This document shows, in pieces, positions 1 through 64,000 of a DNA stretch of 64,000 bases (within the stretch, counting starts at the first letter, position 1; every line of letters starts with the position of its first letter). The notes under the pieces are model-generated. The model was not told the DNA's origin and searched no databases. It worked only from the letters and a program-made list of their open reading frames with translations. A program made the position numbers and the translations under genes. Where the stretch lies: NCBI RefSeq assembly GCF_000526335.1, contig NZ_JAFW01000001.1, positions 2,604,001 through 2,668,000 on the forward strand. Direction: 5' to 3'. Origin of the DNA: Arthrobacter sp. 31Y (GTDB lineage Bacteria; Actinomycetota; Actinomycetes; Actinomycetales; Micrococcaceae).

Positions 1-127
1 CAATGGCCTCCCTGGCGTTGGGTACGGCGAGGAACGGTGTGAGGCTGGTCAGGCCGTTCGGGATGCCGTGAGTAGTGTGTTCACCGTTGGCTGCTGTGAA
101 GGACTCTGTGCTTGTAGTATCTGTCAT
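1..127 (-). CDS. VOC-family (glyoxalase/PhnB-like) protein, N-terminal part
   Basis: Only the first 42 codons lie in the window; the gene continues past the left edge. The ATG is at 127 on the minus strand. After a polar Thr/Ser-rich leader of about 28 residues comes the stretch LTPFLAVPNAREAI, typical of the first beta strand and helix of PhnB-like VOC proteins (usually followed by DFY..VFGA). The gene is divergent from the AraC-type regulator at 207, which may control it; that link is inferred from position only. Substrate cannot be told from this fragment. Confidence 0.6.
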   Translation of the reverse strand, partial: MTDTTSTESFTAANGEHTTHGIPNGLTSLTPFLAVPNAREAI

Positions 128-206
128 GGTTATGACGCTACGGGCACCCTGCCCCGTAGCGCTTGAAGATTCGCGACAGCTTTAATCCTCAAGGGGAAAG
201 GCTCCA

Positions 207-1019
207 ATGGATGGTTCGTTCAAGGGCATCCTCTATCCGGCGAGGCTGCCCACCTTCCACCGGTTTCCCGCCCCCGCTTCCGTAGCCCACCTGGTGCAGT
301 GGTTCTGGATTCCGGAGTGGAACATCGAGCCCGGCCGGTCATCACGTCAACACGTGATCGCGTACCCAACATCCAACTTGGTGGTGCAGGGCGATGCGGT
401 GGAGTTCTCCGGCCCTACAACCCGGGCCGCTTACCGGGACCTGACGGGCCAGGGTTGGGCCGTGGGCGCATTACTCCGGCCCGCCGCCGTGCCCTTGTTC
501 ACCGACAACCCGGCAGCCCTCCGTGATCAGGAAGTGGTGCTGGAGTCGACGGAGCTGCTCAGTGCTGTGTCAGAAGCCATGACGGCAATTCCAAGTGGCA
601 ACACGCGCGACGACGGCGCCCGCCGCGAGCGGGCAGTTGAAGCCTTTGTCGCGTGGTTGGTTTCCCTGGAATGTGTTGCTTCCGAGGAGGCCTTGCTGGC
701 GAACCGCATGATGGACGTGATCGCTGCCGAGCCCAACGTGTTCTTGATGGAGGACGTCGCGTCCCGTCTTGCAGTGTCGCCGAGAACCCTCCAGAGAATT
801 GCCGGAAAGTACGTCGGCTTGAGTCCTTCTGCCCTCATACGGCGCCGCAGGTTGCAGGATGCCGCCGAGCTTGCCCGGTCCAACCCAACAGCGGACCTGG
901 CCGCGGTCGCCGTCGAACTTGGCTACGCCGACCATGCCCACCTGACCAACGATTTCCGCAAGTACTTGGGGTTCACGCCGAGTTCGTACCGGCGGTCGGT
1001 GGGTGAAAACCCGGGCTAG
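207..1019 (+). CDS. AraC-family transcriptional regulator
   Basis: A 270-residue protein with a C-terminal AraC/XylS double helix-turn-helix (about residues 165-262), including LAVSPRTLQRIAGKYVGLSP and the second-helix signature LGYADHAHLTNDFRKYLGFTPSSYRR-like region. The N-terminal part resembles the DUF6597 sensor half found in many actinobacterial AraC regulators (PAPASVAHLVQWFW). The ATG follows an AAGGGGAAAGG ribosome site. It is divergent from the VOC gene with about 80 bp between them, so local control of that gene is plausible. The ligand is unknown. Confidence 0.85.
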   Translation: MDGSFKGILYPARLPTFHRFPAPASVAHLVQWFWIPEWNIEPGRSSRQHVIAYPTSNLVVQGDAVEFSGPTTRAAYRDLTGQGWAVGALLRPAAVPLFTDNPAALRDQEVVLESTELLSAVSEAMTAIPSGNTRDDGARRERAVEAFVAWLVSLECVASEEALLANRMMDVIAAEPNVFLMEDVASRLAVSPRTLQRIAGKYVGLSPSALIRRRRLQDAAELARSNPTADLAAVAVELGYADHAHLTNDFRKYLGFTPSSYRRSVGENPG

Positions 1020-1036
1020 CCTGGAACCGGATCCGC

Positions 1037-1522
1037 TCAGTTTGCCGGTGCTTTAGGTGCCGTTGCCTTGGGAGAGAAATAGGCGCACTGCCATTGCTGG
1101 GTACGGGTGGCTTGGCGGTTGCTCACTGCCGACCACGGTGGATACACCCGGAAGCCGCGCTTCCCACCGACGCCGTTCACGGACACGATCCCGTGCTTGG
1201 CCAGCGCGGATGTTGGAAAGGTGAAGTGGCCTGCCCTGGTTCCTTCGCGGACTGTAATCACCAGCAGGTGGGTGCCGTCTTCGGCGGGGAAGGGTTCGGT
1301 GGAACCGTCCTGAGCACGCTGCCAAACAGCGACGAACAATCCCACCTTCGTGGGGGTGAGCTTTCCCACCCGGAACCGGATCCGTTCTTGCCCGAGACTG
1401 GCGACGGCCGCACCGTACTCGTGATTGTCGGCCTCCGGCACCGGTATTGAGGAGTACCCCGACGACGGACTGAGGGCCCGCAGTGCCTCGGCTACATCTG
1501 GGTGGATATCGTGGAGGGGCAC
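1037..1522 (-). CDS. MepB-family protein
   Basis: A 161-residue soluble protein. The stretch from about residue 30 to 145 (YGAAVASLGQERIRFRVGKLTPTKVG, then GLFVAVWQRAQDGSTEPFPAED and FPTSALAKHGIVS) matches the MepB domain, first named from the staphylococcal mepRAB multidrug locus; its biochemical role is unknown. The start is GTG at 1522 behind AGGATGGGAG. It converges with the AraC gene, leaving 17 bp between the stops. No operon partner is evident; the downstream lipoprotein gene runs the same way but is separated. Confidence 0.75.
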   Translation of the reverse strand: MPLHDIHPDVAEALRALSPSSGYSSIPVPEADNHEYGAAVASLGQERIRFRVGKLTPTKVGLFVAVWQRAQDGSTEPFPAEDGTHLLVITVREGTRAGHFTFPTSALAKHGIVSVNGVGGKRGFRVYPPWSAVSNRQATRTQQWQCAYFSPKATAPKAPAN

Positions 1523-1562
1523 GCTCCCATCCTAAGTCGCTGCCGCAGCGGCGGCCGCCGCC

Positions 1563-2045
1563 CTACCGCTGCCGCAAACCCTCGCCGTCCAGCATCACGC
1601 CCGCAGAAATCACCCGGCCACACTGTTCGCCGTAAGGGTACTCACCCTTGGGCGTGAAGGTCACGGTGCGCGCCGGCAGCGCGGTACCGGCTGGGGAGGT
1701 GCCTGTCACCGTCGCCTCCAAAGGAGTCTCGCTGAGGGCGGGAAGCTCAAGAAAGCCCTGGAGAGTCCCATCCGGCGACGACGTTGCTGAGCACACGCCG
1801 TCCGGTGTGCAGCCTTGGTCCACGGAGGTGGCGCCGGGGTTCAGCATCAGTTCCTTTTCTGTGCAGATGCCATCCTGGCATGCCTTCAACCGAAGCGAAG
1901 CAACCTCAGGAGCGTAATCGGCGGCCACGGTCAGGGAAACGCCGGCCACGTGTCCGATCGCCGGACAACCCACGGGTTCGGCGAGGCAGCCAGGGAGAAG
2001 CGCTGCGGTCCCAACAAGGGTTAAAGCCAACCCGATTCTGCCCAT
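1563..2045 (-). CDS. Small secreted lipoprotein, function unknown
   Basis: A 160-residue protein with a signal peptide of about 19 residues ending in the lipobox LLPGC, so it should be lipid-anchored on the outer face of the membrane. The mature part contains several cysteines (CPAIG, CQDGIC, CTPDGVC, CGRV), suggesting disulfides in an extracellular beta-rich domain. I do not recognise a family. It sits upstream of the MepB gene in the same direction, with a GC-rich spacer. Confidence 0.7.
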   Translation of the reverse strand: MGRIGLALTLVGTAALLPGCLAEPVGCPAIGHVAGVSLTVAADYAPEVASLRLKACQDGICTEKELMLNPGATSVDQGCTPDGVCSATSSPDGTLQGFLELPALSETPLEATVTGTSPAGTALPARTVTFTPKGEYPYGEQCGRVISAGVMLDGEGLRQR

Positions 2046-2167
2046 GCTTCAGAGTAGGACTTCGGGCCGTCGGTGTCGCTGAAATGCCGCTGGGGCAGGG
2101 CAAAAGGGGCTGCATCGTTACTACCCCCTGATGTCCGTTGCCCAACCGATACCGCACCCGGCGGAAG

Positions 2168-3151
2168 CTACGACGGAAGCCGCAAACCGCCGTCGTGCAT
2201 TTCCGCCAAACCGTCCAGCAAGAGGCCCTCAAGGGCGCGCTCGAGTTGTTCTGGCGCTGAGTTGAGGCGGTGCAGTGCGGCGAGCGGGATTCCGACACCG
2301 GACGGAGCGAACCCGAGATCGGCCGGCGCTTGCTCGAACATCTCGCGGGGGACGGGGTTGGCAGCTTCGCGGAGGACGGCCATCACAGCGCCGCGCACTT
2401 GGCGGTCCGTGCCATGCCAGGACTGACCCTTGGGGGTGTACGACGGCGGCGGCTCACCGGCCGCGAGCCATGCGCAACTTGAGCGAACCGGGCAGTCTGC
2501 GCACTTGGGACTGCGGGCGGTGCACACCATGGCGCCCAGTTCCATGACCGACGCATTCCAGCGCACGGACAACTCCTGGTCCTCGGGCAGGAGGGCGTCG
2601 GCCAACCGCATTTCGGCGGCGGTCAAAGCAGGAGCCGGGAGTGCGCTGCCGGAGATGAGCCGCGCGTGGACGCGCCGGATGTTGGTATCCACCACTGTTT
2701 CGCGCTGGCCGAAAGCAAAAGCTGCGACGGCGGCGGCTGTGTAGTTGCCGACGCCCGGCAACCTCAGGAGCTCGTCATAAGTGTCAGGAACCTTGCCGCC
2801 GTGCTGCTCACGGATTGCGACGGCGGCCGCGTGCAGCCGCAGGGCACGGCGTGGATAGCCGAGCCGGCCCCAATGGCGGACGGCTGCGCCCGATGGTTCA
2901 TCGGCAAGGTGGGAGGGTGTGGGCCAGCGTTCCATCCAATCGAGCCACACCGGCAGCACCCGGACGACGGGTGTTTGCTGAAGCATCACTTCGCTGACCA
3001 GGATGCCCCACGGGCTGCAATCGGGCTCGCGCCACGGAAGGTCGCGGGCAGTCTCGGCGAACCACTGATCGAGGGTTTGGTGGAGGCCTGCCAGCGGGCC
3101 TGAATCGGGAAGTGTCATGCTGCCATCCACTGTAGTGGAATCCGGACGCAT
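2168..3151 (-). CDS. mutY: A/G-specific adenine DNA glycosylase
   Basis: Removes adenine mispaired with 8-oxoguanine. Visible: the catalytic Glu in SEVMLQQT, the helix-hairpin-helix LPGVGNYTAAAVAAFAFG followed by the catalytic Asp in VDTNIRRVH, and the 4Fe-4S ligands C-x6-C-x2-C-x5-C in MVCTARSPKCADCPVRSSC. From the ATG at 3151 (preceded by AAGGGACGG) it is 327 residues; a second ATG at 3118 is possible. The C-terminal part after the cluster is short and I see no full NUDIX-like 8-oxoG recognition domain. In actinobacteria mutY lies near disA and radA; here all three are on the minus strand but far apart. Confidence 0.93.
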   Translation of the reverse strand: MRPDSTTVDGSMTLPDSGPLAGLHQTLDQWFAETARDLPWREPDCSPWGILVSEVMLQQTPVVRVLPVWLDWMERWPTPSHLADEPSGAAVRHWGRLGYPRRALRLHAAAVAIREQHGGKVPDTYDELLRLPGVGNYTAAAVAAFAFGQRETVVDTNIRRVHARLISGSALPAPALTAAEMRLADALLPEDQELSVRWNASVMELGAMVCTARSPKCADCPVRSSCAWLAAGEPPPSYTPKGQSWHGTDRQVRGAVMAVLREAANPVPREMFEQAPADLGFAPSGVGIPLAALHRLNSAPEQLERALEGLLLDGLAEMHDGGLRLPS

Positions 3152-3530
3152 CGCCGTCCCTTGAGTGGCCGACGAGCGTACGGGGGGCAATCCTGCTGGG
3201 CTCGGCCGACGGTCGGACGCCGCTCTTGCACACCAGATCCTCACCGGCCTCCACGCCCGAACCGGGGCAGCACCGAACAACATCTACGCGAGCCGCCGTG
3301 GTGACCCGCCCAGTCGCTTCACTCCGATAAGCCCCCATATGTTCGATGCGGATCGGTCGAGTCAGGGTTAAATCCGAGACATACTCTGGCAATTGTCAGA
3401 AGAGCAGAATAGGGCGAAATTTCCGCTCGTGACCTTCTCAAATCCCACCCTGAAGCTCGGGCTTGTGACGACAGAGCCGGAGTTCGAAGTATGCCCATAG
3501 TTTTCATAGGCCGATTTCGCCACAGAGTGA
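3152..3530. other. Gene-free decayed stretch upstream of mutY
   Basis: No open frame here has coding character: the short frames on both strands give unrecognisable, composition-driven peptides, and base composition drops toward the right. It holds the mutY promoter region and then runs into a phosphoglycerate mutase remnant. It reads as a boundary between the conserved locus and the accessory block to the right. Confidence 0.5.
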
Positions 3531-3812
3531 GCATGGGTCATCGCGTCGATTCCCCCATGGGCGCGAAAGCTCCGTGTCATCCCGTACTGGAACTCAGAGA
3601 TCACAAGTGACCTCAGCCAAGGTCTTGCTGTTCTCGTTGTCGCCCACAGCAATTCACTTCGAGCCATCGTGCGGCATCTGGAACATACTTCAGACTCTGA
3701 TCTGATGCACCTGAACGTGACCATTGCCGCCCCGCTGGTCTATCGCTTCAATGAGAATCTCCTCCCGATTTCACACCGGGACCTAGCTCTTCCGCCGGTG
3801 AGGGCTAACTAA
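3531..3812 (+). pseudogene. Remnant: C-terminal end of phosphoglycerate mutase (gpmA-like)
   Basis: Translating the plus strand in the frame ending at the TAA of 3810-3812 gives KLRVIPYWNSEI, then VLVVAHSNSLRAIVRHLE, then LNVTIAAPLVYRFNENLLPIS. This is the order of the last 80-90 residues of a 2,3-bisphosphoglycerate-dependent phosphoglycerate mutase (RxLPYW, catalytic AHGNSLRAL loop, PTGxPLVYELD). The catalytic-loop Gly is Ser here. A stop (3528-3530) interrupts the frame just upstream and no N-terminal RHGxS motif is found nearby, so the first two thirds are missing. It is most likely a relic left when the region was rearranged. Confidence 0.7.
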
Positions 3813-3867
3813 ACATCGGCAGCCAGTTCCAGCACCTGGCCAACACGGAGTGTTGGGGCACGGGGCC

Positions 3868-5070
3868 TCACAGAGGATCTCCGCTGGATTCACTGAACCC
3901 GGCTTCGCCAGCGTCGGATCCTCCAACCACGGCGATGGCGCCGACCAGGAGGGCGGCGTTGGCCCAGAAGATTCCGAGCACACCCAAGGGCGCTGCGAAG
4001 GAGCCAACAGCCAGTGGCAGGGCGATCTGGGCCAGTCTGTTGACGGTCATGCGGAGCCCAAGGACCGCGCCGTGATTGGCAGTGGCTGTCAGGGATACTA
4101 CCCAGGCCATGGTCAGGGGCTGTGGAATGCCGAGGCCAAGGCCGAGCCCCACCATGACAGCAATGGCACCCCAAGGTCCTACAAAGGGAAGTGCGGCCAG
4201 GGAGGCGACGGCAGCCGCCATAGAGATGACCAGAATGGCCTTGCGGCCAAAGCGATGAATGAGCCGTGAAAGACCAAGCCGGCTAAGAACCGATACTGCA
4301 GCGCGCAGCGCCAGCAAGAGACCCACGGCGGCGGCACTGACGTTCTGCTCGGTGGCCCAGACCGGGACAAAGGCATACATGAGGTCAACGGTCACCAGCA
4401 CGGCGCCGCTGACGACAAGTGAACGCCAGAGTCCCGGGGATTTGAGGACATGGGTGACTTTGATGGGCCCTGCAACGGAGCGCCTCCCTTCACGGAGACG
4501 CGCGTCCGTTCGGCGGAGAAAGAAATATGCGGGAGTCGCCAGGGTGCTGAAGCACAGGCAGACCACCAGGCCCAGGCTGGTGTCTGGCTGGGCTCCTTGC
4601 GCGACACCCAGTGAGGCGATGATGGTCACTGCGGGCGGTCCGATGAGCTGGCCAATTGAGGCCGCCGCTGTGAGGGTCCCGAAGGCGCTGTCAGAAGAGC
4701 CGCCTTTACTGATATGGGCGACAAAAGCCTGCTGGCCCACCATGACCATGAGGTGCCCCAAGCCAATGACGGCACTGGCGATCAGCAGGACCGGAAGGCC
4801 GCGGAGGGTCAGCATGGTGAGCGTTCCGGCGGCTGCAGTCAGCAGCCCGGTGAACGCCACGGCAGTGCCGCCAAATTTGTCTGCTGTCCGTCCAGCCGTG
4901 AGTGCCAGCAGCAGTGCCGGGAGCGCAAAGCTGGAGGCTAATAGTCCCAAGAAGGCGGGGTCGGCGCCTTCTGCCAGCGCCCGGTATCCGATGATCAGCC
5001 GGATGCCCACCCATGAGGCCTGGGCCATGATCGTCTGGGAGCTGAGGGCTAAGCGCCACCTGTCATTCAC
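3868..5070 (-). CDS. MFS transporter
   Basis: A 400-residue protein of about twelve hydrophobic segments with MFS-type short loops (AGRTADKFGG after TM2, LIHRFGRKA after TM8). The central loop near residues 195-215 is charged. Its ATG overlaps the stop of the upstream RpiR-type regulator (ATGA), so the two are one transcript. Position next to the tctBAC genes suggests a carrier for a small organic acid or sugar acid, but sequence alone does not give substrate or direction. Confidence 0.85.
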   Translation of the reverse strand: MNDRWRLALSSQTIMAQASWVGIRLIIGYRALAEGADPAFLGLLASSFALPALLLALTAGRTADKFGGTAVAFTGLLTAAAGTLTMLTLRGLPVLLIASAVIGLGHLMVMVGQQAFVAHISKGGSSDSAFGTLTAAASIGQLIGPPAVTIIASLGVAQGAQPDTSLGLVVCLCFSTLATPAYFFLRRTDARLREGRRSVAGPIKVTHVLKSPGLWRSLVVSGAVLVTVDLMYAFVPVWATEQNVSAAAVGLLLALRAAVSVLSRLGLSRLIHRFGRKAILVISMAAAVASLAALPFVGPWGAIAVMVGLGLGLGIPQPLTMAWVVSLTATANHGAVLGLRMTVNRLAQIALPLAVGSFAAPLGVLGIFWANAALLVGAIAVVGGSDAGEAGFSESSGDPL

Positions 5071-5909
5071 GCCCGGAGGGGAATCTCATCTGCGCCACCG
5101 AGCAGTCTGGTGAGGTCCTCGATCGCATCGCGTGCCGCCCGATACCGCGCTGGGTCCAGGTGGAAAATGGCGAGCTGCAAGGAATAGGCGAGCATAATTG
5201 GAACGAGCTGAGTGCGGTATTCTCCATCGTCACCCCGCCTGGCCGTGATGAGGTGATCGGGGCTGGGCCGGAAGCGGTAGCCGGGAACGTCCGAAAGCAG
5301 GATGGTCTTCCCGCCCCTTCGGGCAGCTTCGGAGACCAGTGCGGCGAGTTGACTTGGCGCCTCACGCAGGGCCAGCCCGATCAGGGTGCTGTTGCTGTCA
5401 AAGCTGGCAAAACGTTCGGCCATGTCTTTGGGGGTCGTGCCCAGCGAAACAGTAGTCAGGCCCAGCCTCCGCAAGCGTCGGGCCAGAAGGTCCCGCGTTG
5501 GCTTGTCATCTTCGCGGGAGAACAAGTAAATCGTCTGCGATTCATGCAATGTCCTAGCGGCAGCATCCAGTACTTCTTGGGGGACGAAGTGGGGAAGACG
5601 CTTCAGGGCCAGGATTTCGTCAGCGACGAAAGCGGAGAGGTCGTAGCCCGAGTCACCCCGCATGACGCCGCCGTGGTGTTCGGTGATCTCCGTTTCGTCC
5701 TTGCGGAGATCGTTCCGCAGGTCGGGATAGCCGCGGTATCCGAGCTTCTTTGCGAGGCGAACCACCGTGGACTCGTGAGTTTTGGCCCGCTCGGCTACTT
5801 CCGCGGCCGGTATGCCGGACATGGTGCCTGACATGAGCACGTTCATGACGCGTTCTTCCGAGGCGCTGAGGCGGACGGTGCTGCTGGCAACTACTGCTTT
5901 GAAACTCAA
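5067..5909 (-). CDS. MurR/RpiR-family transcriptional regulator
   Basis: N-terminal HTH_6 domain (LSASEERVMNVLMSG, then IPAAEVAERAKTHESTVVRLAKKLGYRGYPDLR-like recognition region) followed by a SIS sugar-phosphate-type fold (about residues 125-260, TIYLFSREDDKPTRDLLARRL, GLALREAP). I place the start at the TTG at 5909 because a strong AAGGAG lies 7 bases upstream; longer readings to 6002 or 6080 lack a ribosome site and extend into the divergent promoter. This gives 280 residues. It overlaps the MFS gene by 4 bp and faces tctB across 150 bp holding an inverted repeat, so it probably controls both. Confidence 0.85.
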   Translation of the reverse strand: MSFKAVVASSTVRLSASEERVMNVLMSGTMSGIPAAEVAERAKTHESTVVRLAKKLGYRGYPDLRNDLRKDETEITEHHGGVMRGDSGYDLSAFVADEILALKRLPHFVPQEVLDAAARTLHESQTIYLFSREDDKPTRDLLARRLRRLGLTTVSLGTTPKDMAERFASFDSNSTLIGLALREAPSQLAALVSEAARRGGKTILLSDVPGYRFRPSPDHLITARRGDDGEYRTQLVPIMLAYSLQLAIFHLDPARYRAARDAIEDLTRLLGGADEIPLRA

Positions 5910-5970
5910 GATGGCTCTCCTTTGAGGCCCAGCGGAAATTCCTGTGATGCTTGACACTCTCTCATGAACC

Positions 5971-5992
5971 TGCAATCCTGTGCAAGATTGCA
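5971..5992. promoter_or_regulatory. Candidate operator, inverted repeat between rpiR-type gene and tctB
   Basis: TGCAATC and GATTGCA are perfect inverted repeats separated by 8 bp, and the spacer itself contains another TGCAA. It is the clearest dyad in the divergent intergenic region. An RpiR-type dimer is the obvious candidate ligand; this is inference from placement. Confidence 0.4.
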
Positions 5993-6061
5993 AGTTCGTC
6001 ATGATGGCGAATGCTGCATCACTATTTTCTCCACTTTGCCGCAGAGAGGCGGACAACGAAG

Positions 6062-6655
6062 ATGCAAACCCTCCAAGCACCCGTTGCGCTTGAATGGACG
6101 GTCGCTGCGGCGGCTGTCGCAGGCGGGCTGACCATGGCTGTGGTCGGCGCAGGGTATGGAATGACTAACACCTCCGGCGTTGGCGCCGGATTCTTTCCCA
6201 CTGTCGCTGGATCGCTCATGGCGTTGGCAGGTGTTCTGTGGGCGGGGCAGCTATTGGCAGCCCGTCGGACCATCGCAGTAGTTCCTGCAGGCGATACCCA
6301 GGAGTCCGTACCACCCCACCACGATTCTGAATCCGCGCTGGTAGCCCTGCTGGATGACGACAACAGCGATGAACCTGACGCCGGCGACTTCCCGGACCGC
6401 CAGGGCTGGATCCGTGTAGGGATCATCACCGCATCACTTTTGGGAGCAGCGCTCCTCCTGCCCCTCTTGGGCTACACGGTGGTGATGACGCTGATGCTCG
6501 GGACCATCCTCTTCTTCGTCAGTAAACGCAAGCTCTGGCTCGCCGCCGTTGTCGCACTTGGCGCCGCATTGGCATCCCGTCTGGTCTTCGAGGTGTGGCT
6601 CGGAACGGCACTGCCCACCGCCAGCATCGAATTCCTCGCAGGGTTGGGACTCTAG
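6062..6655 (+). CDS. tctB: Tripartite tricarboxylate transporter small membrane subunit (TctB)
   Basis: About 198 residues from the ATG at 6062; a longer reading to 6011 is possible but adds an atypical leader. Four hydrophobic segments (near residues 12-30, 48-66, 123-142, 150-185) with an acidic cytoplasmic loop (LLDDDNSDEPDAGDFPD) match the TctB layout. With the large TctA permease two bases downstream and the TctC binding protein after it, this forms a complete secondary tripartite system for di- or tricarboxylates energised by the membrane gradient. Confidence 0.85.
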   Translation: MQTLQAPVALEWTVAAAAVAGGLTMAVVGAGYGMTNTSGVGAGFFPTVAGSLMALAGVLWAGQLLAARRTIAVVPAGDTQESVPPHHDSESALVALLDDDNSDEPDAGDFPDRQGWIRVGIITASLLGAALLLPLLGYTVVMTLMLGTILFFVSKRKLWLAAVVALGAALASRLVFEVWLGTALPTASIEFLAGLGL

Positions 6656-6657
6656 CC

Positions 6658-8181
6658 ATGGGATTCGATCAGCTTCTGGGTGGACTCGCCACCGTCTTCA
6701 CTCCTGAACACCTTCTCTTTGCCCTTCTGGGGTGCGTCCTCGGCATGCTGGTGGGTGTCCTGCCGGGCTTCGGCCCGGCGGCCGCCGTGTCACTGCTGAT
6801 ACCGGTAACTTTTGGACTGGATGCCACTTCGGCGATCATCATGCTGGCCGCCATCCTTTACGGTGCAGCTTACGGCGGAACCACGACGGCGGTCCTGCTG
6901 CGGATCCCTGGCGAAGCCTCCTCCATCGCGACTACTTTGGACGGCTACCAGATGGCCAAGAAGGGGCGCGGCGGCCCGGCTCTGGTCATCGCAGCGCTGG
7001 CATCGTTCGTCGGCGGCCTCATCGGCGTGGTGGGATTCGTCGTCGTCGCACCGTTCAGCCGTCTGGCTCTCGAGTTCGGAGCTCCGGAACTGTTCCTCGT
7101 TTCCCTTCTGGGCTTCGCCCTGATCACCAGCTTTGCCGGCAACAATCCTGCCAAGGCTTTGCTCAGTGCGGCCGCGGGACTGGCGATCGCGACGGTGGGT
7201 GTTGACTCCGGTGTAGGGATCGCACGCTTCACCTTCGATATGCCTGAGCTGTTTGACGGCCTGGGCCTGGTAGCTGTGGTGATGGGTGTCTTCGGCCTCA
7301 GCGAAGTCCTCGGACAAGCGCAGAAGGGGCCGTTGGGTGTCCCCAGCCCCCTCAAGGTTGCCAGGCTGCTGCCCACGCGGACGGACCTCCAGCGTTCGGC
7401 CCTCCCGTCCATCCGAGGATCCATCATCGGATTCTTCATGGGACTTCTCCCCGGGTCCCCGGGCGCCGCGACGTCCCTGGCCTCCTACGCTGCCGAGAAG
7501 AAGCTTTCCAAGCACCGGTCCGAGTTCGGCAAGGGTGCCGTGGAAGGTATCGCGGGTCCGGAATCGGCGAACAATGCCCTGGCCGTGTCCTCCATGATTC
7601 CGCTGTTCACCCTCGGGATCCCCACATCGGCAACGGTGGCCATCATGGCCGGAGCGTTCACCATGAACGGGCTGATCCCAGGGCCGCTGTTATTCCGGGA
7701 CAACCCGGACGTGGCATGGGCGATCATCGCCAGCCTCATCGTGGGCAACCTCATCCTGCTGGTGCTCAACGTCCCGCTGGCCCGGGTTTGGATCGCAGTA
7801 TTGAAAGTCCCGTTCCACTACCTGATGGCAGCAATCCTCGCCTTCATGTTCCTGGGCACCTACTCCATCAACGGCAGCGCCTTCGACATCCTCATCATGC
7901 TGGCCGCCGGTGTCCTGGGATACATCTTCCAGCTGACCAAGGTTCCGCTCACCCCGCTGGTCCTGGGCCTGATCCTTGGACCGCTGCTCGAAGAAAACTT
8001 CCAGCGGTCCCTGGCACTGTCGCAGGGCGACTATAGCGTCTTCCTCCAGGGTCCCATCAGCCTGGTCCTCATCGGCGTCATAGCCATCGCCATCCTGTTC
8101 GGCGCCGTCCGTCCACTCATCGCATCACTGCTGAAGAAGAAATCAACCACCCCCATCGCACCAAAGGAGCTTGCGAAATGA
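6658..8181 (+). CDS. tctA: Tripartite tricarboxylate transporter large permease (TctA)
   Basis: A 507-residue polytopic protein with the family hallmarks GMLVGVLPGFGPAAAVSLLIP near the N-terminus, YGAAYGGTTTAVLLRIPGE, the second inverted copy GFFMGLLPGSPGAATSLASYA, and GPESANNALAVSSMIPLFTLGIPTSAT. The ATG at 6658 starts two bases after the tctB stop. The last codons overlap tctC by ATGA. Length and topology are normal for the family. Confidence 0.93.
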   Translation: MGFDQLLGGLATVFTPEHLLFALLGCVLGMLVGVLPGFGPAAAVSLLIPVTFGLDATSAIIMLAAILYGAAYGGTTTAVLLRIPGEASSIATTLDGYQMAKKGRGGPALVIAALASFVGGLIGVVGFVVVAPFSRLALEFGAPELFLVSLLGFALITSFAGNNPAKALLSAAAGLAIATVGVDSGVGIARFTFDMPELFDGLGLVAVVMGVFGLSEVLGQAQKGPLGVPSPLKVARLLPTRTDLQRSALPSIRGSIIGFFMGLLPGSPGAATSLASYAAEKKLSKHRSEFGKGAVEGIAGPESANNALAVSSMIPLFTLGIPTSATVAIMAGAFTMNGLIPGPLLFRDNPDVAWAIIASLIVGNLILLVLNVPLARVWIAVLKVPFHYLMAAILAFMFLGTYSINGSAFDILIMLAAGVLGYIFQLTKVPLTPLVLGLILGPLLEENFQRSLALSQGDYSVFLQGPISLVLIGVIAIAILFGAVRPLIASLLKKKSTTPIAPKELAK

Positions 8182-9188
8182 AGAAGGCCACAACACTGAT
8201 CACCACGGCCGTCGCCGCATCCATGGCCCTGGCGCTCTCTGCCTGTGGCGGCCAGGCCGGCAGCACCACGAGCGCAGCAGCCGTCGACTTCCCCAAATCG
8301 GGGACCACCATCGAATGGATCGTCCCGTCCGCGGCAGGAGCGGGCAATGACATCCTTGCCCGCATCGTGGCACCGGCAATGCAGGAAGACCTTGGAGCCA
8401 ACATCAAAGTGGTCAACAAGGAAGGCGGAAGCCAAGTCGTCGGACTGAACTATGCAGCCCAGGCAAAACCCGACGGCCAAACTTTCGTCAACACCAACAT
8501 TCCCTCCATACTCGGACGCTACCTGGACCCCAGCAAGAAAGCCGCATTCGACCGGAGCAGCTTCACCCCCATTGGCTCTTTCGCCACAAACTCCGTAGTG
8601 ATCGGCGTCAACAAGGACAGCAAGTACAAGTCCATCAAGGAACTGTTCGACGCCGTGAAGGCAGCACCGGGAAAGATCACCGTGGGCACGGACTCGCGCG
8701 CCGGTGACGATCACATCAACCTGCGCTTGTTGGAGGACCAGTTGGGACTGGACTTCAACATCGTTCATTACAACAGCGGGGCCGATAAGGTAGCCGCCAT
8801 CGTCTCCGGCGAAGTCGACTTCGCCCTTGGAGGAGTCTCCAGCTTCTTCGGCCAGTACAAATCAGGCGACATCAAGCTCCTTACCGTCATCGAAGACACG
8901 CCGAGCTCGTTTGTGCCGGATGTGCCCACCCTGAAGAGCGCCGGCTACGACGTCAAACCCATGTCCAGCACGTTCTCGCTATCGGTCCCGTCCAAGACTC
9001 CCAAGGAGATTGTCGCCAAGCTCGAAGCTTCCCTGAAGAAGGCCGCCGAGACCCCTGCGGTTCAGGAAAAGCTGAAGGGCGCAGCTACACAGCCTGCCTG
9101 GGTCTCCGCGGCGGACGTCAGCAAGCTCTGGGAGCAGCGCGAAGCCGAGATCAAGCCCATCATCGCCGAACTCCTTCAGCAGAAGTGA
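8178..9188 (+). CDS. tctC: Tripartite tricarboxylate transporter binding lipoprotein (TctC/Bug family)
   Basis: 336 residues. The signal peptide ends in the lipobox ALSAC, so in this Gram-positive the receptor is lipid-anchored rather than periplasmic. Family features: IEWIVPSAAGAGNDILARIVAPAMQEDLG near the start, the GSxxVGLNYAAQAKPDGQT-type stretch, and FALGGVSSFFGQYKSGDIKLLTV. Bug proteins bind carboxylates such as citrate, terephthalate or protocatechuate-type acids. Its neighbours (PDC-degrading enzymes) suggest an aromatic-derived polycarboxylate as ligand; this is inferred. Confidence 0.9.
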   Translation: MKKATTLITTAVAASMALALSACGGQAGSTTSAAAVDFPKSGTTIEWIVPSAAGAGNDILARIVAPAMQEDLGANIKVVNKEGGSQVVGLNYAAQAKPDGQTFVNTNIPSILGRYLDPSKKAAFDRSSFTPIGSFATNSVVIGVNKDSKYKSIKELFDAVKAAPGKITVGTDSRAGDDHINLRLLEDQLGLDFNIVHYNSGADKVAAIVSGEVDFALGGVSSFFGQYKSGDIKLLTVIEDTPSSFVPDVPTLKSAGYDVKPMSSTFSLSVPSKTPKEIVAKLEASLKKAAETPAVQEKLKGAATQPAWVSAADVSKLWEQREAEIKPIIAELLQQK

Positions 9189-9826
9189 CCGTGGACTCCA
9201 TCAGAAAGGCCGGCGAACCCATGCAGCCGACACACCATTCCCTGACTACAGCAGACCTCGTACGCCGACTCGGAGCCATTCCGGCGGCCAACATCGGAGA
9301 TGCCCAGGAAAGGATCGGGGTAGCCTCCGGACTGTCGCCCATATGGACCGGGGCCAAGCTCGCGGGCCCGGCCTACACGATTTGGACCCGGCAGGGAGAC
9401 AACCTGTTCATCCACAAGGCCCTCGAAGAGGCACAGCCCGGCGATGTAATCGTGGTCAACGGCGGCGGCGACCAATCACGGGCCCTCATCGGAGACATGA
9501 TTGGCATCCGGGCGCGGAACCAAGGCATTGCAGGGTTTGTCATCGACGGAGCCGTCCGGGACGCTGACGCGCTGGCCGACTGTGGCCTCCCGGTGTTCGC
9601 CCGTTCCGTGACACCGGCGGGGCCGTACAAGTTCGGCCCCGGCCGACTGCAAGTGCCGGTGGCAATCGACGGCGTTGTAGTGGCGCCTGGGGACATCGTT
9701 GTGGGGGACGCTGACGGGATCGTTGTGGTCAGACGCGAGGAAGCAGAGCACGTCCTCGCCGAAGCAGAAAAGATCGAGGCCAGGGAAGTCGCGAAGAGAG
9801 TCTCTTACGAGGCGCCTGTGGCGTAG
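9185..9826 (+). CDS. RraA-family aldolase/decarboxylase (first copy)
   Basis: 213 residues with the RraA/HMG-CHA aldolase fold: NIGDAQERIGVASGLSPIW, GPAYTIWTRQGDNLFIHKALEEA, and the catalytic R-D pair in GFVIDGAVRDADAL, with the C-terminal GDIVVGDADGIVVV. The GTG start overlaps the tctC stop by 4 bp; an ATG at 9221 is an alternative. Members cleave 4-hydroxy-4-methyl-2-oxoglutarate or 4-carboxy-4-hydroxy-2-oxoadipate, or decarboxylate oxaloacetate. Because a second, longer RraA protein lies inside the PDC operon, this copy may serve another substrate of the same transporter. Confidence 0.85.
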   Translation: MTVDSIRKAGEPMQPTHHSLTTADLVRRLGAIPAANIGDAQERIGVASGLSPIWTGAKLAGPAYTIWTRQGDNLFIHKALEEAQPGDVIVVNGGGDQSRALIGDMIGIRARNQGIAGFVIDGAVRDADALADCGLPVFARSVTPAGPYKFGPGRLQVPVAIDGVVVAPGDIVVGDADGIVVVRREEAEHVLAEAEKIEAREVAKRVSYEAPVA

Positions 9827-9860
9827 GTTTTGATCACTATCTAATAACTGACGATACCGG

Positions 9861-9889
9861 AGCCCTGGCCACTATGAATGGCCGGGGCT
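9861..9889. terminator. Hairpin terminator between tct operon and GntR gene
   Basis: AGCCCTGGCCA and TGGCCGGGGCT pair (one T-G wobble) around a 7-base loop, in the gap between two convergent genes. No long T run follows, so it may act in both directions. Confidence 0.6.
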
Positions 9890-9962
9890 TCGGTGCGTGT
9901 GCGTGGGTAACCAGCGACGGCAGGGCTCTCATGAGAAAGTCATGTGGAAAAGGTCAGCCGTT

Positions 9963-10622
9963 CTATGGCCTTGAATCTCGAATTGCTTGCGCAACGCTCT
10001 CAAGATGCAGCCTCATGGCTTCTGCAGCCCCCTGGGGATCCTGGCGGCAAACAGCGTCGATGATGGCAAGATGTTGTGGCAAGGACACGCTGGGGCGACC
10101 TGGCTGCCGGGCAAGCTGGAATTGGTATCTGACAGCCTGTCCTCTGAGTCGCCGAATCGTGGCAGCCGCTGTTTCCTGTGCGCTGATCTCAATGATTTTG
10201 GCGTGCAGTCTCTTGTTGCAGGCCGAGTACGCCTCCCGGTCATTGCGGGCGACCGTCTCCTCCATCTCGCGGGCCAGAGTCCTGAGTCCTTCAGCCTCAA
10301 TGTCGCTGATCTTCTCCGCGGCTTTTCGTGCGCAAAGTGCTTCCAACGCTCCGCGAACTTCCGTGATTTCTATGGCCTCCTCCATGGAAACCGCCCTGAC
10401 TCGGGCACCGCGGTTTTGGACCCGCTCTACCAGTCCCTCAACGCTGAGCTCCGTCAGAGCCACGCGCACGTTTCCTCGGCTCGCACCGTAATCGACAGCC
10501 AAATCGGCTTCCACAAGCCTCTGTCTTGGAACAAGCTCACCGCTCACGATGGCTCTCCTCAAGATTTCCACCAGTTGCTGAGCCGAAAGCGACGGCCCTT
10601 TCGAGTCGGTCACCGTCGTCAT
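9963..10622 (-). CDS. GntR-family (FadR/FCD) transcriptional regulator
   Basis: From the ATG at 10622 (GGAGGG 7 bases upstream) the protein is 219 residues. Residues 10-75 form the winged helix (LSAQQLVEILRRAIVSGELVPRQRLVEADLAVDYGASRGNVRVAL region, ending ...VEGLVERVQNRGARV), followed by an all-helical FCD ligand domain (EITEVRGALEALCARKAAEK, HAKIIEISAQETAA, QHLAIIDAV..DP with metal-binding His). FCD regulators typically sense small carboxylates. It is divergent from the PDC-pathway operon and is the likely local repressor. Confidence 0.88.
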   Translation of the reverse strand: MTTVTDSKGPSLSAQQLVEILRRAIVSGELVPRQRLVEADLAVDYGASRGNVRVALTELSVEGLVERVQNRGARVRAVSMEEAIEITEVRGALEALCARKAAEKISDIEAEGLRTLAREMEETVARNDREAYSACNKRLHAKIIEISAQETAAATIRRLRGQAVRYQFQLARQPGRPSVSLPQHLAIIDAVCRQDPQGAAEAMRLHLESVAQAIRDSRP

Positions 10623-10700
10623 GATGCACCCTCCTTCGCGCCTGACTCCAGTGTAAACAATTCCGTCACAGAGATGAGCCGCTTGAAAGCAAGAAAAATA

Positions 10701-10718
10701 GTTAGAGGGATTGCTAAC
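10701..10718. promoter_or_regulatory. Candidate GntR operator upstream of PDC operon
   Basis: GTTAG-8 bp-CTAAC is an inverted repeat in the AT-rich divergent region between the GntR gene and the tautomerase gene, about 55 bp before the latter's start. The usual FCD consensus (TNGTNNNACNA) is not matched exactly, so this is a weak call. Confidence 0.3.
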
Positions 10719-10773
10719 AATTTTGCCAACGACTATTGTGTGTACTGCATCACCATCTACGAAAGGGAACGCT

Positions 10774-11967
10774 GTGGTTCCGACAGTCATCCGAGAGGCA
10801 CTGGAAGCTGGCCCCCGCCAAGCCGGCAGTCAGTTTGCGGTCCCGTGTTGGGTTATGCGCGGAGGAACGTCGAAAGGGCCGTTCTTCCGCGCTGACGATC
10901 TACCCGCCGACGTGGACGCCCGAAACGCCATTCTTCTGGCAGCAATGGGTTCACCGGACCAGCGGCAGATCGACGGTTTGGGCGGGGCTCATCCTTTGAC
11001 GAGCAAGGCTGGGATTGTCGCAGTGAGCCACCAGGACGGTGTAGACCTTGAATTTCTGTTCGCGCAGCTGCAGCCCGGGAGTAGCACGGTGGACACCTCT
11101 GCCAACTGCGGAAACATGCTGGCAGCTGTGGTTCCTTTCGCTATCGAAGCCGGGCTGCTGGTCCCCGTCGAGGACACGACAACCGCGCGGGTTCTCACAC
11201 TGAACACAGGGGTCATCGCTGAGATTTCCATTTCGACGCCGTCCAGTGGGGAAGGCCGCTATGTCGAGTATGGCGGGGATACGAGGATCGATGGCGTCCC
11301 CGGAACCTCTGCTGCGGTAGTCATCAACTTCCTCGATACAGCCGGCTCGGTGTGCGCATCATTGCTTCCCACCGGAAACCTGCGGGACACGGTGGAGATC
11401 GAGGGTTTCGGTTCAGTGGACGTCACCTGCATCGACAACGGGCAGCCGCTGGTGATCATCGACGCAATCGTGCTGGAGCGCACGGGCCGGGAACCCGTCG
11501 TCGAACTTGAAGCCGATACGGCGCTCAAAGGGCGGCTGGAAGCGCTCCGCTTGGACTGCGGGAAACTCATGGGACTCGGCGACGTGAGCGGCAAGAACTA
11601 TCCCAAGATGACGCTCGTATCTGCACCGGCGAGCGGCGGCGCGATCGGAACCCGCAGCTTTATCCCCCATGCCTGCCATGAGTCGATCGGCGTGCTGGCC
11701 GCCGTGACGGTGGCAACTGCTGCGGTGCTGCCTGGGACTGTGGCGCATTCTGTGGCCGCTCTGCCCGCCGGTGCGAAGCCGGTTGTTTCGGTCGAACACC
11801 CCAGCGGCGAATTCACGGTCCAGCTCGAACTGGACCCGGCCGATCCCAGGCGCGTGATCAAGTCTGCGCTCTTAAGAACAGCGCGCTTGATCATGGCCGG
11901 CGACGTCATGGTTCCTTCACGTCTCTGGCATTCGCCAACTGATACTCCTAAGGAGCAAGAAAAGTGA
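10774..11967 (+). CDS. 4-oxalomesaconate tautomerase (PrpF-family isomerase)
   Basis: 397 residues from a GTG at 10774, behind AAAGGGA. PrpF-fold hallmarks: CWVMRGGTSKGPFFRADDLP, GGAHPLTSKAGIV, and the second active-site segment TSANCGNMLAAVVPFAIE; later ARLIMAGDVMVP. PrpF proteins include methylitaconate/aconitate isomerases and the oxalomesaconate isomerases GalD and LigU. The following gene is a LigJ-type hydratase with a GTGA overlap, and LigK- and LigI-type genes follow, so the oxalomesaconate assignment rests on context. It would move the double bond so that LigJ can hydrate the product. Confidence 0.85.
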   Translation: MVPTVIREALEAGPRQAGSQFAVPCWVMRGGTSKGPFFRADDLPADVDARNAILLAAMGSPDQRQIDGLGGAHPLTSKAGIVAVSHQDGVDLEFLFAQLQPGSSTVDTSANCGNMLAAVVPFAIEAGLLVPVEDTTTARVLTLNTGVIAEISISTPSSGEGRYVEYGGDTRIDGVPGTSAAVVINFLDTAGSVCASLLPTGNLRDTVEIEGFGSVDVTCIDNGQPLVIIDAIVLERTGREPVVELEADTALKGRLEALRLDCGKLMGLGDVSGKNYPKMTLVSAPASGGAIGTRSFIPHACHESIGVLAAVTVATAAVLPGTVAHSVAALPAGAKPVVSVEHPSGEFTVQLELDPADPRRVIKSALLRTARLIMAGDVMVPSRLWHSPTDTPKEQEK

Positions 11968-12989
11968 TTATCGACATCCACGGCCACTACACCACGGCCC
12001 CGCCGGCCCTCGGCCAGTGGCGGGACCGCCAGATCGCCGGATTGATCGACCCGGCTTTGGCGCCGCGTCCCTCGGAGCTGAAGATTTCCGACGCCGAGCT
12101 GCAGGAAAGCATCGAGCGGAACCAATTGCGGCTCATGGATGAGCGTGGGATTGACCTGACGGTCTTCTCGCCCCGGGCGTCCTTCATGGCGCATCATGTT
12201 GGATCCTTTGAAACGTCCGCTGAGTGGGCGGCCATCTGCAATGAACTTTGTTACCGTGTCAGCCAGCTGTACCCGGAGCGCTTCGTACCGGCAGCGATGC
12301 TTCCGCAGTCGCCGGGCGTCGATCCGGCGAGTTGCATTCCGGAATTGACCCGCTGCGTCGAGGAATACGGTGCTGTGGCCCTGAACCTGAACCCCGACCC
12401 GTCCGGCGGCCACTGGACTGCACCTCCGTTGACGGATCGATACTGGTACCCCATTTACGAAAAGATGGTGGAATACGACATCCCTGGCATGGTCCACGTC
12501 AGTACCAGCATCAACCCGGCTTTCCACACCACCGGCGCCCATTATCTGAATGCCGACACCACGGCATTCATGCAGCTGATCCAGGGCGATCTTTTCGCCG
12601 ACTTCCCCACTCTGAAACTAGTGATTCCCCACGGCGGGGGAGCTGTTCCCTACCATTGGGGACGCTTCCGTGGGCTGGCCATGGCGATAGGGAAGCCCTC
12701 ACTGGAAGAGCATCTGCTGGGCAATGTCTTCTTCGATACCTGCGTCTATCACCAGCCAGGCATCGATCTCCTGTTGGACGTCGTCCCCACCCGCAACGTC
12801 TTATTCGCGTCCGAAATGATCGGCGCCGTCCGCGACGTCGACCCCTGCACGGGCCACAACTTCGATGACACTGCCCGGTACCTCGACGCAGCCGGACTCA
12901 CCGATCCCGATCTCGCAGCTATTCAGGAACACAACGCCCGTACCGTCTACCCCCGCCTCAACGCACTGCTCAAACAGCAGGGCCGCTAG
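11964..12989 (+). CDS. ligJ: 4-oxalomesaconate hydratase, LigJ type
   Basis: 341 residues, amidohydrolase superfamily. It begins MIIDIHGHYTTAPPALGQWR with the metal-binding HxH, and continues with FSPRASFMAHH, AICNELCYRVSQLYP, LNLNPDPSGGHW, VIPHGGGAVPYHWGRFRG and FASEMIGAVRDVDP, all of which are characteristic of proteobacterial LigJ. The reaction is hydration of 4-oxalomesaconate to 4-carboxy-4-hydroxy-2-oxoadipate. Start is GTG overlapping the tautomerase stop; AGGAG lies 9 bases upstream. Similarity to LigJ over the whole length looks high, which suggests acquisition or strong conservation rather than a generic amidohydrolase. Confidence 0.92.
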   Translation: MIIDIHGHYTTAPPALGQWRDRQIAGLIDPALAPRPSELKISDAELQESIERNQLRLMDERGIDLTVFSPRASFMAHHVGSFETSAEWAAICNELCYRVSQLYPERFVPAAMLPQSPGVDPASCIPELTRCVEEYGAVALNLNPDPSGGHWTAPPLTDRYWYPIYEKMVEYDIPGMVHVSTSINPAFHTTGAHYLNADTTAFMQLIQGDLFADFPTLKLVIPHGGGAVPYHWGRFRGLAMAIGKPSLEEHLLGNVFFDTCVYHQPGIDLLLDVVPTRNVLFASEMIGAVRDVDPCTGHNFDDTARYLDAAGLTDPDLAAIQEHNARTVYPRLNALLKQQGR

Positions 12990-13008
12990 CTACAAGGAGC
13001 TCAGAACC

Positions 13009-13692
13009 ATGCAGGAACTAGGAGTAGTCCACCGCAATGTCACCCGCGCCGCGGACGTTGATGTTAAAGCCCTCTCGGAATTCGGTGTCAGCACCATTCA
13101 CGAGGCCATGGGCCGGTTGGGGCTGATGCGCCCCTATATCCGGCCCGTGTTTCCAGGCGCCAAACTGTGCGGCACCGCCGTCACAGTGCTGCTGCAACCT
13201 GGTGACAACTGGATGATGCACGTAGCCGCCGAGCAGATCCAGGCCGGCGACGTTCTGGTAGCGGCCTGCACCACAGAAAGCGATGACGGCTTCTTCGGCG
13301 ATCTGCTGGCCACTTCCCTCCAATCCCGGGGTGCTGCCGGTTTGGTGATCGACGGCGGCTGCCGGGACATCGCCACACTGCAGGAAATGAACTTCCCCGT
13401 CTTCAGCCGCGCCATCAACTCCAAGGGCACCGTCAAAGCGACACTGGGTTCAGTCAATATTCCCGTGGTGTGCGCCAACGCCCTGGTCACCCCAGGCGAC
13501 GTTGTGGTTGCAGACGTCGACGGCGTCGTGGTGGTCCCGGCTGACCGTGCTGCAGAAGTCGCTGAAGCAGCCCGCAAACGGGAAGACAATGAAGAGAGCA
13601 AGCGTCAGCGCTTTGCCGCCGGAGAACTGGGCCTTGATATCTATTCGATGCGCGGACCGTTGGCCGATGCGGGGCTGCGTTATGTCGACTAA
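13009..13692 (+). CDS. ligK: 4-carboxy-4-hydroxy-2-oxoadipate aldolase (LigK/ProA, RraA fold)
   Basis: 227 residues starting at the ATG after AAGGAG. RraA-fold signatures: FGVSTIHEAMGRLGLM, GTAVTVLLQPGDNWMMHVA, catalytic R/D in LVIDGGCRDIATLQE, and GDVVVADVDGVVVVPADRA. It keeps the longer C-terminus typical of the CHA aldolases (KRQRFAAGELGLDIYSMRGPL). It would split the LigJ product into pyruvate and oxaloacetate. Placement between ligJ and ligI in one operon fixes the role better than sequence alone. Confidence 0.9.
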   Translation: MQELGVVHRNVTRAADVDVKALSEFGVSTIHEAMGRLGLMRPYIRPVFPGAKLCGTAVTVLLQPGDNWMMHVAAEQIQAGDVLVAACTTESDDGFFGDLLATSLQSRGAAGLVIDGGCRDIATLQEMNFPVFSRAINSKGTVKATLGSVNIPVVCANALVTPGDVVVADVDGVVVVPADRAAEVAEAARKREDNEESKRQRFAAGELGLDIYSMRGPLADAGLRYVD

Positions 13693-13705
13693 TACAGGAA
13701 CCACC

Positions 13706-14623
13706 GTGGAAACTTTTACAAAGACCCCTGGATGGCTGGACTGGTACAGCGACCCGTCCACGCCGCGTTTCCAGCTTCCCGCCGGAGCTGTGGACGCCCA
13801 CTGCCACGTCTTCGGTCCGGGGGAGGAGTTCCCGTTCGCCCCGGAACGGAAGTACACCCCCTGTGACGGCGGTAAAGAGGATCTTTTTGCGCTCCGGGAC
13901 CACCTCGGCATCAGCCGGAATGTGATTGTTCAGGCAACCTGCCACGGTGCTAACAACAGCGCCATGGTGGATGCCGTCCAGGCCGCCGGCGGCCGGGCAC
14001 GCGGTATCGCCACCGTCCGGCCCGACATTTCCGATGCCGAACTCAACCGTCTGCACAGGGCGGGGGTGCGCGGCGTTCGATTCAACTTCCTGAAACGACT
14101 GGTCAGTTCCGCACCCCAGGAAGATCTGGCCACCATTGCCAGGAAGATCGCCCCTCTGGGTTGGCACGTGGTCATCTACTTTGAGGGCGAAGACTTGGAA
14201 GGACTCGAGGGATTTTTCGGTTCCCTCCCAACCCCTTTGGTGGTGGACCACATGGGGCGGCCGAATGTCACCAAACCCGTGGACGGTCCGGAGTTCAGCC
14301 GATTCCTGAGGTTCGTTGACCAGAACAATGTTTGGGTCAAAGTCAGCTGCCCGGAACGTCTCAGCGTCAGCGGTCCTCCCGCCCTGGACGGCGAACAACA
14401 TGCGTACGCCGACGCCGTTCCCTTCGGGCGGAAAGTCATTGAAGAATTCCCGGACCGAACCCTCTGGGGCACGGACTGGCCACACCCCAATCTCACCGGC
14501 CACATGCCCGATGACGGCCTGCTGGTGGACTACATCCCACAAGTTGCGGTCACACCGGAACAGCAACACAAGCTCCTGGTGGCCAATCCCATGCGGCTCT
14601 ACTGGCCAGGCGAAGACGCCTAG
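13706..14623 (+). CDS. ligI: 2-pyrone-4,6-dicarboxylate hydrolase (LigI)
   Basis: 305 residues, cog3618 amidohydrolase. Near-identical landmarks to characterised LigI: AVDAHCHVFGP, FALRDHLGISRNVIVQATCHG, GVRGVRFNFLKRLV, WHVVIYFE, VVDHMGRP, GTDWPHPN with the catalytic Asp, and LLVANPMRLYW at the end. It opens the lactone of PDC to 4-oxalomesaconate. I chose GTG 13706 (AGGA 7 bases upstream) because the distance to DAHCH then fits LigI; an ATG at 13682 overlapping the ligK stop is the alternative. Confidence 0.94.
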   Translation: METFTKTPGWLDWYSDPSTPRFQLPAGAVDAHCHVFGPGEEFPFAPERKYTPCDGGKEDLFALRDHLGISRNVIVQATCHGANNSAMVDAVQAAGGRARGIATVRPDISDAELNRLHRAGVRGVRFNFLKRLVSSAPQEDLATIARKIAPLGWHVVIYFEGEDLEGLEGFFGSLPTPLVVDHMGRPNVTKPVDGPEFSRFLRFVDQNNVWVKVSCPERLSVSGPPALDGEQHAYADAVPFGRKVIEEFPDRTLWGTDWPHPNLTGHMPDDGLLVDYIPQVAVTPEQQHKLLVANPMRLYWPGEDA

Positions 14624-14656
14624 TCTCCCTCTAGTCCCACACCCCTGAGGATTTCA

Positions 14657-16045
14657 ATGATGCACTCCAACGCGGCTAACCGGCTCGACCGGCTTCCTAT
14701 CTCCCGCCTGCACAAAATCACGCTCATCGCAGTTGCCTTCGCCTACTTCTTCGAGTTCGCGGACATCAACAGCTTCGCCACTACGGTCCCCAAACTCATC
14801 AAGCTCTGGGGCGTCACCATCAACCAGATCGCCTACGTGACGTCATTGTCGTTCGTCGGCATGTTCTTCGGCTCCCTGCTCGCCAGCTGGCTCGCCGACC
14901 GATGGGGCCGCAAGAAGGCCCTGGTCATCACCACCGTGTGGTTCTCGGTCTTTTCCTTCGCCGCAGTCTTCGCCTGGGACATCATTTCCCTCGGCGCCTT
15001 CCGGGTCCTGACGTCTGCCGGTCTGGCAGCAATGACCGTAGTTGCAGTCATCTACGTCAATGAAATCTTCCCCGCTGCCGTGCGCGGCAAGTACCAGGCC
15101 TACGCCATCGTCATCGGCATTTGCGGAACCCCCGCCACGAACCTGATCGCCAGCTTCGTGGTACCCCTCAGCGACTGGTCCTGGCGCCTGGTATACCTCT
15201 GGGGAGCCATGGGCATCGTCTTCATCCTCTTTAGTCGACACCTCAAAGAATCACCCCGCTGGTACGAGAGCAAAGGTCAGTTCGACAAAGCTCACGCCGT
15301 ATTAACGGAGATGGAAGCCCAGATCACCGCCGAAAAAGGAACGCTGCCAGAACCGGCCCCGGCTCCAGCGCTCACGGCCCCTGCCAAATCCAAGCCCAAG
15401 GCACCCCTGAAGCTCCTTCTCCAGAAGAAGTACCTCGGCCCCACCATTCTCCTGACCGTTCTGTGGGTAACCCAGACCATCGGGTTCTTCGGCTACTCCA
15501 GTTGGGCACCCACACTCCTTGCCCAGGAAGGATTCAGCGTCAGCGACTCCATCTTCTACGTCGCCCTGACCACCGTCGGCGCCCCACTGGGCTCCTATCT
15601 GGCCTCTTTGGTCACGGACCGCTTTGAACGCAAATGGTGCCTCGTGGTCTTCGGAACCACCATCGCCATCTGCGGCCTCTTCTACGGCCTCACGTTCAAC
15701 CCGATCCTCATCGTAGTCTTCGGTTTCCTCGTGAACCTCTTCGAACGCGGCTACACAGCACTCGCCTACGCCTACTCGCCCGAAGTCTTCGACACCGCCG
15801 GACGCTCACTAGGCACAGGAGTTTCCTACGGGCTCGGACGCCTCTCCAACGCTGCAGGACCGCTGATTATCGCAGGACTCTACACAGGAAGCGGCTACCA
15901 AAGCGTCTTCTTCTTCATAGCCGGCACATGGCTGTTCGGAGCCATCGTCCTGGCCCTGTTCGGACCTAAAACACGCCCGAAAGCGATTGTAAGAAGCACG
16001 TCGGCCGAATTAACTATCCAGGCACCCTCCGGAAACAATCCCTGA
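14657..16045 (+). CDS. MFS importer, probable carboxylate/aromatic acid carrier
   Basis: 462 residues, twelve membrane segments, with the metabolite:H+ symporter signatures LASWLADRWGRKKAL after TM2, VIYVNEIFPAAVRGKYQAY and LKESPRWYESKG before a long central loop rich in Pro, Ala and Lys (residues 225-255), and VTDRFERKW after TM8. GAGGA precedes the start. It is the last gene of the PDC operon, 33 bp after ligI, so it probably imports PDC or an upstream acid; the exact substrate is not visible. Confidence 0.87.
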   Translation: MMHSNAANRLDRLPISRLHKITLIAVAFAYFFEFADINSFATTVPKLIKLWGVTINQIAYVTSLSFVGMFFGSLLASWLADRWGRKKALVITTVWFSVFSFAAVFAWDIISLGAFRVLTSAGLAAMTVVAVIYVNEIFPAAVRGKYQAYAIVIGICGTPATNLIASFVVPLSDWSWRLVYLWGAMGIVFILFSRHLKESPRWYESKGQFDKAHAVLTEMEAQITAEKGTLPEPAPAPALTAPAKSKPKAPLKLLLQKKYLGPTILLTVLWVTQTIGFFGYSSWAPTLLAQEGFSVSDSIFYVALTTVGAPLGSYLASLVTDRFERKWCLVVFGTTIAICGLFYGLTFNPILIVVFGFLVNLFERGYTALAYAYSPEVFDTAGRSLGTGVSYGLGRLSNAAGPLIIAGLYTGSGYQSVFFFIAGTWLFGAIVLALFGPKTRPKAIVRSTSAELTIQAPSGNNP

Positions 16046-16060
16046 CCAGGCTTGCACAAA

Positions 16061-16102
16061 CATAGCTGTCGACGGCGCGGGTTCCCGCCGTCGACAGCTA
16101 TG
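16061..16102. terminator. Long perfect hairpin after the PDC operon
   Basis: A perfect 17-bp stem (CATAGCTGTCGACGGCG with its complement) and an 8-base loop, starting 16 bp after the MFS stop. No T tract follows. Most likely it ends the PDC operon transcript or stabilises its 3' end. Confidence 0.7.
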
Positions 16103-16285
16103 AGCGCCTCGAAACCACCGACTTCTACTCCTGTGGATTAACGCCGAAAACGGACGAAACATCGCGTCGATGCTACCTAGGCCACCGCCCCGGGAGAGCC
16201 CATGGCCGACGTCACACAGAGCTGCATGAGGCCCTTCCGGCGTGGAGGTTAGGTGCCCGCGCGGCTGCGAGCCTAGCCTAGAACC

Positions 16286-16969
16286 ATGGCCAACAAGGGT
16301 AAGCAGGATTCGACCGCGCGCACATCAGCGCCGGCGAAGGGTGCTGCCCCAGCGAAAAAGCGCCGGCCGAGCCCCGCAGTGTACCGCCGTCGTCGGCAGG
16401 TGGTCTTTGGCGCCCTGCTGCTGGTCCTCGCATTGGTGATCGGCGGAGTCGTGGCACTCACCGGCGCACTGGCCGGGAACCCGGAACCGCAGGCCGTCAG
16501 CACCCCTGATGCCTCAACGGTGCCCACGCAGGGGAGCGGACCGACGGGAACAGCGGCGGCATCGCCGTCGCCCACGCCGGTGTGCGACTTCAACCTGATG
16601 ACCGTCGCCGCCAAGACTGACAAGCCCGCCTACGGCCCTGAGGAAAAGCCGCTGCTGACCATGACCATCACCAACGGCGGCACAGCCCCGTGCGAGGTCA
16701 ACGTGGGCACCTCTCAAATGGAGTACCTGCTGATGAGCGGCTCGGACCGCATCTTCTCGTCAAAGGACTGCCAGACGGGCGGCGAGGATCTCATCAAGAC
16801 CATCCAGCCCGGCAAGAGCGAGACCGCAAACTTTCCATGGCAACGCAACCGGACGCTTGAAGGCTGCGCTTCGATCTCCGCCACTCCGGGCGCGGGCGGT
16901 GCCTACTACTCGTTTGAAGCGCGGCTCGGGAACAAAGCGAGTCCCAAAGTTGCGTTTCAGCTGAGCTAG
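16286..16969 (+). CDS. Membrane-anchored extracellular protein, unknown function
   Basis: 227 residues: a basic Lys/Arg-rich cytoplasmic leader (residues 1-38), one membrane helix (about 39-62, VVFGALLLVLALVIGGVVAL), a Thr/Ser/Pro-rich linker, then an extracellular beta-sandwich-like domain with four cysteines (VCDFNLM, PCEVNV, KDCQTG, GCASIS). This layout is common in actinobacterial proteins with an Ig-like outer domain; I do not recognise a named family. It converges with the acetyltransferase gene, overlapping by 4 bp. Confidence 0.75.
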   Translation: MANKGKQDSTARTSAPAKGAAPAKKRRPSPAVYRRRRQVVFGALLLVLALVIGGVVALTGALAGNPEPQAVSTPDASTVPTQGSGPTGTAAASPSPTPVCDFNLMTVAAKTDKPAYGPEEKPLLTMTITNGGTAPCEVNVGTSQMEYLLMSGSDRIFSSKDCQTGGEDLIKTIQPGKSETANFPWQRNRTLEGCASISATPGAGGAYYSFEARLGNKASPKVAFQLS

Positions 16970-17970
16970 CCCTCGCTGGATTTGCGGCCCAAGCCACGGA
17001 CGGCTGCTGCGGCCCGGCGCCCGTCCAGAACCACGCGCTTGACCCGGTAAAAGACCTCCGGCGACGTTGAAAGCAGTCCCTGTTTGACGGTTTTTGCCGC
17101 CACGGCCTTCACGCGCGTCAGCAGCGGCGCAGTGCCGAGGCTTTCGATGATCTGGACGTGAGTGGCAAACTCCCATTTGTAGGTTTCGGCGCCCTGCAGG
17201 AAATCGAAACTGCTATGACCCAGGTCAAAGCTATGTTTCATGACCCGCAAAAGCATCTCCGTGCCGATCCCATGCTTGGCGAAAGCCGGGCTATACGCCG
17301 GAATGAGTGCCAGGTATTCGTCCTCCTGCCAGATGAAGCCGGCATGGAAAGCGACGTATTCATCGGCCACTTTCAGTGTGGAGAGAATCAGGTGCCCATC
17401 CTCAAAGAGTCGCCTGAGCATTGCCACTGATTTCGCATTCTCCAGTGTCTCGTGCCCGCCCTTGTACTGCTGGGTCTTCCATTGAATGCAGGTATCAAAA
17501 GCTGCGATATCCGGATTATCGAACATGAACTCAGGCTCGCCAAACTGCTCGCTCAGCTTCCGGAGCCGCTGCCGTTGGGTTCTCAGTAAACTCTTGCTCC
17601 TTTTCCGGATGAGGGCCAAGTACGCCTCCCAGGTTTCAAAAGCAGCCCAGATAACCAAAGGTGCCGGTTCCAAAGGCGAGTCGGGCACCACCGAGGTGGG
17701 GTCCTCATCCGGCAAAGCGATCAGGGACGTCACCACTTTGGGAACGTAGCGCAGGGTTTCGGACGGTGAAGCGGTGACGCCGCGGCCGGGCAGAGGTTTC
17801 ACATAGTCGTAGAAGGGCCCGCTGTGGACCGCCCTTTTCCCGTTGATTTCGGCAAGCCGGACGTGGGCTTTACTTCCACGAATTCCGTAGGTTTTCAGTT
17901 CAATGGTTTTTGCCTGATAGAAATCACGGGCAAGTGCCGTGAGGAAGGCGTCGGAAGCGTAGAAGTCCAT
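16966..17970 (-). CDS. BioF2-like (GNAT-fold) acetyltransferase
   Basis: 334 residues. The central part fits the BioF2-like/Acetyltransf_6 domain: KSLLRTQRQRLRKLSEQFGE, WKTQQYKGG, LRRLFEDGHLILSTLKVADEYVAFHAGFIW and FAKHGIGTEMLLRVMKHSFDLG followed by FDFLQGAETYKWEFA. Such proteins often modify cell-surface polysaccharide precursors or act in peptidoglycan-type aminoacylation. Lys/Arg-rich C-terminus. Cytosolic, no signal peptide. The acceptor substrate is unknown. Confidence 0.8.
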   Translation of the reverse strand: MDFYASDAFLTALARDFYQAKTIELKTYGIRGSKAHVRLAEINGKRAVHSGPFYDYVKPLPGRGVTASPSETLRYVPKVVTSLIALPDEDPTSVVPDSPLEPAPLVIWAAFETWEAYLALIRKRSKSLLRTQRQRLRKLSEQFGEPEFMFDNPDIAAFDTCIQWKTQQYKGGHETLENAKSVAMLRRLFEDGHLILSTLKVADEYVAFHAGFIWQEDEYLALIPAYSPAFAKHGIGTEMLLRVMKHSFDLGHSSFDFLQGAETYKWEFATHVQIIESLGTAPLLTRVKAVAAKTVKQGLLSTSPEVFYRVKRVVLDGRRAAAAVRGLGRKSSEG

Positions 17971-18097
17971 ACTGATTTACCCCTGAACAGCCCCGGAGGG
18001 CATCACGTTTGAGCCCAACAAAAGTTGTGGGCTGACTGAGTTCTGGGGATGGAACAAAAGAGTCGGCTGAGTCCAACCTATCCATTCTAAGCCAGGT

Positions 18098-19174
18098 CTA
18101 AAGGAAGCGGTCCAGCAAGCTCGCCTCGGCCATGCGGCTCAAGCCTTCGCGGACTGTACGGGCACGCTGATCGCCGATTCCGTCCACGGTCATCAGATCA
18201 TCAATGGTGGCTGCCATGAGGTTCTGGAGCCCGCCGAAGTAGTCCACCAGACGGTCGGCCACAGCCTTGGGCACTGACTTCAAACCGGACAGCAGGCGGT
18301 ATCCGCGAGGCTGCACCACGGCGTCCAACTGCTCCACCCCACCGGCGAAGCCAATGATGTGAGCAATGCGGCTGAGGTCGATCAGTTCTGTGGGGCCCAG
18401 GTTGAGGAGTGCTTGGACGGCTTCCTCGATTTCTTCGGGCGTAGCGTCCGGATCGGAGTAGTCACGGATGATGACATCGCTGCCGGGCCCGCGCCCCATG
18501 GTGAGCTCCTCCACCTGGAGTGAGAGCAGCCGGCCGTCTTCACCGAGTTCCAGCACGTACTGGGCGATTTCCTCGGAGATGCGGCGGACCATTTCCTGGC
18601 GCTGCAGCGTGACCGCAACGTCCCTGACCGTGACCAGTGCCTCGATCTCCAGGGCCGAAAGCGAGCTGGTGACCTGGTCCAGCCTGGCGCTGTACCGCTC
18701 CAAGGTCGCCAAGGCTTGGTTGGCGCGGGCCAGGACCTTTTCTGAGCCTTCCAGGACGTGGCGCAAACCGTTTACGTAGAGGGCGATGATTTGCATGGAC
18801 TGGCTGACGGAAATAACGGGAACGCCGGTCTGGATGGCCACACGCTCTGCGGTGCGGTGCCTGGTCCCTGATTCCTGGGTTTCGATACTGGAATCGGGCA
18901 CCAACTGGACGGCGGCCCGGACGATGTTGCTGGCATCCTTGTCACAGATGATGGCGCCGTCCATCTTGGCCAGCTCGCGGAGACGCGTGGGGGAGAAATC
19001 GATGCCGATATCGAACCCGCCGGAACAGATGGAGTCGATGGTGCGGTCGTAGCCCAGAACGATCAAGGCGCCGGTGCGTCCACGGAGAATGCGTTCCAGG
19101 CCGTCACGCAATGGAGTTCCGGGTGCGACTCTGGCAAGGGTCGCCTTAAGCGACTCTTCCGGGCTCCGGGCCAT
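18098..19174 (-). CDS. disA: DNA integrity scanning protein, diadenylate cyclase
   Basis: 358 residues, full length. N-terminal DAC domain makes c-di-AMP: DGA in AKMDGAIICDKDASN and the catalytic GTRHRTAE loop, then GVPVISVSQSMQ. A middle helical spine (about 150-285) and C-terminal helix-hairpin-helix (LMAATIDDLMTVDGIGDQRARTVREG-type) bind branched DNA. In most actinobacteria it sits next to radA, whose product inhibits it in known cases; here radA is 12 kb upstream with the urea/guanidine operon between them. Confidence 0.95.
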   Translation of the reverse strand: MARSPEESLKATLARVAPGTPLRDGLERILRGRTGALIVLGYDRTIDSICSGGFDIGIDFSPTRLRELAKMDGAIICDKDASNIVRAAVQLVPDSSIETQESGTRHRTAERVAIQTGVPVISVSQSMQIIALYVNGLRHVLEGSEKVLARANQALATLERYSARLDQVTSSLSALEIEALVTVRDVAVTLQRQEMVRRISEEIAQYVLELGEDGRLLSLQVEELTMGRGPGSDVIIRDYSDPDATPEEIEEAVQALLNLGPTELIDLSRIAHIIGFAGGVEQLDAVVQPRGYRLLSGLKSVPKAVADRLVDYFGGLQNLMAATIDDLMTVDGIGDQRARTVREGLSRMAEASLLDRFL

Positions 19175-19359
19175 AGGGTTTCCCTTCGAAGGTGCAAGCC
19201 ATGGCTCACAGACAAGCTGAATCCGGCGTCAGTGCGCTCAACAAAAAATGCCCACAAGACGACAAGCACAATGATAGGGCTTCAAGGCACCGTTAACCGC
19301 ACCACCAAGCCCCAAAGTGGGTCATTTCGTTATGTTCGGTGTTGCCCAGAAAGTGGTTT

Positions 19360-19402
19360 GGCGGCCGATTGATGGAAACCCTATTTCGGTCAATCGGCCG
19401 CC
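19360..19402. terminator. Hairpin after the allophanate hydrolase gene
   Basis: GGCGGCCGATTGA and TCAATCGGCCGCC form a 13-bp perfect stem with a 17-base loop, 6 bp beyond the allophanate hydrolase stop on the minus strand. It likely ends the long operon ahead of disA. No strong T run. Confidence 0.6.
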
Positions 19403-19408
19403 CTCACA

Positions 19409-21253
19409 CTAGCGCTGGCCGCGGCTAAGACCTGTCAGCAGGGCGCTGCCCGCCTCCCGCCAGAGTCCCTGGTTGCCGGGCACTGCGGGACTTTCTTCCA
19501 AATATTTAATCCAATCGCCGTACTCGGTAATGTCCCGCGCGCCTGCCGCGGCTACTGCATCGCATGCGAATCCCACCGCCGTGCTCCCATCGTCCAAGGT
19601 GATGGACCCCAGCAGCATGGGTTCGGGCAAGTCAGCGAGGAAAGACCCCAACGCAGCTTCGGAAAGCAGCCACCTTTCTGCCACGAGCCCGGTTCCTTGT
19701 TCGGATCGAACCACGCCGGGCTTGGGAGGGGTGGTTTCCAAGGCCACCATTCGGTACCGGGCCGCAGTGATCACCCGGCCGTCCCAGAAAGCTCCGCGCC
19801 GCTCAAGTTCCGCCGCCAAGGGCTGGCCCTTCCGGTGGGCGCCCACCACAACCAAGGGAACGACGCCGGCGCCCGCGGCAACTGGCCAGGAAACCTCTGG
19901 CGCGGCAGGCTTAGTGCTGGCAGCGCGCGCAGCACCGGCAGCGAACAGCTCTGGCTTCTCCGGCGTGCGCTCGATTCGCCGGGCGATATCCGCGGCCACG
20001 CCGTCCTCGAAGGCTCGGGCAATGACCGTCAGGCCGAACTGGGAGACGCCGTCTTCGTCAGTGACCGTACCTGCCGGCACCGCAACAGCGCTGAGATCAA
20101 AGAGGTTGCAGAAGTTCGTGTACGTGCCCATCCGGGAATTGACCCCGACGGGATCGGCCGCGACCTCGGCCAGCGTCGGATGGAAGGGGGCTGTTGGCAC
20201 CACCAGGGCATCGAAGCCGACCAGCCGCCGCATGGCCTCGTCGCGGAGCCGCTCCAAAGACGCGGTGTCCGCTACGTACTGGTGCGCAGGGATCCTGCCC
20301 GCTTTGGTGACGATCCCCGCAACGGTGGGATCGAGCGTGGCAGAAACCCCGCCGGCTTGCACCTGGTCAATGAAGCTCCCGACGGCGGCGTAGCGTTCGG
20401 CCACCAATCCGCCGTCGTACAGCAGCCGTGCTGCCTCCAGGAAGACGTCCACATCAATGGGCTCGGCCACCACCCCGGTGGACCGCAGCCGCTCGATCTG
20501 TGCCTCGAACTCGAGCGCCCACGCGTCCGGGAGGGCTGGCAGGGCGGCCGGATAGGCCACCCGCGGTGTGGCCGGCGCGGCGAACTTCACGTCCGCGGGC
20601 CAGCTACGACCCTCCCCGGCCATGATGCCCATAGCGAGCTCGGCAGTGGCGAGGTCCCGGGCGAAAATCGTGGCGGTATCCCAGGAACGGCATGCAGGAA
20701 CCACGCCCTCGGTGGACACCACGCCTAGAGTCGGTTTGATCCCCACAATTCCCTGCAGGGCAGCAGGAATCCGGCCCGAACCCGCTGTGTCCGTCCCGAT
20801 GGCGATGTCCACCAAGCCCAAGGCCACCGCCACTGCGGAACCCGAACTTGAACCGCCGGAAATTCGCTCCGGACGCCGCGAATCGCGCACGGCTCCATAC
20901 GGGCTGCGGGTACCCACCAGTCCCGTGGCGAACTGGTCCAGGTTGGTGGCCCCAAGCACCAACGCGCCCGCAGCGCGGAGCCGAGCAACCGACACCGCAT
21001 CCCGGGCGGGCAAATCGCCAAAGCCGGGGCACGCCGCCGTCGTGATCAGACCGGCAAGATCCACGTTGTTCTTTACGGCGAGCAGGAGGCCGGCAAGGGG
21101 CAGGTCCTCCCCGGCCTCCACGGCGGCGTCAATCCTGGCCGCCTCTGCGAGCAATTCATCCCGTCCCCGCAAATGAATCCAGATTTCAGGACGGTCGACG
21201 GCGTCAATCGCCTTAAGCGCGGCGAGGACGCGTTCCACCGTGGGCCCGCTCAT
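19409..21253 (-). CDS. atzF: Allophanate hydrolase
   Basis: 614 residues. The amidase-signature domain (about 1-440) has the Ser-cisSer-Lys triad: Lys in LLAVKNNVDLAG, cis-Ser and Ser in GGSSSGSAVAVALG and DTAGSGRIPAALQG. The C-terminal domain (about 470-605, VVGAHRKGQPLAAELERRGA, MLLGSITLDDGSTAVGF) is the allophanate hydrolase C-terminal fold, which decarboxylates the intermediate. Product is ammonia and CO2 from allophanate. Its ATG overlaps the carboxylase stop by 4 bp. It is the common last enzyme for urea amidolyase and for the guanidine carboxylase route. Confidence 0.93.
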   Translation of the reverse strand: MSGPTVERVLAALKAIDAVDRPEIWIHLRGRDELLAEAARIDAAVEAGEDLPLAGLLLAVKNNVDLAGLITTAACPGFGDLPARDAVSVARLRAAGALVLGATNLDQFATGLVGTRSPYGAVRDSRRPERISGGSSSGSAVAVALGLVDIAIGTDTAGSGRIPAALQGIVGIKPTLGVVSTEGVVPACRSWDTATIFARDLATAELAMGIMAGEGRSWPADVKFAAPATPRVAYPAALPALPDAWALEFEAQIERLRSTGVVAEPIDVDVFLEAARLLYDGGLVAERYAAVGSFIDQVQAGGVSATLDPTVAGIVTKAGRIPAHQYVADTASLERLRDEAMRRLVGFDALVVPTAPFHPTLAEVAADPVGVNSRMGTYTNFCNLFDLSAVAVPAGTVTDEDGVSQFGLTVIARAFEDGVAADIARRIERTPEKPELFAAGAARAASTKPAAPEVSWPVAAGAGVVPLVVVGAHRKGQPLAAELERRGAFWDGRVITAARYRMVALETTPPKPGVVRSEQGTGLVAERWLLSEAALGSFLADLPEPMLLGSITLDDGSTAVGFACDAVAAAGARDITEYGDWIKYLEESPAVPGNQGLWREAGSALLTGLSRGQR

Positions 21254-24200
21254 GATGCGCTTCCTTCCAGCACAAGTGCGGGTTCCCGAATGTCCACAGG
21301 CTCAAGCACCACCAGTGCCTCGCCTGCTACCACTTGGGCGCCGGCCGACGGGAGGACGCGGTGCACGATGCCATCCGTGGGGGCTTGAATGACCGTCTCC
21401 ATTTTCATCGCCTCCAGGGAAACCAGGGACTGGCCGGCCGTCACCACGTCGCCGGGTTCCACGTCCACTTTCCACACACTCGCGGCGAACGGGGACGTGA
21501 CCAAGGTCCCGCCGTCGGGAACCACCACGTCGTCCGCTGGCGGGGCCAGGGAAACAGCCTGCTCTGCGCGATCGAACTCGCCGGCTTCCTCCCAGACCTG
21601 GCGTTCCACAGCGAAGGCGGCCGCCTGGGTTTCACGGAACTCCGCGATGGAGACGCTGTTACGCTCCAGGAATTCCTCATGTTCGGCCAGCGAGAAAGTG
21701 CCTTCCGCAATCTCCACGCCCCGGCCCCTGCCGGCAGCCATGTCCGCCCGGAGATCCAGGAGTTCCTCAGGGCTGACGGGGTACCAGGAAATACGGTCAA
21801 AGAACCGGAGCAGCCACGGGGAGCCGGGCTCGAAGGGCGCGGCGTCCGCGTAGCGCGACCATACTTGCGTGGTCCGCCCAACAAACTGGTAACCACCTGG
21901 ACCTTCCATGCCGTAAATGCACATGTAGGCCCCGCCAATGCCCACGGCGTTCTCCGGGGTCCACGTGCGGGCAGGGTTGTACTTGGTGGTGACCAGCCGG
22001 TGCCGCGGATCCAAGGGCGTTGCCACCGGGGCTCCCAGGTACACGTCCCCCAGACCCAAAACAAGGTACTCGGCGTCGAAGACGGTATCGAAGACATCGC
22101 TGACAGAGTCCAAGCCGTTGATGCGGCGAATGAACTCGATGTTCCACGGGCACCACGGGGCGTCATCGCGGACACCTGCCATGTAACGCTCGATTGCCTC
22201 ACGGGTGGCGGGGTCATCCCAAGACAACGGGAGGCGGACACTGCGGCTAGGCACCACCAACTCCGAACTGGCAGGGAGCGAAGCGTCTATCTCCCTGACC
22301 AAGCCCAACAGCTTGGATGTGGGTAGGACCGACGGATCAGCCTTGATCTGCAAGGAACGGATGCCCGGGGTCAGGTCCACGATGCCCGGGACTCTGAGAC
22401 GGTCCAGTTCCTGGTGCAGGGCGTGGACGCGGGCGCGCAGGCCCAGGTCCAGCACCATATCCCCGTACTCCACCAGAAGGTTGTCATCACCGGAGCGGCG
22501 GAAGGTGACCGCAGGCCGGCCCTCGCCTTCGGGCACCCGGCCCAGCACGCCGTCGTCGCCGTCTCCGCGCAGCAGTCCAGCGGTGCCGGACGTAGTGCCG
22601 GACGCCATGCCCGTGCTGAAGCCGGCACTGCCCGGGAGCATCAGCTGCCGTGCAGCGCCGAGTTCCTTGACGGAAGGCGCCTCAACCGAGCGGATCGGCA
22701 CAAAGCGGACCTTGTCCCCGGGACGGAGTTGCCCCAGCTTCCAGCGCTCGCCGGCCACCACGGTGACGGGGCAGACGAAACCGCCAAGGCTGGGACCATC
22801 CGGGCCCAGCAGGATGGGGGTGTCGCCGGTGAAGTCCAGGGCGCCTACCGAGTAGGCGGTGTCGTGAATATTGGAGGGGTGCAGTCCGGCCTCGCCGCCA
22901 TCATTGCGTGCCCAGCGCGGTTTGGGCCCGATCAGGCGGACGCCGGTGCGGGCGGAGTTGAAGTGGACCTCATATTCGGCGGAATAGAGCTCCTCTATGT
23001 CTTCGCGTTGGAAGAATTCGGGTGCGCCATGCGGCCCTTCCACCACTTTCAGCTCCCATTCCGAGGTGAGTGCCGGGCGGCTCTCCGCCGGGACTACGCC
23101 GGGGACGGTTTCGGGCAGGTACCCGGTGACCGTTCGGAGCACATCGCTGGCCCGCAGCACACGGCCGCCGTGGCCGCCGAACTGGCCCAAGGTGAAGGTG
23201 GACGCGCTGACAAGGTACTGGGGAACATCCAGCCCGCCTTCAAACAGGATGTAACCCCGCAGCCCGGAACCGTCAGCCGAGCCGACATCCAGCAGGCCGT
23301 TCCCGGGGACGGTGATGGGCTCCCAAGTGTTAGCCGCGACGCCGTTGACGGTGACGGCGACGTCAGCGCCGGTGACGCACACCGTGGTGGCGTGGGTGAA
23401 CCGGAGCGCCGGCCCGGCCATGGTGAACTCCAACCCGGGCGCGCCCTCGGGGTTACCCAGGGCGGTGTTGCCCAGCCGGAACGACAAGTCATCCATGGGA
23501 CCACTGGGCGGCACGCCGATCTGCCACAGTCCGGTCCTGCCCGGCCAGTCCTGCACGCTGGTCTGGAGGCCTGGCCGCTCAACGGTGATCCGCGGTTCCG
23601 GATCGCCTACGGTGTCCAGGGTTCCGGTGGAATGCCCGGCCGAGCGGACCACGTCCATTCCGGCCACGGCACGCAGCATGCCCAGGTTCGTCTCAATGCC
23701 ATCAATGCGGGTCTCTGCCAGCGCAGCGGCCAGGGCGTCGAAAGCGGCGTCGCGGGTGCTGCCGGAAGTGATGATCTTGCCCAGCAGGGGATCGTAACTG
23801 GTGGAGACTTCGCTGCCGGTTTCAACCCAGGCGTCAATGCGTACGACGTCGGAGGCCGGGTACTGCGCGTTGGTGACGGTTCCGGCGCTGGGCTGGAAAT
23901 TGCGGGCGGGGTCTTCTGCGTAGATGCGCGCTTCCACGGCATGGCCTGAGACGGGCACGCTGTCCGGCACGCCCTCAAGTACGGGCTCCTGCTGCGCCAG
24001 ATTCAGCATCCACTCCACCAGGTCCACGCCGGTGATGGCCTCGGTGACGGGGTGCTCTACTTGCAGCCGGGCGTTGACTTCCAGGAAGGATGCCTCTTGG
24101 CGGATGGGGTCGTAGACGAACTCCACCGTGCCTGCCGAGCGGTAGCCTACGGAGGCACACAGGGCGCGTGAACTCCGGTGCAGCTCCTCACGCAAGGCAT

Positions 24201-24948
24201 CAGGGAGGTCCGGTGCGGGTGCCTCTTCGAGTACTTTCTGGTGGCGGCGTTGCAGCGAGCAGTCACGATCTCCGAGGCTCACCACGCGACCCTTACCGTC
24301 GCCGAACACCTGGACTTCCACGTGGCGGGCGTGTTCAATGTAGCGTTCCGCGAAGACCCCGGCGGTGCCGAAGCTGGAGCTGGCCAAGCGTGCCACCCGG
24401 GAGTAATTGTCGCGGAGATCGGCCTCGTCCCGGCAAACTGCCATGCCGATGCCGCCGCCACCGCCGGTTGCCTTGAGCATGAGCGGGTAGCCGATGGTTT
24501 CCGCTGCTGCCACGGCCTCGTCCACGTCTTCCAGCAGGCCGGATCCCGCGATCATGGGAACGCCCGCGCGTTGAGCGGCATCACGCGCTGTGTGCTTGGT
24601 CCCGAAGATCCGGAGCTGTTCGGGGGTGGGCCCCACAAAGACGAGCCCGGCTGCTTCAACTGCTTCCGCGAACGCGGCGTCCTCGGACAGGAACCCGTAG
24701 CCGGGGTGAATGGCGCCGGCCCCGGTGGCAGCCGCCGCACTGAGGATGGCGTCTACCTTCAGATAGGACTCCTTGGCGGGCGCAGGTCCCAACAGGACGG
24801 CCTCATCTGCGAGCTTCACGTGTTTGGCTCCGCGGTCTGCCTCCGAGAAAACGGCGACGGTGCGCAGTCCGGCTTTGCGGGCGGATTCGATGATCCGGCA
24901 GGCGATCTCGCCGCGATTGGCAATGAGAAGGGTGTCGAAACGGTTCAT
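21250..24948 (-). CDS. Urea carboxylase family biotin enzyme (urea or guanidine carboxylase)
   Basis: 1232 residues from the ATG overlapping the upstream gene. Order of domains: biotin carboxylase (1-450; LLIANRGEIACRIIESARK, ATP grasp GGGGIGMAVCRDE, FLEVNARLQVEHPVTE), KipA/AHS2-like (about 480-790; VERPGLQTSVQDWPGRTG), KipI/AHS1-like (about 840-1050; DLTPGIRSLQIKAD), and a C-terminal biotin carrier with the biotinyl Lys in LEAMKMET. Classical annotation is urea carboxylase. Because the two DUF1989 proteins upstream are carboxyguanidine deiminase subunits in characterised systems, guanidine is the likelier substrate. Alignment of the carboxyltransferase pocket would decide. Confidence 0.92.
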   Translation of the reverse strand: MNRFDTLLIANRGEIACRIIESARKAGLRTVAVFSEADRGAKHVKLADEAVLLGPAPAKESYLKVDAILSAAAATGAGAIHPGYGFLSEDAAFAEAVEAAGLVFVGPTPEQLRIFGTKHTARDAAQRAGVPMIAGSGLLEDVDEAVAAAETIGYPLMLKATGGGGGIGMAVCRDEADLRDNYSRVARLASSSFGTAGVFAERYIEHARHVEVQVFGDGKGRVVSLGDRDCSLQRRHQKVLEEAPAPDLPDALREELHRSSRALCASVGYRSAGTVEFVYDPIRQEASFLEVNARLQVEHPVTEAITGVDLVEWMLNLAQQEPVLEGVPDSVPVSGHAVEARIYAEDPARNFQPSAGTVTNAQYPASDVVRIDAWVETGSEVSTSYDPLLGKIITSGSTRDAAFDALAAALAETRIDGIETNLGMLRAVAGMDVVRSAGHSTGTLDTVGDPEPRITVERPGLQTSVQDWPGRTGLWQIGVPPSGPMDDLSFRLGNTALGNPEGAPGLEFTMAGPALRFTHATTVCVTGADVAVTVNGVAANTWEPITVPGNGLLDVGSADGSGLRGYILFEGGLDVPQYLVSASTFTLGQFGGHGGRVLRASDVLRTVTGYLPETVPGVVPAESRPALTSEWELKVVEGPHGAPEFFQREDIEELYSAEYEVHFNSARTGVRLIGPKPRWARNDGGEAGLHPSNIHDTAYSVGALDFTGDTPILLGPDGPSLGGFVCPVTVVAGERWKLGQLRPGDKVRFVPIRSVEAPSVKELGAARQLMLPGSAGFSTGMASGTTSGTAGLLRGDGDDGVLGRVPEGEGRPAVTFRRSGDDNLLVEYGDMVLDLGLRARVHALHQELDRLRVPGIVDLTPGIRSLQIKADPSVLPTSKLLGLVREIDASLPASSELVVPSRSVRLPLSWDDPATREAIERYMAGVRDDAPWCPWNIEFIRRINGLDSVSDVFDTVFDAEYLVLGLGDVYLGAPVATPLDPRHRLVTTKYNPARTWTPENAVGIGGAYMCIYGMEGPGGYQFVGRTTQVWSRYADAAPFEPGSPWLLRFFDRISWYPVSPEELLDLRADMAAGRGRGVEIAEGTFSLAEHEEFLERNSVSIAEFRETQAAAFAVERQVWEEAGEFDRAEQAVSLAPPADDVVVPDGGTLVTSPFAASVWKVDVEPGDVVTAGQSLVSLEAMKMETVIQAPTDGIVHRVLPSAGAQVVAGEALVVLEPVDIREPALVLEGSAS

Positions 24949-25601
24949 GCGCGGGCCTCCGGACGTGTGACGATCATGCGCACCGGCGTGGGGTTGAAGC
25001 CGTTGCAAGGGTTGTTGATTTGGGGGCAGTTGGATACGAGCACCAGGGTGTCCACCTCGGCGCGGACTGCTACGCGCTTGCCCGGAGCGGATAACCCGTC
25101 CACGATTCCAAGGGCACCATCAGGGTCCACGGGTACGTTCATGAACCAGTTGATGTTGGACACCAGATCCTTCTTGCCCAGGTCCCACTTGGCGCCTTCA
25201 ATGAGGAAGTTCTCCACACAGGCGTGCTGTTCATGGGTGTGCTGGCCATAGCGGAGGGTGTTGGATTCCTGCGAGCAGGCGCCTCCGATGGTGTCGTGGA
25301 TGCCAACCTCATCTGCCACCACGGTCATGAGTTCCCGGCCGCTGTCCGCGCGCAGGACTGAGCCGGTGGTGAGGAAGATGTTGCCTTGGGTCGCGATGGT
25401 CATGGCGGCCGAGTAGCGGGTGCTGGTGTCTTGGGCCGCGTAGAGAATGCAGTCCACGGCCTGGTTGCCATCGAGGTCCACAATGGTGAGTACGTCTCCG
25501 GCCTCAACCACGGCGGACCACGGGCCGCGGGCTTCCACCAACTCGTCCAGTACCACGTGCCCTGGCACTAGTGCGGGGATGGTTTCTGCGATGGCGTTCA
25601 T
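24945..25601 (-). CDS. DUF1989 protein, UAAP2 type (carboxyguanidine deiminase subunit candidate)
   Basis: 218 residues from the ATG at 25601. DUF1989 landmarks: VVEAGDVLTIVDLDGNQAVDCILYAAQDTSTRYS, VVADEVGIHDTIGGACSQESN, HEQHACVENFLIE, NINWFMNVPV and the C-terminal VLVLVSNCPQINNPCNGFNPTP. Such proteins pair with UAAP1 beside urea-carboxylase-family genes. In Pseudomonas the pair (CgdAB) removes ammonia from carboxyguanidine to give allophanate. Both ends overlap the neighbours by 4 bp, so subunit stoichiometry is probably kept by translational coupling. Confidence 0.88.
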   Translation of the reverse strand: MNAIAETIPALVPGHVVLDELVEARGPWSAVVEAGDVLTIVDLDGNQAVDCILYAAQDTSTRYSAAMTIATQGNIFLTTGSVLRADSGRELMTVVADEVGIHDTIGGACSQESNTLRYGQHTHEQHACVENFLIEGAKWDLGKKDLVSNINWFMNVPVDPDGALGIVDGLSAPGKRVAVRAEVDTLVLVSNCPQINNPCNGFNPTPVRMIVTRPEARA

Positions 25602-26485
25602 GCGGAAGTCCTTGCGTTGTAGTCGAGTTCTGTGTTGTGGAGGGCGAGACGCCCTTCCGGGCCGAGGCCGACATCGAGGGTTCCGTCCACCAAGGCGGCG
25701 AGGTCTTGCGGCGCCTGCCACGCGATGATGTCCACGGCGCTGCCGCTGAACTCCGCACGCGGGTCCAACGGGTGGGCGGTATTGGCCAGTACCAGCACCG
25801 CGTCCATGTGGAGGAGAAGTTCGACGACGGCCCCGGCGCCGGCGCTGCCGGCGAACTGGATGCTGCCGTCCCGGTCCACGGTGACGCCCTTGAAGAACGA
25901 CAACGACGGCGGGAGTTGCCTTTGGCTGACCCCGTGCTTCATGCCGCCGAGGGTGAGGAGCTCGCGGCCTGCCGGCGACGGGCTGTGGGCTGATCCGGCA
26001 CCGTATTTGGCGGTGTTACCGGCCAGGTTGGTGGTGCCGGTGAGGGCATCGTGCTTCCCGGAGGAATCGGCCACTACTGTTGCCATGAGCCGTCCGGCAT
26101 CGGAAAGAAGCGGGTGGCCTGTGGTCATGTAGGCCTGCCAAGGGACTTTGACAGTATCCGCAACGTTGAGCCGCTCGTGCTGGGCTCCGCTACGGATGAT
26201 GACAGCGTGAACGCAAGCATCGCCGTCGAGGTCCGTGAGCCTGAGGCGCGTCCCACGGGCCAGTTCCAAGTGGGTGTAGCGGCCGAACGAGAGTGTTTCT
26301 GCCCAGGTCAGGGAATCCTTTGCCTCCCTGGGAAGGTTCCGGGTCAATCGTTCCGGGGCCGAAGTAGCCGGAACGTGGATCATGGTCTCGGCTGTACGCC
26401 CGTGCTGGGCCCGTGCGTGCAGCTTGGCGCCGGCTGTTGTGGCGGTGGCGTTTTCAGCGGTGCGTGTTTCAAGAGTCTGTGTCAT
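25598..26485 (-). CDS. DUF1989 protein, UAAP1 type (carboxyguanidine deiminase subunit candidate)
   Basis: 295 residues from the ATG at 26485; the frame stays open upstream but shows no plausible start. After an Ala/Thr-rich, variable first 45 residues comes the DUF1989 core: ELARGTRLRLTDLDGDACVHAVIIR, KVPWQAYMTTGHPLLSDAGRLMATVVADSSGKHDALTG and PSLSFFKGVTVDRDG. It is the partner of the following DUF1989 gene (ATGA overlap). No strong ribosome site is seen, so the start could be reconsidered. Confidence 0.87.
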   Translation of the reverse strand: MTQTLETRTAENATATTAGAKLHARAQHGRTAETMIHVPATSAPERLTRNLPREAKDSLTWAETLSFGRYTHLELARGTRLRLTDLDGDACVHAVIIRSGAQHERLNVADTVKVPWQAYMTTGHPLLSDAGRLMATVVADSSGKHDALTGTTNLAGNTAKYGAGSAHSPSPAGRELLTLGGMKHGVSQRQLPPSLSFFKGVTVDRDGSIQFAGSAGAGAVVELLLHMDAVLVLANTAHPLDPRAEFSGSAVDIIAWQAPQDLAALVDGTLDVGLGPEGRLALHNTELDYNARTSA

Positions 26486-26550
26486 GGCAATCGTTTCTGT
26501 GCTTGAACTGTCTGTGCTTGAACGTGAAGTGGTCTGGCTGTGGCCGGGGG

Positions 26551-28083
26551 TCAGCTGGCGTCTGCGGCTTCTGCGGCTTTGTTCTCCCGAACCCGGATGT
26601 TCCGCCGGATCCAGAGGCCAAGGAGCAAGACGGCGCCCACCATGATGGGGGCGGAGAAAAGCAGGATCCCGTGCTCTCCGGAGGGGTCGTACACTTCCGG
26701 GCGGGGCCAGGAAAGGTTGATGACCATCAGGGCGCCATACAGCACGGCCATAATGTTGACCGGCAAGCCCCAACGGCCCAGCGAAAAGAGTCCGGACGGC
26801 ATGGTCTGCCCCACCCGGTCCCAATCGCCCCGGAAACGGCTGAGCAGCTGCGGGACCGTGACCATCAGGTACGCCAGGTACACCATCACGATGCACACGC
26901 TGCAGAGGGTGGTGAAGAGTGCGGAGTTGCCGATGTTGATGGCGAGGATGCCCACAGCCAGGGCTCCGATGGCGATGGAGGGCCACATGGGGGTTCCCCG
27001 CTGCGAGTGGACTTTGGAGAGCAGGGCGGAGGCCGGAAGTTTGCCGTCGCGGGCCATGGAGAACACCAGCCGCGAACCGGCCGTTTGGATGGCCAACGTG
27101 CAGACGAAGATGGCGATTGCCACGTCAACCAGCAGTACTTTGCCCCAGAATGTACCCAGCACGGCCGTCAGGACGTAGGGGAGCCCCTCGGTGGCGAGCC
27201 GGTCGTCGTCGAGACTTGGCGCTGCCATCAGGGCGGCGATGATCATGAGCCCGCCGCCAATACCGGAGATGATCAGTGCTGAAAGGATGGTGCGCGGGGC
27301 CGTTTTGCGGGGGTTCTTGGTCTCCTCCGAGAGTTCGCCGGCGGAGTTGAAGCCCACCATGACGTAGGCGGCCATCAACCCGGACACCAGGAAGGCGCCC
27401 ACTGCGCCAAGGTCCGAGGTTGTGACAACACTGACGTCCGCTACTACTTCCGGGCCGCGCTGCGCGGCTGAAAACAGGGCAAGGATCACCGCGGCAACGC
27501 CCACAATCTCGCAGGTGACGCCGATGGAGTTGACGTGGGACATGAGCTTCACGCCCAGGCAGTTGATCACGGTGGTAATCACCAGGAGTATGGCGCCGAG
27601 GATGACTGCGTTCGCCGCGCCTGTGGGGGACGTCAGAGCGGGGTCGCCGCCAACAACTTGGAAGCCATCCCACAATTGGGGGAGGACCACCTGGAGGGCG
27701 ATGGCTGCTGCGGCAGCAGTGATGACCTGGGCGATGGACATGAACCAGCCGGCGAACCATCCCACCACTTCGCCACCCATGCGGCGCGACCACTGATAGA
27801 CGGCGCCGGACAGCGGGTAACGTGCGGCGAGCTCGGCAAAGTTCAACGCCACGAGGAGTTGGCCCACCAACACCAAGGGCCACGTCCAGAAGAAGGCGGG
27901 ACCGGCGAAGGAGTAGCCGAAGGCGAAGAGTTGGAAGATGGTGGTCAGGATGGAGACGAACGAAAAACCTGCGGCGAACGACGCGTAGCGGCCCAGCTTG
28001 CGGTGCAGGGTGGGCTCGTAGCCAAGGGCTGTCAGGTCTGCATCATCGGTGCGGCTGGCCGCCGTCGAAAGGGTGGAAGTCAT
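26551..28083 (-). CDS. APC-family permease of the urea/guanidine operon
   Basis: 510 residues with about twelve membrane helices and amino acid/polyamine/organocation features: FSFVSILTTIFQLFAFGYSFAGPAFFWTWPLVL in TM1-2, ELAARYPLSGAVYQWSRRMGG, and VMVGFNSAGELSEETKNPRKTAPRTI before TM7. APC permeases of this type head urea-carboxylase loci in many bacteria and probably import the nitrogen substrate. It is 65 bp upstream of the UAAP1 gene and first in the operon. Cytosolic N-terminus. Confidence 0.88.
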   Translation of the reverse strand: MTSTLSTAASRTDDADLTALGYEPTLHRKLGRYASFAAGFSFVSILTTIFQLFAFGYSFAGPAFFWTWPLVLVGQLLVALNFAELAARYPLSGAVYQWSRRMGGEVVGWFAGWFMSIAQVITAAAAAIALQVVLPQLWDGFQVVGGDPALTSPTGAANAVILGAILLVITTVINCLGVKLMSHVNSIGVTCEIVGVAAVILALFSAAQRGPEVVADVSVVTTSDLGAVGAFLVSGLMAAYVMVGFNSAGELSEETKNPRKTAPRTILSALIISGIGGGLMIIAALMAAPSLDDDRLATEGLPYVLTAVLGTFWGKVLLVDVAIAIFVCTLAIQTAGSRLVFSMARDGKLPASALLSKVHSQRGTPMWPSIAIGALAVGILAINIGNSALFTTLCSVCIVMVYLAYLMVTVPQLLSRFRGDWDRVGQTMPSGLFSLGRWGLPVNIMAVLYGALMVINLSWPRPEVYDPSGEHGILLFSAPIMVGAVLLLGLWIRRNIRVRENKAAEAADAS

Positions 28084-28310
28084 CGGTTTCTCCGTGTCTG
28101 GAACGGGATGTGGAACCAGCCCGGAGAGGTTTCTGATGACCCGTCCGGAATATCGGTCACTTGATAGTTTTCCAGCGCGGTGTCCCCGCAGCGTTTCGCC
28201 GATGTAAAGCCTTGGTTACCGCGTATTTCCGGGGTGTAAATGAAATCTCACCATTGCGGGAGCGTGCCGTGAACGGCCTGTTTGTGGGTGCCGCGATGCA
28301 AGAATGAGGG

Positions 28311-29006
28311 GTGACTACAGTCGGACCGGGACGCCCCCGCAAGCAGCAGGCGGTGCGCCCTGGAGCCACCGCCCGTGACGAAATACTGGATGCGGCAGCC
28401 GAGCTTTTTACGGGGCAAGGGTTCGCCAACACCTCCACCCGGGCCATTGCTGACGCCGTGGGAATCCGGCAATCGTCGCTGTACCACCACTTCTCCACCA
28501 AGGACGAGATTCTGGGTGACCTCCTCGGCGGGACGGTGTCCACCAGCCTGGCCTTTGCGCGTGCAGTGCACGGAGAATCCGGTGAAGGCAGGCAGGAACT
28601 GGCCCCCGCGGCACGATTGCACGCGGTGGTCCTTTTTGATGGTTCTCAACTCTGCAGTTCCCGCTGGAACCTCGGGGTTCTCTATCACCTGCCGGAGGCC
28701 AGGGCAGAAGTCTTCCAGCCGTTCATGGCAGCACGGACAGAACTCCGGACCATTTACGGAGAGTTGGGGCAGGAACTGACGGCCGTCTGCGACTCAGGCG
28801 CTGGTCTCGGCGATACTGCCTTCAGATTGGTGGAGTCGCTGATCAACCTCCGCGCGGACGGACTGATCTCTGCAGACTCGGCGTCCACCACGGCAGATAC
28901 AGTGATGATCCTCGCCGGGCTCAAACGGGAGCTTCCTGCGGTGAGGGCCGCCAGTAGCGAGCTCATCAGCCGGTTTGGAGACGTACCCGATCTTATTGCT
29001 GGCTAG
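28311..29006 (+). CDS. TetR-family regulator, probable controller of the urea/guanidine operon
   Basis: 231 residues from a GTG start. Residues 18-65 are the TetR helix-turn-helix (RDEILDAAAELFTGQGFANTSTRAIADAVGIRQSSLYHHFSTKDEIL region). The ligand domain (80-225) is unlike any specific class I recognise. It is divergent from the permease with a 227-bp gap, the usual arrangement for a local repressor. The last 4 bp overlap the end of the zeta toxin gene on the other strand. Confidence 0.85.
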   Translation: MTTVGPGRPRKQQAVRPGATARDEILDAAAELFTGQGFANTSTRAIADAVGIRQSSLYHHFSTKDEILGDLLGGTVSTSLAFARAVHGESGEGRQELAPAARLHAVVLFDGSQLCSSRWNLGVLYHLPEARAEVFQPFMAARTELRTIYGELGQELTAVCDSGAGLGDTAFRLVESLINLRADGLISADSASTTADTVMILAGLKRELPAVRAASSELISRFGDVPDLIAG

Positions 29007-29911
29007 GCCCTTCTATATGCGGCGTCCAGAGGCGCCGGAGCGTCTCCCTCTCGGACCCCGTTTCGAGCGACGTAGATGCTTCGTTCATCACTGCTGCCCG
29101 TCCTGTCATAGACGTACAGCGTCACTTCATCAAAGAGGTCTGCCAGCGGGTCGTTAAAGAACGCAACGGCGTTGGCGTTGCACGTGCTGGCTGTCGTTGC
29201 ACCGGTGACGTAGAGGCCGTCGATCGCCTCGGGCGGCGTGAATCTTCCGCCAAGGAGCGAACCTGTGCCATCAAACGCCCTTTCGCGTCCACCCCACCAA
29301 CGCTCGCTAGCCTGTGTCTTGGCGGTCTCACGGCTCACTTCTACATCTACGACGGTGAGATAGCTGTAGTCGCCGGACAGCAGCCATTGAAGGTAGCGGT
29401 CTTTGAGTTTTGGCCAAGAGAATGTTCCCTCAATCGCGACGTTCACGCCGTCTTCAATTGATCGCCGCAAAATCGCATTCGCTAGATCCGCAGATTCCGT
29501 GTGGACGAGCGAAGCCAGCTCATTCGGCAACAGGGTGCGCCCGTCCTCGAGCTGCAATTGAAGGAGATCATCAAAAATGCCATCGGCGCATGCTTTTTCA
29601 AGGAGTCTCTCCTTGATTTCGTCGGGGTCGATGACTCGATATCCTGTGAGCCCGAGTTTCGCCACCTCAGTAGATTTCCCGGCTCCGGGAGGACCAGCCG
29701 TGATGAGAGCCGCAGACCCGTCCTTTCCGAGGTCTGCGGCATCCGCTGTGTATTTCTCTAACAACTCCCTGTGGAAATTTCGGCGGGGTCTATCTGTTGC
29801 CCCGTAAAGGGAGGCTGTTGAGCGATTCGAGTCCTTATGTAGTAAGGACCCAGGCTGTGTCAGACGTATCAACTCGCGCTCGGTGCGCAACCGCGCGTCC
29901 ATTGCCGTCAT
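29003..29911 (-). CDS. Zeta-type toxin (P-loop kinase)
   Basis: 302 residues starting at the ATG at 29911, which follows AAGGGG inside the end of the antitoxin gene. Features: Walker A ITAGPPGAGKST near residue 75, the catalytic-type Asp in DPDEIKERLLEKA, VAIEGTFSW and the RxxxR-like ERWWGGRERAFDG stretch. Zeta toxins phosphorylate UDP-N-acetylamino sugars and block cell-wall synthesis. It has an HTH protein rather than an epsilon subunit upstream, with about 77 bp overlap, marking a two-gene toxin-antitoxin module. It could instead be a harmless AAA_33-type kinase. Confidence 0.78.
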   Translation of the reverse strand: MTAMDARLRTERELIRLTQPGSLLHKDSNRSTASLYGATDRPRRNFHRELLEKYTADAADLGKDGSAALITAGPPGAGKSTEVAKLGLTGYRVIDPDEIKERLLEKACADGIFDDLLQLQLEDGRTLLPNELASLVHTESADLANAILRRSIEDGVNVAIEGTFSWPKLKDRYLQWLLSGDYSYLTVVDVEVSRETAKTQASERWWGGRERAFDGTGSLLGGRFTPPEAIDGLYVTGATTASTCNANAVAFFNDPLADLFDEVTLYVYDRTGSSDERSIYVARNGVREGDAPAPLDAAYRRA

Positions 29912-30362
29912 CCAGGTCCCCCTTGGTGGTGCCCGCGAAGGACTTGCGAACATGCTCCAAGAGGTAGTCGAAGTCGTCATCACTCAGCAAGCCTCTGTGA
30001 AGCGCATCTGTGACTTGTTCCCAAGAGCCTGAGGTTCGAACGCTGAGCGGATTTTCCGGCTCTGCATCCTGCGCGAAACTGTAGTTCCAGCTTACAAGCT
30101 CGGTAAGCATCGACGTGTGATCCAGCTGACCAGCAGCGTGCCTTAAGATCACCTCACGCGGCGACCTCGCGACCGCGCCGGGAACTGCTTCAATGCGGCG
30201 CAGGATTCTGGAAACTTCTGCCTGCGAAATCCCGGCATCATTGGCTATTGCCGTCTGGGAGGCGCCGTCCTTGTGCGCTGACATCACCGCGCGTATGTGA
30301 TCCAAGCGCGCCAGTTCCTTCTGCGCGTAGGCGATCTGAAGAGGCCTTAGGGTCGTCGGCAT
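29835..30362 (-). CDS. HTH-containing antitoxin partner of the zeta toxin
   Basis: 175 residues from an ATG with GGAAGGAG upstream. A helix-turn-helix spans about residues 35-60 (DGASQTAIANDAGISQAEVSRILRRI). The C-terminal half is acidic (DDDFDYLLEHVRKSF) and may mask the toxin. Similar HTH proteins precede zeta-like kinases in many actinobacterial genomes. It probably binds its own promoter. Pairing is supported by the overlap and order antitoxin-then-toxin. Confidence 0.75.
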   Translation of the reverse strand: MPTTLRPLQIAYAQKELARLDHIRAVMSAHKDGASQTAIANDAGISQAEVSRILRRIEAVPGAVARSPREVILRHAAGQLDHTSMLTELVSWNYSFAQDAEPENPLSVRTSGSWEQVTDALHRGLLSDDDFDYLLEHVRKSFAGTTKGDLDDGNGRAVAHRARVDTSDTAWVLTT

Positions 30363-30497
30363 GATTGGGTTTCTCCTTCCGCCGAAGGCTATACCAAATG
30401 TATAGCTGTAGTTCAGTCTTGTCCCACGGCCGCGCACTGTCAACACGAGCTACGTCACTTTGCGGTAGGTAGGGCGGCAAACTTCCAGGAAGAGCGC

Positions 30498-31121
30498 CTA
30501 GTAGTCCACCTGGCGCTTCAGCTTGTTCCCCAGCCACAGCATCGCCAGGCTCACCACCAGGAAGCCGACGGAAATAGCGAGGGCAAACACCACCACGCCG
30601 CCCCAACCGCCGGCCCGGGCCGGGTCAATGAACCAGTACGGGTACCAGTTGACGAAGGCACCGCGGATCAGGCTGTAGACCAGGTAACCGACGGGGTAGA
30701 GCAGCCAATACCAGATGTGCTTGGGGCGCAGGGTGGCCCGGGGCGGTTGGAACAGCCAGTCAGCCACCATCACCACGGGGATCAGGTAGTGGACCACGAA
30801 GTTGACCCACGGAAGCAGCGAACCCAGGTCCTCGCCGGCCAGCAGGGCGCCAAACACGAGCCCCACCACGGCCATGGCGATGGTGGCCGTGCCACGGGTG
30901 ACGTCATCAATCTCGCTGGGACGCTTCCGAATCAGCACCCGGTAGCCGCTGATGAGGAGCACCAACGCCGCGAAAATATTGGACAAGTTGGTGAAGTAGC
31001 TGAAGAAGTTCCACAGGTCATAGCCAAGGCCTAGATGAACTGTCAGCTGTGTTCCCACCGCCACCAAGGTCAAAAGGCCAAAGAAAAAGCGTCCCCCGAT
31101 AAGCACATTCCGTTTGGTCAT
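30498..31121 (-). CDS. Pr6Pr-family membrane protein
   Basis: 207 residues with six hydrophobic segments; FFSYFTNLSNIFAALVLLISG and VHYLIPVVMVADWLF match the Pr6Pr (FAR-17a/AIG1-like) family, where conserved Thr and His residues in human relatives hydrolyse fatty-acid esters of hydroxy fatty acids. Here the Thr (YFTNLSN) and His (NFVVHYL) are both present. Activity in bacteria is not established. It precedes no obvious operon partner; radA is upstream in the same direction. Confidence 0.8.
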   Translation of the reverse strand: MTKRNVLIGGRFFFGLLTLVAVGTQLTVHLGLGYDLWNFFSYFTNLSNIFAALVLLISGYRVLIRKRPSEIDDVTRGTATIAMAVVGLVFGALLAGEDLGSLLPWVNFVVHYLIPVVMVADWLFQPPRATLRPKHIWYWLLYPVGYLVYSLIRGAFVNWYPYWFIDPARAGGWGGVVVFALAISVGFLVVSLAMLWLGNKLKRQVDY

Positions 31122-31175
31122 GGGCCAATCTTTGCCGAACCTGCACCTGAGAGCGCCCTCGACACCCCGTAAGGG

Positions 31176-32549
31176 TTAAGTGATCAGCAGTTCAAGTGCC
31201 TCAGCCAGATGGCCCACCTCGCGCACCGAGAAACCGTCCGGGATAACACCGGCACCCGCCGGACTGGCCGGAACAATGGCGTGCGTGAAGCCGAGACGGT
31301 GAGCTTCCTGGATGCGCTGGTTGATCCCGGGAACCGGACGGACCTCTCCTGCCAAGCCCACCTCACCGAACGCGATGAGGCGTTGGGGGAGTGCCTTGCG
31401 GGATTTTGCCGACGCTACGGCCAGCGCGACTGCCAGGTCCGTGGCCGGTTCCGTCAGCTTCACGCCGCCCACGGTTGCCACGTAGGAGTCGTCCTTGTGA
31501 AGCATGCAGCCGGCCCTTTGTTGCAGGACCGCCAGCAGCATGGCAACCCTGGAGCTTTCCAGCCCGCTGGTGGCACGGCGGGGCTGCGAATTGGCGCTCT
31601 CGGCAAGAAGGGACTGAACCTCTGCCAGCAGCGGCCTGCGACCCTCCATGGTTACCGTGATGCACGTGCCCGAAACGGGCTCACGGGTCCGTGAAACAAA
31701 CAAACCGCTGGGATCCGCCAAGCCCTCAATACCTGCCTCATTAAGATCAAAGCATCCGACGTCGTCCGTGGCGCCGTACCGGTTCTTGACGGCCCTCAGC
31801 AACCGCAGGCGGGAGTGGCGCTCGCCTTCGAACTGGCACACAACATCCACCAGGTGTTCCAGCAGGCGGGGCCCGGCGATGGTGCCTTCCTTGGTCACGT
31901 GGCCCACCAGCAGCGTGGTCATGTTGCGTCTCTTGGCCGCAGAGATGATGGAGGCGGCTACCTCACGCACTTGGGACACCCCTCCGGCGCTGCCTTCGAC
32001 GTCGGCACTGCTGAGGGTCTGCACGGAGTCCACAATCAGCAGTTTGGGCTCAAGCTTCTCCACTTGGCCCAGCGCCTGCCCGAGGTCGGTTTCGGCGGAC
32101 AGATAAAGAGTATGGGCGACGGCATCGATTCGCTCCGCGCGCAGCTTCACTTGCGCCGCGGACTCCTCGCCCGTGATGTACAGGACGTCCTGCCCTGTGC
32201 GGGCGAACTTGGCGGCGACGTCCAGCAGGAGCGTGGACTTCCCGACGCCGGGTTCCCCAGCCAGCAGGATGACGGCACCGGGGACGAGCCCTCCTCCGAG
32301 GACACGGTCGAGTTCGTCCACGCCCGTGGGCAGGAAGGCCGCCGTGCTCCCATCCACCTCAGCGATACGGCGGGCCGGCTCCAAAACCGTGGTGGCCGCC
32401 GTCGTACGCGCTACCGTGGCGCCGTACTCCTCAACGGTTCCCCACGCCTGGCATTCACCGCACCGGCCCACCCACTTGATGGCAGTCCAGCCGCATTCGG
32501 CGCACTTATAGGCGGGTGTTTTGGATGCGCGGGACGTCTTGGAAGCCAT
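31176..32549 (-). CDS. radA: DNA repair protein RadA
   Basis: 457 residues, full length. N-terminal C4 zinc finger (YKCAECGWTAIKWVGRCGECQAWG), RecA-like ATPase core with Walker A GEPGVGKSTLL and Walker B LLIVDSVQ, the RadA motif here KNRYG instead of the usual KNRFG, then a C-terminal Lon-protease-like domain (residues 290-450). It promotes branch migration during recombination and, in other species, interacts with DisA. It shares strand with disA and mutY but is separated by accessory genes. Confidence 0.95.
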   Translation of the reverse strand: MASKTSRASKTPAYKCAECGWTAIKWVGRCGECQAWGTVEEYGATVARTTAATTVLEPARRIAEVDGSTAAFLPTGVDELDRVLGGGLVPGAVILLAGEPGVGKSTLLLDVAAKFARTGQDVLYITGEESAAQVKLRAERIDAVAHTLYLSAETDLGQALGQVEKLEPKLLIVDSVQTLSSADVEGSAGGVSQVREVAASIISAAKRRNMTTLLVGHVTKEGTIAGPRLLEHLVDVVCQFEGERHSRLRLLRAVKNRYGATDDVGCFDLNEAGIEGLADPSGLFVSRTREPVSGTCITVTMEGRRPLLAEVQSLLAESANSQPRRATSGLESSRVAMLLAVLQQRAGCMLHKDDSYVATVGGVKLTEPATDLAVALAVASAKSRKALPQRLIAFGEVGLAGEVRPVPGINQRIQEAHRLGFTHAIVPASPAGAGVIPDGFSVREVGHLAEALELLIT

Positions 32550-32604
32550 GGTTTCAAGAGTAGTGGCGGGGACCGACAGTATTAGCCGCTGCAGCGATTA
32601 GCCG

Positions 32605-33732
32605 CTACAGCGCCGGAAGCACCGCGCGGGCTTCCTCCGGCTCCATCCCGCTCGCCTCCAAAAGGTCCACCATAAGTGGCCGGAACAACATCACCACGGT
32701 CTCGCCCTCGAGCCGTTGCACGTCCAGCATCTTGGGGTGCAGGCGCGCAGCGATATCGGAGAGCTCATTCCGGGCCCGGCGCAGATGCACGCGTCGTGTC
32801 CCTTCGCTCTGCTCCGACAATCCAACGGTCATCTCATCGATTGCTGCGGCGGTCTCTTGCAGGACCTCGGCGATGCTGTCGATCGCTTCGTCGGACAACG
32901 CAGCATGGTTGATGGCGCTGGTGAGCCGCCGGGCAAACACCCGGCTGTTGCGGAGCGCAAGATCGATGTACTCCAGGGAATGCTCCAAGCCGGCGAGTTC
33001 GTCGCGGTGCCTGCGATGTGCCGGTGCCAAGGTGGCAACTTCGCCGGAGGCCCGCAGAGTCTGCCGCATCCGATCCACCAATGGCTGACAGTTGCGGCCC
33101 CGGATCAGGGCGTGCCAAGCCGTGGTGGAGTCGCTGTCAATCAAGGCCTTGGCGCACTCACGCAGCACTTCCGCGAGCTCATAAAGGATCTTCTGCACGT
33201 CCTTCCGGGGCTCCCGCCGAGGATCCTTCGGCACCAGGATGGTCACCAGCAGCGCGAACACCCCACCAATCACGGCATCGAGGCTGCGCGTAAAAGGCCC
33301 GCCGGCCGGCGCAGGCAGCAGCACCACCAGCAGGGACTGCAACCCCAATTGTGTGGTGAAGATGGTGCCGCTATCCAAGAACCTGGCCAGCAGGATGGAG
33401 AAGAGAAGCACGATGGCGGCCTGCCAGATCCCCGCTCCCAGCCAGTGAAGCAGCAGGTCACCAACAACGATTCCCAGGGTGCAGCCCAGACCCACCTCTA
33501 TCACGCGACGCAGGCGCGGATCGCGGGAGAAGCCCAGGGCAATCAAGGAAGAAGTAGCCGCGAAAAGTGGCCCCTGATGGCCCAGCACGTATTCAGCGAA
33601 AGCGTAGGCGCCAACGGCGCACACGGTCATCTGAATGGCCGGCGTCAACGAATTCCGGCTGCGGACCAGGCCCGTCCGGACTCTGGCGCGCAGGAACCGC
33701 TTGCTTGCAGAAAATCCCTTTACGGCAGCCAT
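32605..33732 (-). CDS. FUSC-family membrane protein (aromatic acid exporter-like)
   Basis: About 375 residues from the ATG at 33732. N-terminal half has six hydrophobic segments (TPAIQMTVCAVGAYAFAEYVLG, FSILLARFLDSGTIFTTQLGLQSLLVVLLP); the motif VPKDPRREPRKDV marks the exit to a long helical cytoplasmic half (residues 180-360). This is the FUSC/YccS-type layout. A longer reading to 33831 would run through the phosphate box and is less likely. Role in efflux of aromatic acids is a family-based guess. Confidence 0.78.
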   Translation of the reverse strand: MAAVKGFSASKRFLRARVRTGLVRSRNSLTPAIQMTVCAVGAYAFAEYVLGHQGPLFAATSSLIALGFSRDPRLRRVIEVGLGCTLGIVVGDLLLHWLGAGIWQAAIVLLFSILLARFLDSGTIFTTQLGLQSLLVVLLPAPAGGPFTRSLDAVIGGVFALLVTILVPKDPRREPRKDVQKILYELAEVLRECAKALIDSDSTTAWHALIRGRNCQPLVDRMRQTLRASGEVATLAPAHRRHRDELAGLEHSLEYIDLALRNSRVFARRLTSAINHAALSDEAIDSIAEVLQETAAAIDEMTVGLSEQSEGTRRVHLRRARNELSDIAARLHPKMLDVQRLEGETVVMLFRPLMVDLLEASGMEPEEARAVLPAL

Positions 33733-33825
33733 GCCTTCCAGTCTATTTGCCCAAGCCCCCTCAACTACCGCAAGCCAGGAGCCCCTCAAGGTGGCGCGCG
33801 CCACATAACCCAATGGTCCGCCGTC

Positions 33826-33847
33826 GTTCATCTTCCGTTCACCTTGT
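33826..33847 (+). promoter_or_regulatory. PHO box upstream of pstS
   Basis: GTTCATCTTCC and GTTCACCTTGT are two adjacent 11-base direct repeats with GTTCA[TC]CTT in phase. This fits the actinobacterial PhoP box of paired 11-nt units starting GTTCAYYY. It lies about 124 bp before the pstS start, so phosphate starvation should induce the operon. Confidence 0.65.
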
Positions 33848-33970
33848 ACCGCAGATCCCGTTACCTGCGCTCCTTACCTTCAGTAAAGGAACAAATTTGG
33901 TCCACAGCTCGCGCACGCCGAAATCTCCGTTCGGCCCGCATCGAAGAATCCCTGGAAGGGGCACATCCAA

Positions 33971-35092
33971 GTGAAGGCAACTCACTTCGGCCGCAACGCG
34001 GCAATCGCGGTCATCGCAGCCGGCGCTCTCGCGCTCACTGCTTGCGGTTCAGACAACGCAACGGGCACCACTGGCGGCACCCAGTCGGCAGCCTCCGGCA
34101 CCAAGGTCACAGGCACCCTGACCGGCATCGGCGCTTCCTCCACCGGCGCAGCCATGGACGCTTGGAAGGCTGGCTTCTCCGCCGCTAACTCCGGTGCAAC
34201 TGTTCAGTACTCCCCGGACGGTTCCGGCGCAGGCCGCAAGGCCATCATCGACGGCTCGGCGCAGTTCGCCGGCTCCGACGCCTACCTGAAGGACGAGGAG
34301 CTCGAGAGCTCCAAGGCCAAGTGCGGTCCCGACGGCGCCATCAACATCCCGGTGTATATCTCCCCGATCGCTGTAGCCTTCAACGTTCCCGGCGTCACGG
34401 ACCTGAAGCTCGACGCCGTGACCGTCGCCAAGATCTTCCGCGGCGAAATCGCCAACTGGAACGATCCCGCAATTGCCGCCCTCAACGAAGGCGTCAGCCT
34501 CCCGGACCTCAAGGTCACCCCGGTGAACCGCTCCGATGACTCGGGCACCACCACCAACTTCACCGACTACTTGGCATCTGCTGCACCCGAGGTCTGGACG
34601 GACAAGTCCGCAGGCATCTGGCCCGCAACCCTGGCCGGCGAGAACGCCAAGGGCACCTCCGGTGTGGTCAAGACCGTCACCGACACCCCGGGCGCCGTGA
34701 CCTACGCCGATGACTCCGCCGTCTCCGGCAAGCTGGGCACCGCCTCCATCAAGGTGGGCGACGAGTTCGTCAAGATCTCCGCAGAAGCCGCTGCCAAGGC
34801 TGTGGAAGCAGGCAAGCCCGTTGACGGCCGCGCCGCCAACGACGTCGCCATCAAGCTGGACCGCAAGACCACCGCATCGGGCGCCTACCCCGTAGTCCTC
34901 GTCTCGTACCACGTTGTGTGCACCACCTACGAGACCAAGGAAGTTGCTGACCTGGTCAAGGGCTTCGAAACTTACGTCGTTTCCGACGAAGGACAGAAGA
35001 CCGCAGCTGACGCCGCGAAGTCCGCACCGCTCTCCAAGACGCTGCAGGACAAGGCCAAGGCCGCTATCGAAACCATCAAGGCCAAGGCCTAA
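33971..35092 (+). CDS. pstS: Phosphate ABC transporter, substrate-binding lipoprotein
   Basis: 373 residues, signal peptide with lipobox LTAC. PstS landmarks: GTLTGIGASSTGAAMDAWKAGF, YSPDGSGAGRKAIIDGSAQFAGSDAYL, IFRGEIANWNDPAI and the ligand segment NRSDDSGTTTNFTDYL. It binds phosphate outside the membrane and hands it to PstCA. First gene of pstSCAB. A strong hairpin follows before pstC, consistent with higher expression of the binding protein. Confidence 0.96.
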   Translation: MKATHFGRNAAIAVIAAGALALTACGSDNATGTTGGTQSAASGTKVTGTLTGIGASSTGAAMDAWKAGFSAANSGATVQYSPDGSGAGRKAIIDGSAQFAGSDAYLKDEELESSKAKCGPDGAINIPVYISPIAVAFNVPGVTDLKLDAVTVAKIFRGEIANWNDPAIAALNEGVSLPDLKVTPVNRSDDSGTTTNFTDYLASAAPEVWTDKSAGIWPATLAGENAKGTSGVVKTVTDTPGAVTYADDSAVSGKLGTASIKVGDEFVKISAEAAAKAVEAGKPVDGRAANDVAIKLDRKTTASGAYPVVLVSYHVVCTTYETKEVADLVKGFETYVVSDEGQKTAADAAKSAPLSKTLQDKAKAAIETIKAKA

Positions 35093-35129
35093 GGTTTCCT
35101 GCGGGTTTTCTGAACCCAGCTGAACACTG

Positions 35130-35186
35130 AAGTTCCCTGTCCCGCGCCGAGTGGCCGCAGAGCCGCTGGAGCGGGGCAGGGAACTT
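35130..35186 (+). promoter_or_regulatory. Intercistronic hairpin between pstS and pstC
   Basis: AAGTTCCCTGTCCCGC pairs with GCGGGGCAGGGAACTT (16 bp, one G-T pair) around a 25-base GC-rich loop. It lies within the operon, not after it, so it may act as an attenuator or protect the upstream pstS message from 3' decay. Confidence 0.6.
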
Positions 35187-35228
35187 AGCCATGTAAGACC
35201 AGTTCACTCCAGACTGAAGGAACGTGAA

Positions 35229-36161
35229 GTGACCACCAACTCCCTGACAACCTCCCAAGGCGCAGGACGCGCCGGGGACAAGGTTTTCTCCGGGGCCGCC
35301 ATGGCCGCAGGGTGCCTGATTCTCGCGGTCCTCTTCGGAGTCGCGCTGTTCCTTGTGGTGCAGGCAATTCCTGCCCTGACGGCCCCTGCCGAGGACATCC
35401 AGGGCGGCAACGGCTTCTTCGCCTACATCGCCCCGATCGTGGTGGGCACTCTGATTGCCGCCGTGATCGCCCTCGTCATCGCCACCCCCGTGGCGATCGG
35501 CGTGGCACTGTTCATCTCGCACTACGCTCCCCGCCGGCTCGCTGCCGGCCTGGGCTACGTGGTGGACCTGCTCGCAGCCATCCCCTCCGTTGTTTACGGC
35601 GCCTGGGGTGCGGCCTTCCTGGCCAAGGAAATCTCACCTGCCTACGACTGGTTGGCCACCTACCTCGGCTGGATCCCCATCTTCGAAGGACCGGCATCCG
35701 CCACCGGCAAGACCATCCTGACCGCCGGCATAGTCCTGTCCGTCATGGTCCTGCCCATCATCACCTCCCTGTCCCGCGAAATCTTCCTGCAGACCCCCAA
35801 GCTGCACGAGGAAGCAGCGCTCGCACTTGGAGCCACCCGTTGGGAAATGATCAAAATGGCGGTGCTGCCCTTCGGCCGCCCCGGCATTATCAGCGCCATC
35901 ATGCTGGGCCTCGGCCGGGCACTCGGCGAGACCATGGCCGTTGCCCTGGTGCTCTCCTCCGGTGTCCTCACCGCGAGCCTCATCCAGTCCGGCAACCAGA
36001 CCATCGCGGCTGAAATTGCCTTGAACTTCCCCGAAGCCAGCGGCATCAAGGTCAACACGTTGATCGCCGCAGGCCTGGTGCTGTTCGTCATCACCCTGGG
36101 CGTGAACATGATCGCCCGCTGGATCATCACCCGGCACAAAGAATTCTCGGGAGCCAACTAA
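35229..36161 (+). CDS. pstC: Phosphate ABC transporter permease PstC
   Basis: 310 residues from a GTG with GAAGGAA upstream. Six membrane helices; the EAA-type cytoplasmic loop LPIITSLSREIFLQTPKLHEEAALALGATRWEMIKMAVLP is the contact site for PstB. LGRALGETMAVALVLS follows. Directly abuts pstA with no spacing. Length is usual for the family. Confidence 0.94.
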   Translation: MTTNSLTTSQGAGRAGDKVFSGAAMAAGCLILAVLFGVALFLVVQAIPALTAPAEDIQGGNGFFAYIAPIVVGTLIAAVIALVIATPVAIGVALFISHYAPRRLAAGLGYVVDLLAAIPSVVYGAWGAAFLAKEISPAYDWLATYLGWIPIFEGPASATGKTILTAGIVLSVMVLPIITSLSREIFLQTPKLHEEAALALGATRWEMIKMAVLPFGRPGIISAIMLGLGRALGETMAVALVLSSGVLTASLIQSGNQTIAAEIALNFPEASGIKVNTLIAAGLVLFVITLGVNMIARWIITRHKEFSGAN

Positions 36162-37265
36162 ATGACCGCCACAGTAGTACGCAAGCGCTCAGCGCTCACC
36201 AAGGGCCAGCTGCCCAAGTTCGCGCCCTACATTGTCCTGGCCGTCGCGCTCATTGTGGGCGCGGCCATCATGGCGCTCATCGGCTTCAACGCCTTCGGCT
36301 GGGGCATCGTCTCCGCCATCCTGTTCGCCGTGGGCCTGGTTTCCTGGAGCGGCGCTGTTGAAGGTGCGCGGAAAGCCAAGGACAAGCTCGCCACCTGCCT
36401 GGTTGTGGGCTCGTTCCTGATTGCGCTCCTGCCCCTGATCTCGGTGATCTTTACCGTGCTGGTCAACGGCATCCCCGGCCTCATCACTCCCGGCTTCCTG
36501 GGCACCTCCATGAACGGGGTCACCGGCGCGTTCGACAACAAGGCAGTGGAGGAAGGCGCCCCGGTCCTCGGCGGCATCTACCACGCACTTCTGGGCACCA
36601 TCCAGATCACGCTCCTCGCCACGGTCATCTCCGTACCCGTGGGCCTCCTCACCTCCATTTACCTGGTGGAATACGGCAACGACCGTCCGCTGGCCCGCGC
36701 CATCACGTTCTTCGTGGATGTCATGACCGGCATCCCGTCGATCGTGGCCGGCCTCTTCGCGGCAGCGTTCTTCTTCGCCATCGTCGGCCCCGGCACCAAG
36801 ACCGGTGCGGTAGCCGCCGTCGCGCTTTCAGTCCTGATGATCCCTGTTGTGGTCCGCTCCAGCGAGGAAATGCTCAAGATCGTCCCCAACGAGCTTCGCG
36901 AGGCTTCATACGCGCTGGGCGTCCGTAAGTGGCGCACCATCACCAAGGTGGTCATTCCGACGGCGATCTCCGGCATCGCGTCCGGCGTCACCTTGGCGAT
37001 CGCCCGGGTTATCGGCGAAACCGCGCCGATCCTGGTGACCGCAGGCTTCGCCACCACCATCAACAACAACGTCTTCGGCGGCTGGATGGCCTCGCTGCCC
37101 ACGTTCATTTACACGCAGATCCTCAACCCGACGTCGCCGTCCAACCCTGAGCCCTCGGATCAGCGTGCTTGGGGCGCGGCGTTGGTGCTGATCATCCTGG
37201 TGATGCTCCTGAACCTCGGAGCCCGCCTCATAGCCCGTCTGTTCGCGCCCAAAACGGGACGCTAG
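36162..37265 (+). CDS. pstA: Phosphate ABC transporter permease PstA
   Basis: 367 residues, starting at the base after the pstC stop. Basic N-terminal tail, then extra helices before the six-helix permease core ([27 protein letters not shown] stretch, [21 protein letters not shown]). The EAA loop is [52 protein letters not shown] near the end. The N-terminal extension of about 80 residues with hydrophobic segments is common in actinobacterial PstA. Confidence 0.94.
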
Positions 37266-37336
37266 CCGGGCCGGCCGCGCGGTTATCCGCAGCGGCACCT
37301 TCAAACTTCCACACCCCCAAGGAACAAAGGAACATC

Positions 37337-38116
37337 ATGTCCAAGCGCATCGACGTCAAAGACCTGAATGTCTACTACGGCAACTTCCTGGCCGTCGAGG
37401 ACGTCAACATCAACATCCAGGCCAAGTCCGTGACGGCTTTCATCGGCCCGTCCGGCTGCGGCAAGTCCACCTTCCTCCGCACGCTGAACCGCATGCACGA
37501 GGTCCTTCCCGGCGCGCGCGTCGAGGGAGAGGTCCTCTTGGACGGCGACAACCTCTACGGCCCCGGCGTGGACCCCGTGACCGTCCGCACCCAGGTGGGC
37601 ATGGTCTTCCAGCGCCCCAACCCGTTCCCCACCATGTCCATCCGTGACAACGTGCTGGCCGGCGTGAAGCTGAACAACAAGAAGATCTCCAAGGGTGCAG
37701 CCGATGCCCTGGTGGAGAAGTCCCTGGTGGGCGCCAACCTCTGGAACGAGGTCAAGGACCGCCTGGACAAGCCCGGCTCCGGCCTTTCCGGTGGCCAGCA
37801 GCAGCGCCTCTGCATCGCCCGCGCCATTGCCGTTGAGCCCCAGGTGATCCTCATGGACGAGCCCTGCTCCGCCCTGGACCCCATCTCCACGCTGGCCGTT
37901 GAGGACCTCATCAACGAGCTCAAGGACCAGTACACCGTGGTGATCGTGACCCACAACATGCAGCAGGCCGCCCGTGTGTCCGACAAGACCGCGTTCTTCA
38001 ACATTGCAGGCACGGGCAAGCCCGGCAAGCTGATCGAGTTCGCTGACACCACCAGCATCTTCAACAACCCTGGCCAGAAAGCCACGGAAGACTACGTCTC
38101 CGGCCGCTTCGGATAA
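37337..38116 (+). CDS. pstB: Phosphate ABC transporter ATPase PstB
   Basis: 259 residues after a GGAACAAAGG-type ribosome site. Walker [11 protein letters not shown]-loop [10 protein letters not shown], signature [16 protein letters not shown], Walker [14 protein letters not shown], and the H-loop [14 protein letters not shown]. Energises uptake through PstCA. No phoU gene follows; the operon ends at a strong terminator. Confidence 0.97.
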
Positions 38117-38160
38117 AGGGTTCTGCAGGTTCCGGCTTCTATGGGGGGAGTCGGCACAGA

Positions 38161-38206
38161 ACGACGGCGGCCGTCGCCTTGGGGGTACGGCCGCCGTCGT
38201 TTTTTC
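38161..38206 (+). terminator. Intrinsic terminator of the pst operon
   Basis: ACGACGGCGGCCGT and its complement form a 14-bp stem with a 12-base loop followed by six T, 44 bp after pstB. Textbook rho-independent terminator. Confidence 0.92.
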
Positions 38207-38209
38207 TTA

Positions 38210-38275
38210 CCCAACTGAGTAACAGCAAACGTCGCAATGAGCGCTCATTGCGACGTTTGCTGTTCCTCAGTTGGG
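38210..38275. repeat. 66-bp near-perfect palindrome between pstB and the PiT gene
   Basis: Two 33-bp arms with no loop and one mismatch (38220 against 38265), centred on GAGC|GCTC. It lies right after the pst terminator and 14 bp from the stop of the convergent PiT gene. Its outer and central bases align with the palindrome at 59560-59634 (24 of 36 positions), while the variable part is changed on both arms, so it looks like a family of structured elements and may terminate transcription from both sides. Confidence 0.8.
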
Positions 38276-38289
38276 CGAGGGCGGGAGGG

Positions 38290-39306
38290 TTACAAGTCCG
38301 CGAGGGGCGAGAACGCCAGCTCCAGGACGAAGGCCGCCGCGGCTGTGATCAACGGCGTGGCCACCCAGAACAACAGGATTCTCCGAACCAGGCGCCTGTT
38401 GACGGTGTTGAACCGCTGGTTCACGCCTGAACCCAGCACGGACGCGGTCAGCGTGTGGGTAGTGGAGAGCGGCAGGTGAAAACCGATGGCGCCGACGAAG
38501 AGCATTACGGACGTCAAGGTTTGTGCCACGAAACCGCGCAGCGGATCCACACGGATAAGTTTGTGGCCAAGGGTGTGGGAGATGCGCCAGCCGCCGAACA
38601 GGGTGCCGGCGGTGAGCATGATAGCCGTGAGCAGCAGGATCCAGAGCGGCACGTCGCTGCCGCCGGACAATCCGGCCGCAATCATGGCCAACACCATGAC
38701 AGCGGCCGTGCGCTGACCATCCTGGAGTCCGTGGCCGAACGCCACAGCGGCGGTGGAGACGGCCTGTGCCCGTCGGAACCGCCGGTTCACCACGTTGGGC
38801 TGCGTGTAGCGCGCAGCCCACGTCACCGGCCAAACCAGCAGGTATGCGGCCACGAACGCGATGACGGGTGAAAGGACCAAAGGCAGTACCACTTGCGTGA
38901 GCAGGACGTTATCCATGCCGCCCACCGCGTTGCCGCCCACAAGGACGCTCGCGGCTCCGGCCCCAATCAGGCCTCCAACAAGGGAGTTGGTGGAGGACAA
39001 GGGAATGCCTCGCCACCACGCGTAAACGCCCCACAAGATGGATGCAGTGAGCGCCGAGGCCAACATGGTGAGGCCGCTGGTCCCGTTGGGCAGAGTGATC
39101 CAGGACTGCGTGAAAGCAAGGATGAAGGTGCCGCTGAGCATGGCGCCCACAAAGTTGAAGATGGCGGCGAGCAGCACGGCAATCGACGGTGTGAGGGCAC
39201 GGGTCCGGGTGGAGAGCGCGACGGCGTTGGAGACATCGCGGAAGCCGTTGAGGAACGCGAACCCCGAGGCCAAAGCAACGACGAGGACCAGGAAGGCGAT
39301 GGTCAC
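38290..39306 (-). CDS. Inorganic phosphate transporter, PiT family
   Basis: 338 residues, about ten membrane helices. The first repeat has GFAFLNGFRDVSNAVALSTRTRAL (PiT signature GxNDxxNA variant) and the second AVAFGHGLQDGQRTAAVMVLA; LPLSTTHTLTASVLGSG is the late PiT motif. It imports (metal-)phosphate with protons and low affinity. The DUF47 gene ends just upstream on the same strand, the classical pair. Confidence 0.92.
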   Translation of the reverse strand: MTIAFLVLVVALASGFAFLNGFRDVSNAVALSTRTRALTPSIAVLLAAIFNFVGAMLSGTFILAFTQSWITLPNGTSGLTMLASALTASILWGVYAWWRGIPLSSTNSLVGGLIGAGAASVLVGGNAVGGMDNVLLTQVVLPLVLSPVIAFVAAYLLVWPVTWAARYTQPNVVNRRFRRAQAVSTAAVAFGHGLQDGQRTAAVMVLAMIAAGLSGGSDVPLWILLLTAIMLTAGTLFGGWRISHTLGHKLIRVDPLRGFVAQTLTSVMLFVGAIGFHLPLSTTHTLTASVLGSGVNQRFNTVNRRLVRRILLFWVATPLITAAAAFVLELAFSPLADL

Positions 39307-39307
39307 G

Positions 39308-39925
39308 TCATGATTCCTTGACGATGATGCTGCCTACCTGGGTGGCGACCTTCCGCATGTCCTTGGTAACTTCCACCAACTGGTTGGCGATGTCCCGGTG
39401 CCGTGAGTACTGCGTGGACTTCATGTCCTTGAGCATCTCGGCCACCCAGATCCGGTGCGAGCGTTCTGCGCGCTTGGCCAGCCGAAGGATCTCGATCCAG
39501 TAGTCCTCGAGCTCGTCCAGATCCTCGAGCTTGCGCATGGCGTCCACGGTGAGCTCGGCTTGCCGGCTGATGATCTCCAGCTGGTCTGCAGCACGTTTGG
39601 GAAGGCGATCCAGTTTGTAGAGCGCCACGAGGTCTCCGGCGGCGTCGAGCTTCTCCATGGCCTCGTTGAGATGGCGGGAGAGGGTGTACATGTCCTCGCG
39701 GGGGAGCGGGTTCACGAAACTGGTCCGCATGTGCGTCAGCAGCGCAAAATGCAGGTCCAGGGACTTGGATTCGTGCTCGTGCAGCTCTTCGGCGAGGCGC
39801 TGGTGTTCACTGGCCGGCGCGCCGAGTATTTCGGAGAGCGTTCCAGTCGCGGCAACAATGACGCCGGCCATCTGCGCGAGCAGTACGAGCCCGGCAGGTT
39901 CCTGGGGAAAAAGGCGCAGCTTCAT
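39308..39925 (-). CDS. DUF47/PhoU-like partner of PiT
   Basis: 205 residues from the ATG at 39925; an upstream ATG at 39955 lacks support. Fully helical, starting MKLRLFPQEPAGLVLLAQMAGVIV, with PhoU-like repeats (HFALLTHMRTSFVNPLPREDMYTLSRHLNEAMEKLD). DUF47 proteins bind metal clusters and control PiT activity. One base separates its stop from the PiT start. Confidence 0.9.
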   Translation of the reverse strand: MKLRLFPQEPAGLVLLAQMAGVIVAATGTLSEILGAPASEHQRLAEELHEHESKSLDLHFALLTHMRTSFVNPLPREDMYTLSRHLNEAMEKLDAAGDLVALYKLDRLPKRAADQLEIISRQAELTVDAMRKLEDLDELEDYWIEILRLAKRAERSHRIWVAEMLKDMKSTQYSRHRDIANQLVEVTKDMRKVATQVGSIIVKES

Positions 39926-40120
39926 TTCGCTTCCGGGCCGGGGACGGATGGGCACGGGCAGTTTGACTTGACGGCGCCCGTTTCGGTCTCAACTTTACCG
40001 GCACGGCCGAGGCGTCTGGGAAGTCCACGCAGCGTTGCGGGCACTTCTCCCCATCGATGCAACTCCTGTAACCGTGCGACACTGTTTTAGCACCTAGTAA
40101 ATCCACTCAATGGGGGAACC

Positions 40121-40852
40121 ATGCGACTGAACCATGTCATGAAAATTTCCGGCATCGCTGCTGCCGGCCTGCTGGCCCTAACCGCCTGTGGCGGAGCAAC
40201 TGCCAGCTCGACGACGGGTGGTTCAGAACCGTCGTCGTCCTCCTCCGTGGCGGCCTCGCCGTCAGCCTCGGCGTCCCCGTTGGCTTCCACCTCGTCGGAG
40301 GGCGCCGGTACTTCGTCGGGCTCCTACAAGGTGGCTGCTTGGGCCCTGCCCATCTCCGAGGCAGGGGACAAGCTGGGCACCATCAAGGGCGACAGCTTCA
40401 GCGTGGACGTCTACCAAGTGGCCACCGACGTCGCGTCCAAGGACAGCATGTTCGTGGACAAGGAGACCAAGGAAAACCTGCTCAAAAAGGGCGACCCCGT
40501 GGTCTACCTGAACTACGTGGTGACCAATACTTCATCAGCCGAGATCCCCCTGAGCCACTCGCTGATTACTCCCAACGCAAAGTACACGGACTGGAAGTAC
40601 CTCGGCGGAATGCCCTCGGACTCCAGTAGCGATGGTTACAAGAAGCACGGACTTTCCAGCTCCGGCGTGAAGCTGAAGGAGAAGGACCCGTTCGTGCTGA
40701 AGCCGGGTGAGTCCTTCAATATCGCGGAGAACTTTGCCTACACGGCCGGTAAGGAAACCGAAATCAAGGTGACCATGACGCCGCAGGATGCCGCTGGCGA
40801 TCTGGATCACGACAAGAAGGAAACAGCCGAAACCACGGTCACACTGAAGTAA
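40121..40852 (+). CDS. Secreted lipoprotein, DUF4352-like outer domain
   Basis: 243 residues: signal peptide with lipobox LTAC (about residue 25), a 45-residue Ser/Ala/Pro linker, then a beta-rich domain (residues 70-240) with VVYLNYVVTNTSSAEIPLSHSLITPNAKY and a LKPGESFNIAENFAYTAGKETEIKVTMTP ending, the pattern of Ig-like, telokin-type lipoproteins. Function unknown. It starts with no close neighbour and ends at a hairpin terminator. Confidence 0.75.
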   Translation: MRLNHVMKISGIAAAGLLALTACGGATASSTTGGSEPSSSSSVAASPSASASPLASTSSEGAGTSSGSYKVAAWALPISEAGDKLGTIKGDSFSVDVYQVATDVASKDSMFVDKETKENLLKKGDPVVYLNYVVTNTSSAEIPLSHSLITPNAKYTDWKYLGGMPSDSSSDGYKKHGLSSSGVKLKEKDPFVLKPGESFNIAENFAYTAGKETEIKVTMTPQDAAGDLDHDKKETAETTVTLK

Positions 40853-40861
40853 TTTCTCACC

Positions 40862-40903
40862 ACGAAGGCCCGGACCGGCATCAATGCCAGTCCGGGCCTT
40901 CGT
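40862..40903 (+). terminator. Terminator after the lipoprotein gene
   Basis: ACGAAGGCCCGGACCGGCAT pairs with ATGCCAGTCCGGGCCTTCGT, 20 bp with one mismatch and a tiny loop, then TGTTT. It begins 9 bp past the stop. Confidence 0.82.
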
Positions 40904-41087
40904 TGTTTGGGCATAAAAATGGTGCCGAACCGGATACGCCTCTCGGCGGTAGGCCGCTCGAAGCGGCTATATGTTGAAGCCCGGGGGTTTCGCGGTTCGA
41001 CACCAGTTTTAGTTTTCACCGTCAGGCGGGCTAAGTCAACATTGACAGGCCGGGTCCGACGTGGGTACGTTTCGCCCTTTTCGCCGG

Positions 41088-41747
41088 CTAGTCCAGCTCT
41101 CCCAGGCGCCACGCGTTGGCCGCGTGTTCAAGGTCTTCTGCGGTCTTCACAAGTTGGTGTGAATTGCGCGTGAGCTTGCTGGCGTGGCCTTCGTTGCTGT
41201 GCTCCGCGCCGTCGGCAAGGGTGGCCTGGCCGAGCGCCACCACGCGGCAGAAAGCGGCGGAACGTTCCAGCGCGACGTCGAACTCGCCGTCGAAAGCGCC
41301 GGACAGAATGGCGTCAGCCATGGTCTTCATTTCGTCTGCCCCCGGCGGCTCGGCAGCACCTGCCACCACGTTGGCAACCTGCGCGGTGTCGCGGCCTGCC
41401 CTGAAGTAGACGGAGATCCGCTCGGGATTCTGGATGGTGGCGGCACGGAGGGCGTAGAGCCTCCAGAGTGCGCCTGGCAGGGAGCGTGCAGGACTTTCGG
41501 CCCACATCTCCGCGATGGCTTCGAGGCCCTGTTCATCAGCCAGTTTCACCAGGCGGCTGGTGACCGTGGGGTCATCGCTGTCGCGGCCGCGTCTGACCAG
41601 GGCCTGGGCCGCGAGGTGGGCTGCCTCCGAGACCCGTGCGGGGTCGGCGCCACCTGCGAACGGTTCGAAATCGATGGGCGCGAAGGGCTTGGGCTTGTGG
41701 TGCCTGTTTGCTCCGCCGTACGCACGTGATCCTGGCTGTTCGCTCAT
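41088..41747 (-). CDS. Conserved actinobacterial protein of unknown function
   Basis: 219 residues, soluble, mostly helical; features include DFEPFAGGADPARVSEAAHLAAQALVRRG, WAESPARSLPGALWRLYALRA and a long run of helices to the end (ALERSAAFCRVVALGQATLADG). Related proteins are widespread in Micrococcales and are sometimes mislabelled as RNA polymerase beta subunit; I see no RNA polymerase motif. Transcribed away from the tRNA-Lys gene. Confidence 0.7.
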   Translation of the reverse strand: MSEQPGSRAYGGANRHHKPKPFAPIDFEPFAGGADPARVSEAAHLAAQALVRRGRDSDDPTVTSRLVKLADEQGLEAIAEMWAESPARSLPGALWRLYALRAATIQNPERISVYFRAGRDTAQVANVVAGAAEPPGADEMKTMADAILSGAFDGEFDVALERSAAFCRVVALGQATLADGAEHSNEGHASKLTRNSHQLVKTAEDLEHAANAWRLGELD

Positions 41748-41986
41748 GAGTTCACCGTACTCCTGTGCTCTGGTGGGGTCGAGTAACGCTTGCCGGGGCT
41801 GCTTTGTTGTTTGCTGCGTTGCTTCCTGACCCTCTTTGCCGCCGCACTTGGCCCGACACGCCGTAGCTGCCGCGCGTCGCCGTCGTGTTTCTCCTCAAAG
41901 AAGGTCACGACGGCGCACGTCACCTTCAGTTCCTCGCAGGCCTAGACCTTGGGGTACAGTATTCATGGCTGTTTCAACAGCTGGAG

Positions 41987-42059
41987 GGGCCTTTAGCTCA
42001 GTTGGTAGAGCATCGGACTTTTAATCCGTGGGTCGTGGGTTCGATCCCCACAGGGCCCA
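41987..42059 (+). tRNA. tRNA-Lys (anticodon TTT)
   Basis: Cloverleaf of 73 bases: acceptor GGGCCTT/AGGGCCC, D arm GCTC...GAGC, anticodon loop CTTTTAA giving anticodon TTT, T arm GTGGG-TTCGATC-CCCAC. The terminal anticodon-stem pair (T-T) is the one mismatch. CCA is not encoded. A terminator follows. Its 3' end is partly duplicated at 43860, see the repeat entries. Confidence 0.95.
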
Positions 42060-42064
42060 CCCTC
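42038..42064 (+). repeat. Left copy of tRNA-3'-end direct repeat (candidate attachment site)
   Basis: The last 22 bases of tRNA-Lys plus 5 following bases (GGTTCGATCCCCACAGGG...CCCACCCTC) recur at 43860-43886 with 3 substitutions. Integration at tRNA 3' ends leaves such repeats. Confidence 0.5.
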
Positions 42065-42068
42065 CCAG

Positions 42069-42104
42069 ACAGGCCGGAGACGTTGAGTCTCCGGCCTGTT
42101 TTTG
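42069..42104 (+). terminator. Terminator of tRNA-Lys
   Basis: ACAGGCCGGAGAC and GTCTCCGGCCTGT make a 13-bp stem with a 5-base loop followed by five T, beginning 10 bases after the tRNA. Confidence 0.9.
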
Positions 42105-42407
42105 TCTCCGGGCGGCCAATCCAACGGAAACCCAGCTATTTCAAATCAGTAAGTCGCTTTGTGAGAGTCTCGCAAACAATTGAGCGCCGGGCGGCCCCCA
42201 CAGCTTCAGCGGTCAACAGGATCACGTCCTCGCGCTTCAGCACTGATGACCAAGCCCTCCGGACAGCACGCGGGCAGGCAAAGAAATAGATGAAAAATTC
42301 TCCAGGTGAAATCGATCTTCCTTATTGTTGGCGCCGTTTCCAGACTGTACGGTTAGCACCGTAGTAAGCATTCTTACGAGCTCGCATCACATTCTGGGGA
42401 GTGACAC
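42105..42407. other. Non-coding stretch between tRNA-Lys and the secreted repeat protein
   Basis: About 300 bases of lower GC without a credible gene on either strand. It holds the promoter region of the secreted protein; a short dyad (CTACGG..., around 42345) is the only structure I see. No integrase remnant could be read in any frame. Confidence 0.5.
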
Positions 42408-43670
42408 GTGAAACGTTTGCATTTTGCTTTAGTGGGGGCACTAACACTTGGGCTTGTAGGGTCGGTTACACCGGCCTTTGCCGCCACCACACCAGCGCAG
42501 GTTGCCACCGGATTCTCCGGCACCGCATATGGTTCATACATTTTTAACACCGATAAAACGCTGACCTCTGGCCCGACGGCGAATTCAGCAATCAGCTGCA
42601 CGGGTGCCACAGGAAAGACCTCTACAAACACGGCAGCGGCATTGACCGTTCCGGCGGTTGGAAACGTTGGCGCGGCAACAACGAGTGTCAAAACGTTGTT
42701 GACCGCGACGGGCAAGCGGATCGAAAGTAAGTCAACGATCGATGGCACCAAGCTCTTGGGTGGTTTGGTCACTGCAGGCGTCATAACTTCCGAAAGCTCT
42801 GCGGACAAGGGCACCACCGGTGCCTTTTCCGGCACGAATAAAACGACCATTGCTGATTTAAAGGTCTTGGGAGTCACTGTGGGCGCCAACCCTGGCGCAA
42901 ATACGGTGCTCGATCTCTCTGTACCTTTGGTCGGTTCGGTCGGCAAAATCACGCTTAATGGACAGGAGAAGCGCCTCGTTAACGGCGGGTACCAAGTTTC
43001 GACCACGGCACTTAGAGTCGAAGTGCTTAAGGCCGGGCTGGCGGGAATCCCAGTTGGAACGGATATCCGGCTCGGCGTCAGCACGGCAAACCACACCCCC
43101 GCACAATCGGGCTACTTTGCCGGTGGCGGGTTCAGCACTAAGGCAATCCTCGCCAACGGCCTACTCAACTCGGGGCCAACAGCGCTTGCCTACGTAAGGT
43201 GTGGCGGCGGAACCACCTCCGCTAACGTGGCGGGAGTGAACATTCCTGGTCTCGCCACTGCCGGCGCGGCCTCGACGACGACTAACGGGGTCCTGACCCC
43301 GCAACCGAAGAGTACCGTGACGAACACCATTGCAGGGCTGAACGTACTCAACGGACTGATTCAGGCCGACGCCATTAAGGCTGAGACAAGCGCAACCCTG
43401 GCTGCTGGCGCCACTACAGCCACAGTCACGGACACGTCCACTTTCACCAACCTCAGGATCAAAGGGCTTCCGGCCATCAACGCCAATGTCGCCCCGAATA
43501 CTGTGGTGCAGGTGGCAGGCCTAGGCCAGGTGACTCTGCACAAGGTAAGTAAATCGTCGACAGCCATCATTGTCACGATGATTGATGTGGTGATCAGTCA
43601 GCCCATCGGCGCGCTGCCCACAGGATCAAGAATCCAGATCGGTTACTCCAACTCAGGAGTAGGGCTTTAA
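42408..43670 (+). CDS. Secreted two-repeat protein (choice-of-anchor P-like)
   Basis: 420 residues with a clear signal peptide (cut near AFAATTPA, residue 25). The mature protein has two homologous halves, about 30-225 (ATGFSGTAYGSYIFN... IPVGTDIRLGVS) and 230-420 (FAGGGFSTKAILANGLLNSGPTALAYVRCGG... LPTGSRIQIGYS). The layout matches proteins labelled choice-of-anchor P family, but no LPXTG, lipobox or C-terminal helix is present, so it appears to be released. Lower GC and different codon use than neighbours and the bracketing repeat suggest transfer. Start at GTG 42408. Confidence 0.75.
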   Translation: MKRLHFALVGALTLGLVGSVTPAFAATTPAQVATGFSGTAYGSYIFNTDKTLTSGPTANSAISCTGATGKTSTNTAAALTVPAVGNVGAATTSVKTLLTATGKRIESKSTIDGTKLLGGLVTAGVITSESSADKGTTGAFSGTNKTTIADLKVLGVTVGANPGANTVLDLSVPLVGSVGKITLNGQEKRLVNGGYQVSTTALRVEVLKAGLAGIPVGTDIRLGVSTANHTPAQSGYFAGGGFSTKAILANGLLNSGPTALAYVRCGGGTTSANVAGVNIPGLATAGAASTTTNGVLTPQPKSTVTNTIAGLNVLNGLIQADAIKAETSATLAAGATTATVTDTSTFTNLRIKGLPAINANVAPNTVVQVAGLGQVTLHKVSKSSTAIIVTMIDVVISQPIGALPTGSRIQIGYSNSGVGL

Positions 43671-43714
43671 AGACCGCTTGAAGCCCGGATTTGTTCCACG
43701 AAAGAACAAGTAAT

Positions 43715-43754
43715 AGAACGGTCCGCCGCCACTATCTGGGCGGCGGACCGTTCT
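43715..43754. terminator. Hairpin after the secreted repeat protein
   Basis: A perfect 16-bp stem (AGAACGGTCCGCCGCC and complement) with an 8-base loop, 44 bp after the stop. It would end the transcript; it also precedes the end of the convergent methyltransferase. Confidence 0.8.
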
Positions 43755-43784
43755 AGGTCCTGCCCCATGAACTGATGAGGCGGA

Positions 43785-44489
43785 TCAAATGACCGCCGGC
43801 GCCCAAACATTGCCGACTCTTTGCCGCGAGTAGCCCGGCGCGGGTCTGGTCGAACCTTCGGTTCGATTCCCGCAGGACCCACCCTCAGAGTCAGCGCGCC
43901 GGGCGACAATCGCGGCGTGCGGACGGGCTCCAGGGTCAACGCGGGAGTGCGTGCTAACCACCACGAAACCGGCCTTCAGAAGCCGGGCCGATATTTCCTC
44001 CGCAGGCCAGAAATAGGCGGGAGTCACTGCGTGCAGGAATGGCTCGAGCGCAGGGCCTTCGAAGAAGCCGAGTAAGAGGCTGCCGCCGGGTTTGATGCAT
44101 CGGGCAAACTCGTCCAGAACCCCGCCGATGGTGGCCGGGGGAGTGTGAATCACCGAGTACCACGCGAGGATTCCCGCAAGCGATTGTTTCGCCGTGGGCA
44201 GCGTTTCAAGGGATCCGACTGAGAACTGAACCTCCGGGTAGTGCTGCTTGGCAGTCTCGATGAACTCCGGAACTACGTCCACCCCTTCGATCTCAACCCC
44301 GGCGGAGTGCAGGAAGTTAGTCCACTGCCCAGGTCCGCAGCCAGCGTCCAAAACTTTGCCGGACAGGCCGCTGGCCCACTCAAGAACGAGCTGCTGATCT
44401 GCCGGATGGGTGCTGCTGATGGCTCCGAACAGCGAGGTGTACTCGGCTGCACGCGCAGAATAGGCGGCTCGCACAACTTCAGATGACAT
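43785..44489 (-). CDS. Class I SAM-dependent methyltransferase with atypical tail
   Basis: 234 residues from the ATG at 44489. SAM motif VLDAGCGPGQWTNFL, motif post-I EGVDVVPEFIE, GILAWYSVIHTPP and RCIKPGGSLLLGFFEG are normal. The natural end appears to be near RPHAAIVARRA; the last 35 residues (DSEGGSCGNRTEGSTRPAP...) are read through the antisense of the tRNA-3' remnant and are Gly/Arg/Ser-rich, so the 3' end of the gene was probably replaced. Substrate unknown. Confidence 0.8.
   Translation of the reverse strand: MSSEVVRAAYSARAAEYTSLFGAISSTHPADQQLVLEWASGLSGKVLDAGCGPGQWTNFLHSAGVEIEGVDVVPEFIETAKQHYPEVQFSVGSLETLPTAKQSLAGILAWYSVIHTPPATIGGVLDEFARCIKPGGSLLLGFFEGPALEPFLHAVTPAYFWPAEEISARLLKAGFVVVSTHSRVDPGARPHAAIVARRADSEGGSCGNRTEGSTRPAPGYSRQRVGNVWAPAVI
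43860..43886 (+). repeat. Right copy of tRNA-3'-end direct repeat (candidate attachment site)
   Basis: GGTTCGATTCCCGCAGGA...CCCACCCTC repeats the 3' end of tRNA-Lys with 3 substitutions in 27 bases. Bases upstream do not fold into a complete tRNA: the T stem (TTCGG against CCCGC) is broken and no anticodon arm is seen. Confidence 0.5.
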
Positions 44490-44615
44490 GTGATTCAGCC
44501 TAGAGGCTGCCTCGGAAAGAAAACCCTTGACTCCCACCCCTCTGCCCGGTCAGCATGGTTTCTATAACGTTGTAGAAATTCGCCAAACCAAGCAAAGCAG
44601 AAAAGGACCCACCCT

Positions 44616-46142
44616 TTGGGAACCCAGCAGAACTCCACCGCCAAAATCACCGTTGACCCCGCGTTCGTGGTCGGCCCCGTCCGGAGGAAGACTTTCGGCG
44701 CGTTCGTTGAGCACCTGGGTCGGTGTGTCTACACGGGCATCTTCGAGCCCGGGCACCCCACGGCTGATGAGGACGGTTTCCGCGCCGACGTCCTGGAGCT
44801 CACCAAGGAACTGGGCGTCTCCACGGTCCGGTATCCGGGCGGAAACTTCGTTTCGGGCTACCGCTGGGAAGACGGAGTGGGGCCCAAGGAAGACCGCCCC
44901 ACCCGGCTCGACCTCGCATGGCACTCAAGTGACCCCAACCTGGTGGGTGTGGACGAGTTCGCCAAATGGTCGGAGAAAGCCGGCGTCGAACCCATGATGG
45001 CCGTGAACCTGGGCACCAGGGGAACGCAGGAAGCCTTGGACCTGCTGGAGTACTCCAACATCAAGGGTGGAACGGCCCTGTCCGAACAGCGCAAGGCGAA
45101 TGGCGCCGTCGAGCCCCACAACATCACGATGTGGTGCCTCGGGAACGAGATGGACGGTTTTTGGCAGATCGGCCACAAGAAGGCGGGCGAATACGCGCGG
45201 GTCGCGGCGGAGACGGCCCGGGCCATGCGCATGGTCAACCCGGACCTGGAACTCGTGGCCTGCGGTAGCTCGGCACCCACCATGCCCACGTTCGGTGAAT
45301 GGGAACGCGTGGTCCTCAACGAGACGTACGAGCTGGTGGACCTGATTTCCGCCCACCAGTATTTCGAGGACTTCGGAGACCTGCAGGAGCATTTGTCCGC
45401 CGGTCACCGGATGGAGGCCTTCATCAAGGACCTGGTTTCACACATCGACCATGTGAAGTCGGCCACCAAGTCCGAAAAGCAGGTCAATATTTCCTTTGAT
45501 GAGTGGAACGTCTGGCACATGTCGCGTGATGAATCCAAGGCGCCCACAGGGGATGACTGGCCCGTGGCGCCGGTGCTGCTGGAGGACCGCTACACGGTGG
45601 CCGACGCCGTGGTGGTGGGCGATCTCCTCATTACGCTGCTGCGGAACACGGACCGGGTCCATTCCGCGAGCCTCGCACAGCTGGTCAACGTGATCGCGCC
45701 GATCATGACTGAGCCGGGCGGGCGCGCATGGAAGCAGACCACGTTCCACCCGTTCGCGCTCACTTCCCAGCATGCCTCGGGCACGGTGCTGAATCTCGCC
45801 GTCGAATCCCCGCTGCTGGACAGTGAAAAGACGTCCGGATTCACGTCACTGTCAGCTGTCGCGACCTATAACGCCGAAGCCAAGGAGGCAGTGGTCTTCG
45901 CAGTGAACCGATCGGCGACTGAGGCGCTGACACTGGATGCCGCCGTCGGAAGCCTCAACACTGGCAAAGTCATCGAGGCTGTTTCTTACACGAACAAGGA
46001 CCCTTACTGGCAGGCGACAGCCGACGATTCGACGTCGGTCCTGCCGTCCGAGAACGTCAGCGTAAAGCTCGACGGCGGTCGGCTCACCGCCGAACTTCCG
46101 GCCGTGAGCTGGAGCATGATCCGGTTGTCGCTGGACTCCTAA
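44616..46142 (+). CDS. GH51 alpha-L-arabinofuranosidase
   Basis: 508 residues, intracellular (no signal peptide). Family GH51 features: GAFVEHLGRCVYTGIFEPGHP, VSTVRYPGGNFVSGYRWEDGVGP, the acid/base Glu178 in WCLGNEMDG and the nucleophile Glu296 in SFDEWNVW; C-terminal beta domain from about 390. It releases arabinose from arabino-oligosaccharides. TTG start 5 bases past AAAAGGACCC. Its neighbours do not include an ABC sugar importer. Confidence 0.95.
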   Translation: MGTQQNSTAKITVDPAFVVGPVRRKTFGAFVEHLGRCVYTGIFEPGHPTADEDGFRADVLELTKELGVSTVRYPGGNFVSGYRWEDGVGPKEDRPTRLDLAWHSSDPNLVGVDEFAKWSEKAGVEPMMAVNLGTRGTQEALDLLEYSNIKGGTALSEQRKANGAVEPHNITMWCLGNEMDGFWQIGHKKAGEYARVAAETARAMRMVNPDLELVACGSSAPTMPTFGEWERVVLNETYELVDLISAHQYFEDFGDLQEHLSAGHRMEAFIKDLVSHIDHVKSATKSEKQVNISFDEWNVWHMSRDESKAPTGDDWPVAPVLLEDRYTVADAVVVGDLLITLLRNTDRVHSASLAQLVNVIAPIMTEPGGRAWKQTTFHPFALTSQHASGTVLNLAVESPLLDSEKTSGFTSLSAVATYNAEAKEAVVFAVNRSATEALTLDAAVGSLNTGKVIEAVSYTNKDPYWQATADDSTSVLPSENVSVKLDGGRLTAELPAVSWSMIRLSLDS

Positions 46143-46158
46143 GCAAGTCCCGCGAGAG

Positions 46159-46533
46159 CTAGGCGATCTGCTGCGAGCCGTCGTGGAACATGGGGTACGC
46201 AGAAATTGGTGTGACAGTGGCTGACGGAGTCGGCTCCGGTGCCTGCGATGCGGGCGCCGGGGCAGGCTCGTCAAGAGTCACGATCTCCATGGACTCCATA
46301 TCGAGCAACCGGCGGCTCCCGGTGTGGTCCGTGAGCCAAAAGAGGTCGGTACCCGCCACGGTCTTGACCACCGTGCCCCGGTGGTAGAGGCGGCCGTTGT
46401 GCCATGCCTCGATGTATTCGCCTGGCTTCAGCGCGTGTGGCTCATCCTCGCTGCCCGGCATGGTGCCGAATGCTTGCGCCAGGCTGGCCTGCGTCTTCAG
46501 TGCCTGAAATAGATCCCTGTTTGCAATGCTCAT
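46159..46533 (-). CDS. Small conserved protein of unknown function
   Basis: 124 residues from an ATG behind GGGGAG. Residues 28-75 contain LKPGEYIEAWHNGRLYHRGTVVKTVAGTDLFWLTD, a compact beta-barrel-like pattern (Trp, Gly, aromatic alternation), then a Pro/Ala-rich tail. Similar short proteins occur in Arthrobacter relatives; no activity is known. It converges with the GH51 gene. Confidence 0.65.
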   Translation of the reverse strand: MSIANRDLFQALKTQASLAQAFGTMPGSEDEPHALKPGEYIEAWHNGRLYHRGTVVKTVAGTDLFWLTDHTGSRRLLDMESMEIVTLDEPAPAPASQAPEPTPSATVTPISAYPMFHDGSQQIA

Positions 46534-46723
46534 GTCTGCTCCCCTCAGCTGTTCGCCGTCCGTTGGCCCCAGCATTGCGCATCTATGTTGCAGGCGCGTT
46601 GCACGGGGATGAGCGCCATGTGACAGGTGGCAGGGCGCAGGGACGTGATGGACTGACGCAGCGACGCAAAGGTCTGCAACGATGTATGCGGGCCGAAATG
46701 AAGCAAAAGTAAGGAGCATCTGC

Positions 46724-47728
46724 ATGGCCGTGACCATGAACGACGTCGCACGCGCGGCAGGAGTGTCCTTGAAGACCGTCTCCAACGTCATCAACAACTA
46801 CGAGTTCATGCGGCCTGCCACCAAGCAACGCGTCCTTGATGCGATCGACGAGCTCGGCTACGAAACCAACCTGACGGCGCGCAGCCTCCGATCCGGGAAG
46901 ACCAGCATGCTCGGGTTGGTCCTTGCCGATCTCTCCATCCCGTACTACGCCGAGCTGGCGTCGGACATCATGAAGGCCGCGTTGTCCCGCGGATACCGGG
47001 TTCTGGTGGAGCAGTCCGGCAGCGAAACCGAGCATGAGAAAGCAGCGCTTCAGGGGCAGTTCCGTAGCCTCACCGACGGCCTCTTGTTCATCCCGCTTGC
47101 GATCGACGCCGAGCAGATCATCGCCGCTGCCGGCAGGAAACCGCTGGTACTCCTCGGTGAATTCGTGCAGGATCCTCGCCTGGACATGGTCCTCATCCAA
47201 AATCAGGAAGCCGCCGCCGCCGTTACAGCGCACTTGCTGGCTGGCGGCCGCCGTCGAATAGCCGTCCTGGGCGCGAACGACGGCGACACTACAGGCAGCA
47301 ACGGACTGCGCCTTGAGGGGTACAAGGCTGCGCTCGCTGCCGCTGGCGTGGAGTATGACCGTGCGTTGGTGGTTCCGTGCGATTGGCGGCGCGACGGCGG
47401 GGCTGACGCCACCGCGAGATTGCTGGACAGTGGCGTGGAATTCGACGCTGTTTTCGGGCTCAACGATGCCCTCGCGTTGGGGGCGATGCACGAACTCCTG
47501 CTCCGTGGCCGGAAAGTGCCGGAGGAGATCGCCGTTGCCGGATTCGACGATATTGATGAGTCGCGGTTCGCGTCGCCGTCGTTGACTACAGTGGCGCCGG
47601 GGCGGGCGGAAATTGCGGAGCGCGCCGTCGAACTCCTCATCCAGCGGATTGAAAGCAAAGACGTGGTGCCTACAGTCCAGCAGCCCGAGGCGCCGTTCGA
47701 ACTGCGGGTCAGGCAGTCAGCACCTTAG
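46724..47728 (+). CDS. LacI-family transcriptional regulator
   Basis: 334 residues from the ATG behind AAGGAG. Residues 1-55 carry the LacI HTH and hinge (MNDVARAAGVSLKTVSNVIN, ATKQRVLDAIDELGYETN, ARSLRSGKT), followed by a periplasmic-binding-like sugar domain (SMLGLVLADLSIPYYAELASDI, VAGFDDIDESRFASPSLTTV). It may control the D-amino-acid enzyme gene downstream (45 bp), or arabinoside use; operator not identified. Confidence 0.9.
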   Translation: MAVTMNDVARAAGVSLKTVSNVINNYEFMRPATKQRVLDAIDELGYETNLTARSLRSGKTSMLGLVLADLSIPYYAELASDIMKAALSRGYRVLVEQSGSETEHEKAALQGQFRSLTDGLLFIPLAIDAEQIIAAAGRKPLVLLGEFVQDPRLDMVLIQNQEAAAAVTAHLLAGGRRRIAVLGANDGDTTGSNGLRLEGYKAALAAAGVEYDRALVVPCDWRRDGGADATARLLDSGVEFDAVFGLNDALALGAMHELLLRGRKVPEEIAVAGFDDIDESRFASPSLTTVAPGRAEIAERAVELLIQRIESKDVVPTVQQPEAPFELRVRQSAP

Positions 47729-47773
47729 GGGGTTACTTTCTGGCCGTGCGGCCCGGGCGTTAGGGTTTTAGGA

Positions 47774-48874
47774 ATGAACGTCATCCCTGCTGCTGTCATC
47801 ACCCCTGCCGTCATGATCGACGTCGATGTTCTGGACCGGAACATTGAACGGATGGCGGCGAGCATGCGCGGGCGCGGGCTGGGGCTCCGTCCGCACGTGA
47901 AGACGCATAAGACGCTGGAAATTGCGCGCAAACAGCTCGCGGCGGGAGCCGTGGGCATCACCGTGGCCACAATAGGCGAGGCCGAGGTCTTCGCTGCGGA
48001 CGGCGTGAAGGACATCTTCATCGCATACCCGCTCTGGGTTGAAGCGCCGCACGCGGAACGTCTTCGCGCCTTGGCGGCACAGTGCCGGCTCGCAGTCGGC
48101 GTGGATTCGGTGGAAAGTGCGACGGCGATGGGTGGCCAACTCGGCGCGGACGCTGGAAGCGTTGAGGTGCTGATCGAAGTGGACAGCGGGCATCACCGAA
48201 GCGGCGTCTTGCCGGACGAGGTGGTGGATGTTGCCAAGGCAGCCTCCGCAGCGGGTTTGGCCGTGTCCGGTGTGTTCACCTTCCCGGGCCACAGCTACAA
48301 GCCCGGCATGCCCACGGGTGCGGCGGGAAACGAGAATGAATCGTTGGCCCGGGCCGCCGAGGCTTTGACCCATGCCGGCTTTGACGTGAAGACCATCAGC
48401 GGGGGGTCCACGCCCACTGCCCTGATCTCCGGTGATTCCGCAGCAACCGAACTGCGTCCCGGGGTCTACGTGTTCGGCGACGCCCAGCAATTGGAACTGG
48501 AACGATGCGCTTGGGAGGACATCGCGCTGACGGTCGCCGCCACCGTGGTCAGCAGGCATGAAGCCCGCGGCGGAAACGTGCGCCGGGTAGTTGTGGACGC
48601 CGGCAGCAAGATCCTGGGCAGCGACCGTCCGGAGTGGGCCAGCGGATACGGGCGGCTCCCCGAATACCCTGAGGCCACAGTGACTGCACTGTCCGAACAC
48701 CACGCCACGGTTGTTTGGCCGGAATCCTCGGAGCTGCCGCCCTTGGGTACACGGCTCCGGGTGATCCCCAACCATGTGTGCCTGACCATGAACTTGGTGG
48801 ACCAGGTGACCGTTGTGAGTGGCGGCGACATCGTGGAGCAATGGGCCGTGGCAGCCCGGGGCCGGAACAACTAA
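47774..48874 (+). CDS. D-threonine aldolase / D-serine dehydratase-like PLP enzyme
   Basis: 366 residues, alanine-racemase-fold. The PLP lysine is in LRPHVKTHKT (about residue 45), the SGGSTPTAL loop binds phosphate, and the C-terminal PNHVCLTMN segment carries the His-x-Cys metal site of the DSD1/D-threonine aldolase group. It cleaves or dehydrates D-beta-hydroxy amino acids. Downstream of the LacI regulator in the same direction. Which of the two reactions cannot be told. Confidence 0.87.
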   Translation: MNVIPAAVITPAVMIDVDVLDRNIERMAASMRGRGLGLRPHVKTHKTLEIARKQLAAGAVGITVATIGEAEVFAADGVKDIFIAYPLWVEAPHAERLRALAAQCRLAVGVDSVESATAMGGQLGADAGSVEVLIEVDSGHHRSGVLPDEVVDVAKAASAAGLAVSGVFTFPGHSYKPGMPTGAAGNENESLARAAEALTHAGFDVKTISGGSTPTALISGDSAATELRPGVYVFGDAQQLELERCAWEDIALTVAATVVSRHEARGGNVRRVVVDAGSKILGSDRPEWASGYGRLPEYPEATVTALSEHHATVVWPESSELPPLGTRLRVIPNHVCLTMNLVDQVTVVSGGDIVEQWAVAARGRNN

Positions 48875-48987
48875 ACCCGGGCCAGCGCCCGCCGAATTAG
48901 CGCACAAAAGCTTTACCGAATACCCGTCGTGTGACAGAGTGTCATCAAACAGCCATAGGTCCGTTTCGTTTGATGACTGGAGCACCC

Positions 48988-49701
48988 ATGACCGCTTTTT
49001 CTGAGGAACTCAAAAGCCATACAGCGTCCGCCCATGAGCATGCCGAGCAGGCCGGATTCGTCACGGAGTTGCTGAACGGCAAGATGGAAGCGAGCCAGGT
49101 GGCAGCCATGCTGGTGCAGAATTACGTCATCTACCAGGCCTTGGAATCAGCCTTGGACGCCAACCCGGACCCTCGCCTGGCACCCTTTGCCGACCCTGCC
49201 CTCATGCGGGTTGAGGCGTTGGAAAAGGACTTGGCGGTGCACTATGGCGAGGACTGGGAGCGCAGGCTGGCCGCCGGCGAACTGCACGTGACGCCCGGTG
49301 CCAAGGCATACGCTGACGAGCTCGCGGCTATCGGTCCGGGCTCGACCACGTATCTCATGGCACATCACTATGTCCGCTATCTCGGCGATCTTTCGGGTGG
49401 TCAGATCATCTCCGCCCTTGTTCAGCGGCACTACGATCTCGGGCCGGAAGGTCTCAACTTCTACGCCTTTGAGGGCATCGGGAAGATCAAGCCCTACAAG
49501 GACTCATACAGAAGTCACCTGGACGAAGCCGATTTCTCCGACGTCGAGAAGCAGGAAATCCTGCACCATGCCGAAGTTGCTTTCGAAACCAACCGGCAGG
49601 TCTTCGTGGACCTGATGGAGCACTACCTGAAACTAGACCGCGGGCTGCACGTTGTTGAACAGGGTGTGGAACTCCCGGTTGTGGTAAACCAGCGGAGCTG
49701 A
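48988..49701 (+). CDS. Heme oxygenase (biliverdin-producing)
   Basis: 237 residues. Heme-ligand His in LKSHTASAHEHAEQAGF, the family signature YLGDLSGGQIISALVQRHY around residue 135, and FYAFEGIGKIKPYKDSYR. It frees iron from heme using reducing power. The ATG at 48988 follows GGAG; a start at 48973 is also open. Its 3' end overlaps the convergent flavin reductase gene by 69 bp. Confidence 0.92.
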   Translation: MTAFSEELKSHTASAHEHAEQAGFVTELLNGKMEASQVAAMLVQNYVIYQALESALDANPDPRLAPFADPALMRVEALEKDLAVHYGEDWERRLAAGELHVTPGAKAYADELAAIGPGSTTYLMAHHYVRYLGDLSGGQIISALVQRHYDLGPEGLNFYAFEGIGKIKPYKDSYRSHLDEADFSDVEKQEILHHAEVAFETNRQVFVDLMEHYLKLDRGLHVVEQGVELPVVVNQRS

Positions 49702-50154
49702 ACCGGTGGGGTTGGGCCGGATGTCCAATACCCTCGCTGCCAGCAGCACTGAGCCGCCCAAGGGGGCCCGGTGGATGATTTCACAGCGCAATGCCCAAGT
49801 GGCGTCCTTAAGGAGTGGCTCTCCTGTGGGAAGCACTTCCCAGCCCATGGAGGCGGTGAAGCGCTCGGCTGATGGGTCCGCGAATGCCTGCGCGAGATCC
49901 AGCTGATCGGCGCCGACCAAGTGGACCACGATTGTCTGCGCGGCTGCGATGTGTGAAGCCGACCGTCCGCTGGTGACAGAGAATGCCAGAGTGGGCGGAT
50001 CCACTGCCACCGACGCCACTGAGGAGGCCGTCAGCCCCACCGCTCCCTCCAGTCCCATTGCGGTGACGATAGAGACACCTGCCGGATGTGCGCGGAACGC
50101 GGCCCTGAAAAGTTGGCCGACTTCTTCGGATGGCTGGGGCGTGGGGTGGGTCAT
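49633..50154 (-). CDS. Flavin reductase-like (DIM6/NTAB) protein
   Basis: 173 residues from the ATG behind AGGAAAG. Split-barrel FMN fold: FRAAFRAHPAGVSIVTAMG, GLTASSVASVAVDPPTLAFSVTSGRSASHIAAA and LVYHNREFHTL near the end. Such proteins supply reduced flavin to monooxygenases. Divergent from the urease operon. Its 3' end overlaps the heme oxygenase gene on the other strand. Confidence 0.88.
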   Translation of the reverse strand: MTHPTPQPSEEVGQLFRAAFRAHPAGVSIVTAMGLEGAVGLTASSVASVAVDPPTLAFSVTSGRSASHIAAAQTIVVHLVGADQLDLAQAFADPSAERFTASMGWEVLPTGEPLLKDATWALRCEIIHRAPLGGSVLLAARVLDIRPNPTGSAPLVYHNREFHTLFNNVQPAV

Positions 50155-50267
50155 TAAGGCACTTTCCTGGGGCTGATGGGGGATGGCACCCTTGCGGACG
50201 CACACCTCATCGATGCTAGAACCTCAACATTGGTTGAGGTCAATTCCTGAGAAACCGACCCCCGCCC

Positions 50268-50294
50268 GTGACGCCGTGGAAACGTAGCCGAAAC
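50268..50294 (+). promoter_or_regulatory. GlnR-like box upstream of ureA
   Basis: GTGACGCCGTGGAAACGTAGCC followed by GAAAC places three AC pairs at exact 11-bp spacing (AC-n9-AC-n9-AC), and the first half reads GTGAC-n6-GAAAC, the actinobacterial GlnR consensus. It lies about 57 bp before ureA. A nitrogen regulator binding here is an inference. Confidence 0.5.
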
Positions 50295-50350
50295 TTCCGC
50301 TCCTTACGCTGAACACAATCTGTCCAAGTGCCCGCGTCCAAGGAGTAACC

Positions 50351-50653
50351 ATGCATCTTTTGCCCCGTGAGCAGGAGAAGCTCATGATCGTGGTGGCCGC
50401 GGACCTCGCCCGGCGCCGTCAAGGACGAGGGCTCAAACTGAACTACCCCGAAGCCGTGGCGATCATCAGCTACGAGCTCATCGAAGGTGCCCGTGACGGC
50501 AGGTCCGTTGCCGAACTCATGAGCTACGGAACCACCCTCCTCCGCCGCGAAGATGTGATGGAAGGCGTGCCGGAGATGATCCACGACGTCCAGATCGAGG
50601 CCACTTTTCCTGACGGCACCAAGCTCGTCACCGTCCACAACCCCATCCGTTAG
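50351..50653 (+). CDS. ureA: Urease subunit gamma
   Basis: 100 residues, standard length. Starts [23 protein letters not shown] and has [21 protein letters not shown] and [37 protein letters not shown]. First gene of ureABCEFGD, after AAGGAG. Part of the trimer-of-heterotrimers that hydrolyses urea in the cytosol. Confidence 0.97.
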
Positions 50654-50661
50654 GAGCCCCC

Positions 50662-51030
50662 ATGATCCCCGGTGAATACAGGCTCCAGCCAGGATCCGTT
50701 GCGTGCAACAGCGGCCGTGAGGCAACCGCCGTCGAGGTAGTGAACCGCGGTGACCGGCCCGTGCAGGTCGGTTCGCACTATCACTTTGCCGAGGCCAACC
50801 GGGCCTTGGAATTCGACCGCGAAGCCGCCTTCGGCCGCCGCCTGGACATCCCCGCGGGCACGGCCGCCCGCTTTGAGCCCGGAGACCGCAAGACCGTCCA
50901 ACTGATTGCGATTGCCGGTGCGCGCGAAGTCTTTGGGCTCAGTAACGCAGTGAACGGAAAGCTCGACGGCGGAACTTCCGTCACCGGGGAACCCCGCCCG
51001 GGCGTCGCAGCGGAAAGGGACCACCAGTGA
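50662..51030 (+). CDS. ureB: Urease subunit beta
   Basis: 122 residues; [62 protein letters not shown] are the family core. 8 bp after ureA, and its stop overlaps the GTG of ureC by 4 bp. Confidence 0.97.
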
Positions 51031-52757
51031 GCTTCGAGATACCCCGCAAGCAGTACGCCGAACTGTACGGCCCGACCACCGGGGACGCCATCCGCCTGGC
51101 CGACACCGAGCTGTTCCTCGAAATCGAGAAGGACCACACGGTCTACGGCGAAGAAGTGGTCTTCGGCGGCGGCAAAGTGATCCGCGACGGGATGGGCCAA
51201 AACGGGCAGCTGACCCGTGCCGAAGACATCCCGGACACCGTCATCACCAACGTGATCGTGCTCGACTACAGCGGTATTTACAAGGCTGACGTTGCCCTGA
51301 GGGACGGCCACATCCTCAAGATCGGCAAGGCAGGCAACCCGCAGATCACCGACGGCGTGGACATTGTGATCGGTACCAGCACAGAGATCATCGCGGGCGA
51401 GAGGAAAATCCTCACCGCTGGCGGCATCGATACCCACATCCACTTCATCTCCCCGGAGCAGGTCCCCGCAGCCCTGTGCAACGGAGTCACCACCATGGTG
51501 GGTGGGGGCACCGGCCCAGCCGAAGGCACCAAAGCCACCACCATCACCCCCGGCGCCTGGCACATCTCGCGGATGCTCCAGGCCGCCGAAGGGCTCCCCG
51601 TCAACATCGGCCTGTTCGGAAAGGGCCACGCCTCCGCCGTCGAACCCCTCGCAGAACAGATCCGCGCTGGCGCCGTCGGACTCAAAGTCCATGAGGACTG
51701 GGGCTCCACCACGTCCTCCATTGATATGTCCCTGCGCGTGGCCGACGAATACGACGTCCAAGTAGCCATCCACACGGACACCCTGAACGAGTGCGGCTTT
51801 GTTGAAGACACCATCCGGGCGATCGACGGGCGCGTGATTCACACCTTCCACACCGAAGGCGCAGGCGGAGGCCATGCCCCGGACATCATCAAAATCGCCG
51901 GGCTGCCCAACGTGCTCCCCGCATCCACCAACCCCACGCTGCCCTACACCAAAAACACCATCGAAGAGCACCTGGACATGCTCATGGTCTGCCACCACCT
52001 CAACCCGGACATCCCCGAAGACGTGGCCTTCGCAGACTCACGCATCCGTGCCGAAACCATCGCAGCCGAAGACGTCCTCCATGACCTCGGCATTTTCGCG
52101 ATCACCTCCTCCGACTCCCAAGCCATGGGCCGTGTGGGTGAAGTGGTGACCCGGACCTGGCAGGTAGCCGACGCCATGAAGCGCCAGCGCGGTGTCCTGC
52201 ACGATCCGTCCGGGACCGCCCACGGTTCCGCCGAATCAGACAACTTCCGCCTCAAGCGCTACGTAGCCAAATACACCATCAACCCCGCCATCGCCCAAGG
52301 CATGGCAGACGTCATCGGCTCCGTGGAAGAAGGCAAATTTGCCGACCTCGTCCTCTGGGATCCCGCCTTCTTCGGCGTGAAACCCGAGCTCGTCATCAAA
52401 GGCGGGCAGATCGCCTACGCGCTCATGGGCGACTCCAACGCCTCCATCCCCACCCCGCAACCCCGCACCATGCGTCCCATGTTCGCCACGTACGGGAAGG
52501 CCCTCCAACAGACGTCCATCACGTTCCTCTCCAAGGCCGCCATCGACGCCGGAGTGCCCGCCGAGCTCGGCCTCGAACGCATCATCAAACCCGTCACCGG
52601 CATCCGCAACCTCACCAAAGCGGACCTCAAATACAACGGCGAAACCCCGGACATCGCCGTCGACCCCGAAACGTACAAAGTGACGGTCGACGGCGTCGAA
52701 GTCACCTCCCAGCCCTCCGACGTGCTGCCCATGGCCCAGCGCTACTTCCTCTTCTAG
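51027..52757 (+). CDS. ureC: Urease subunit alpha
   Basis: 576 residues. Nickel ligands in [12 protein letters not shown], carbamylated Lys220 in [10 protein letters not shown], the flap Cys322 in LMVCHHLNP, and the Asp in [10 protein letters not shown] are all present, so it should be active. GTG start. Codon choice is strongly C- and A-ending compared with ureF and ureD. Confidence 0.98.
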
Positions 52758-52765
52758 GAGCCACC

Positions 52766-53239
52766 ATGATCATCGAAAAAATCCTGGGCAACCTGCACGA
52801 ACAACCCAACAACTACGCAGGACGCCACAAAGAAAAAGTCGTCCTCCCCAGCGCCCTGCTCGTCAAACGCATCCAACGCGTCACCACCGACCACGGCAAA
52901 GAACTCGGCATTCGCCTCCCCACAGGCACCGGCGACCTCCGCGACGGCGACATCCTCGCCGTCAACGACCACAACATCATCGTCATCTCCGTGCTGCCCA
53001 CCGACGTCCTCGTGATAGGGCCGCGGAGCATCCACGAAATGGGGGTCGTGGCACACTCGCTCGGCAACCGGCATTTGCAGGCACAGTTCTTCGACGCTGC
53101 ATCCGAATACGGGGCCGAAGTCATGGTCTGCCAGTATGACCACACTGTCGAGGACTACCTGAAGAGCGTCGGCGTCCCCTACGACAGGCAAGAGCGGGTC
53201 ATGCCGGTGCCGTTCCGCCATGCTGAGCATTCGCACTAA
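52766..53239 (+). CDS. ureE: Urease accessory protein UreE (nickel chaperone)
   Basis: 157 residues; RVTTDHGKELGIRLPTGTGDLRDGDIL in the N-terminal domain, the dimer-interface GNRHLQAQF with the nickel His nearby, YGAEVMVCQYDHTVEDYL, and a short His-containing tail (RHAEHSH). It delivers nickel to the urease apoprotein. 8 bp after ureC. A gap with a large inverted repeat follows. Confidence 0.95.
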   Translation: MIIEKILGNLHEQPNNYAGRHKEKVVLPSALLVKRIQRVTTDHGKELGIRLPTGTGDLRDGDILAVNDHNIIVISVLPTDVLVIGPRSIHEMGVVAHSLGNRHLQAQFFDAASEYGAEVMVCQYDHTVEDYLKSVGVPYDRQERVMPVPFRHAEHSH

Positions 53240-53302
53240 TACCGCGGTCATGGCGCCGTTTGTGGGTGACCGTGGCCGGGGCGCCGTTCTCGGCGAGCCT
53301 GC

Positions 53303-53423
53303 GGCGGGTGATAGGGGCCGTGCCCGTCCCCAGCCGCTCCCAACCTTCGCAAGCTCAGGTCGGGGCCCTCGCGGCAGTGGGCCCCCCGCGTGGCCCACCA
53401 CGCCGCGGCCCCTATCACCCGCC
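53303..53423. repeat. Large GC-rich inverted repeat between ureE and ureF
   Basis: GGCGGGTGATAGGGGCCG (53303-53320) is perfectly repeated in inverse at 53406-53423; the 85-base interior holds further complementary GC runs. Its inner core (GGGCCGTGCCCG ... CCACGCCGCGGCCC) is shared with the repeat at 54781-54892. No coding frame is credible across it. Confidence 0.75.
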
Positions 53424-53476
53424 TCCGCCCAGGTTCGCCGCGGCAGCGTCGCGGTTGAGCCCACTAGCGAGGCGGC

Positions 53477-54145
53477 ATGACCTCCTATCAGCTTGCTCTT
53501 CAACAGTTGACTGACTCCGCGTTGCCTACGGGGGCGTTTGCTCATTCTCTTGGGTTTGAGAGCTATATCGAGCGTGAGCTTGTTTGTGATGAGGGGTCGT
53601 TTGGGGTTTGGCTTTCCGCTTTTGTGGGGCAGCAGCTGACTTATTCCGATGGGTTGGCTATTCGCTTTCTTTATCAGGGGGTGGATGTGGGCTTGTTGGA
53701 TGGGGTGTTGTCTGCTCAGTTGTTGGCTCGGGAGGTTCGGGAGGCTTCACTCAAAATGGGTGGGCGGTTGTTGGAGATTGGTGGGGAAGTGTTCCCGTCG
53801 GCGGAGTTGGAGGCTTATCGGGGGCTCGTGAGGGTGGGGTTGGCTTCGGGGCATCAACCGTTGGCTTTTGGGGTGATCGCGCGGTCTTTGGGGGTTCCTT
53901 TTGAGGAGGCGCTTTCTGCCTATTTGTTTGCCACGGTGACTTCGCTGACGCAGAACGCCGTGCGGGCCATTCCGCTCGGGCAAAACGCCGGGCAGCGGGT
54001 ACTTCGGCAGGCGCACGACGCCGTCGCTGCCGCCGTCAAGGATGTAGCACGGCTGTGCTGGGACGACTTCGGAGCCGTCAGCCCTGGCCTCGAAATTTCA
54101 CAAATGCGGCACGAACGGCAACGCGCCCGCATGTTCATGAGCTAG
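53477..54145 (+). CDS. ureF: Urease accessory protein UreF
   Basis: 222 residues; LQQLTDSALPTGAFAHSLGFESYIE, SDGLAIRFLY, SGHQPLAFGVIARSLG and ATVTSLTQNAVRAIPLGQ are UreF landmarks. It works with UreD and UreG in the nickel-insertion complex. The first 150 codons use mostly T/G-ending codons, then the composition turns C-rich near 53935, unlike ureC, ureE or ureG. Confidence 0.94.
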   Translation: MTSYQLALQQLTDSALPTGAFAHSLGFESYIERELVCDEGSFGVWLSAFVGQQLTYSDGLAIRFLYQGVDVGLLDGVLSAQLLAREVREASLKMGGRLLEIGGEVFPSAELEAYRGLVRVGLASGHQPLAFGVIARSLGVPFEEALSAYLFATVTSLTQNAVRAIPLGQNAGQRVLRQAHDAVAAAVKDVARLCWDDFGAVSPGLEISQMRHERQRARMFMS

Positions 54146-54166
54146 CTAGTGTAAAGGACAGAAAAC

Positions 54167-54784
54167 ATGACTGAACCCATCAAAATCGGCGTCGGCGGAC
54201 CCGTCGGAGCTGGCAAGACACAGCTCGTGGAACGCATCACCCGGCACATGAGCGGCGACATCTCCATGGCCGCCATCACCAACGACATCTACACCATCGA
54301 AGACGCCAAAATCCTGGCAGCCAACGGCATCCTGCCCGAAGACCGGATCATCGGCGTCGAAACCGGCGGCTGCCCCCACACCGCCATCCGCGAAGACACG
54401 TCCATGAACACCGCAGCCATCGAACAACTCAAGACGAGGCACCCTGATCTGCAAGTCATCTTCGTCGAATCCGGCGGCGACAACCTCTCCGCCACCTTCA
54501 GCCCCGAACTCGTCGACTTCTCCATCTACATCATCGACGTAGCCCAAGGCGAAAAAATCCCCCGCAAAGCCGGCCAAGGCATGATCAAGTCCGACCTCTT
54601 CATCATCAACAAAACGGACCTGGCACCCCACGTCGGAGCGGACCTCGCAGTCATGGAACGGGACTCCAAGGAATTCCGCGGCAACAAGCCGTTCTACTTC
54701 ACGAACCTCAAAACGGACGAAGGGTTGGACGCAGTCCTCAACTGGATCCGCCGCGATGTCCTGATGCTCGATCTAACTTCGTGA
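54167..54784 (+). CDS. ureG: Urease accessory GTPase UreG
   Basis: 205 residues; P-loop [28 protein letters not shown], the Cys-Pro-His switch in [32 protein letters not shown] and guanine-specificity NKTDLAP. GTP hydrolysis drives nickel transfer. C-rich codon use. Its stop lies inside the left arm of the next inverted repeat. Confidence 0.97.
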
Positions 54785-54892
54785 CGGTGCTTGGGGCGGC
54801 GGCTGCGCCGGATTTTGGGCCGTGCCCGCTTCGCGATGCCCGCCACGCCGCGGCCCAAAAATCCGGCTCCGCCGCCTCGGTGGTTTCGTCAC
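54781..54892. repeat. Large inverted repeat between ureG and ureD
   Basis: Left arm GTGACG...GGGGCGGCGG..GCCGGATTTTGGGCCG and right arm its near-complement, about 41 bp each with several mismatches, covering the whole gap from the ureG stop to the ureD start. The core GGGCCGTGCCCG ... CCACGCCGCGGCCC also occurs at 53316-53410. It would form a strong RNA hairpin in the operon transcript. Confidence 0.78.
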
Positions 54893-54893
54893 C

Positions 54894-55820
54894 ATGCGAG
54901 ATGCGCGTATGAACACGGCGACGCAGGTCGGTTTCGGCTCAGACGTTGTGGGGAACGTGGGGCCCGGCTCCATGTTGGCTTTGGGGGTGCGGGGGCGGTT
55001 GGAGTTGGGCGTCAGTGTGCGGGGCGGTCGGTCTGTTGCTTCGCGGCAGTTCCATGAGGGTGCATTGCGGGTGCTCAGGCCGCATTACTTGGATGAGTCC
55101 GGGCAGGTTTGTTATGTCATGGTCAATCCTGGCGGGGCGTATCTCGGGGCTGATCTGTTTGTTGTTGAGGTGGAGGTTGAGGCGGGGGCGGATCTGTTGT
55201 TGACCACGCAATCGGCCACCAAGGTGTACCGGACCCCGGGCTCGTTTGCTGAGCAGCGGATGAACGTCAAGCTGGGGGAGGGTGCGCGGTTGGAGCTGAT
55301 GCCCGACCAGTTGATCGCGTACCGGGAGGCGAGCTACCGGCAGAATTCGCACATCAGTCTCCACCCGACGTCGAGCCTTGTCATGGCTGAGGTGGTGACG
55401 CCGGGGTGGTCGCCGGACGGCGCATCCTTCAAGTACGAAGAAGTGCGGCTGCGGAATGAGATCTGGATGGAGAGTGACAGTGGCGCAAATCTGTTGGCAC
55501 TGGACAACCTTCTGATTCGCCCACCTGTCAACGACGTGACCGGGATGGGGTTCATGGAGGGCTTTAGTCACCTGGGGTCGTTGGTGGTGGTGGACCCACG
55601 GGTGGATCAAGGTCTTGCCGATGACCTGGACCGAGTAGCCAAGAACTTTGACGCATATACGGGTGTGTCTTTGACGGCGACTCTTGCCGGGAGTACCGGG
55701 CTCGTGCTGCGATCGTTGTCCAACAGCACTGAGGAACTCAACAAATTGCTGGGTGCCTGCACCGGCGTTCTGCGGGAACGCTGGTTTGGGCAGGCACCTT
55801 TGAACCTGAGGAAGTATTGA
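54894..55820 (+). CDS. ureD: Urease accessory protein UreD/UreH
   Basis: About 308 residues from the ATG at 54894 (or 303 from 54909). GALRVLRPHYLDESGQVCYVMVNPGGAYLGADLF, LLLTTQSATKVYRTPG, LELMPDQLIAYREASYRQ and FSHLGSLVVVD are UreD landmarks. Scaffold for UreF and UreG on apo-urease. First part is G/T-rich in third positions like ureF. The stop overlaps the nickel transporter start (TGATG). Confidence 0.94.
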   Translation: MRDARMNTATQVGFGSDVVGNVGPGSMLALGVRGRLELGVSVRGGRSVASRQFHEGALRVLRPHYLDESGQVCYVMVNPGGAYLGADLFVVEVEVEAGADLLLTTQSATKVYRTPGSFAEQRMNVKLGEGARLELMPDQLIAYREASYRQNSHISLHPTSSLVMAEVVTPGWSPDGASFKYEEVRLRNEIWMESDSGANLLALDNLLIRPPVNDVTGMGFMEGFSHLGSLVVVDPRVDQGLADDLDRVAKNFDAYTGVSLTATLAGSTGLVLRSLSNSTEELNKLLGACTGVLRERWFGQAPLNLRKY

Positions 55821-56875
55821 TGACTGCGCTGACCGAGTTCGCCACCATGTATCGCGAGCGGGACACGTTGTCCCTGCGGACGCGGCTGTTGTTCACGTTC
55901 GGTGCCGTGGCCGCCTTGCACGTTGCCGCCGTCGTGCTGCTGCTTGTTGGTACAACCGGCGGCGCGCAACCGCTGGCGCTGGGGCTGGTGATCACCGCCT
56001 ACGTAGCCGGGATTAAGCACAGCTACGACTGGGACCACATCGCAGCGATCGACAACTCCACCCGCAAATTCGTGGCGCAGCACAAAGACCCCGTGAGCGT
56101 CGGCTTTGCCTTCAGTTTGGGCCACAGTTCCGTGGTGATCCTGGCCGGGCTGCTGGTGGTGGCGGGCGCCACGTTGATCGGGCAGTTCATGGAGGACGGC
56201 ACCACCGGTAATAAGGTGCTGGGCCTGATCGGCAGTGGAGTGTCCGGGTTGTTCCTGCTCACGATGGGCTTGTTCAACGGCTCGGCCTTTGTCCGCGCCA
56301 CGAACGTTTACCGTCAGGTGCAGCGCGGCGGTGACGTGCGGCCGGAAGACCTTGAAGCGCAGGGCTTTGTGGCCCGGCTGCTTGCCAAACCGCTGTCCAA
56401 AGTGGAGCGGCCGCGGAACATTTACGTGATCGGTTTCCTGTTCGGGCTTGGGTTCGATACCGCCACCACCATCGGGCTACTGGTCATCACCACGACGGCG
56501 TCCCTCGCCGGTGTTTCGCCGCTGGCCTTAATGGCGCTTCCGCTCGCGTTCACCGCCGCCATGACCCTGTGCGACTCCATCAACGGCGTGGCCATGATGA
56601 AGATGTATAAATCGGCCATCCATAACCCGCGGCGCAAGCTCGGCTTTAACGCCGTCATCACAGGCATCTCGGCGGTTTCGGCGTTGTTCATCGCCGTGAT
56701 CACGCTGGGTGGTTTCGTGAATTCCGCCTTTGAACTCGAGGACCCCATCACCACCTGGCTCGGCGAGATTGACCTTGGCGACGCCGGCTTGATCCTCGTT
56801 GGCTTGTTTGTGATCGTGTGGGCCGCATCCGCAGTGCGTGGCCGGGCACGCGGCAGGGCAGCTAGGAGCAGCTAG
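55820..56875 (+). CDS. Nickel/cobalt permease, NiCoT family
   Basis: 351 residues, eight membrane helices. The TM2 signature KHSYDWDHIAAIDN (usually RHAxDADHI), FSLGHSSVV, the third signature FLFGLGFDTATTI and LPLAFTAAMTLCDSINGVAMMKMY are all seen. Translationally coupled to ureD, so it supplies nickel for the urease. Its tail overlaps the convergent hydrolase by 4 bp. Confidence 0.94.
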   Translation: MTALTEFATMYRERDTLSLRTRLLFTFGAVAALHVAAVVLLLVGTTGGAQPLALGLVITAYVAGIKHSYDWDHIAAIDNSTRKFVAQHKDPVSVGFAFSLGHSSVVILAGLLVVAGATLIGQFMEDGTTGNKVLGLIGSGVSGLFLLTMGLFNGSAFVRATNVYRQVQRGGDVRPEDLEAQGFVARLLAKPLSKVERPRNIYVIGFLFGLGFDTATTIGLLVITTTASLAGVSPLALMALPLAFTAAMTLCDSINGVAMMKMYKSAIHNPRRKLGFNAVITGISAVSALFIAVITLGGFVNSAFELEDPITTWLGEIDLGDAGLILVGLFVIVWAASAVRGRARGRAARSS

Positions 56876-57849
56876 GAAACCGCCACCGCGTTGAACAGCT
56901 CAGTGGTGTCAACGCCACGTTCCGGAGTGTCCAGCACATTGGTCAGGAACACGACGCAACGGTCCTGTTCCGGGAACATCCACCACTCCGTTCCGGACCA
57001 GCCCGGGTGCCCGTAGATCCCCTGCGCGAACAGCTCGGACTCGTTTGCGGGCATCTGGAAACCGAGCCCGGTGTGGCGGAGGGGCTGGGGCCGGGTGGTG
57101 ATGTGGGAAACCTCGGTGGTCCGGGGGCGGCGCATGGCGGCAAGAGTTGCGGGACGGACGGCTTTTCCGGAATCCCGTAGGAGCTCAGAACCCAAATTGA
57201 GCAAGTCTGTGGCCGTGCCGAACAGCCCTGCCCCGGGATGCCTGTTCTTGTACATGGCCTGGACATCAAGGCCCGCTGCATCCGTGCCGTGGACGGTGTG
57301 CGGGTTGGACTCCGTGCCGAACGTCAGGCCGTGGGCCCCTGTATCAGCTGCCAGGGCTAGAAGCTGATCCTCGAACGGGGCTCCGCCAGCCCACTCGGCC
57401 ATCGCCGCGGCACCTTCAAAAGCTATGTTGCAGTACTGAACCAGGGAGCCGGCGTAAAAGGCTTGACCCGCAGAGGTGAGTGCTTCGCGGAGGGGAGTGC
57501 CGCCGTCGAGCGCTGGGTCCGCAATACCGGAGCGGTGGCTGAGCAACTGCTCAAGAGTCACTGTGTCTGTGCGGCCGGCACCAAAACCGGGGAGGGCGTC
57601 CGCCAGGGAGTTTCCCAGCGACAACTTGCCGAGTTCAACCTGCCGCATCACCGTCAGGGCGCTGATCGGTTTAGTGACTGAGAACAGCGCAAAGTGGTCA
57701 TCGGGGGTGGCCTGCCTGCCGTCGTCGGACCCGAAAGCCACAACGTCCTCAATGCCTCGGCTCGAAGCGATGCCCAGCACCGCGACAGGCACGCGATTGA
57801 GCTCTACCTGCTTGCGGGCCCAGTCTGCAGCGGGTCCTGTTTCCACCAT
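56872..57849 (-). CDS. Serine hydrolase, class C beta-lactamase fold
   Basis: 325 residues, no signal peptide. The nucleophile motif FSVTKPIS (S-x-x-K), YCN as the Y-x-N element, and GHPGWSGTEWW near the C-terminus in place of the KTG box. Such proteins are usually esterases or amidases, less often true beta-lactamases. A lone gene convergent with the nickel permease. Confidence 0.85.
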   Translation of the reverse strand: MVETGPAADWARKQVELNRVPVAVLGIASSRGIEDVVAFGSDDGRQATPDDHFALFSVTKPISALTVMRQVELGKLSLGNSLADALPGFGAGRTDTVTLEQLLSHRSGIADPALDGGTPLREALTSAGQAFYAGSLVQYCNIAFEGAAAMAEWAGGAPFEDQLLALAADTGAHGLTFGTESNPHTVHGTDAAGLDVQAMYKNRHPGAGLFGTATDLLNLGSELLRDSGKAVRPATLAAMRRPRTTEVSHITTRPQPLRHTGLGFQMPANESELFAQGIYGHPGWSGTEWWMFPEQDRCVVFLTNVLDTPERGVDTTELFNAVAVS

Positions 57850-57998
57850 GGTTGTTTCACGCCTTCGCTCGGGGTCTTTACGTCGAATCTATCGTGGCCT
57901 TCTGAAGAAACTTGTCAGCACGCGTAACCCTGGCCGCCCGGCCGGAAACTATACAAGTATCCTGCAGTTCAGGGCTCTAATTATCAGGGGGAAAAATC

Positions 57999-58508
57999 GT
58001 GCTTTCAGAGCGCGAATTGGCGTTCATCGCCATTCACAAAGACAGCTACCCATCCGTTTTCAAGTTCGTCTGCCGACGTGTTGAATCTGTTGATGTAGCT
58101 GAGGAGATCGCCGCCGACGTCTATCGCATCGTCTGGCAAAAATGGTCCGACGATTCCCGCCCGGATCTTCCGTACCTCCTGACGGTTGCAAGGAACCTTG
58201 TGGGAAACGCGTACCGGAGCCGCGACAGGCGCCTGGCACTGCAGGAAAAGCTGCGGACGACGGCGGTGCAGCGCTTTGGTGGCGACTCCGAAAACGTCGC
58301 GGTTCAGGATGCGATGGAACGCCTGCGGGAGAAAGACCGCGACATTCTGCAATTGGCGTACTGGGACGGTTTGGGGACCGCCGATATTGCCAAGGTTCTG
58401 CAGTGCAGCGAATCGGCGGCCAAAGTCCGCCTTCACCGGGCCCGCACAGCCTTCCGGAAACATCTGCCTGCAGGGGCCGAATCGACTACACAGAAGATGG
58501 GGGTCTGA
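57999..58508 (+). CDS. ECF-type sigma factor
   Basis: 169 residues from a GTG. Region 2: SYPSVFKFVCRRVESVDVAEEIAADVYRIVWQKW with LLTVARNLVGNAYRSRDR; region 4: DRDILQLAYWDGLGTADIAKVLQCSESAAKVRLHRARTAFRKHL. Directs RNA polymerase to a small regulon. The next gene begins 5 bp downstream and encodes a membrane protein with a cytosolic N-terminus, which could act as its anti-sigma factor. Confidence 0.9.
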   Translation: MLSERELAFIAIHKDSYPSVFKFVCRRVESVDVAEEIAADVYRIVWQKWSDDSRPDLPYLLTVARNLVGNAYRSRDRRLALQEKLRTTAVQRFGGDSENVAVQDAMERLREKDRDILQLAYWDGLGTADIAKVLQCSESAAKVRLHRARTAFRKHLPAGAESTTQKMGV

Positions 58509-58513
58509 AGACA

Positions 58514-59560
58514 ATGGATCCGATCAAGAACCAGATATCAGCGATTGACCCGCTCACTATCGATCCAGTGGCGGAACCCAACGGCGAAGAAGCGCTTCAC
58601 AAAATCCTTTCGGGAACCACGGTGTTCAGCGATAGCCGCCCGCTGGCCGGAGTGACGTCCTTGGAACAGCGCCGGCGCCGCAAAGCCCAGATCGCCGGAG
58701 GACTGTTGCTCGGCGCTGCGGCCGTCACGGCAGGCGTCCTGGTTGCCTCAAGCTTCGAGACAGTCAGCTCCAATCCAATGCCCGCTGTGACACTCCCAAC
58801 ATCAACGCCCACGCCCAGCGTTTCGGTCACTCCAACGCCAACGCCCACTGCGAAACCCTCGGTTACCCCGTCGGCAACCCCCACCGTGGCAGCGCCGGTC
58901 ACCACCCCGCCCGCTCCCACCACACCCCCAGCTGTCGCCTCGGCGCCAGTGGTGCCACCCGTGCAGGCGCCGACCACCCAGACCTACACTTACCCGGACG
59001 GGCATTTGTCCTTCACGTATCCGGTTGGTTGGAGTATCCGGGTGGAACAAGGACCGTTTGATCCTCCCGGGACTGCCGAAGCCTCCCGCATTGTGACTGT
59101 CTTTGATGGTGCTGGGGCAGAGGTAGCCCGCCTGTTCAATGGAAACTACGCGGATGGGACAGGCGGTGTGGTGGATCGAACCATTCTGGACCGGGCTGTA
59201 GTGCCGGGAGTTCGGGATAACTCGGGTGGGAGCGTGGAGTTCGGGTTCTCCTCGAATCAGGCGCAAAACATCCCATATGAAGGGCCTGCCTATGAGGGCA
59301 TGCCGTCACCTCGAACGGGCGCTGCCGATGGTCCCCCAACGTACATCATGGACGTGCGGGCTTCCTCGGAGCTCAACCCTGGAATCAGCTCTTCCGGTAT
59401 CAACCAAGTCCGCGTACCCAACGGCATCATGAGTGCTTACGCGGTTTTCGATCCCGCCAAGCAGCCAGCCTTCGCAACCCCGGAGGCAGCCAAGGCCTGG
59501 ATGAACACGACGCAGTACGCGCAGCTGAAGGCGATGTTCCTGAGCCTGAGCTACAAATAA
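58514..59560 (+). CDS. Membrane protein with Pro/Thr linker, possible anti-sigma partner
   Basis: 348 residues: a 65-residue cytosolic part, one membrane helix (about 66-86, IAGGLLLGAAAVTAGVLVAS), a 90-residue linker of Thr/Pro/Val repeats, then an outer domain with YTYPDGHLSFTYPVGWSIRVEQGP, a PsbP/Mog1-like opening. No zinc anti-sigma HxxxCxxC motif is found. Coupling to the sigma gene (5 bp) is the only hint that it regulates it. Ends at a palindromic hairpin. Confidence 0.75.
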   Translation: MDPIKNQISAIDPLTIDPVAEPNGEEALHKILSGTTVFSDSRPLAGVTSLEQRRRRKAQIAGGLLLGAAAVTAGVLVASSFETVSSNPMPAVTLPTSTPTPSVSVTPTPTPTAKPSVTPSATPTVAAPVTTPPAPTTPPAVASAPVVPPVQAPTTQTYTYPDGHLSFTYPVGWSIRVEQGPFDPPGTAEASRIVTVFDGAGAEVARLFNGNYADGTGGVVDRTILDRAVVPGVRDNSGGSVEFGFSSNQAQNIPYEGPAYEGMPSPRTGAADGPPTYIMDVRASSELNPGISSSGINQVRVPNGIMSAYAVFDPAKQPAFATPEAAKAWMNTTQYAQLKAMFLSLSYK

Positions 59561-59634
59561 CCCCATCTAAGTAGCAGTTGAGGTCGTTCTGAGAGCTGAG
59601 AACGACCTCAACTGCTACCTACTTGGGATGGGGT
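59560..59634. repeat. Palindromic element downstream of the sigma-factor operon
   Basis: A perfect 20-bp stem (59571-59590 with 59599-59618, loop GAGAGCTG) inside an outer 8-bp stem ACCCCATC/GATGGGGT. Its left half aligns with the palindrome at 38210 (CCCA-CT-AGTA-CAG ... GTCG ... TGAG-GCT). The stop codon of the upstream gene overlaps its first base. Confidence 0.78.
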
Positions 59635-59776
59635 GCGAAACTCACTGTGCTTTTGCATGGGAACTCCGTCAAACGCTATGCACTTGTCCATAACGATTGA
59701 GCTGGGAGTTTCATAGGGTTGAGGAGATCTGCTTCACAAAACACCCCCGATCTATCCCCAAGGATGAGTTTCAACG

Positions 59777-59974
59777 ATGAAGAGCATCGCCCTCCTGCGC
59801 GAACGAGCCACCCGCGTCATGCCTACCGGTTCCCACTGCCCGGCGTCGGGCCTGTGGAGCCCGGACACCGACCCTGATGCCGTCCAGGTTTTCGCTGAAG
59901 GCCATGTCCTGCCGGCCCACGAGGGCGTGCCCACCGTCTGGCGGCGCCGCACTGCCGCTGAAGTGTCGGCATGA
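59777..59974 (+). CDS. Small conserved protein, 65 residues
   Basis: Short protein with RVMPTGSHCPASGLWSPD and ending VLPAHEGVPTVWRRR; the pattern CPxSGxW...PAxxGxPxxWxR recalls small YjzC-like or hypothetical actinobacterial proteins. Its stop overlaps the next ATG (ATGA), which supports both as real genes. Function unknown. The ribosome site (AAGGA, 14 bases upstream) is distant. Confidence 0.5.
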   Translation: MKSIALLRERATRVMPTGSHCPASGLWSPDTDPDAVQVFAEGHVLPAHEGVPTVWRRRTAAEVSA

Positions 59975-60201
59975 CCAGCACCATCCTGAACAGGCCCGCC
60001 GATTACCGCCACGTTCCGGCTGCGGAGTGGACGGAGCTCAACTCCGGTGATCCGGTGTGGATCTACGACGTCGCGTGGGGCGCTGGCACTGGCCGGGTTG
60101 ATGACGTTTCCAAGCACCAGGAACTGCTCTGGGTGGTTCTGGAACCCACTGGCCGCCGACTGATCTGTGGAACGGACGACGTCGAGGTCTGGACCGCCTG
60201 A
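59971..60201 (+). CDS. Small conserved protein, 76 residues
   Basis: Sequence includes WTELNSGDPVWIYDVAWGAGTG and LWVVLEPTGRRLICGTDDVEVW, an all-beta, SH3-like pattern. Coupled to the preceding small gene. It ends before a palindrome shared with the convergent lactonase gene. No known function. Confidence 0.5.
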   Translation: MTSTILNRPADYRHVPAAEWTELNSGDPVWIYDVAWGAGTGRVDDVSKHQELLWVVLEPTGRRLICGTDDVEVWTA

Positions 60202-60209
60202 AAAGACTC

Positions 60210-60270
60210 GCCGAGGTGGCATTTAATACCAATGTCTGAGCGGATCATACGTATTAAATGCCATCTCGGC
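60210..60270. repeat. Inverted repeat between the small gene and the lactonase gene
   Basis: GCCGAGGTGGCATTTAATAC pairs with GTATTAAATGCCATCTCGGC, 20 bp with one G-T, around a 21-base loop containing TCTGAGCGG. It lies between two convergent genes and probably ends transcription from both. It recalls the palindromes at 38210 and 59560 in design, less in sequence. Confidence 0.7.
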
Positions 60271-60275
60271 GGCAG

Positions 60276-61319
60276 TTAAACGGCGGGAATCAGCACGCTG
60301 GGCGAGCCCGTCTCCACCCGGCTGACGGGGCCCTCCGGCACCCCGGTTTCGGGGTCAATCCTGAAACTCACGACGTCGTTGGACCGCTCATGCGCCACGT
60401 ACAGCCAGCCCTCGCGGACCAAGTGGTGGCGCGGCCACTCGCCGCCGCACGGCACCTCTGCGACGGGCTCCAACTCAGCCCCGCCGTTGGCCACCTTCAG
60501 CACACAAATGCGGTTGGATCCCCGCACGCCTACATACGCGAAACCCCCGTCCGGGGACAACGCAATCTCGGCGCCGGAGTCGCCGTTTTTGACCCCTGCG
60601 GCACTCGCCGGAACCATGGATGCCAGCACATAAGCACCGTCCGGTTCCATCCGGAGCGAAGCTACTTCCACCGAGTATTCGGTGTTCACCAAGACAGTCC
60701 CGCTGTGATGCCGGACCATGTGCCGTGGCCCGGAGCCCTGGGGGAGGATCACGTGGTGATCCGGCTTCAGTCCTTCGCCCGGCGCGTACTGCCACACCCG
60801 GACCAGATCATGCCCCAGGTCCGTGGTCATGACGCGGCCATCCGGCAGCATGAGGCTTGAGTGCGCGCGGCTGGGCCGCTTCTCGTCCGGAGACGTTGCC
60901 GTGTGGGGGTCGACGGCGGCTGCCGCACTGGCGCGCGAGGTGATGGCGCCGTCGTCGTCCAGTTCGTAAAGGATGACCTGACCATCGCCCCAACACGTGG
61001 CCACCAGGAAGCGTCCGTGCGGATCGGCGGCCACGTGGCAGCTCGCCTCACCCGCCGGCCAAGGATCGCCGAAGGCCTCCAGTTCAGCGTCGCCCGTCCG
61101 GCGATACGCACGCACGGTCTTACCTTCTTCGGCAACGGCGTAGACCACCGGGAGCGTCGGGTGTAGTGCAAGGAATGATGGCGAGTTGGCGGTGGTCGCC
61201 AGGCCCAGGGGCGTCAGCTGGCCGTCGTTATCGGCAGAAAGTGCGACGATGCCCTCGCCCTGGCCGTTCCTGTCTGCAGTGTAGGAACCAACCCAGATCA
61301 ATGTTGCTTGGTCACCCAC
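60276..61319 (-). CDS. Lactonase family seven-bladed beta-propeller protein
   Basis: 347 residues; WVGSYTADRNGQGEGIVAL, LALHPTLPVVYAVAEEGKTVRAYR, ASCHVAADPHGRFLVATCWGDGQVILYELD, PSRAHSSLMLPDGRVMTTDLGHDLVRVW and GPRHMVRHHSGT fit the 6-phosphogluconolactonase (YbhE-type) family. It would hydrolyse a sugar lactone formed by the preceding dehydrogenases. Starts 2 bp after the aldo/keto reductase stop. Last gene of a four-gene minus-strand operon. Confidence 0.87.
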   Translation of the reverse strand: MGDQATLIWVGSYTADRNGQGEGIVALSADNDGQLTPLGLATTANSPSFLALHPTLPVVYAVAEEGKTVRAYRRTGDAELEAFGDPWPAGEASCHVAADPHGRFLVATCWGDGQVILYELDDDGAITSRASAAAAVDPHTATSPDEKRPSRAHSSLMLPDGRVMTTDLGHDLVRVWQYAPGEGLKPDHHVILPQGSGPRHMVRHHSGTVLVNTEYSVEVASLRMEPDGAYVLASMVPASAAGVKNGDSGAEIALSPDGGFAYVGVRGSNRICVLKVANGGAELEPVAEVPCGGEWPRHHLVREGWLYVAHERSNDVVSFRIDPETGVPEGPVSRVETGSPSVLIPAV

Positions 61320-61321
61320 GG

Positions 61322-62152
61322 TCAGTGCCCCTGAACGTCGGAGTCAACGCCTGCGTCAGGTCCGCCGTCGAGAGTTTGCAGTTTGGTGAGGTCGTCGGGG
61401 TCCAGTTCGAAGTCGAAGACGTCCAGGTTCTCCTTCATGCGCTGCGGGTTGGAGGTCTTAGGGATGGCTACCAAGCCTTGCTGGACGTGCCAGCGGAGCA
61501 CCACTTGGCCCGGTGTCTTCCCGTACTTTCCGCCGATGCTGGCCAGCACGGGAGCATTCAACAGATCGCTGCTGGCACCCAGCGGGCTGTAGGACTCGGT
61601 GATGATGCCGTTTCCTTCGTTGAATGCCCGGGCAGCAGACCGCGGGATAGACGGGCTGACCTGAATCTGGTTGATGGCCGGAACCACATCCGTTTCGCGC
61701 AACAGTTGGTCCAGGTGGGTCGGCTTGAAGTTGGAAACCCCGATGGAGCGCACTTTGCCCGAGGCCTGCAGCTCCTCGAAAGTCTTCCACGTGGACACAA
61801 AATCACCGCGGCGCGGGAGCGGCCAGTGGATCAGCAACAGGTCAACGTAGTCCAGCCCCAAGCGTTCCAAGGATCCGTCCAGTCCGGCAATGGCCTTGCC
61901 GGAACCCTGGAATTCGCCGTCCAGCTTGGTGGTGATGAAGAGCTCTTCGCGATTCACCCCGCAAGTACGGATGCCGTTGCCCACACCCTTCTCATTGCCG
62001 TACTTCTTTGCAGTGTCCACGTGCCGGTAACCATACGACACAGCCTCCACCACGGCATCGGCAACCTGGGCATCATTCAACGGCCACGTACCAAGTCCCA
62101 GTTGCGGGATCTTATAGCCATCGTTGAGTTCAATGAGCGGGGCAAATGTCAT
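61322..62152 (-). CDS. Aldo/keto reductase
   Basis: 276 residues from the ATG at 62152, which overlaps the epimerase stop. Catalytic tetrad: Asp and Tyr in HVDTAKKYGNE, Lys in ITTKLDG, His in LLIHWPLP. NADP-binding end IPKTSNPQRMKENLDVFDFEL. (beta/alpha)8 barrel of typical length. Substrate probably a sugar or sugar acid given the neighbours. Confidence 0.9.
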   Translation of the reverse strand: MTFAPLIELNDGYKIPQLGLGTWPLNDAQVADAVVEAVSYGYRHVDTAKKYGNEKGVGNGIRTCGVNREELFITTKLDGEFQGSGKAIAGLDGSLERLGLDYVDLLLIHWPLPRRGDFVSTWKTFEELQASGKVRSIGVSNFKPTHLDQLLRETDVVPAINQIQVSPSIPRSAARAFNEGNGIITESYSPLGASSDLLNAPVLASIGGKYGKTPGQVVLRWHVQQGLVAIPKTSNPQRMKENLDVFDFELDPDDLTKLQTLDGGPDAGVDSDVQGH

Positions 62153-63174
62153 GGGCGCACATTCCTTTCGTAAAGCCGATCGCATAGCTCCATATAATCC
62201 TCGCTCACTACCTGCAGCTCAGGATGGGTGTCATGCCACTCCACGATTTCCCTGGTACCGTCCGCGAACGGAATCGTGGCTCTGTAATCAGGGACAAGCG
62301 CTTTGATTTTCGAGTTGTCGAACACCACGGAGTGCGAGCGGTCGCCCAGCAGATTGGGGCCGAGCTCAGAGCTGTGGGCGGCGATGGTCTCCGAGGAGAC
62401 GTGGAACAATTCCGGCTCGTCCACCCCGGCCGCCCGGGCAAACAGGCGGTAGATCTGGTTCCAGGGAAGGAACTCATCCGAGGTGATGGTGTAGCTTTCC
62501 CCCACAGCCTGCGGCCTGCCCAGAAGTCCCACAAAGGCCTTGGCGAAATCCCGGCTATGCGTCAGCGTCCACAGCGAGGTGCCATCGCCATGCACCATGA
62601 TGGGCATCCCCGCGCGCATCCGGTGAATGTCGGTCCACCCGCCCACCATCGCGATCTTGGTCCGGTCATAGGTGTGGGACGGCCGGATTACCGTCAGCGG
62701 GAAGTCCTGCTCACGATAGGCCTCGAACAGCAGCTCCTCGCAGGCGATCTTGTCCCGCGAGTACTGCCAGAAGGGGTTCTTCAGCGGTGTCGATTCCCGG
62801 ATAGGCAGTGTGGTGGGCGGTTTCTGGTACGCCGAAGCGGAACTGATGAAGACGTACTGACCTGTCCGCCCACGGAACATGTCCAAGCCAGCCCGCGCCT
62901 GATCCGGGGTGTAGGAGATAAAGTCCGCAACGGCGTCGAACTCTCTTCCTTGAAGTACCTCCCGCACGGCCGCGGCGTCCCGAATGTCCGCATGCAGGAC
63001 CTCGGCGCCATCCGGGACGGGCCGCCCGGCTGACCGTCCCCTGTTAAGGATGGTCAGCCGGTGGCCCAGTGCGACGGCGCGTTCAGCCGCCGCCGCACTG
63101 ATGACCCCGGTCCCGCCGATGAACAGGATGCTCCGTGGCGAGACGGTGTCCGCCTGCGGTAAGAGGTTGCTCAC
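62149..63174 (-). CDS. NAD-dependent epimerase/dehydratase
   Basis: 341 residues, extended SDR. FIGGTGVISAAAAERAVALGH is the Rossmann glycine loop, VFISSASAYQKPP the middle strand, and YSRDKIACEELL carries the YxxxK pair. The VIRPSHTYD region and TLTHSRDFAKAFVGLLGRP follow. Sits between two aldo/keto reductase genes with 4-bp overlaps on both sides. Confidence 0.9.
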   Translation of the reverse strand: MSNLLPQADTVSPRSILFIGGTGVISAAAAERAVALGHRLTILNRGRSAGRPVPDGAEVLHADIRDAAAVREVLQGREFDAVADFISYTPDQARAGLDMFRGRTGQYVFISSASAYQKPPTTLPIRESTPLKNPFWQYSRDKIACEELLFEAYREQDFPLTVIRPSHTYDRTKIAMVGGWTDIHRMRAGMPIMVHGDGTSLWTLTHSRDFAKAFVGLLGRPQAVGESYTITSDEFLPWNQIYRLFARAAGVDEPELFHVSSETIAAHSSELGPNLLGDRSHSVVFDNSKIKALVPDYRATIPFADGTREIVEWHDTHPELQVVSEDYMELCDRLYERNVRP

Positions 63175-64000
63175 CAGGCGTAGTCTTCGGGGGCGGGGCG
63201 GTGGCCCGGGAAAATGTCGTCGAGCCGTTTGAGGGCATCCTCATTAAGGGAAACGTCCAGTGCGCGGATGGCGGCGTCCAACTGCTCCTGGGTGCGCGGC
63301 CCAACAATCGGAGCCGTCACTGCAGGCTGGTGGAGCAACCAAGCAAGCGCCACATCGCCGGGCTTGTGGCCGAGTTCATCGGCGAAATCCTCATACTGAC
63401 GGATCTGGTCCTCGTGCTTGCGGAGCGTCTCCAAAGCGCGGCCCTCAGCGCGACGGACTCCCTGCTCTTCCTTCTTCAGCACGCCACCCAAGAGCCCGCC
63501 CTGAAGCGGAGACCAAGGAATCAGGCCCAGGCCGTAGTTCTGCGCGGCCGGGATAACCTCAAGCTCCACTTCACGCCGGAACAGGTTGTAGATGGACTGC
63601 TCGCTGACCAGCCCGGTGTAATTGCGCTTGCGGGCGGCTTCCTGCGCTTGGGCAATGTGCCAGCCGGCAAAGTTGCTGCTGCCCGAGTAAAGGATCTTGC
63701 CCTGCTGGACGCCCACCTCGATTGCCTGCCAAATCTCATCCCACGGCGTATCGCGGTCGATGTGGTGGAACTGGTAGACGTCGATGTAGTCCGTCTGCAG
63801 CCGCTTCAGGCTGGCATCGAGTGCCCGGCGGATATTGAGTGCCGATAACTTGGACTCGTTGGGACGGTCGGTCATGGTTCCGTACAACTTGGTGGCAAGG
63901 ACCGTACGCTCGCGGCGCTCGCCGCCCTTCGCGAACCAGCGGCCAATGATTTCCTCGGTCCAGCCGCGGTGCTCGGTGCCGCCATAAACGTTGGCGGTGT
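63171..64000 (-). CDS. Aldo/keto reductase, cut by the window edge
   Basis: The C-terminal 275 or so residues; the gene enters from beyond the right edge. Read from the edge: NVYGGTEHRGWTEEIIGRWF, TVLATKLYGTM (catalytic Lys), SLKRLQTDYIDVYQFHHID (catalytic His), GSSNFAGWHIAQAQ and the NADP end APIVGPRTQEQLDAAI. A larger AKR11/12-type (YajO/MocA-like) family member than the downstream reductase. First known gene of the operon. Confidence 0.9.
   Translation of the reverse strand, partial: TANVYGGTEHRGWTEEIIGRWFAKGGERRERTVLATKLYGTMTDRPNESKLSALNIRRALDASLKRLQTDYIDVYQFHHIDRDTPWDEIWQAIEVGVQQGKILYSGSSNFAGWHIAQAQEAARKRNYTGLVSEQSIYNLFRREVELEVIPAAQNYGLGLIPWSPLQGGLLGGVLKKEEQGVRRAEGRALETLRKHEDQIRQYEDFADELGHKPGDVALAWLLHQPAVTAPIVGPRTQEQLDAAIRALDVSLNEDALKRLDDIFPGHRPAPEDYAW

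Follow-up and report, generated by a model that had tools for sequence, protein, structure and literature searches.

A candidate operon for the use of external 2-pyrone-4,6-dicarboxylate in Arthrobacter sp. 31Y and other actinobacteria

A compact operon in Arthrobacter sp. 31Y encodes, by family assignment, the lower-pathway enzymes that convert 2-pyrone-4,6-dicarboxylate (PDC) into pyruvate and oxaloacetate. Domain and family searches together with a frame check resolved positions 9963–16045 of the window (the whole 64,000-nucleotide stretch that was analysed; contig NZ_JAFW01000001.1, positions 2,604,001 to 2,668,000) into a divergent GntR gene followed by U, J, K, I and an MFS gene (Table 1). 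We regard it as probable that the operon stands by itself and serves the breakdown of external PDC, with the MFS protein acting as importer under GntR control. Operons of this type recur among actinobacteria. The lower PDC pathway is already known, and the operon appears to be a new version of it.

Table 1. Features of the operon and its neighbourhood (coordinates refer to the window).
Feature	Position	Strand	Basis
RpiR regulator (-), TctB, TctA, TctC, RraA-like aldolase (+); judged outside the PDC system	5067..9826	-/+	Pfam, NCBIfam
GntR-family regulator, FCD domain, divergent from operon	9963..10622	-	Pfam GntR + FCD
Candidate GntR operator site 1, AGTGTAAACAATTCCGTCAC	10650..10669	+	Pattern at 10651-10668, 1 mismatch
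Candidate GntR operator site 2, ATTGCTAACAATTTTGCCAACG	10710..10731	+	Pattern at 10711-10728, 0 mismatches
U, 4-oxalomesaconate tautomerase (LigU/PrpF family)	10774..11967	+	NF033377, PDB 6p3j
J, 4-oxalomesaconate hydratase (LigJ type, Amidohydro_2)	11964..12989	+	PDB 2gwg, 6dwv
K, 4-carboxy-4-hydroxy-2-oxoadipate aldolase / oxaloacetate decarboxylase	13009..13692	+	TIGR02798, PDB 3noj
I, 2-pyrone-4,6-dicarboxylate hydrolase LigI	13682..14623	+	PDB 4d8l
MFS, kin of aromatic acid:H+ symport family, proposed PDC importer	14657..16045	+	TIGR00895, gene context

Gene content of the operon

All five genes from U to MFS are open frames; U/J and K/I overlap, and the remaining gaps within the series are 19 and 33 bp. 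Gene starts are predicted ones: the ORF of U begins at 10711 and a GTG at 10774 was taken as its start, those of K and I begin at 12865 and 13502 with starts likewise predicted for both, and the ORF of the GntR gene reaches 10790, with the start placed at an ATG behind an AGGAGG-like site. An earlier note on this DNA had described a tautomerase, LigJ, LigK and LigI joined by overlaps or short gaps, with a GntR regulator and an MFS gene, and each of these genes was found in its place.

The same note's description of a complete U-J-K-I operon in an actinobacterium is upheld by NCBIfam and PDB matches. U passed the 4-oxalomesaconate tautomerase model NF033377 (488.5 bits, cut-off 440) and matched the oxalomesaconate isomerase 6p3j at 343.2 bits, and K passed the LigK/PcmE model TIGR02798 (390.6 bits, cut-off 304.5) and matched 3noj at 259.5 bits. 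J, for which a full-length match was taken as the sign of membership, scored 588.9 and 476.9 bits against the 4-oxalomesaconate hydratases 2gwg and 6dwv; the next-best PDB molecule, a biphenyl meta-cleavage compound hydrolase, lay far below at 178.1 bits. I matched the PDC hydrolase 4d8l at 358.4 bits (next protein, 105.4 bits), and the alignment retains His31, His33, Arg124, Arg130, Tyr156, His180, Arg183 and Asp248, which we take to be the key LigI residues. Assignment of I as a 4-sulfomuconolactone hydrolase was rejected (NF042924, 207.7 bits, cut-off 500). The best-scoring family of the MFS protein was TIGR00895 (aromatic acid:H+ symport), at 216.1 bits and thus under the cut-off of 418.55, so that it is a relative of this family and not a member. 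The regulator is of the FadR type, with PF00392 (GntR HTH) and PF07729 (FCD) both above cut-off.

Association of the transporter with LigI

Actinobacterial loci with both LigI and LigJ (n=30; L118, at a contig end, and five LigI-only loci, which have a LigI relative and no J, are excluded) comprised 20 with the MFS only, nine with LigB only, none with both and one with neither (Fisher p 7e-7, kinship among loci ignored). "The MFS" here denotes at least 60% identity, a threshold of our choosing. The surveyed loci are related and the counts not independent, the flanks compared vary from 10 to 22 kb, and 18 of the actinobacterial loci come from the best 80 of at least 585 confirmed matches. The MFS gene adjoins LigI in 20/21 assessable loci with I and J but no LigB, and directly follows I in all 20 MFS loci despite varying gene order (U-J-K-I-MFS, J-I-MFS, J-K-I-MFS or I-MFS-U-J-K). 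Three LigB-less loci that have J but no LigI (L013, L014 and L055) also lack the MFS. L117 (genome G148) has J-K-I but no MFS and no LigB. LigI relatives at 54–62% (L130, L131 and L133–L135) had no J, K, MFS or LigB nearby, and since these five stand solitary, a LigI gene by itself does not always have the MFS as its partner. In genome G234 a 76% MFS relative lies apart from the PDC genes, and LigI is part of a LigB cluster; the genome-wide MFS survey scored just seven candidates per genome, and its misses therefore carry little weight. A protein-database search with the MFS returned only general transporter names among the matches listed (best 120 of 958), which include a 92% relative in Pseudarthrobacter chlorophenolicus A6.

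The mutual exclusion of MFS and LigB beside LigI fits the uptake proposed in the earlier note. Of the two substrates named there, PDC is the likelier one, since LigI has been kept and goes together with the transporter. The assignment of the MFS as a PDC importer draws on gene context and stays a putative one; its substrate cannot be read from the sequence.

Regulator and candidate operator

Both candidate operator sites have similar sites in relatives of the operon. The ATTGTCAACAAT-like pattern occurred in 22 of 25 LigB-less loci with J and in 0/9 LigB loci, with the pattern defined by visual inspection of six of the 25 and counted anywhere in each fetched stretch; outside the loci that defined it, the pattern was present in 16/19 LigB-less loci. 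Twenty shuffled patterns were found in 0–4 of the 25 loci. GntR relatives (49–83% identity) were present in 13/24 other LigB-less loci with J and in none of the nine LigB loci, and eight of the 22 loci bearing the pattern had no GntR relative in the stretch. The three loci without the pattern (L005, L009 and L016) have J-I-MFS divergent from genes for a sensor kinase, a response regulator and a binding protein, and this two-component system fits an external signal.

Within the own genome, the sole 0-mismatch match and one of the two 1-mismatch matches to the pattern precede this operon; at ≤2 mismatches the pattern had 40 sites and its reversed form 30. The earlier note had named a ring-cleavage gene under shared control as evidence against its proposal; such a gene was looked for, and no site at ≤2 mismatches lay within 40 kb of pcaHG. 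On these two results, a regulon shared with pcaHG was rejected. As a separate observation, an operator-like site lies close to the solitary LigI relative of L130, in front of it by coordinates.

Ring-cleavage genes and alternative explanations

The Arthrobacter sp. 31Y genome, listed as 100% complete, gave 0 matches to the LigB profile (PF02900), which was found in 4/14 control genomes, and 0 to the LigA profile (PF07746). The latter was also found in 0/14 of these first controls; in a second control it was found in 9/9 proteobacterial and 2/18 actinobacterial genomes. LigAB elsewhere in the genome was rejected on these searches, which agree with the earlier claim that a 4,5-dioxygenase is missing. 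Neither of the two subunits that mark a protocatechuate 4,5-cleavage operon was found in the cluster or the genome, and no LigC-like gene was found at 2001–24000 of the window. Two VOC proteins were found in the genome. One is HpaD (445.8 bits), encoded next to genes of homoprotocatechuate type, and the other resembles catechol 2,3-dioxygenase and shows 33–35% identity, while six VOC proteins from PDC/oxalomesaconate clusters share 67–98% with one another; on these identities a VOC-type ring-cleavage gene for the pathway elsewhere in the genome was set aside. The genome does encode the protocatechuate 3,4-dioxygenase PcaHG, beside a dehydroshikimate dehydratase-like gene. The earlier statement that no ring-cleavage gene is present hence stands for LigA and LigB, in cluster and genome alike, but overlooks a potential source of PDC.

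PcaHG underlies the main rival to PDC import, namely that the MFS imports gallate, 3-O-methylgallate or a relative, that chromosomal PcaHG makes PDC from it and that the operon completes the degradation. PDC could arise inside the cell in this way since PcaH was found in 22/23 genomes searched, the own genome among them, and aromatic-acid MFS symporters are relatives of the operon's transporter. PMC12481942 describes conversion of gallate to PDC by PcaHG of P. putida and, weakly, of A. baylyi, whose wild type formed small amounts of PDC, an activity termed minor or modest there. We nevertheless consider this explanation rather unlikely. Besides the lack of an operator-like site near pcaHG, the full operon occurs in a Streptomyces genome (G017) without a PcaH or LigA match. 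G017 also gave two LigB-fold matches, both of them weaker (E 5.6e-35, 1.4e-34), and is a draft of unstated completeness, so that the missing PcaH may be a gap. Two loci (L013 and L014) have U-J-K together with an ABC importer and a dioxygenase of VOC type, lack LigI and this MFS, and seem to make oxalomesaconate directly, a point limited by three others (L002, L119 and L132) that combine a VOC gene, LigI and the MFS. Where a LigB-like gene occurs without LigI (L019 and L063), the nearest MFS is only 22–25% identical to that of the operon.

It is improbable that the adjoining TctABC unit imports PDC, oxalomesaconate or another tricarboxylate, leaving the MFS as an accessory or exporter. The unit directly borders the operon and ends with an RraA-like protein related to LigK, and a tripartite transporter carries terephthalate in Comamonas, according to the title of a reference cited in PMC10510227. 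Yet it has its own RpiR regulator, no operator pattern at ≤3 mismatches lies between 5067 and 9826, and the RraA-like protein clears the NF004850 cut-off and fails those of the LigK models. Since TctA had no match (E ≤ 1e-15) in the 38 other actinobacterial loci, TctABC is probably unrelated, and it was rejected as a component of this pathway; the earlier note counted two import systems, but the conserved unit includes just the MFS. More doubtful still is that the operon is what remains of a protocatechuate 4,5-cleavage cluster that lost LigAB and LigC. LigB clusters with J-K-I do occur in the same family (in the same genus in three genomes), and in the LigJ tree, where the split of the LigI tree is not repeated, actinobacterial LigB-linked J fall among actinobacterial J. 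The LigI tree, however, unites the LigB-linked LigI (nine actinobacterial and five proteobacterial) in one clade (100/100) with the window's LigI outside it. The regulator is GntR here versus LysR in LigB clusters, U, the MFS and an own operator are additional, the reading frames are intact, and the same architecture is repeated in Micrococcaceae (L001, from Arthrobacter sp. Leaf137, L003 and L004) and Streptomyces (L015 and L029).

Proposed pathway and comparison with known systems

Under the favored reading of PDC import, the MFS would take up PDC, and LigI would open its lactone to 4-oxalomesaconate. U would then set the tautomer that LigJ hydrates, and LigK would cleave the product to pyruvate and oxaloacetate, as expected from the reactions of the named families. 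The divergent FCD-type GntR may bind the two ATTGTnAACAAT-like sites seen between its gene and U; it probably acts as a repressor that is relieved by binding of PDC or oxalomesaconate. No ring-cleavage step would be needed, because the surroundings would supply PDC, with Rosoideae plant material or other lignin degraders as plausible sources. Outside PDC does exist, as PMC9415522 gives 0.1–2% in Rosoideae genera and 1–1.7% in dry strawberry leaf, calling its biological origin in strawberry leaves unsettled; PMC10304466 also mentions the presence of PDC.

PDC serves as a building block for polymers and is mostly regarded as an intermediate inside the cell. If the proposal is correct, the PDC of Rosoideae plants gains a microbial consumer, and the dedicated importer and PDC-responsive regulator would be of use in PDC bioproduction and would indicate which microbes use up PDC in soil and on leaves. 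Titles and abstract openings of the open-access literature searched reported neither an importer for PDC nor a stand-alone operon for its degradation.

The best PDB matches of the operon enzymes are solved structures of the LigI, LigJ, LigK and LigU families, presumably from Sphingobium SYK-6, and the four reactions are identical to those of its lig genes. In SYK-6 these come after LigAB/LigC or gallate dioxygenase, whereas here no LigAB or gallate-type dioxygenase was found and the transporter lies inside the operon. The gal cluster of Pseudomonas putida likewise brings together a tautomerase, an aldolase and an MFS importer, but begins with gallate dioxygenase, does not need PDC hydrolase and has a hydratase, GalB, that is unrelated to LigJ. 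Closer in taxonomy is the protocatechuate 4,5-cleavage operon of Pseudarthrobacter phenanthrenivorans Sphe3 and Arthrobacter keyseri 12B, called Comamonas type in PMC8431788, where NMR was used to look for oxalomesaconate with PcaA; this operon is also actinobacterial and has lower meta-cleavage genes. It differs in a fused alpha/beta protocatechuate 4,5-dioxygenase and a LysR regulator (PMC8431788; also seen in L123). The nine LigB loci, which we assign to this type, encode J, K and I with 70–74% identity to the window's, and a Gfo/Idh dehydrogenase (LigC by position) is present while MFS, U and operator are not.

A broader reading, to which we give even weight, is that actinobacteria have widespread, separately regulated PDC assimilation with a dedicated importer, feeding on ready-made PDC, for example that of Rosoideae plants, and not forming a segment of ring cleavage; it includes a split form in Streptomyces and Amycolatopsis, situated beside a module of K-U and a VOC-fold extradiol dioxygenase, often with GntR. 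This enzyme could represent a gallate dioxygenase of a new type; VOC fragments of the Streptomyces K-U units show 49–53% identity to the VOC protein of L013. Pairs of U-like (31–34%) and MFS (42–44%) genes were also observed in three other genomes.

The PDC operon and its neighbors

Protein-family and PDB-sequence searches identified the five tightly spaced plus-strand genes as encoding 4-oxalomesaconate tautomerase (LigU-type, U), 4-oxalomesaconate hydratase (J), 4-carboxy-4-hydroxy-2-oxoadipate aldolase (K), 2-pyrone-4,6-dicarboxylate (PDC) hydrolase (LigI, I) and an MFS transporter. All frames, including that of GntR, are uninterrupted, and the complete PDC degradation operon reported in the earlier note was read correctly. 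In alignment, LigI keeps the 4d8l positions His31, His33, Tyr49, Arg124, Arg130, Tyr156, His180, Arg183, Asp248 and Asn253, which we take to have catalytic roles. The MFS protein is a relative of aromatic acid:H+ symporters, yet scores below the cut-off of that model; the closest among the matches listed (96% identity) is a protein named from Paenarthrobacter nitroguajacolicus, a hint rather than proof as to the window's genus. The adjoining TctABC unit, earlier counted as a second import system, should be dropped from the pathway, since TctA had no match near any of the other 38 actinobacterial loci.

Features of the window, its genome and the comparison loci (L-numbers)
Feature	Location	Strand	Remarks
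RpiR regulator and TctB-TctA-TctC-RraA-like unit	window 5067-9826		beside PDC operon
GntR (FCD-type) and U, J, K, I, MFS	window 9963-16045	GntR divergent; five genes +	protein-family and PDB-sequence searches
Candidate operator sites	window 10711 and 10651		pattern matches with 0 and 1 mismatch, respectively
Two long ORFs, allophanate hydrolase- and urea carboxylase-like	window 19409-25008	-	read from translation only
VOC-fold extradiol dioxygenase (catechol 2,3-dioxygenase-like)	L013:5174-6169	-	
Same	L002:7778-8746		
Same	L119:13474-14436	-	
Same	L012:18816-19772		
Same	L160-L168		

Ring-cleavage genes

Profile searches of the own genome (5.08 Mb, two contigs, listed as 100% complete) gave no match to PF02900 (LigB fold) or PF07746 (LigA). 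Because the standard control genomes gave no PF07746 match, a separate control was performed on 27 genomes reached through the loci, in which 9/9 proteobacterial and 2/18 actinobacterial genomes matched. The comparison was extended to 22 further genomes that carry related clusters. Of the resulting 23, the window's included, 12 matched PF02900, at E < 1e-60 only in the two LigA-positive Amycolatopsis genomes, and 22 had PcaH. The own genome encodes protocatechuate 3,4-dioxygenase (PcaHG) and two VOC relatives, one HpaD and one catechol 2,3-dioxygenase-like protein. The claim that no ring-cleavage gene accompanies the operon thus holds for the 4,5-type, within reach of the two profile searches, and fails for the whole genome, where PcaHG is present. 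A second LigK-like aldolase of this genome (L181:6114-6788), near hpaD and a homoprotocatechuate-type gene cluster, scored 225.4 bits with NF006731 (cut-off 179) and below the cut-off of TIGR02798.

Two kinds of LigI cluster

Within the window's family, 216 genomes were covered and 22 had a LigI relative at E <= 1e-60, nine of them with a LigB-type gene within ~1.5 kb. In L123, the one LigB locus annotated in detail, this gene encodes a fused protocatechuate 4,5-dioxygenase (899.1 bits), with a Gfo/Idh dehydrogenase after it and a LysR gene on the opposite side. This content matches the description of P. phenanthrenivorans Sphe3, where PcaA is fused and the regulator PcaR is LysR-type (excerpts of PMC8431788), a cluster type different from the window's.

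The comparison table held 39 actinobacterial loci. Five had a LigI relative without J, MFS or LigB, three (L013, L014, L055) had J without I, MFS or LigB, and one (L118) ran to the contig end, leaving 30 to be counted. With MFS scored as present at >60% identity, 20 had MFS without LigB, nine LigB without such an MFS, none both and one (L117) neither (Fisher p = 7e-7, kinship ignored). The MFS gene directly follows LigI in all 20, across several gene orders; among the LigB genomes, G234 carries a 76% MFS relative at another place. The five solitary LigI relatives (54–62%) in L130, L131, L133, L134 and L135 have no J, K, MFS or LigB nearby, and an operator-like site lies close to that of L130. 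The Nocardiopsis U-J-K cluster (L055:4419-5468) lacks LigI and carries an NMT1-type binding protein and a DUF6282 protein, which we would guess to be a substitute hydrolase.

In the LigI tree, LigB-linked sequences (nine actinobacterial, five proteobacterial) formed one clade with support 100/100 and the window's LigI outside; LigI of the window's kind was not resolved as a single clade. The LigJ tree did not repeat this split. Actinobacterial LigB-linked J fell among actinobacterial J, so the actinobacterial LigB clusters look mosaic.

Regulation

A ATTGTnAACAAT-like element was common to the stretch before U in six loci, from which the candidate operator pattern TTGYNAACAATTNNGYNA was drawn. 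Allowing <= 2 mismatches anywhere in the fetched stretch, it was found in 22/25 LigB-less loci with J versus 0/9 LigB loci; among the same 25, the reversed pattern was found in none and 20 shuffled patterns in 0–4. Once the six source loci were removed, 16/19 remained. GntR relatives lay within the stretch in 13/24 other LigB-less loci versus 0/9 LigB loci, and eight pattern-bearing loci had no GntR found nearby. The three LigB-less loci without the pattern (L005, L009, L016), all Streptomyces, share a conserved sensor kinase and OmpR-type response regulator divergent from J-I-MFS, then an NMT1_3-type binding protein; GTTA direct repeats were seen by eye in the upstream spacer.

In the own genome, site 10711 is the only perfect match and site 10651 one of two with a single mismatch, the remaining matches being near control level (40 in total versus 30). 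The PDC pathway thus appears to be under a switch of its own. No ring-cleavage gene was seen under this switch in the own genome, and no match lay within 40 kb of pcaHG.

VOC-fold dioxygenases in relatives

A VOC-fold extradiol dioxygenase gene is found near the cluster in L002, L011–L014, L119 and L132. L013 and L014 combine it with U-J-K and an ABC importer, LigI and MFS both being absent; the other five hold VOC gene, LigI and MFS together. Nine Streptomyces/Amycolatopsis genomes were taken whose J-I-MFS unit has neither K nor U directly beside it. Their best-matching K relative lies close by in two (L011, L012) and at other places in the remaining seven; in all nine it is followed by U and a VOC gene (the start of it at least), and in 7/9 the fetched flank also holds a GntR gene. 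Across several actinobacteria the enzyme is repeatedly paired with K-U or U-J-K, frequently together with a GntR gene, and it is a candidate for a new type of gallate/oxalomesaconate-forming dioxygenase. On a simple reading, VOC enzyme and U-J-K would serve a substrate (gallate, for example) whose cleavage yields oxalomesaconate directly, and LigI and MFS would serve PDC; the window would hold the latter branch only, as the own genome's two VOC relatives are of other kinds.

Source of PDC

Direct PDC uptake, proposed earlier, remains a hypothesis, strengthened by the LigB/MFS exclusion beside LigI, the private regulation and the existence of PDC in plants. The presence of PcaHG matters here because the P. 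putida enzyme reportedly converts gallate to PDC; wild-type A. baylyi formed small amounts of PDC from syringate, which the authors put down to a minor activity of PcaHG (both from excerpts of PMC12481942). The operon might then degrade PDC made inside the cell, and the wide occurrence of PcaH fits such a route, which we consider a serious rival, though less likely than import; the one direct case against it is G017, a draft Streptomyces genome in which neither PcaH nor LigA was matched. For import of external PDC, a plant source seems reasonable, contact of our strain with it being conjecture: PDC has been called a chemotaxonomic marker for the Rosoideae (0.1–2% in listed genera in earlier reports) and was measured at 1–1.7% of dry strawberry leaf, its biological origin there being called not definitively elucidated (excerpts of PMC9415522); it also occurs in Geum and Sibbaldianthe (excerpts of PMC10304466), and a strain with the name Arthrobacter sp. 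Leaf137 is among the carriers.
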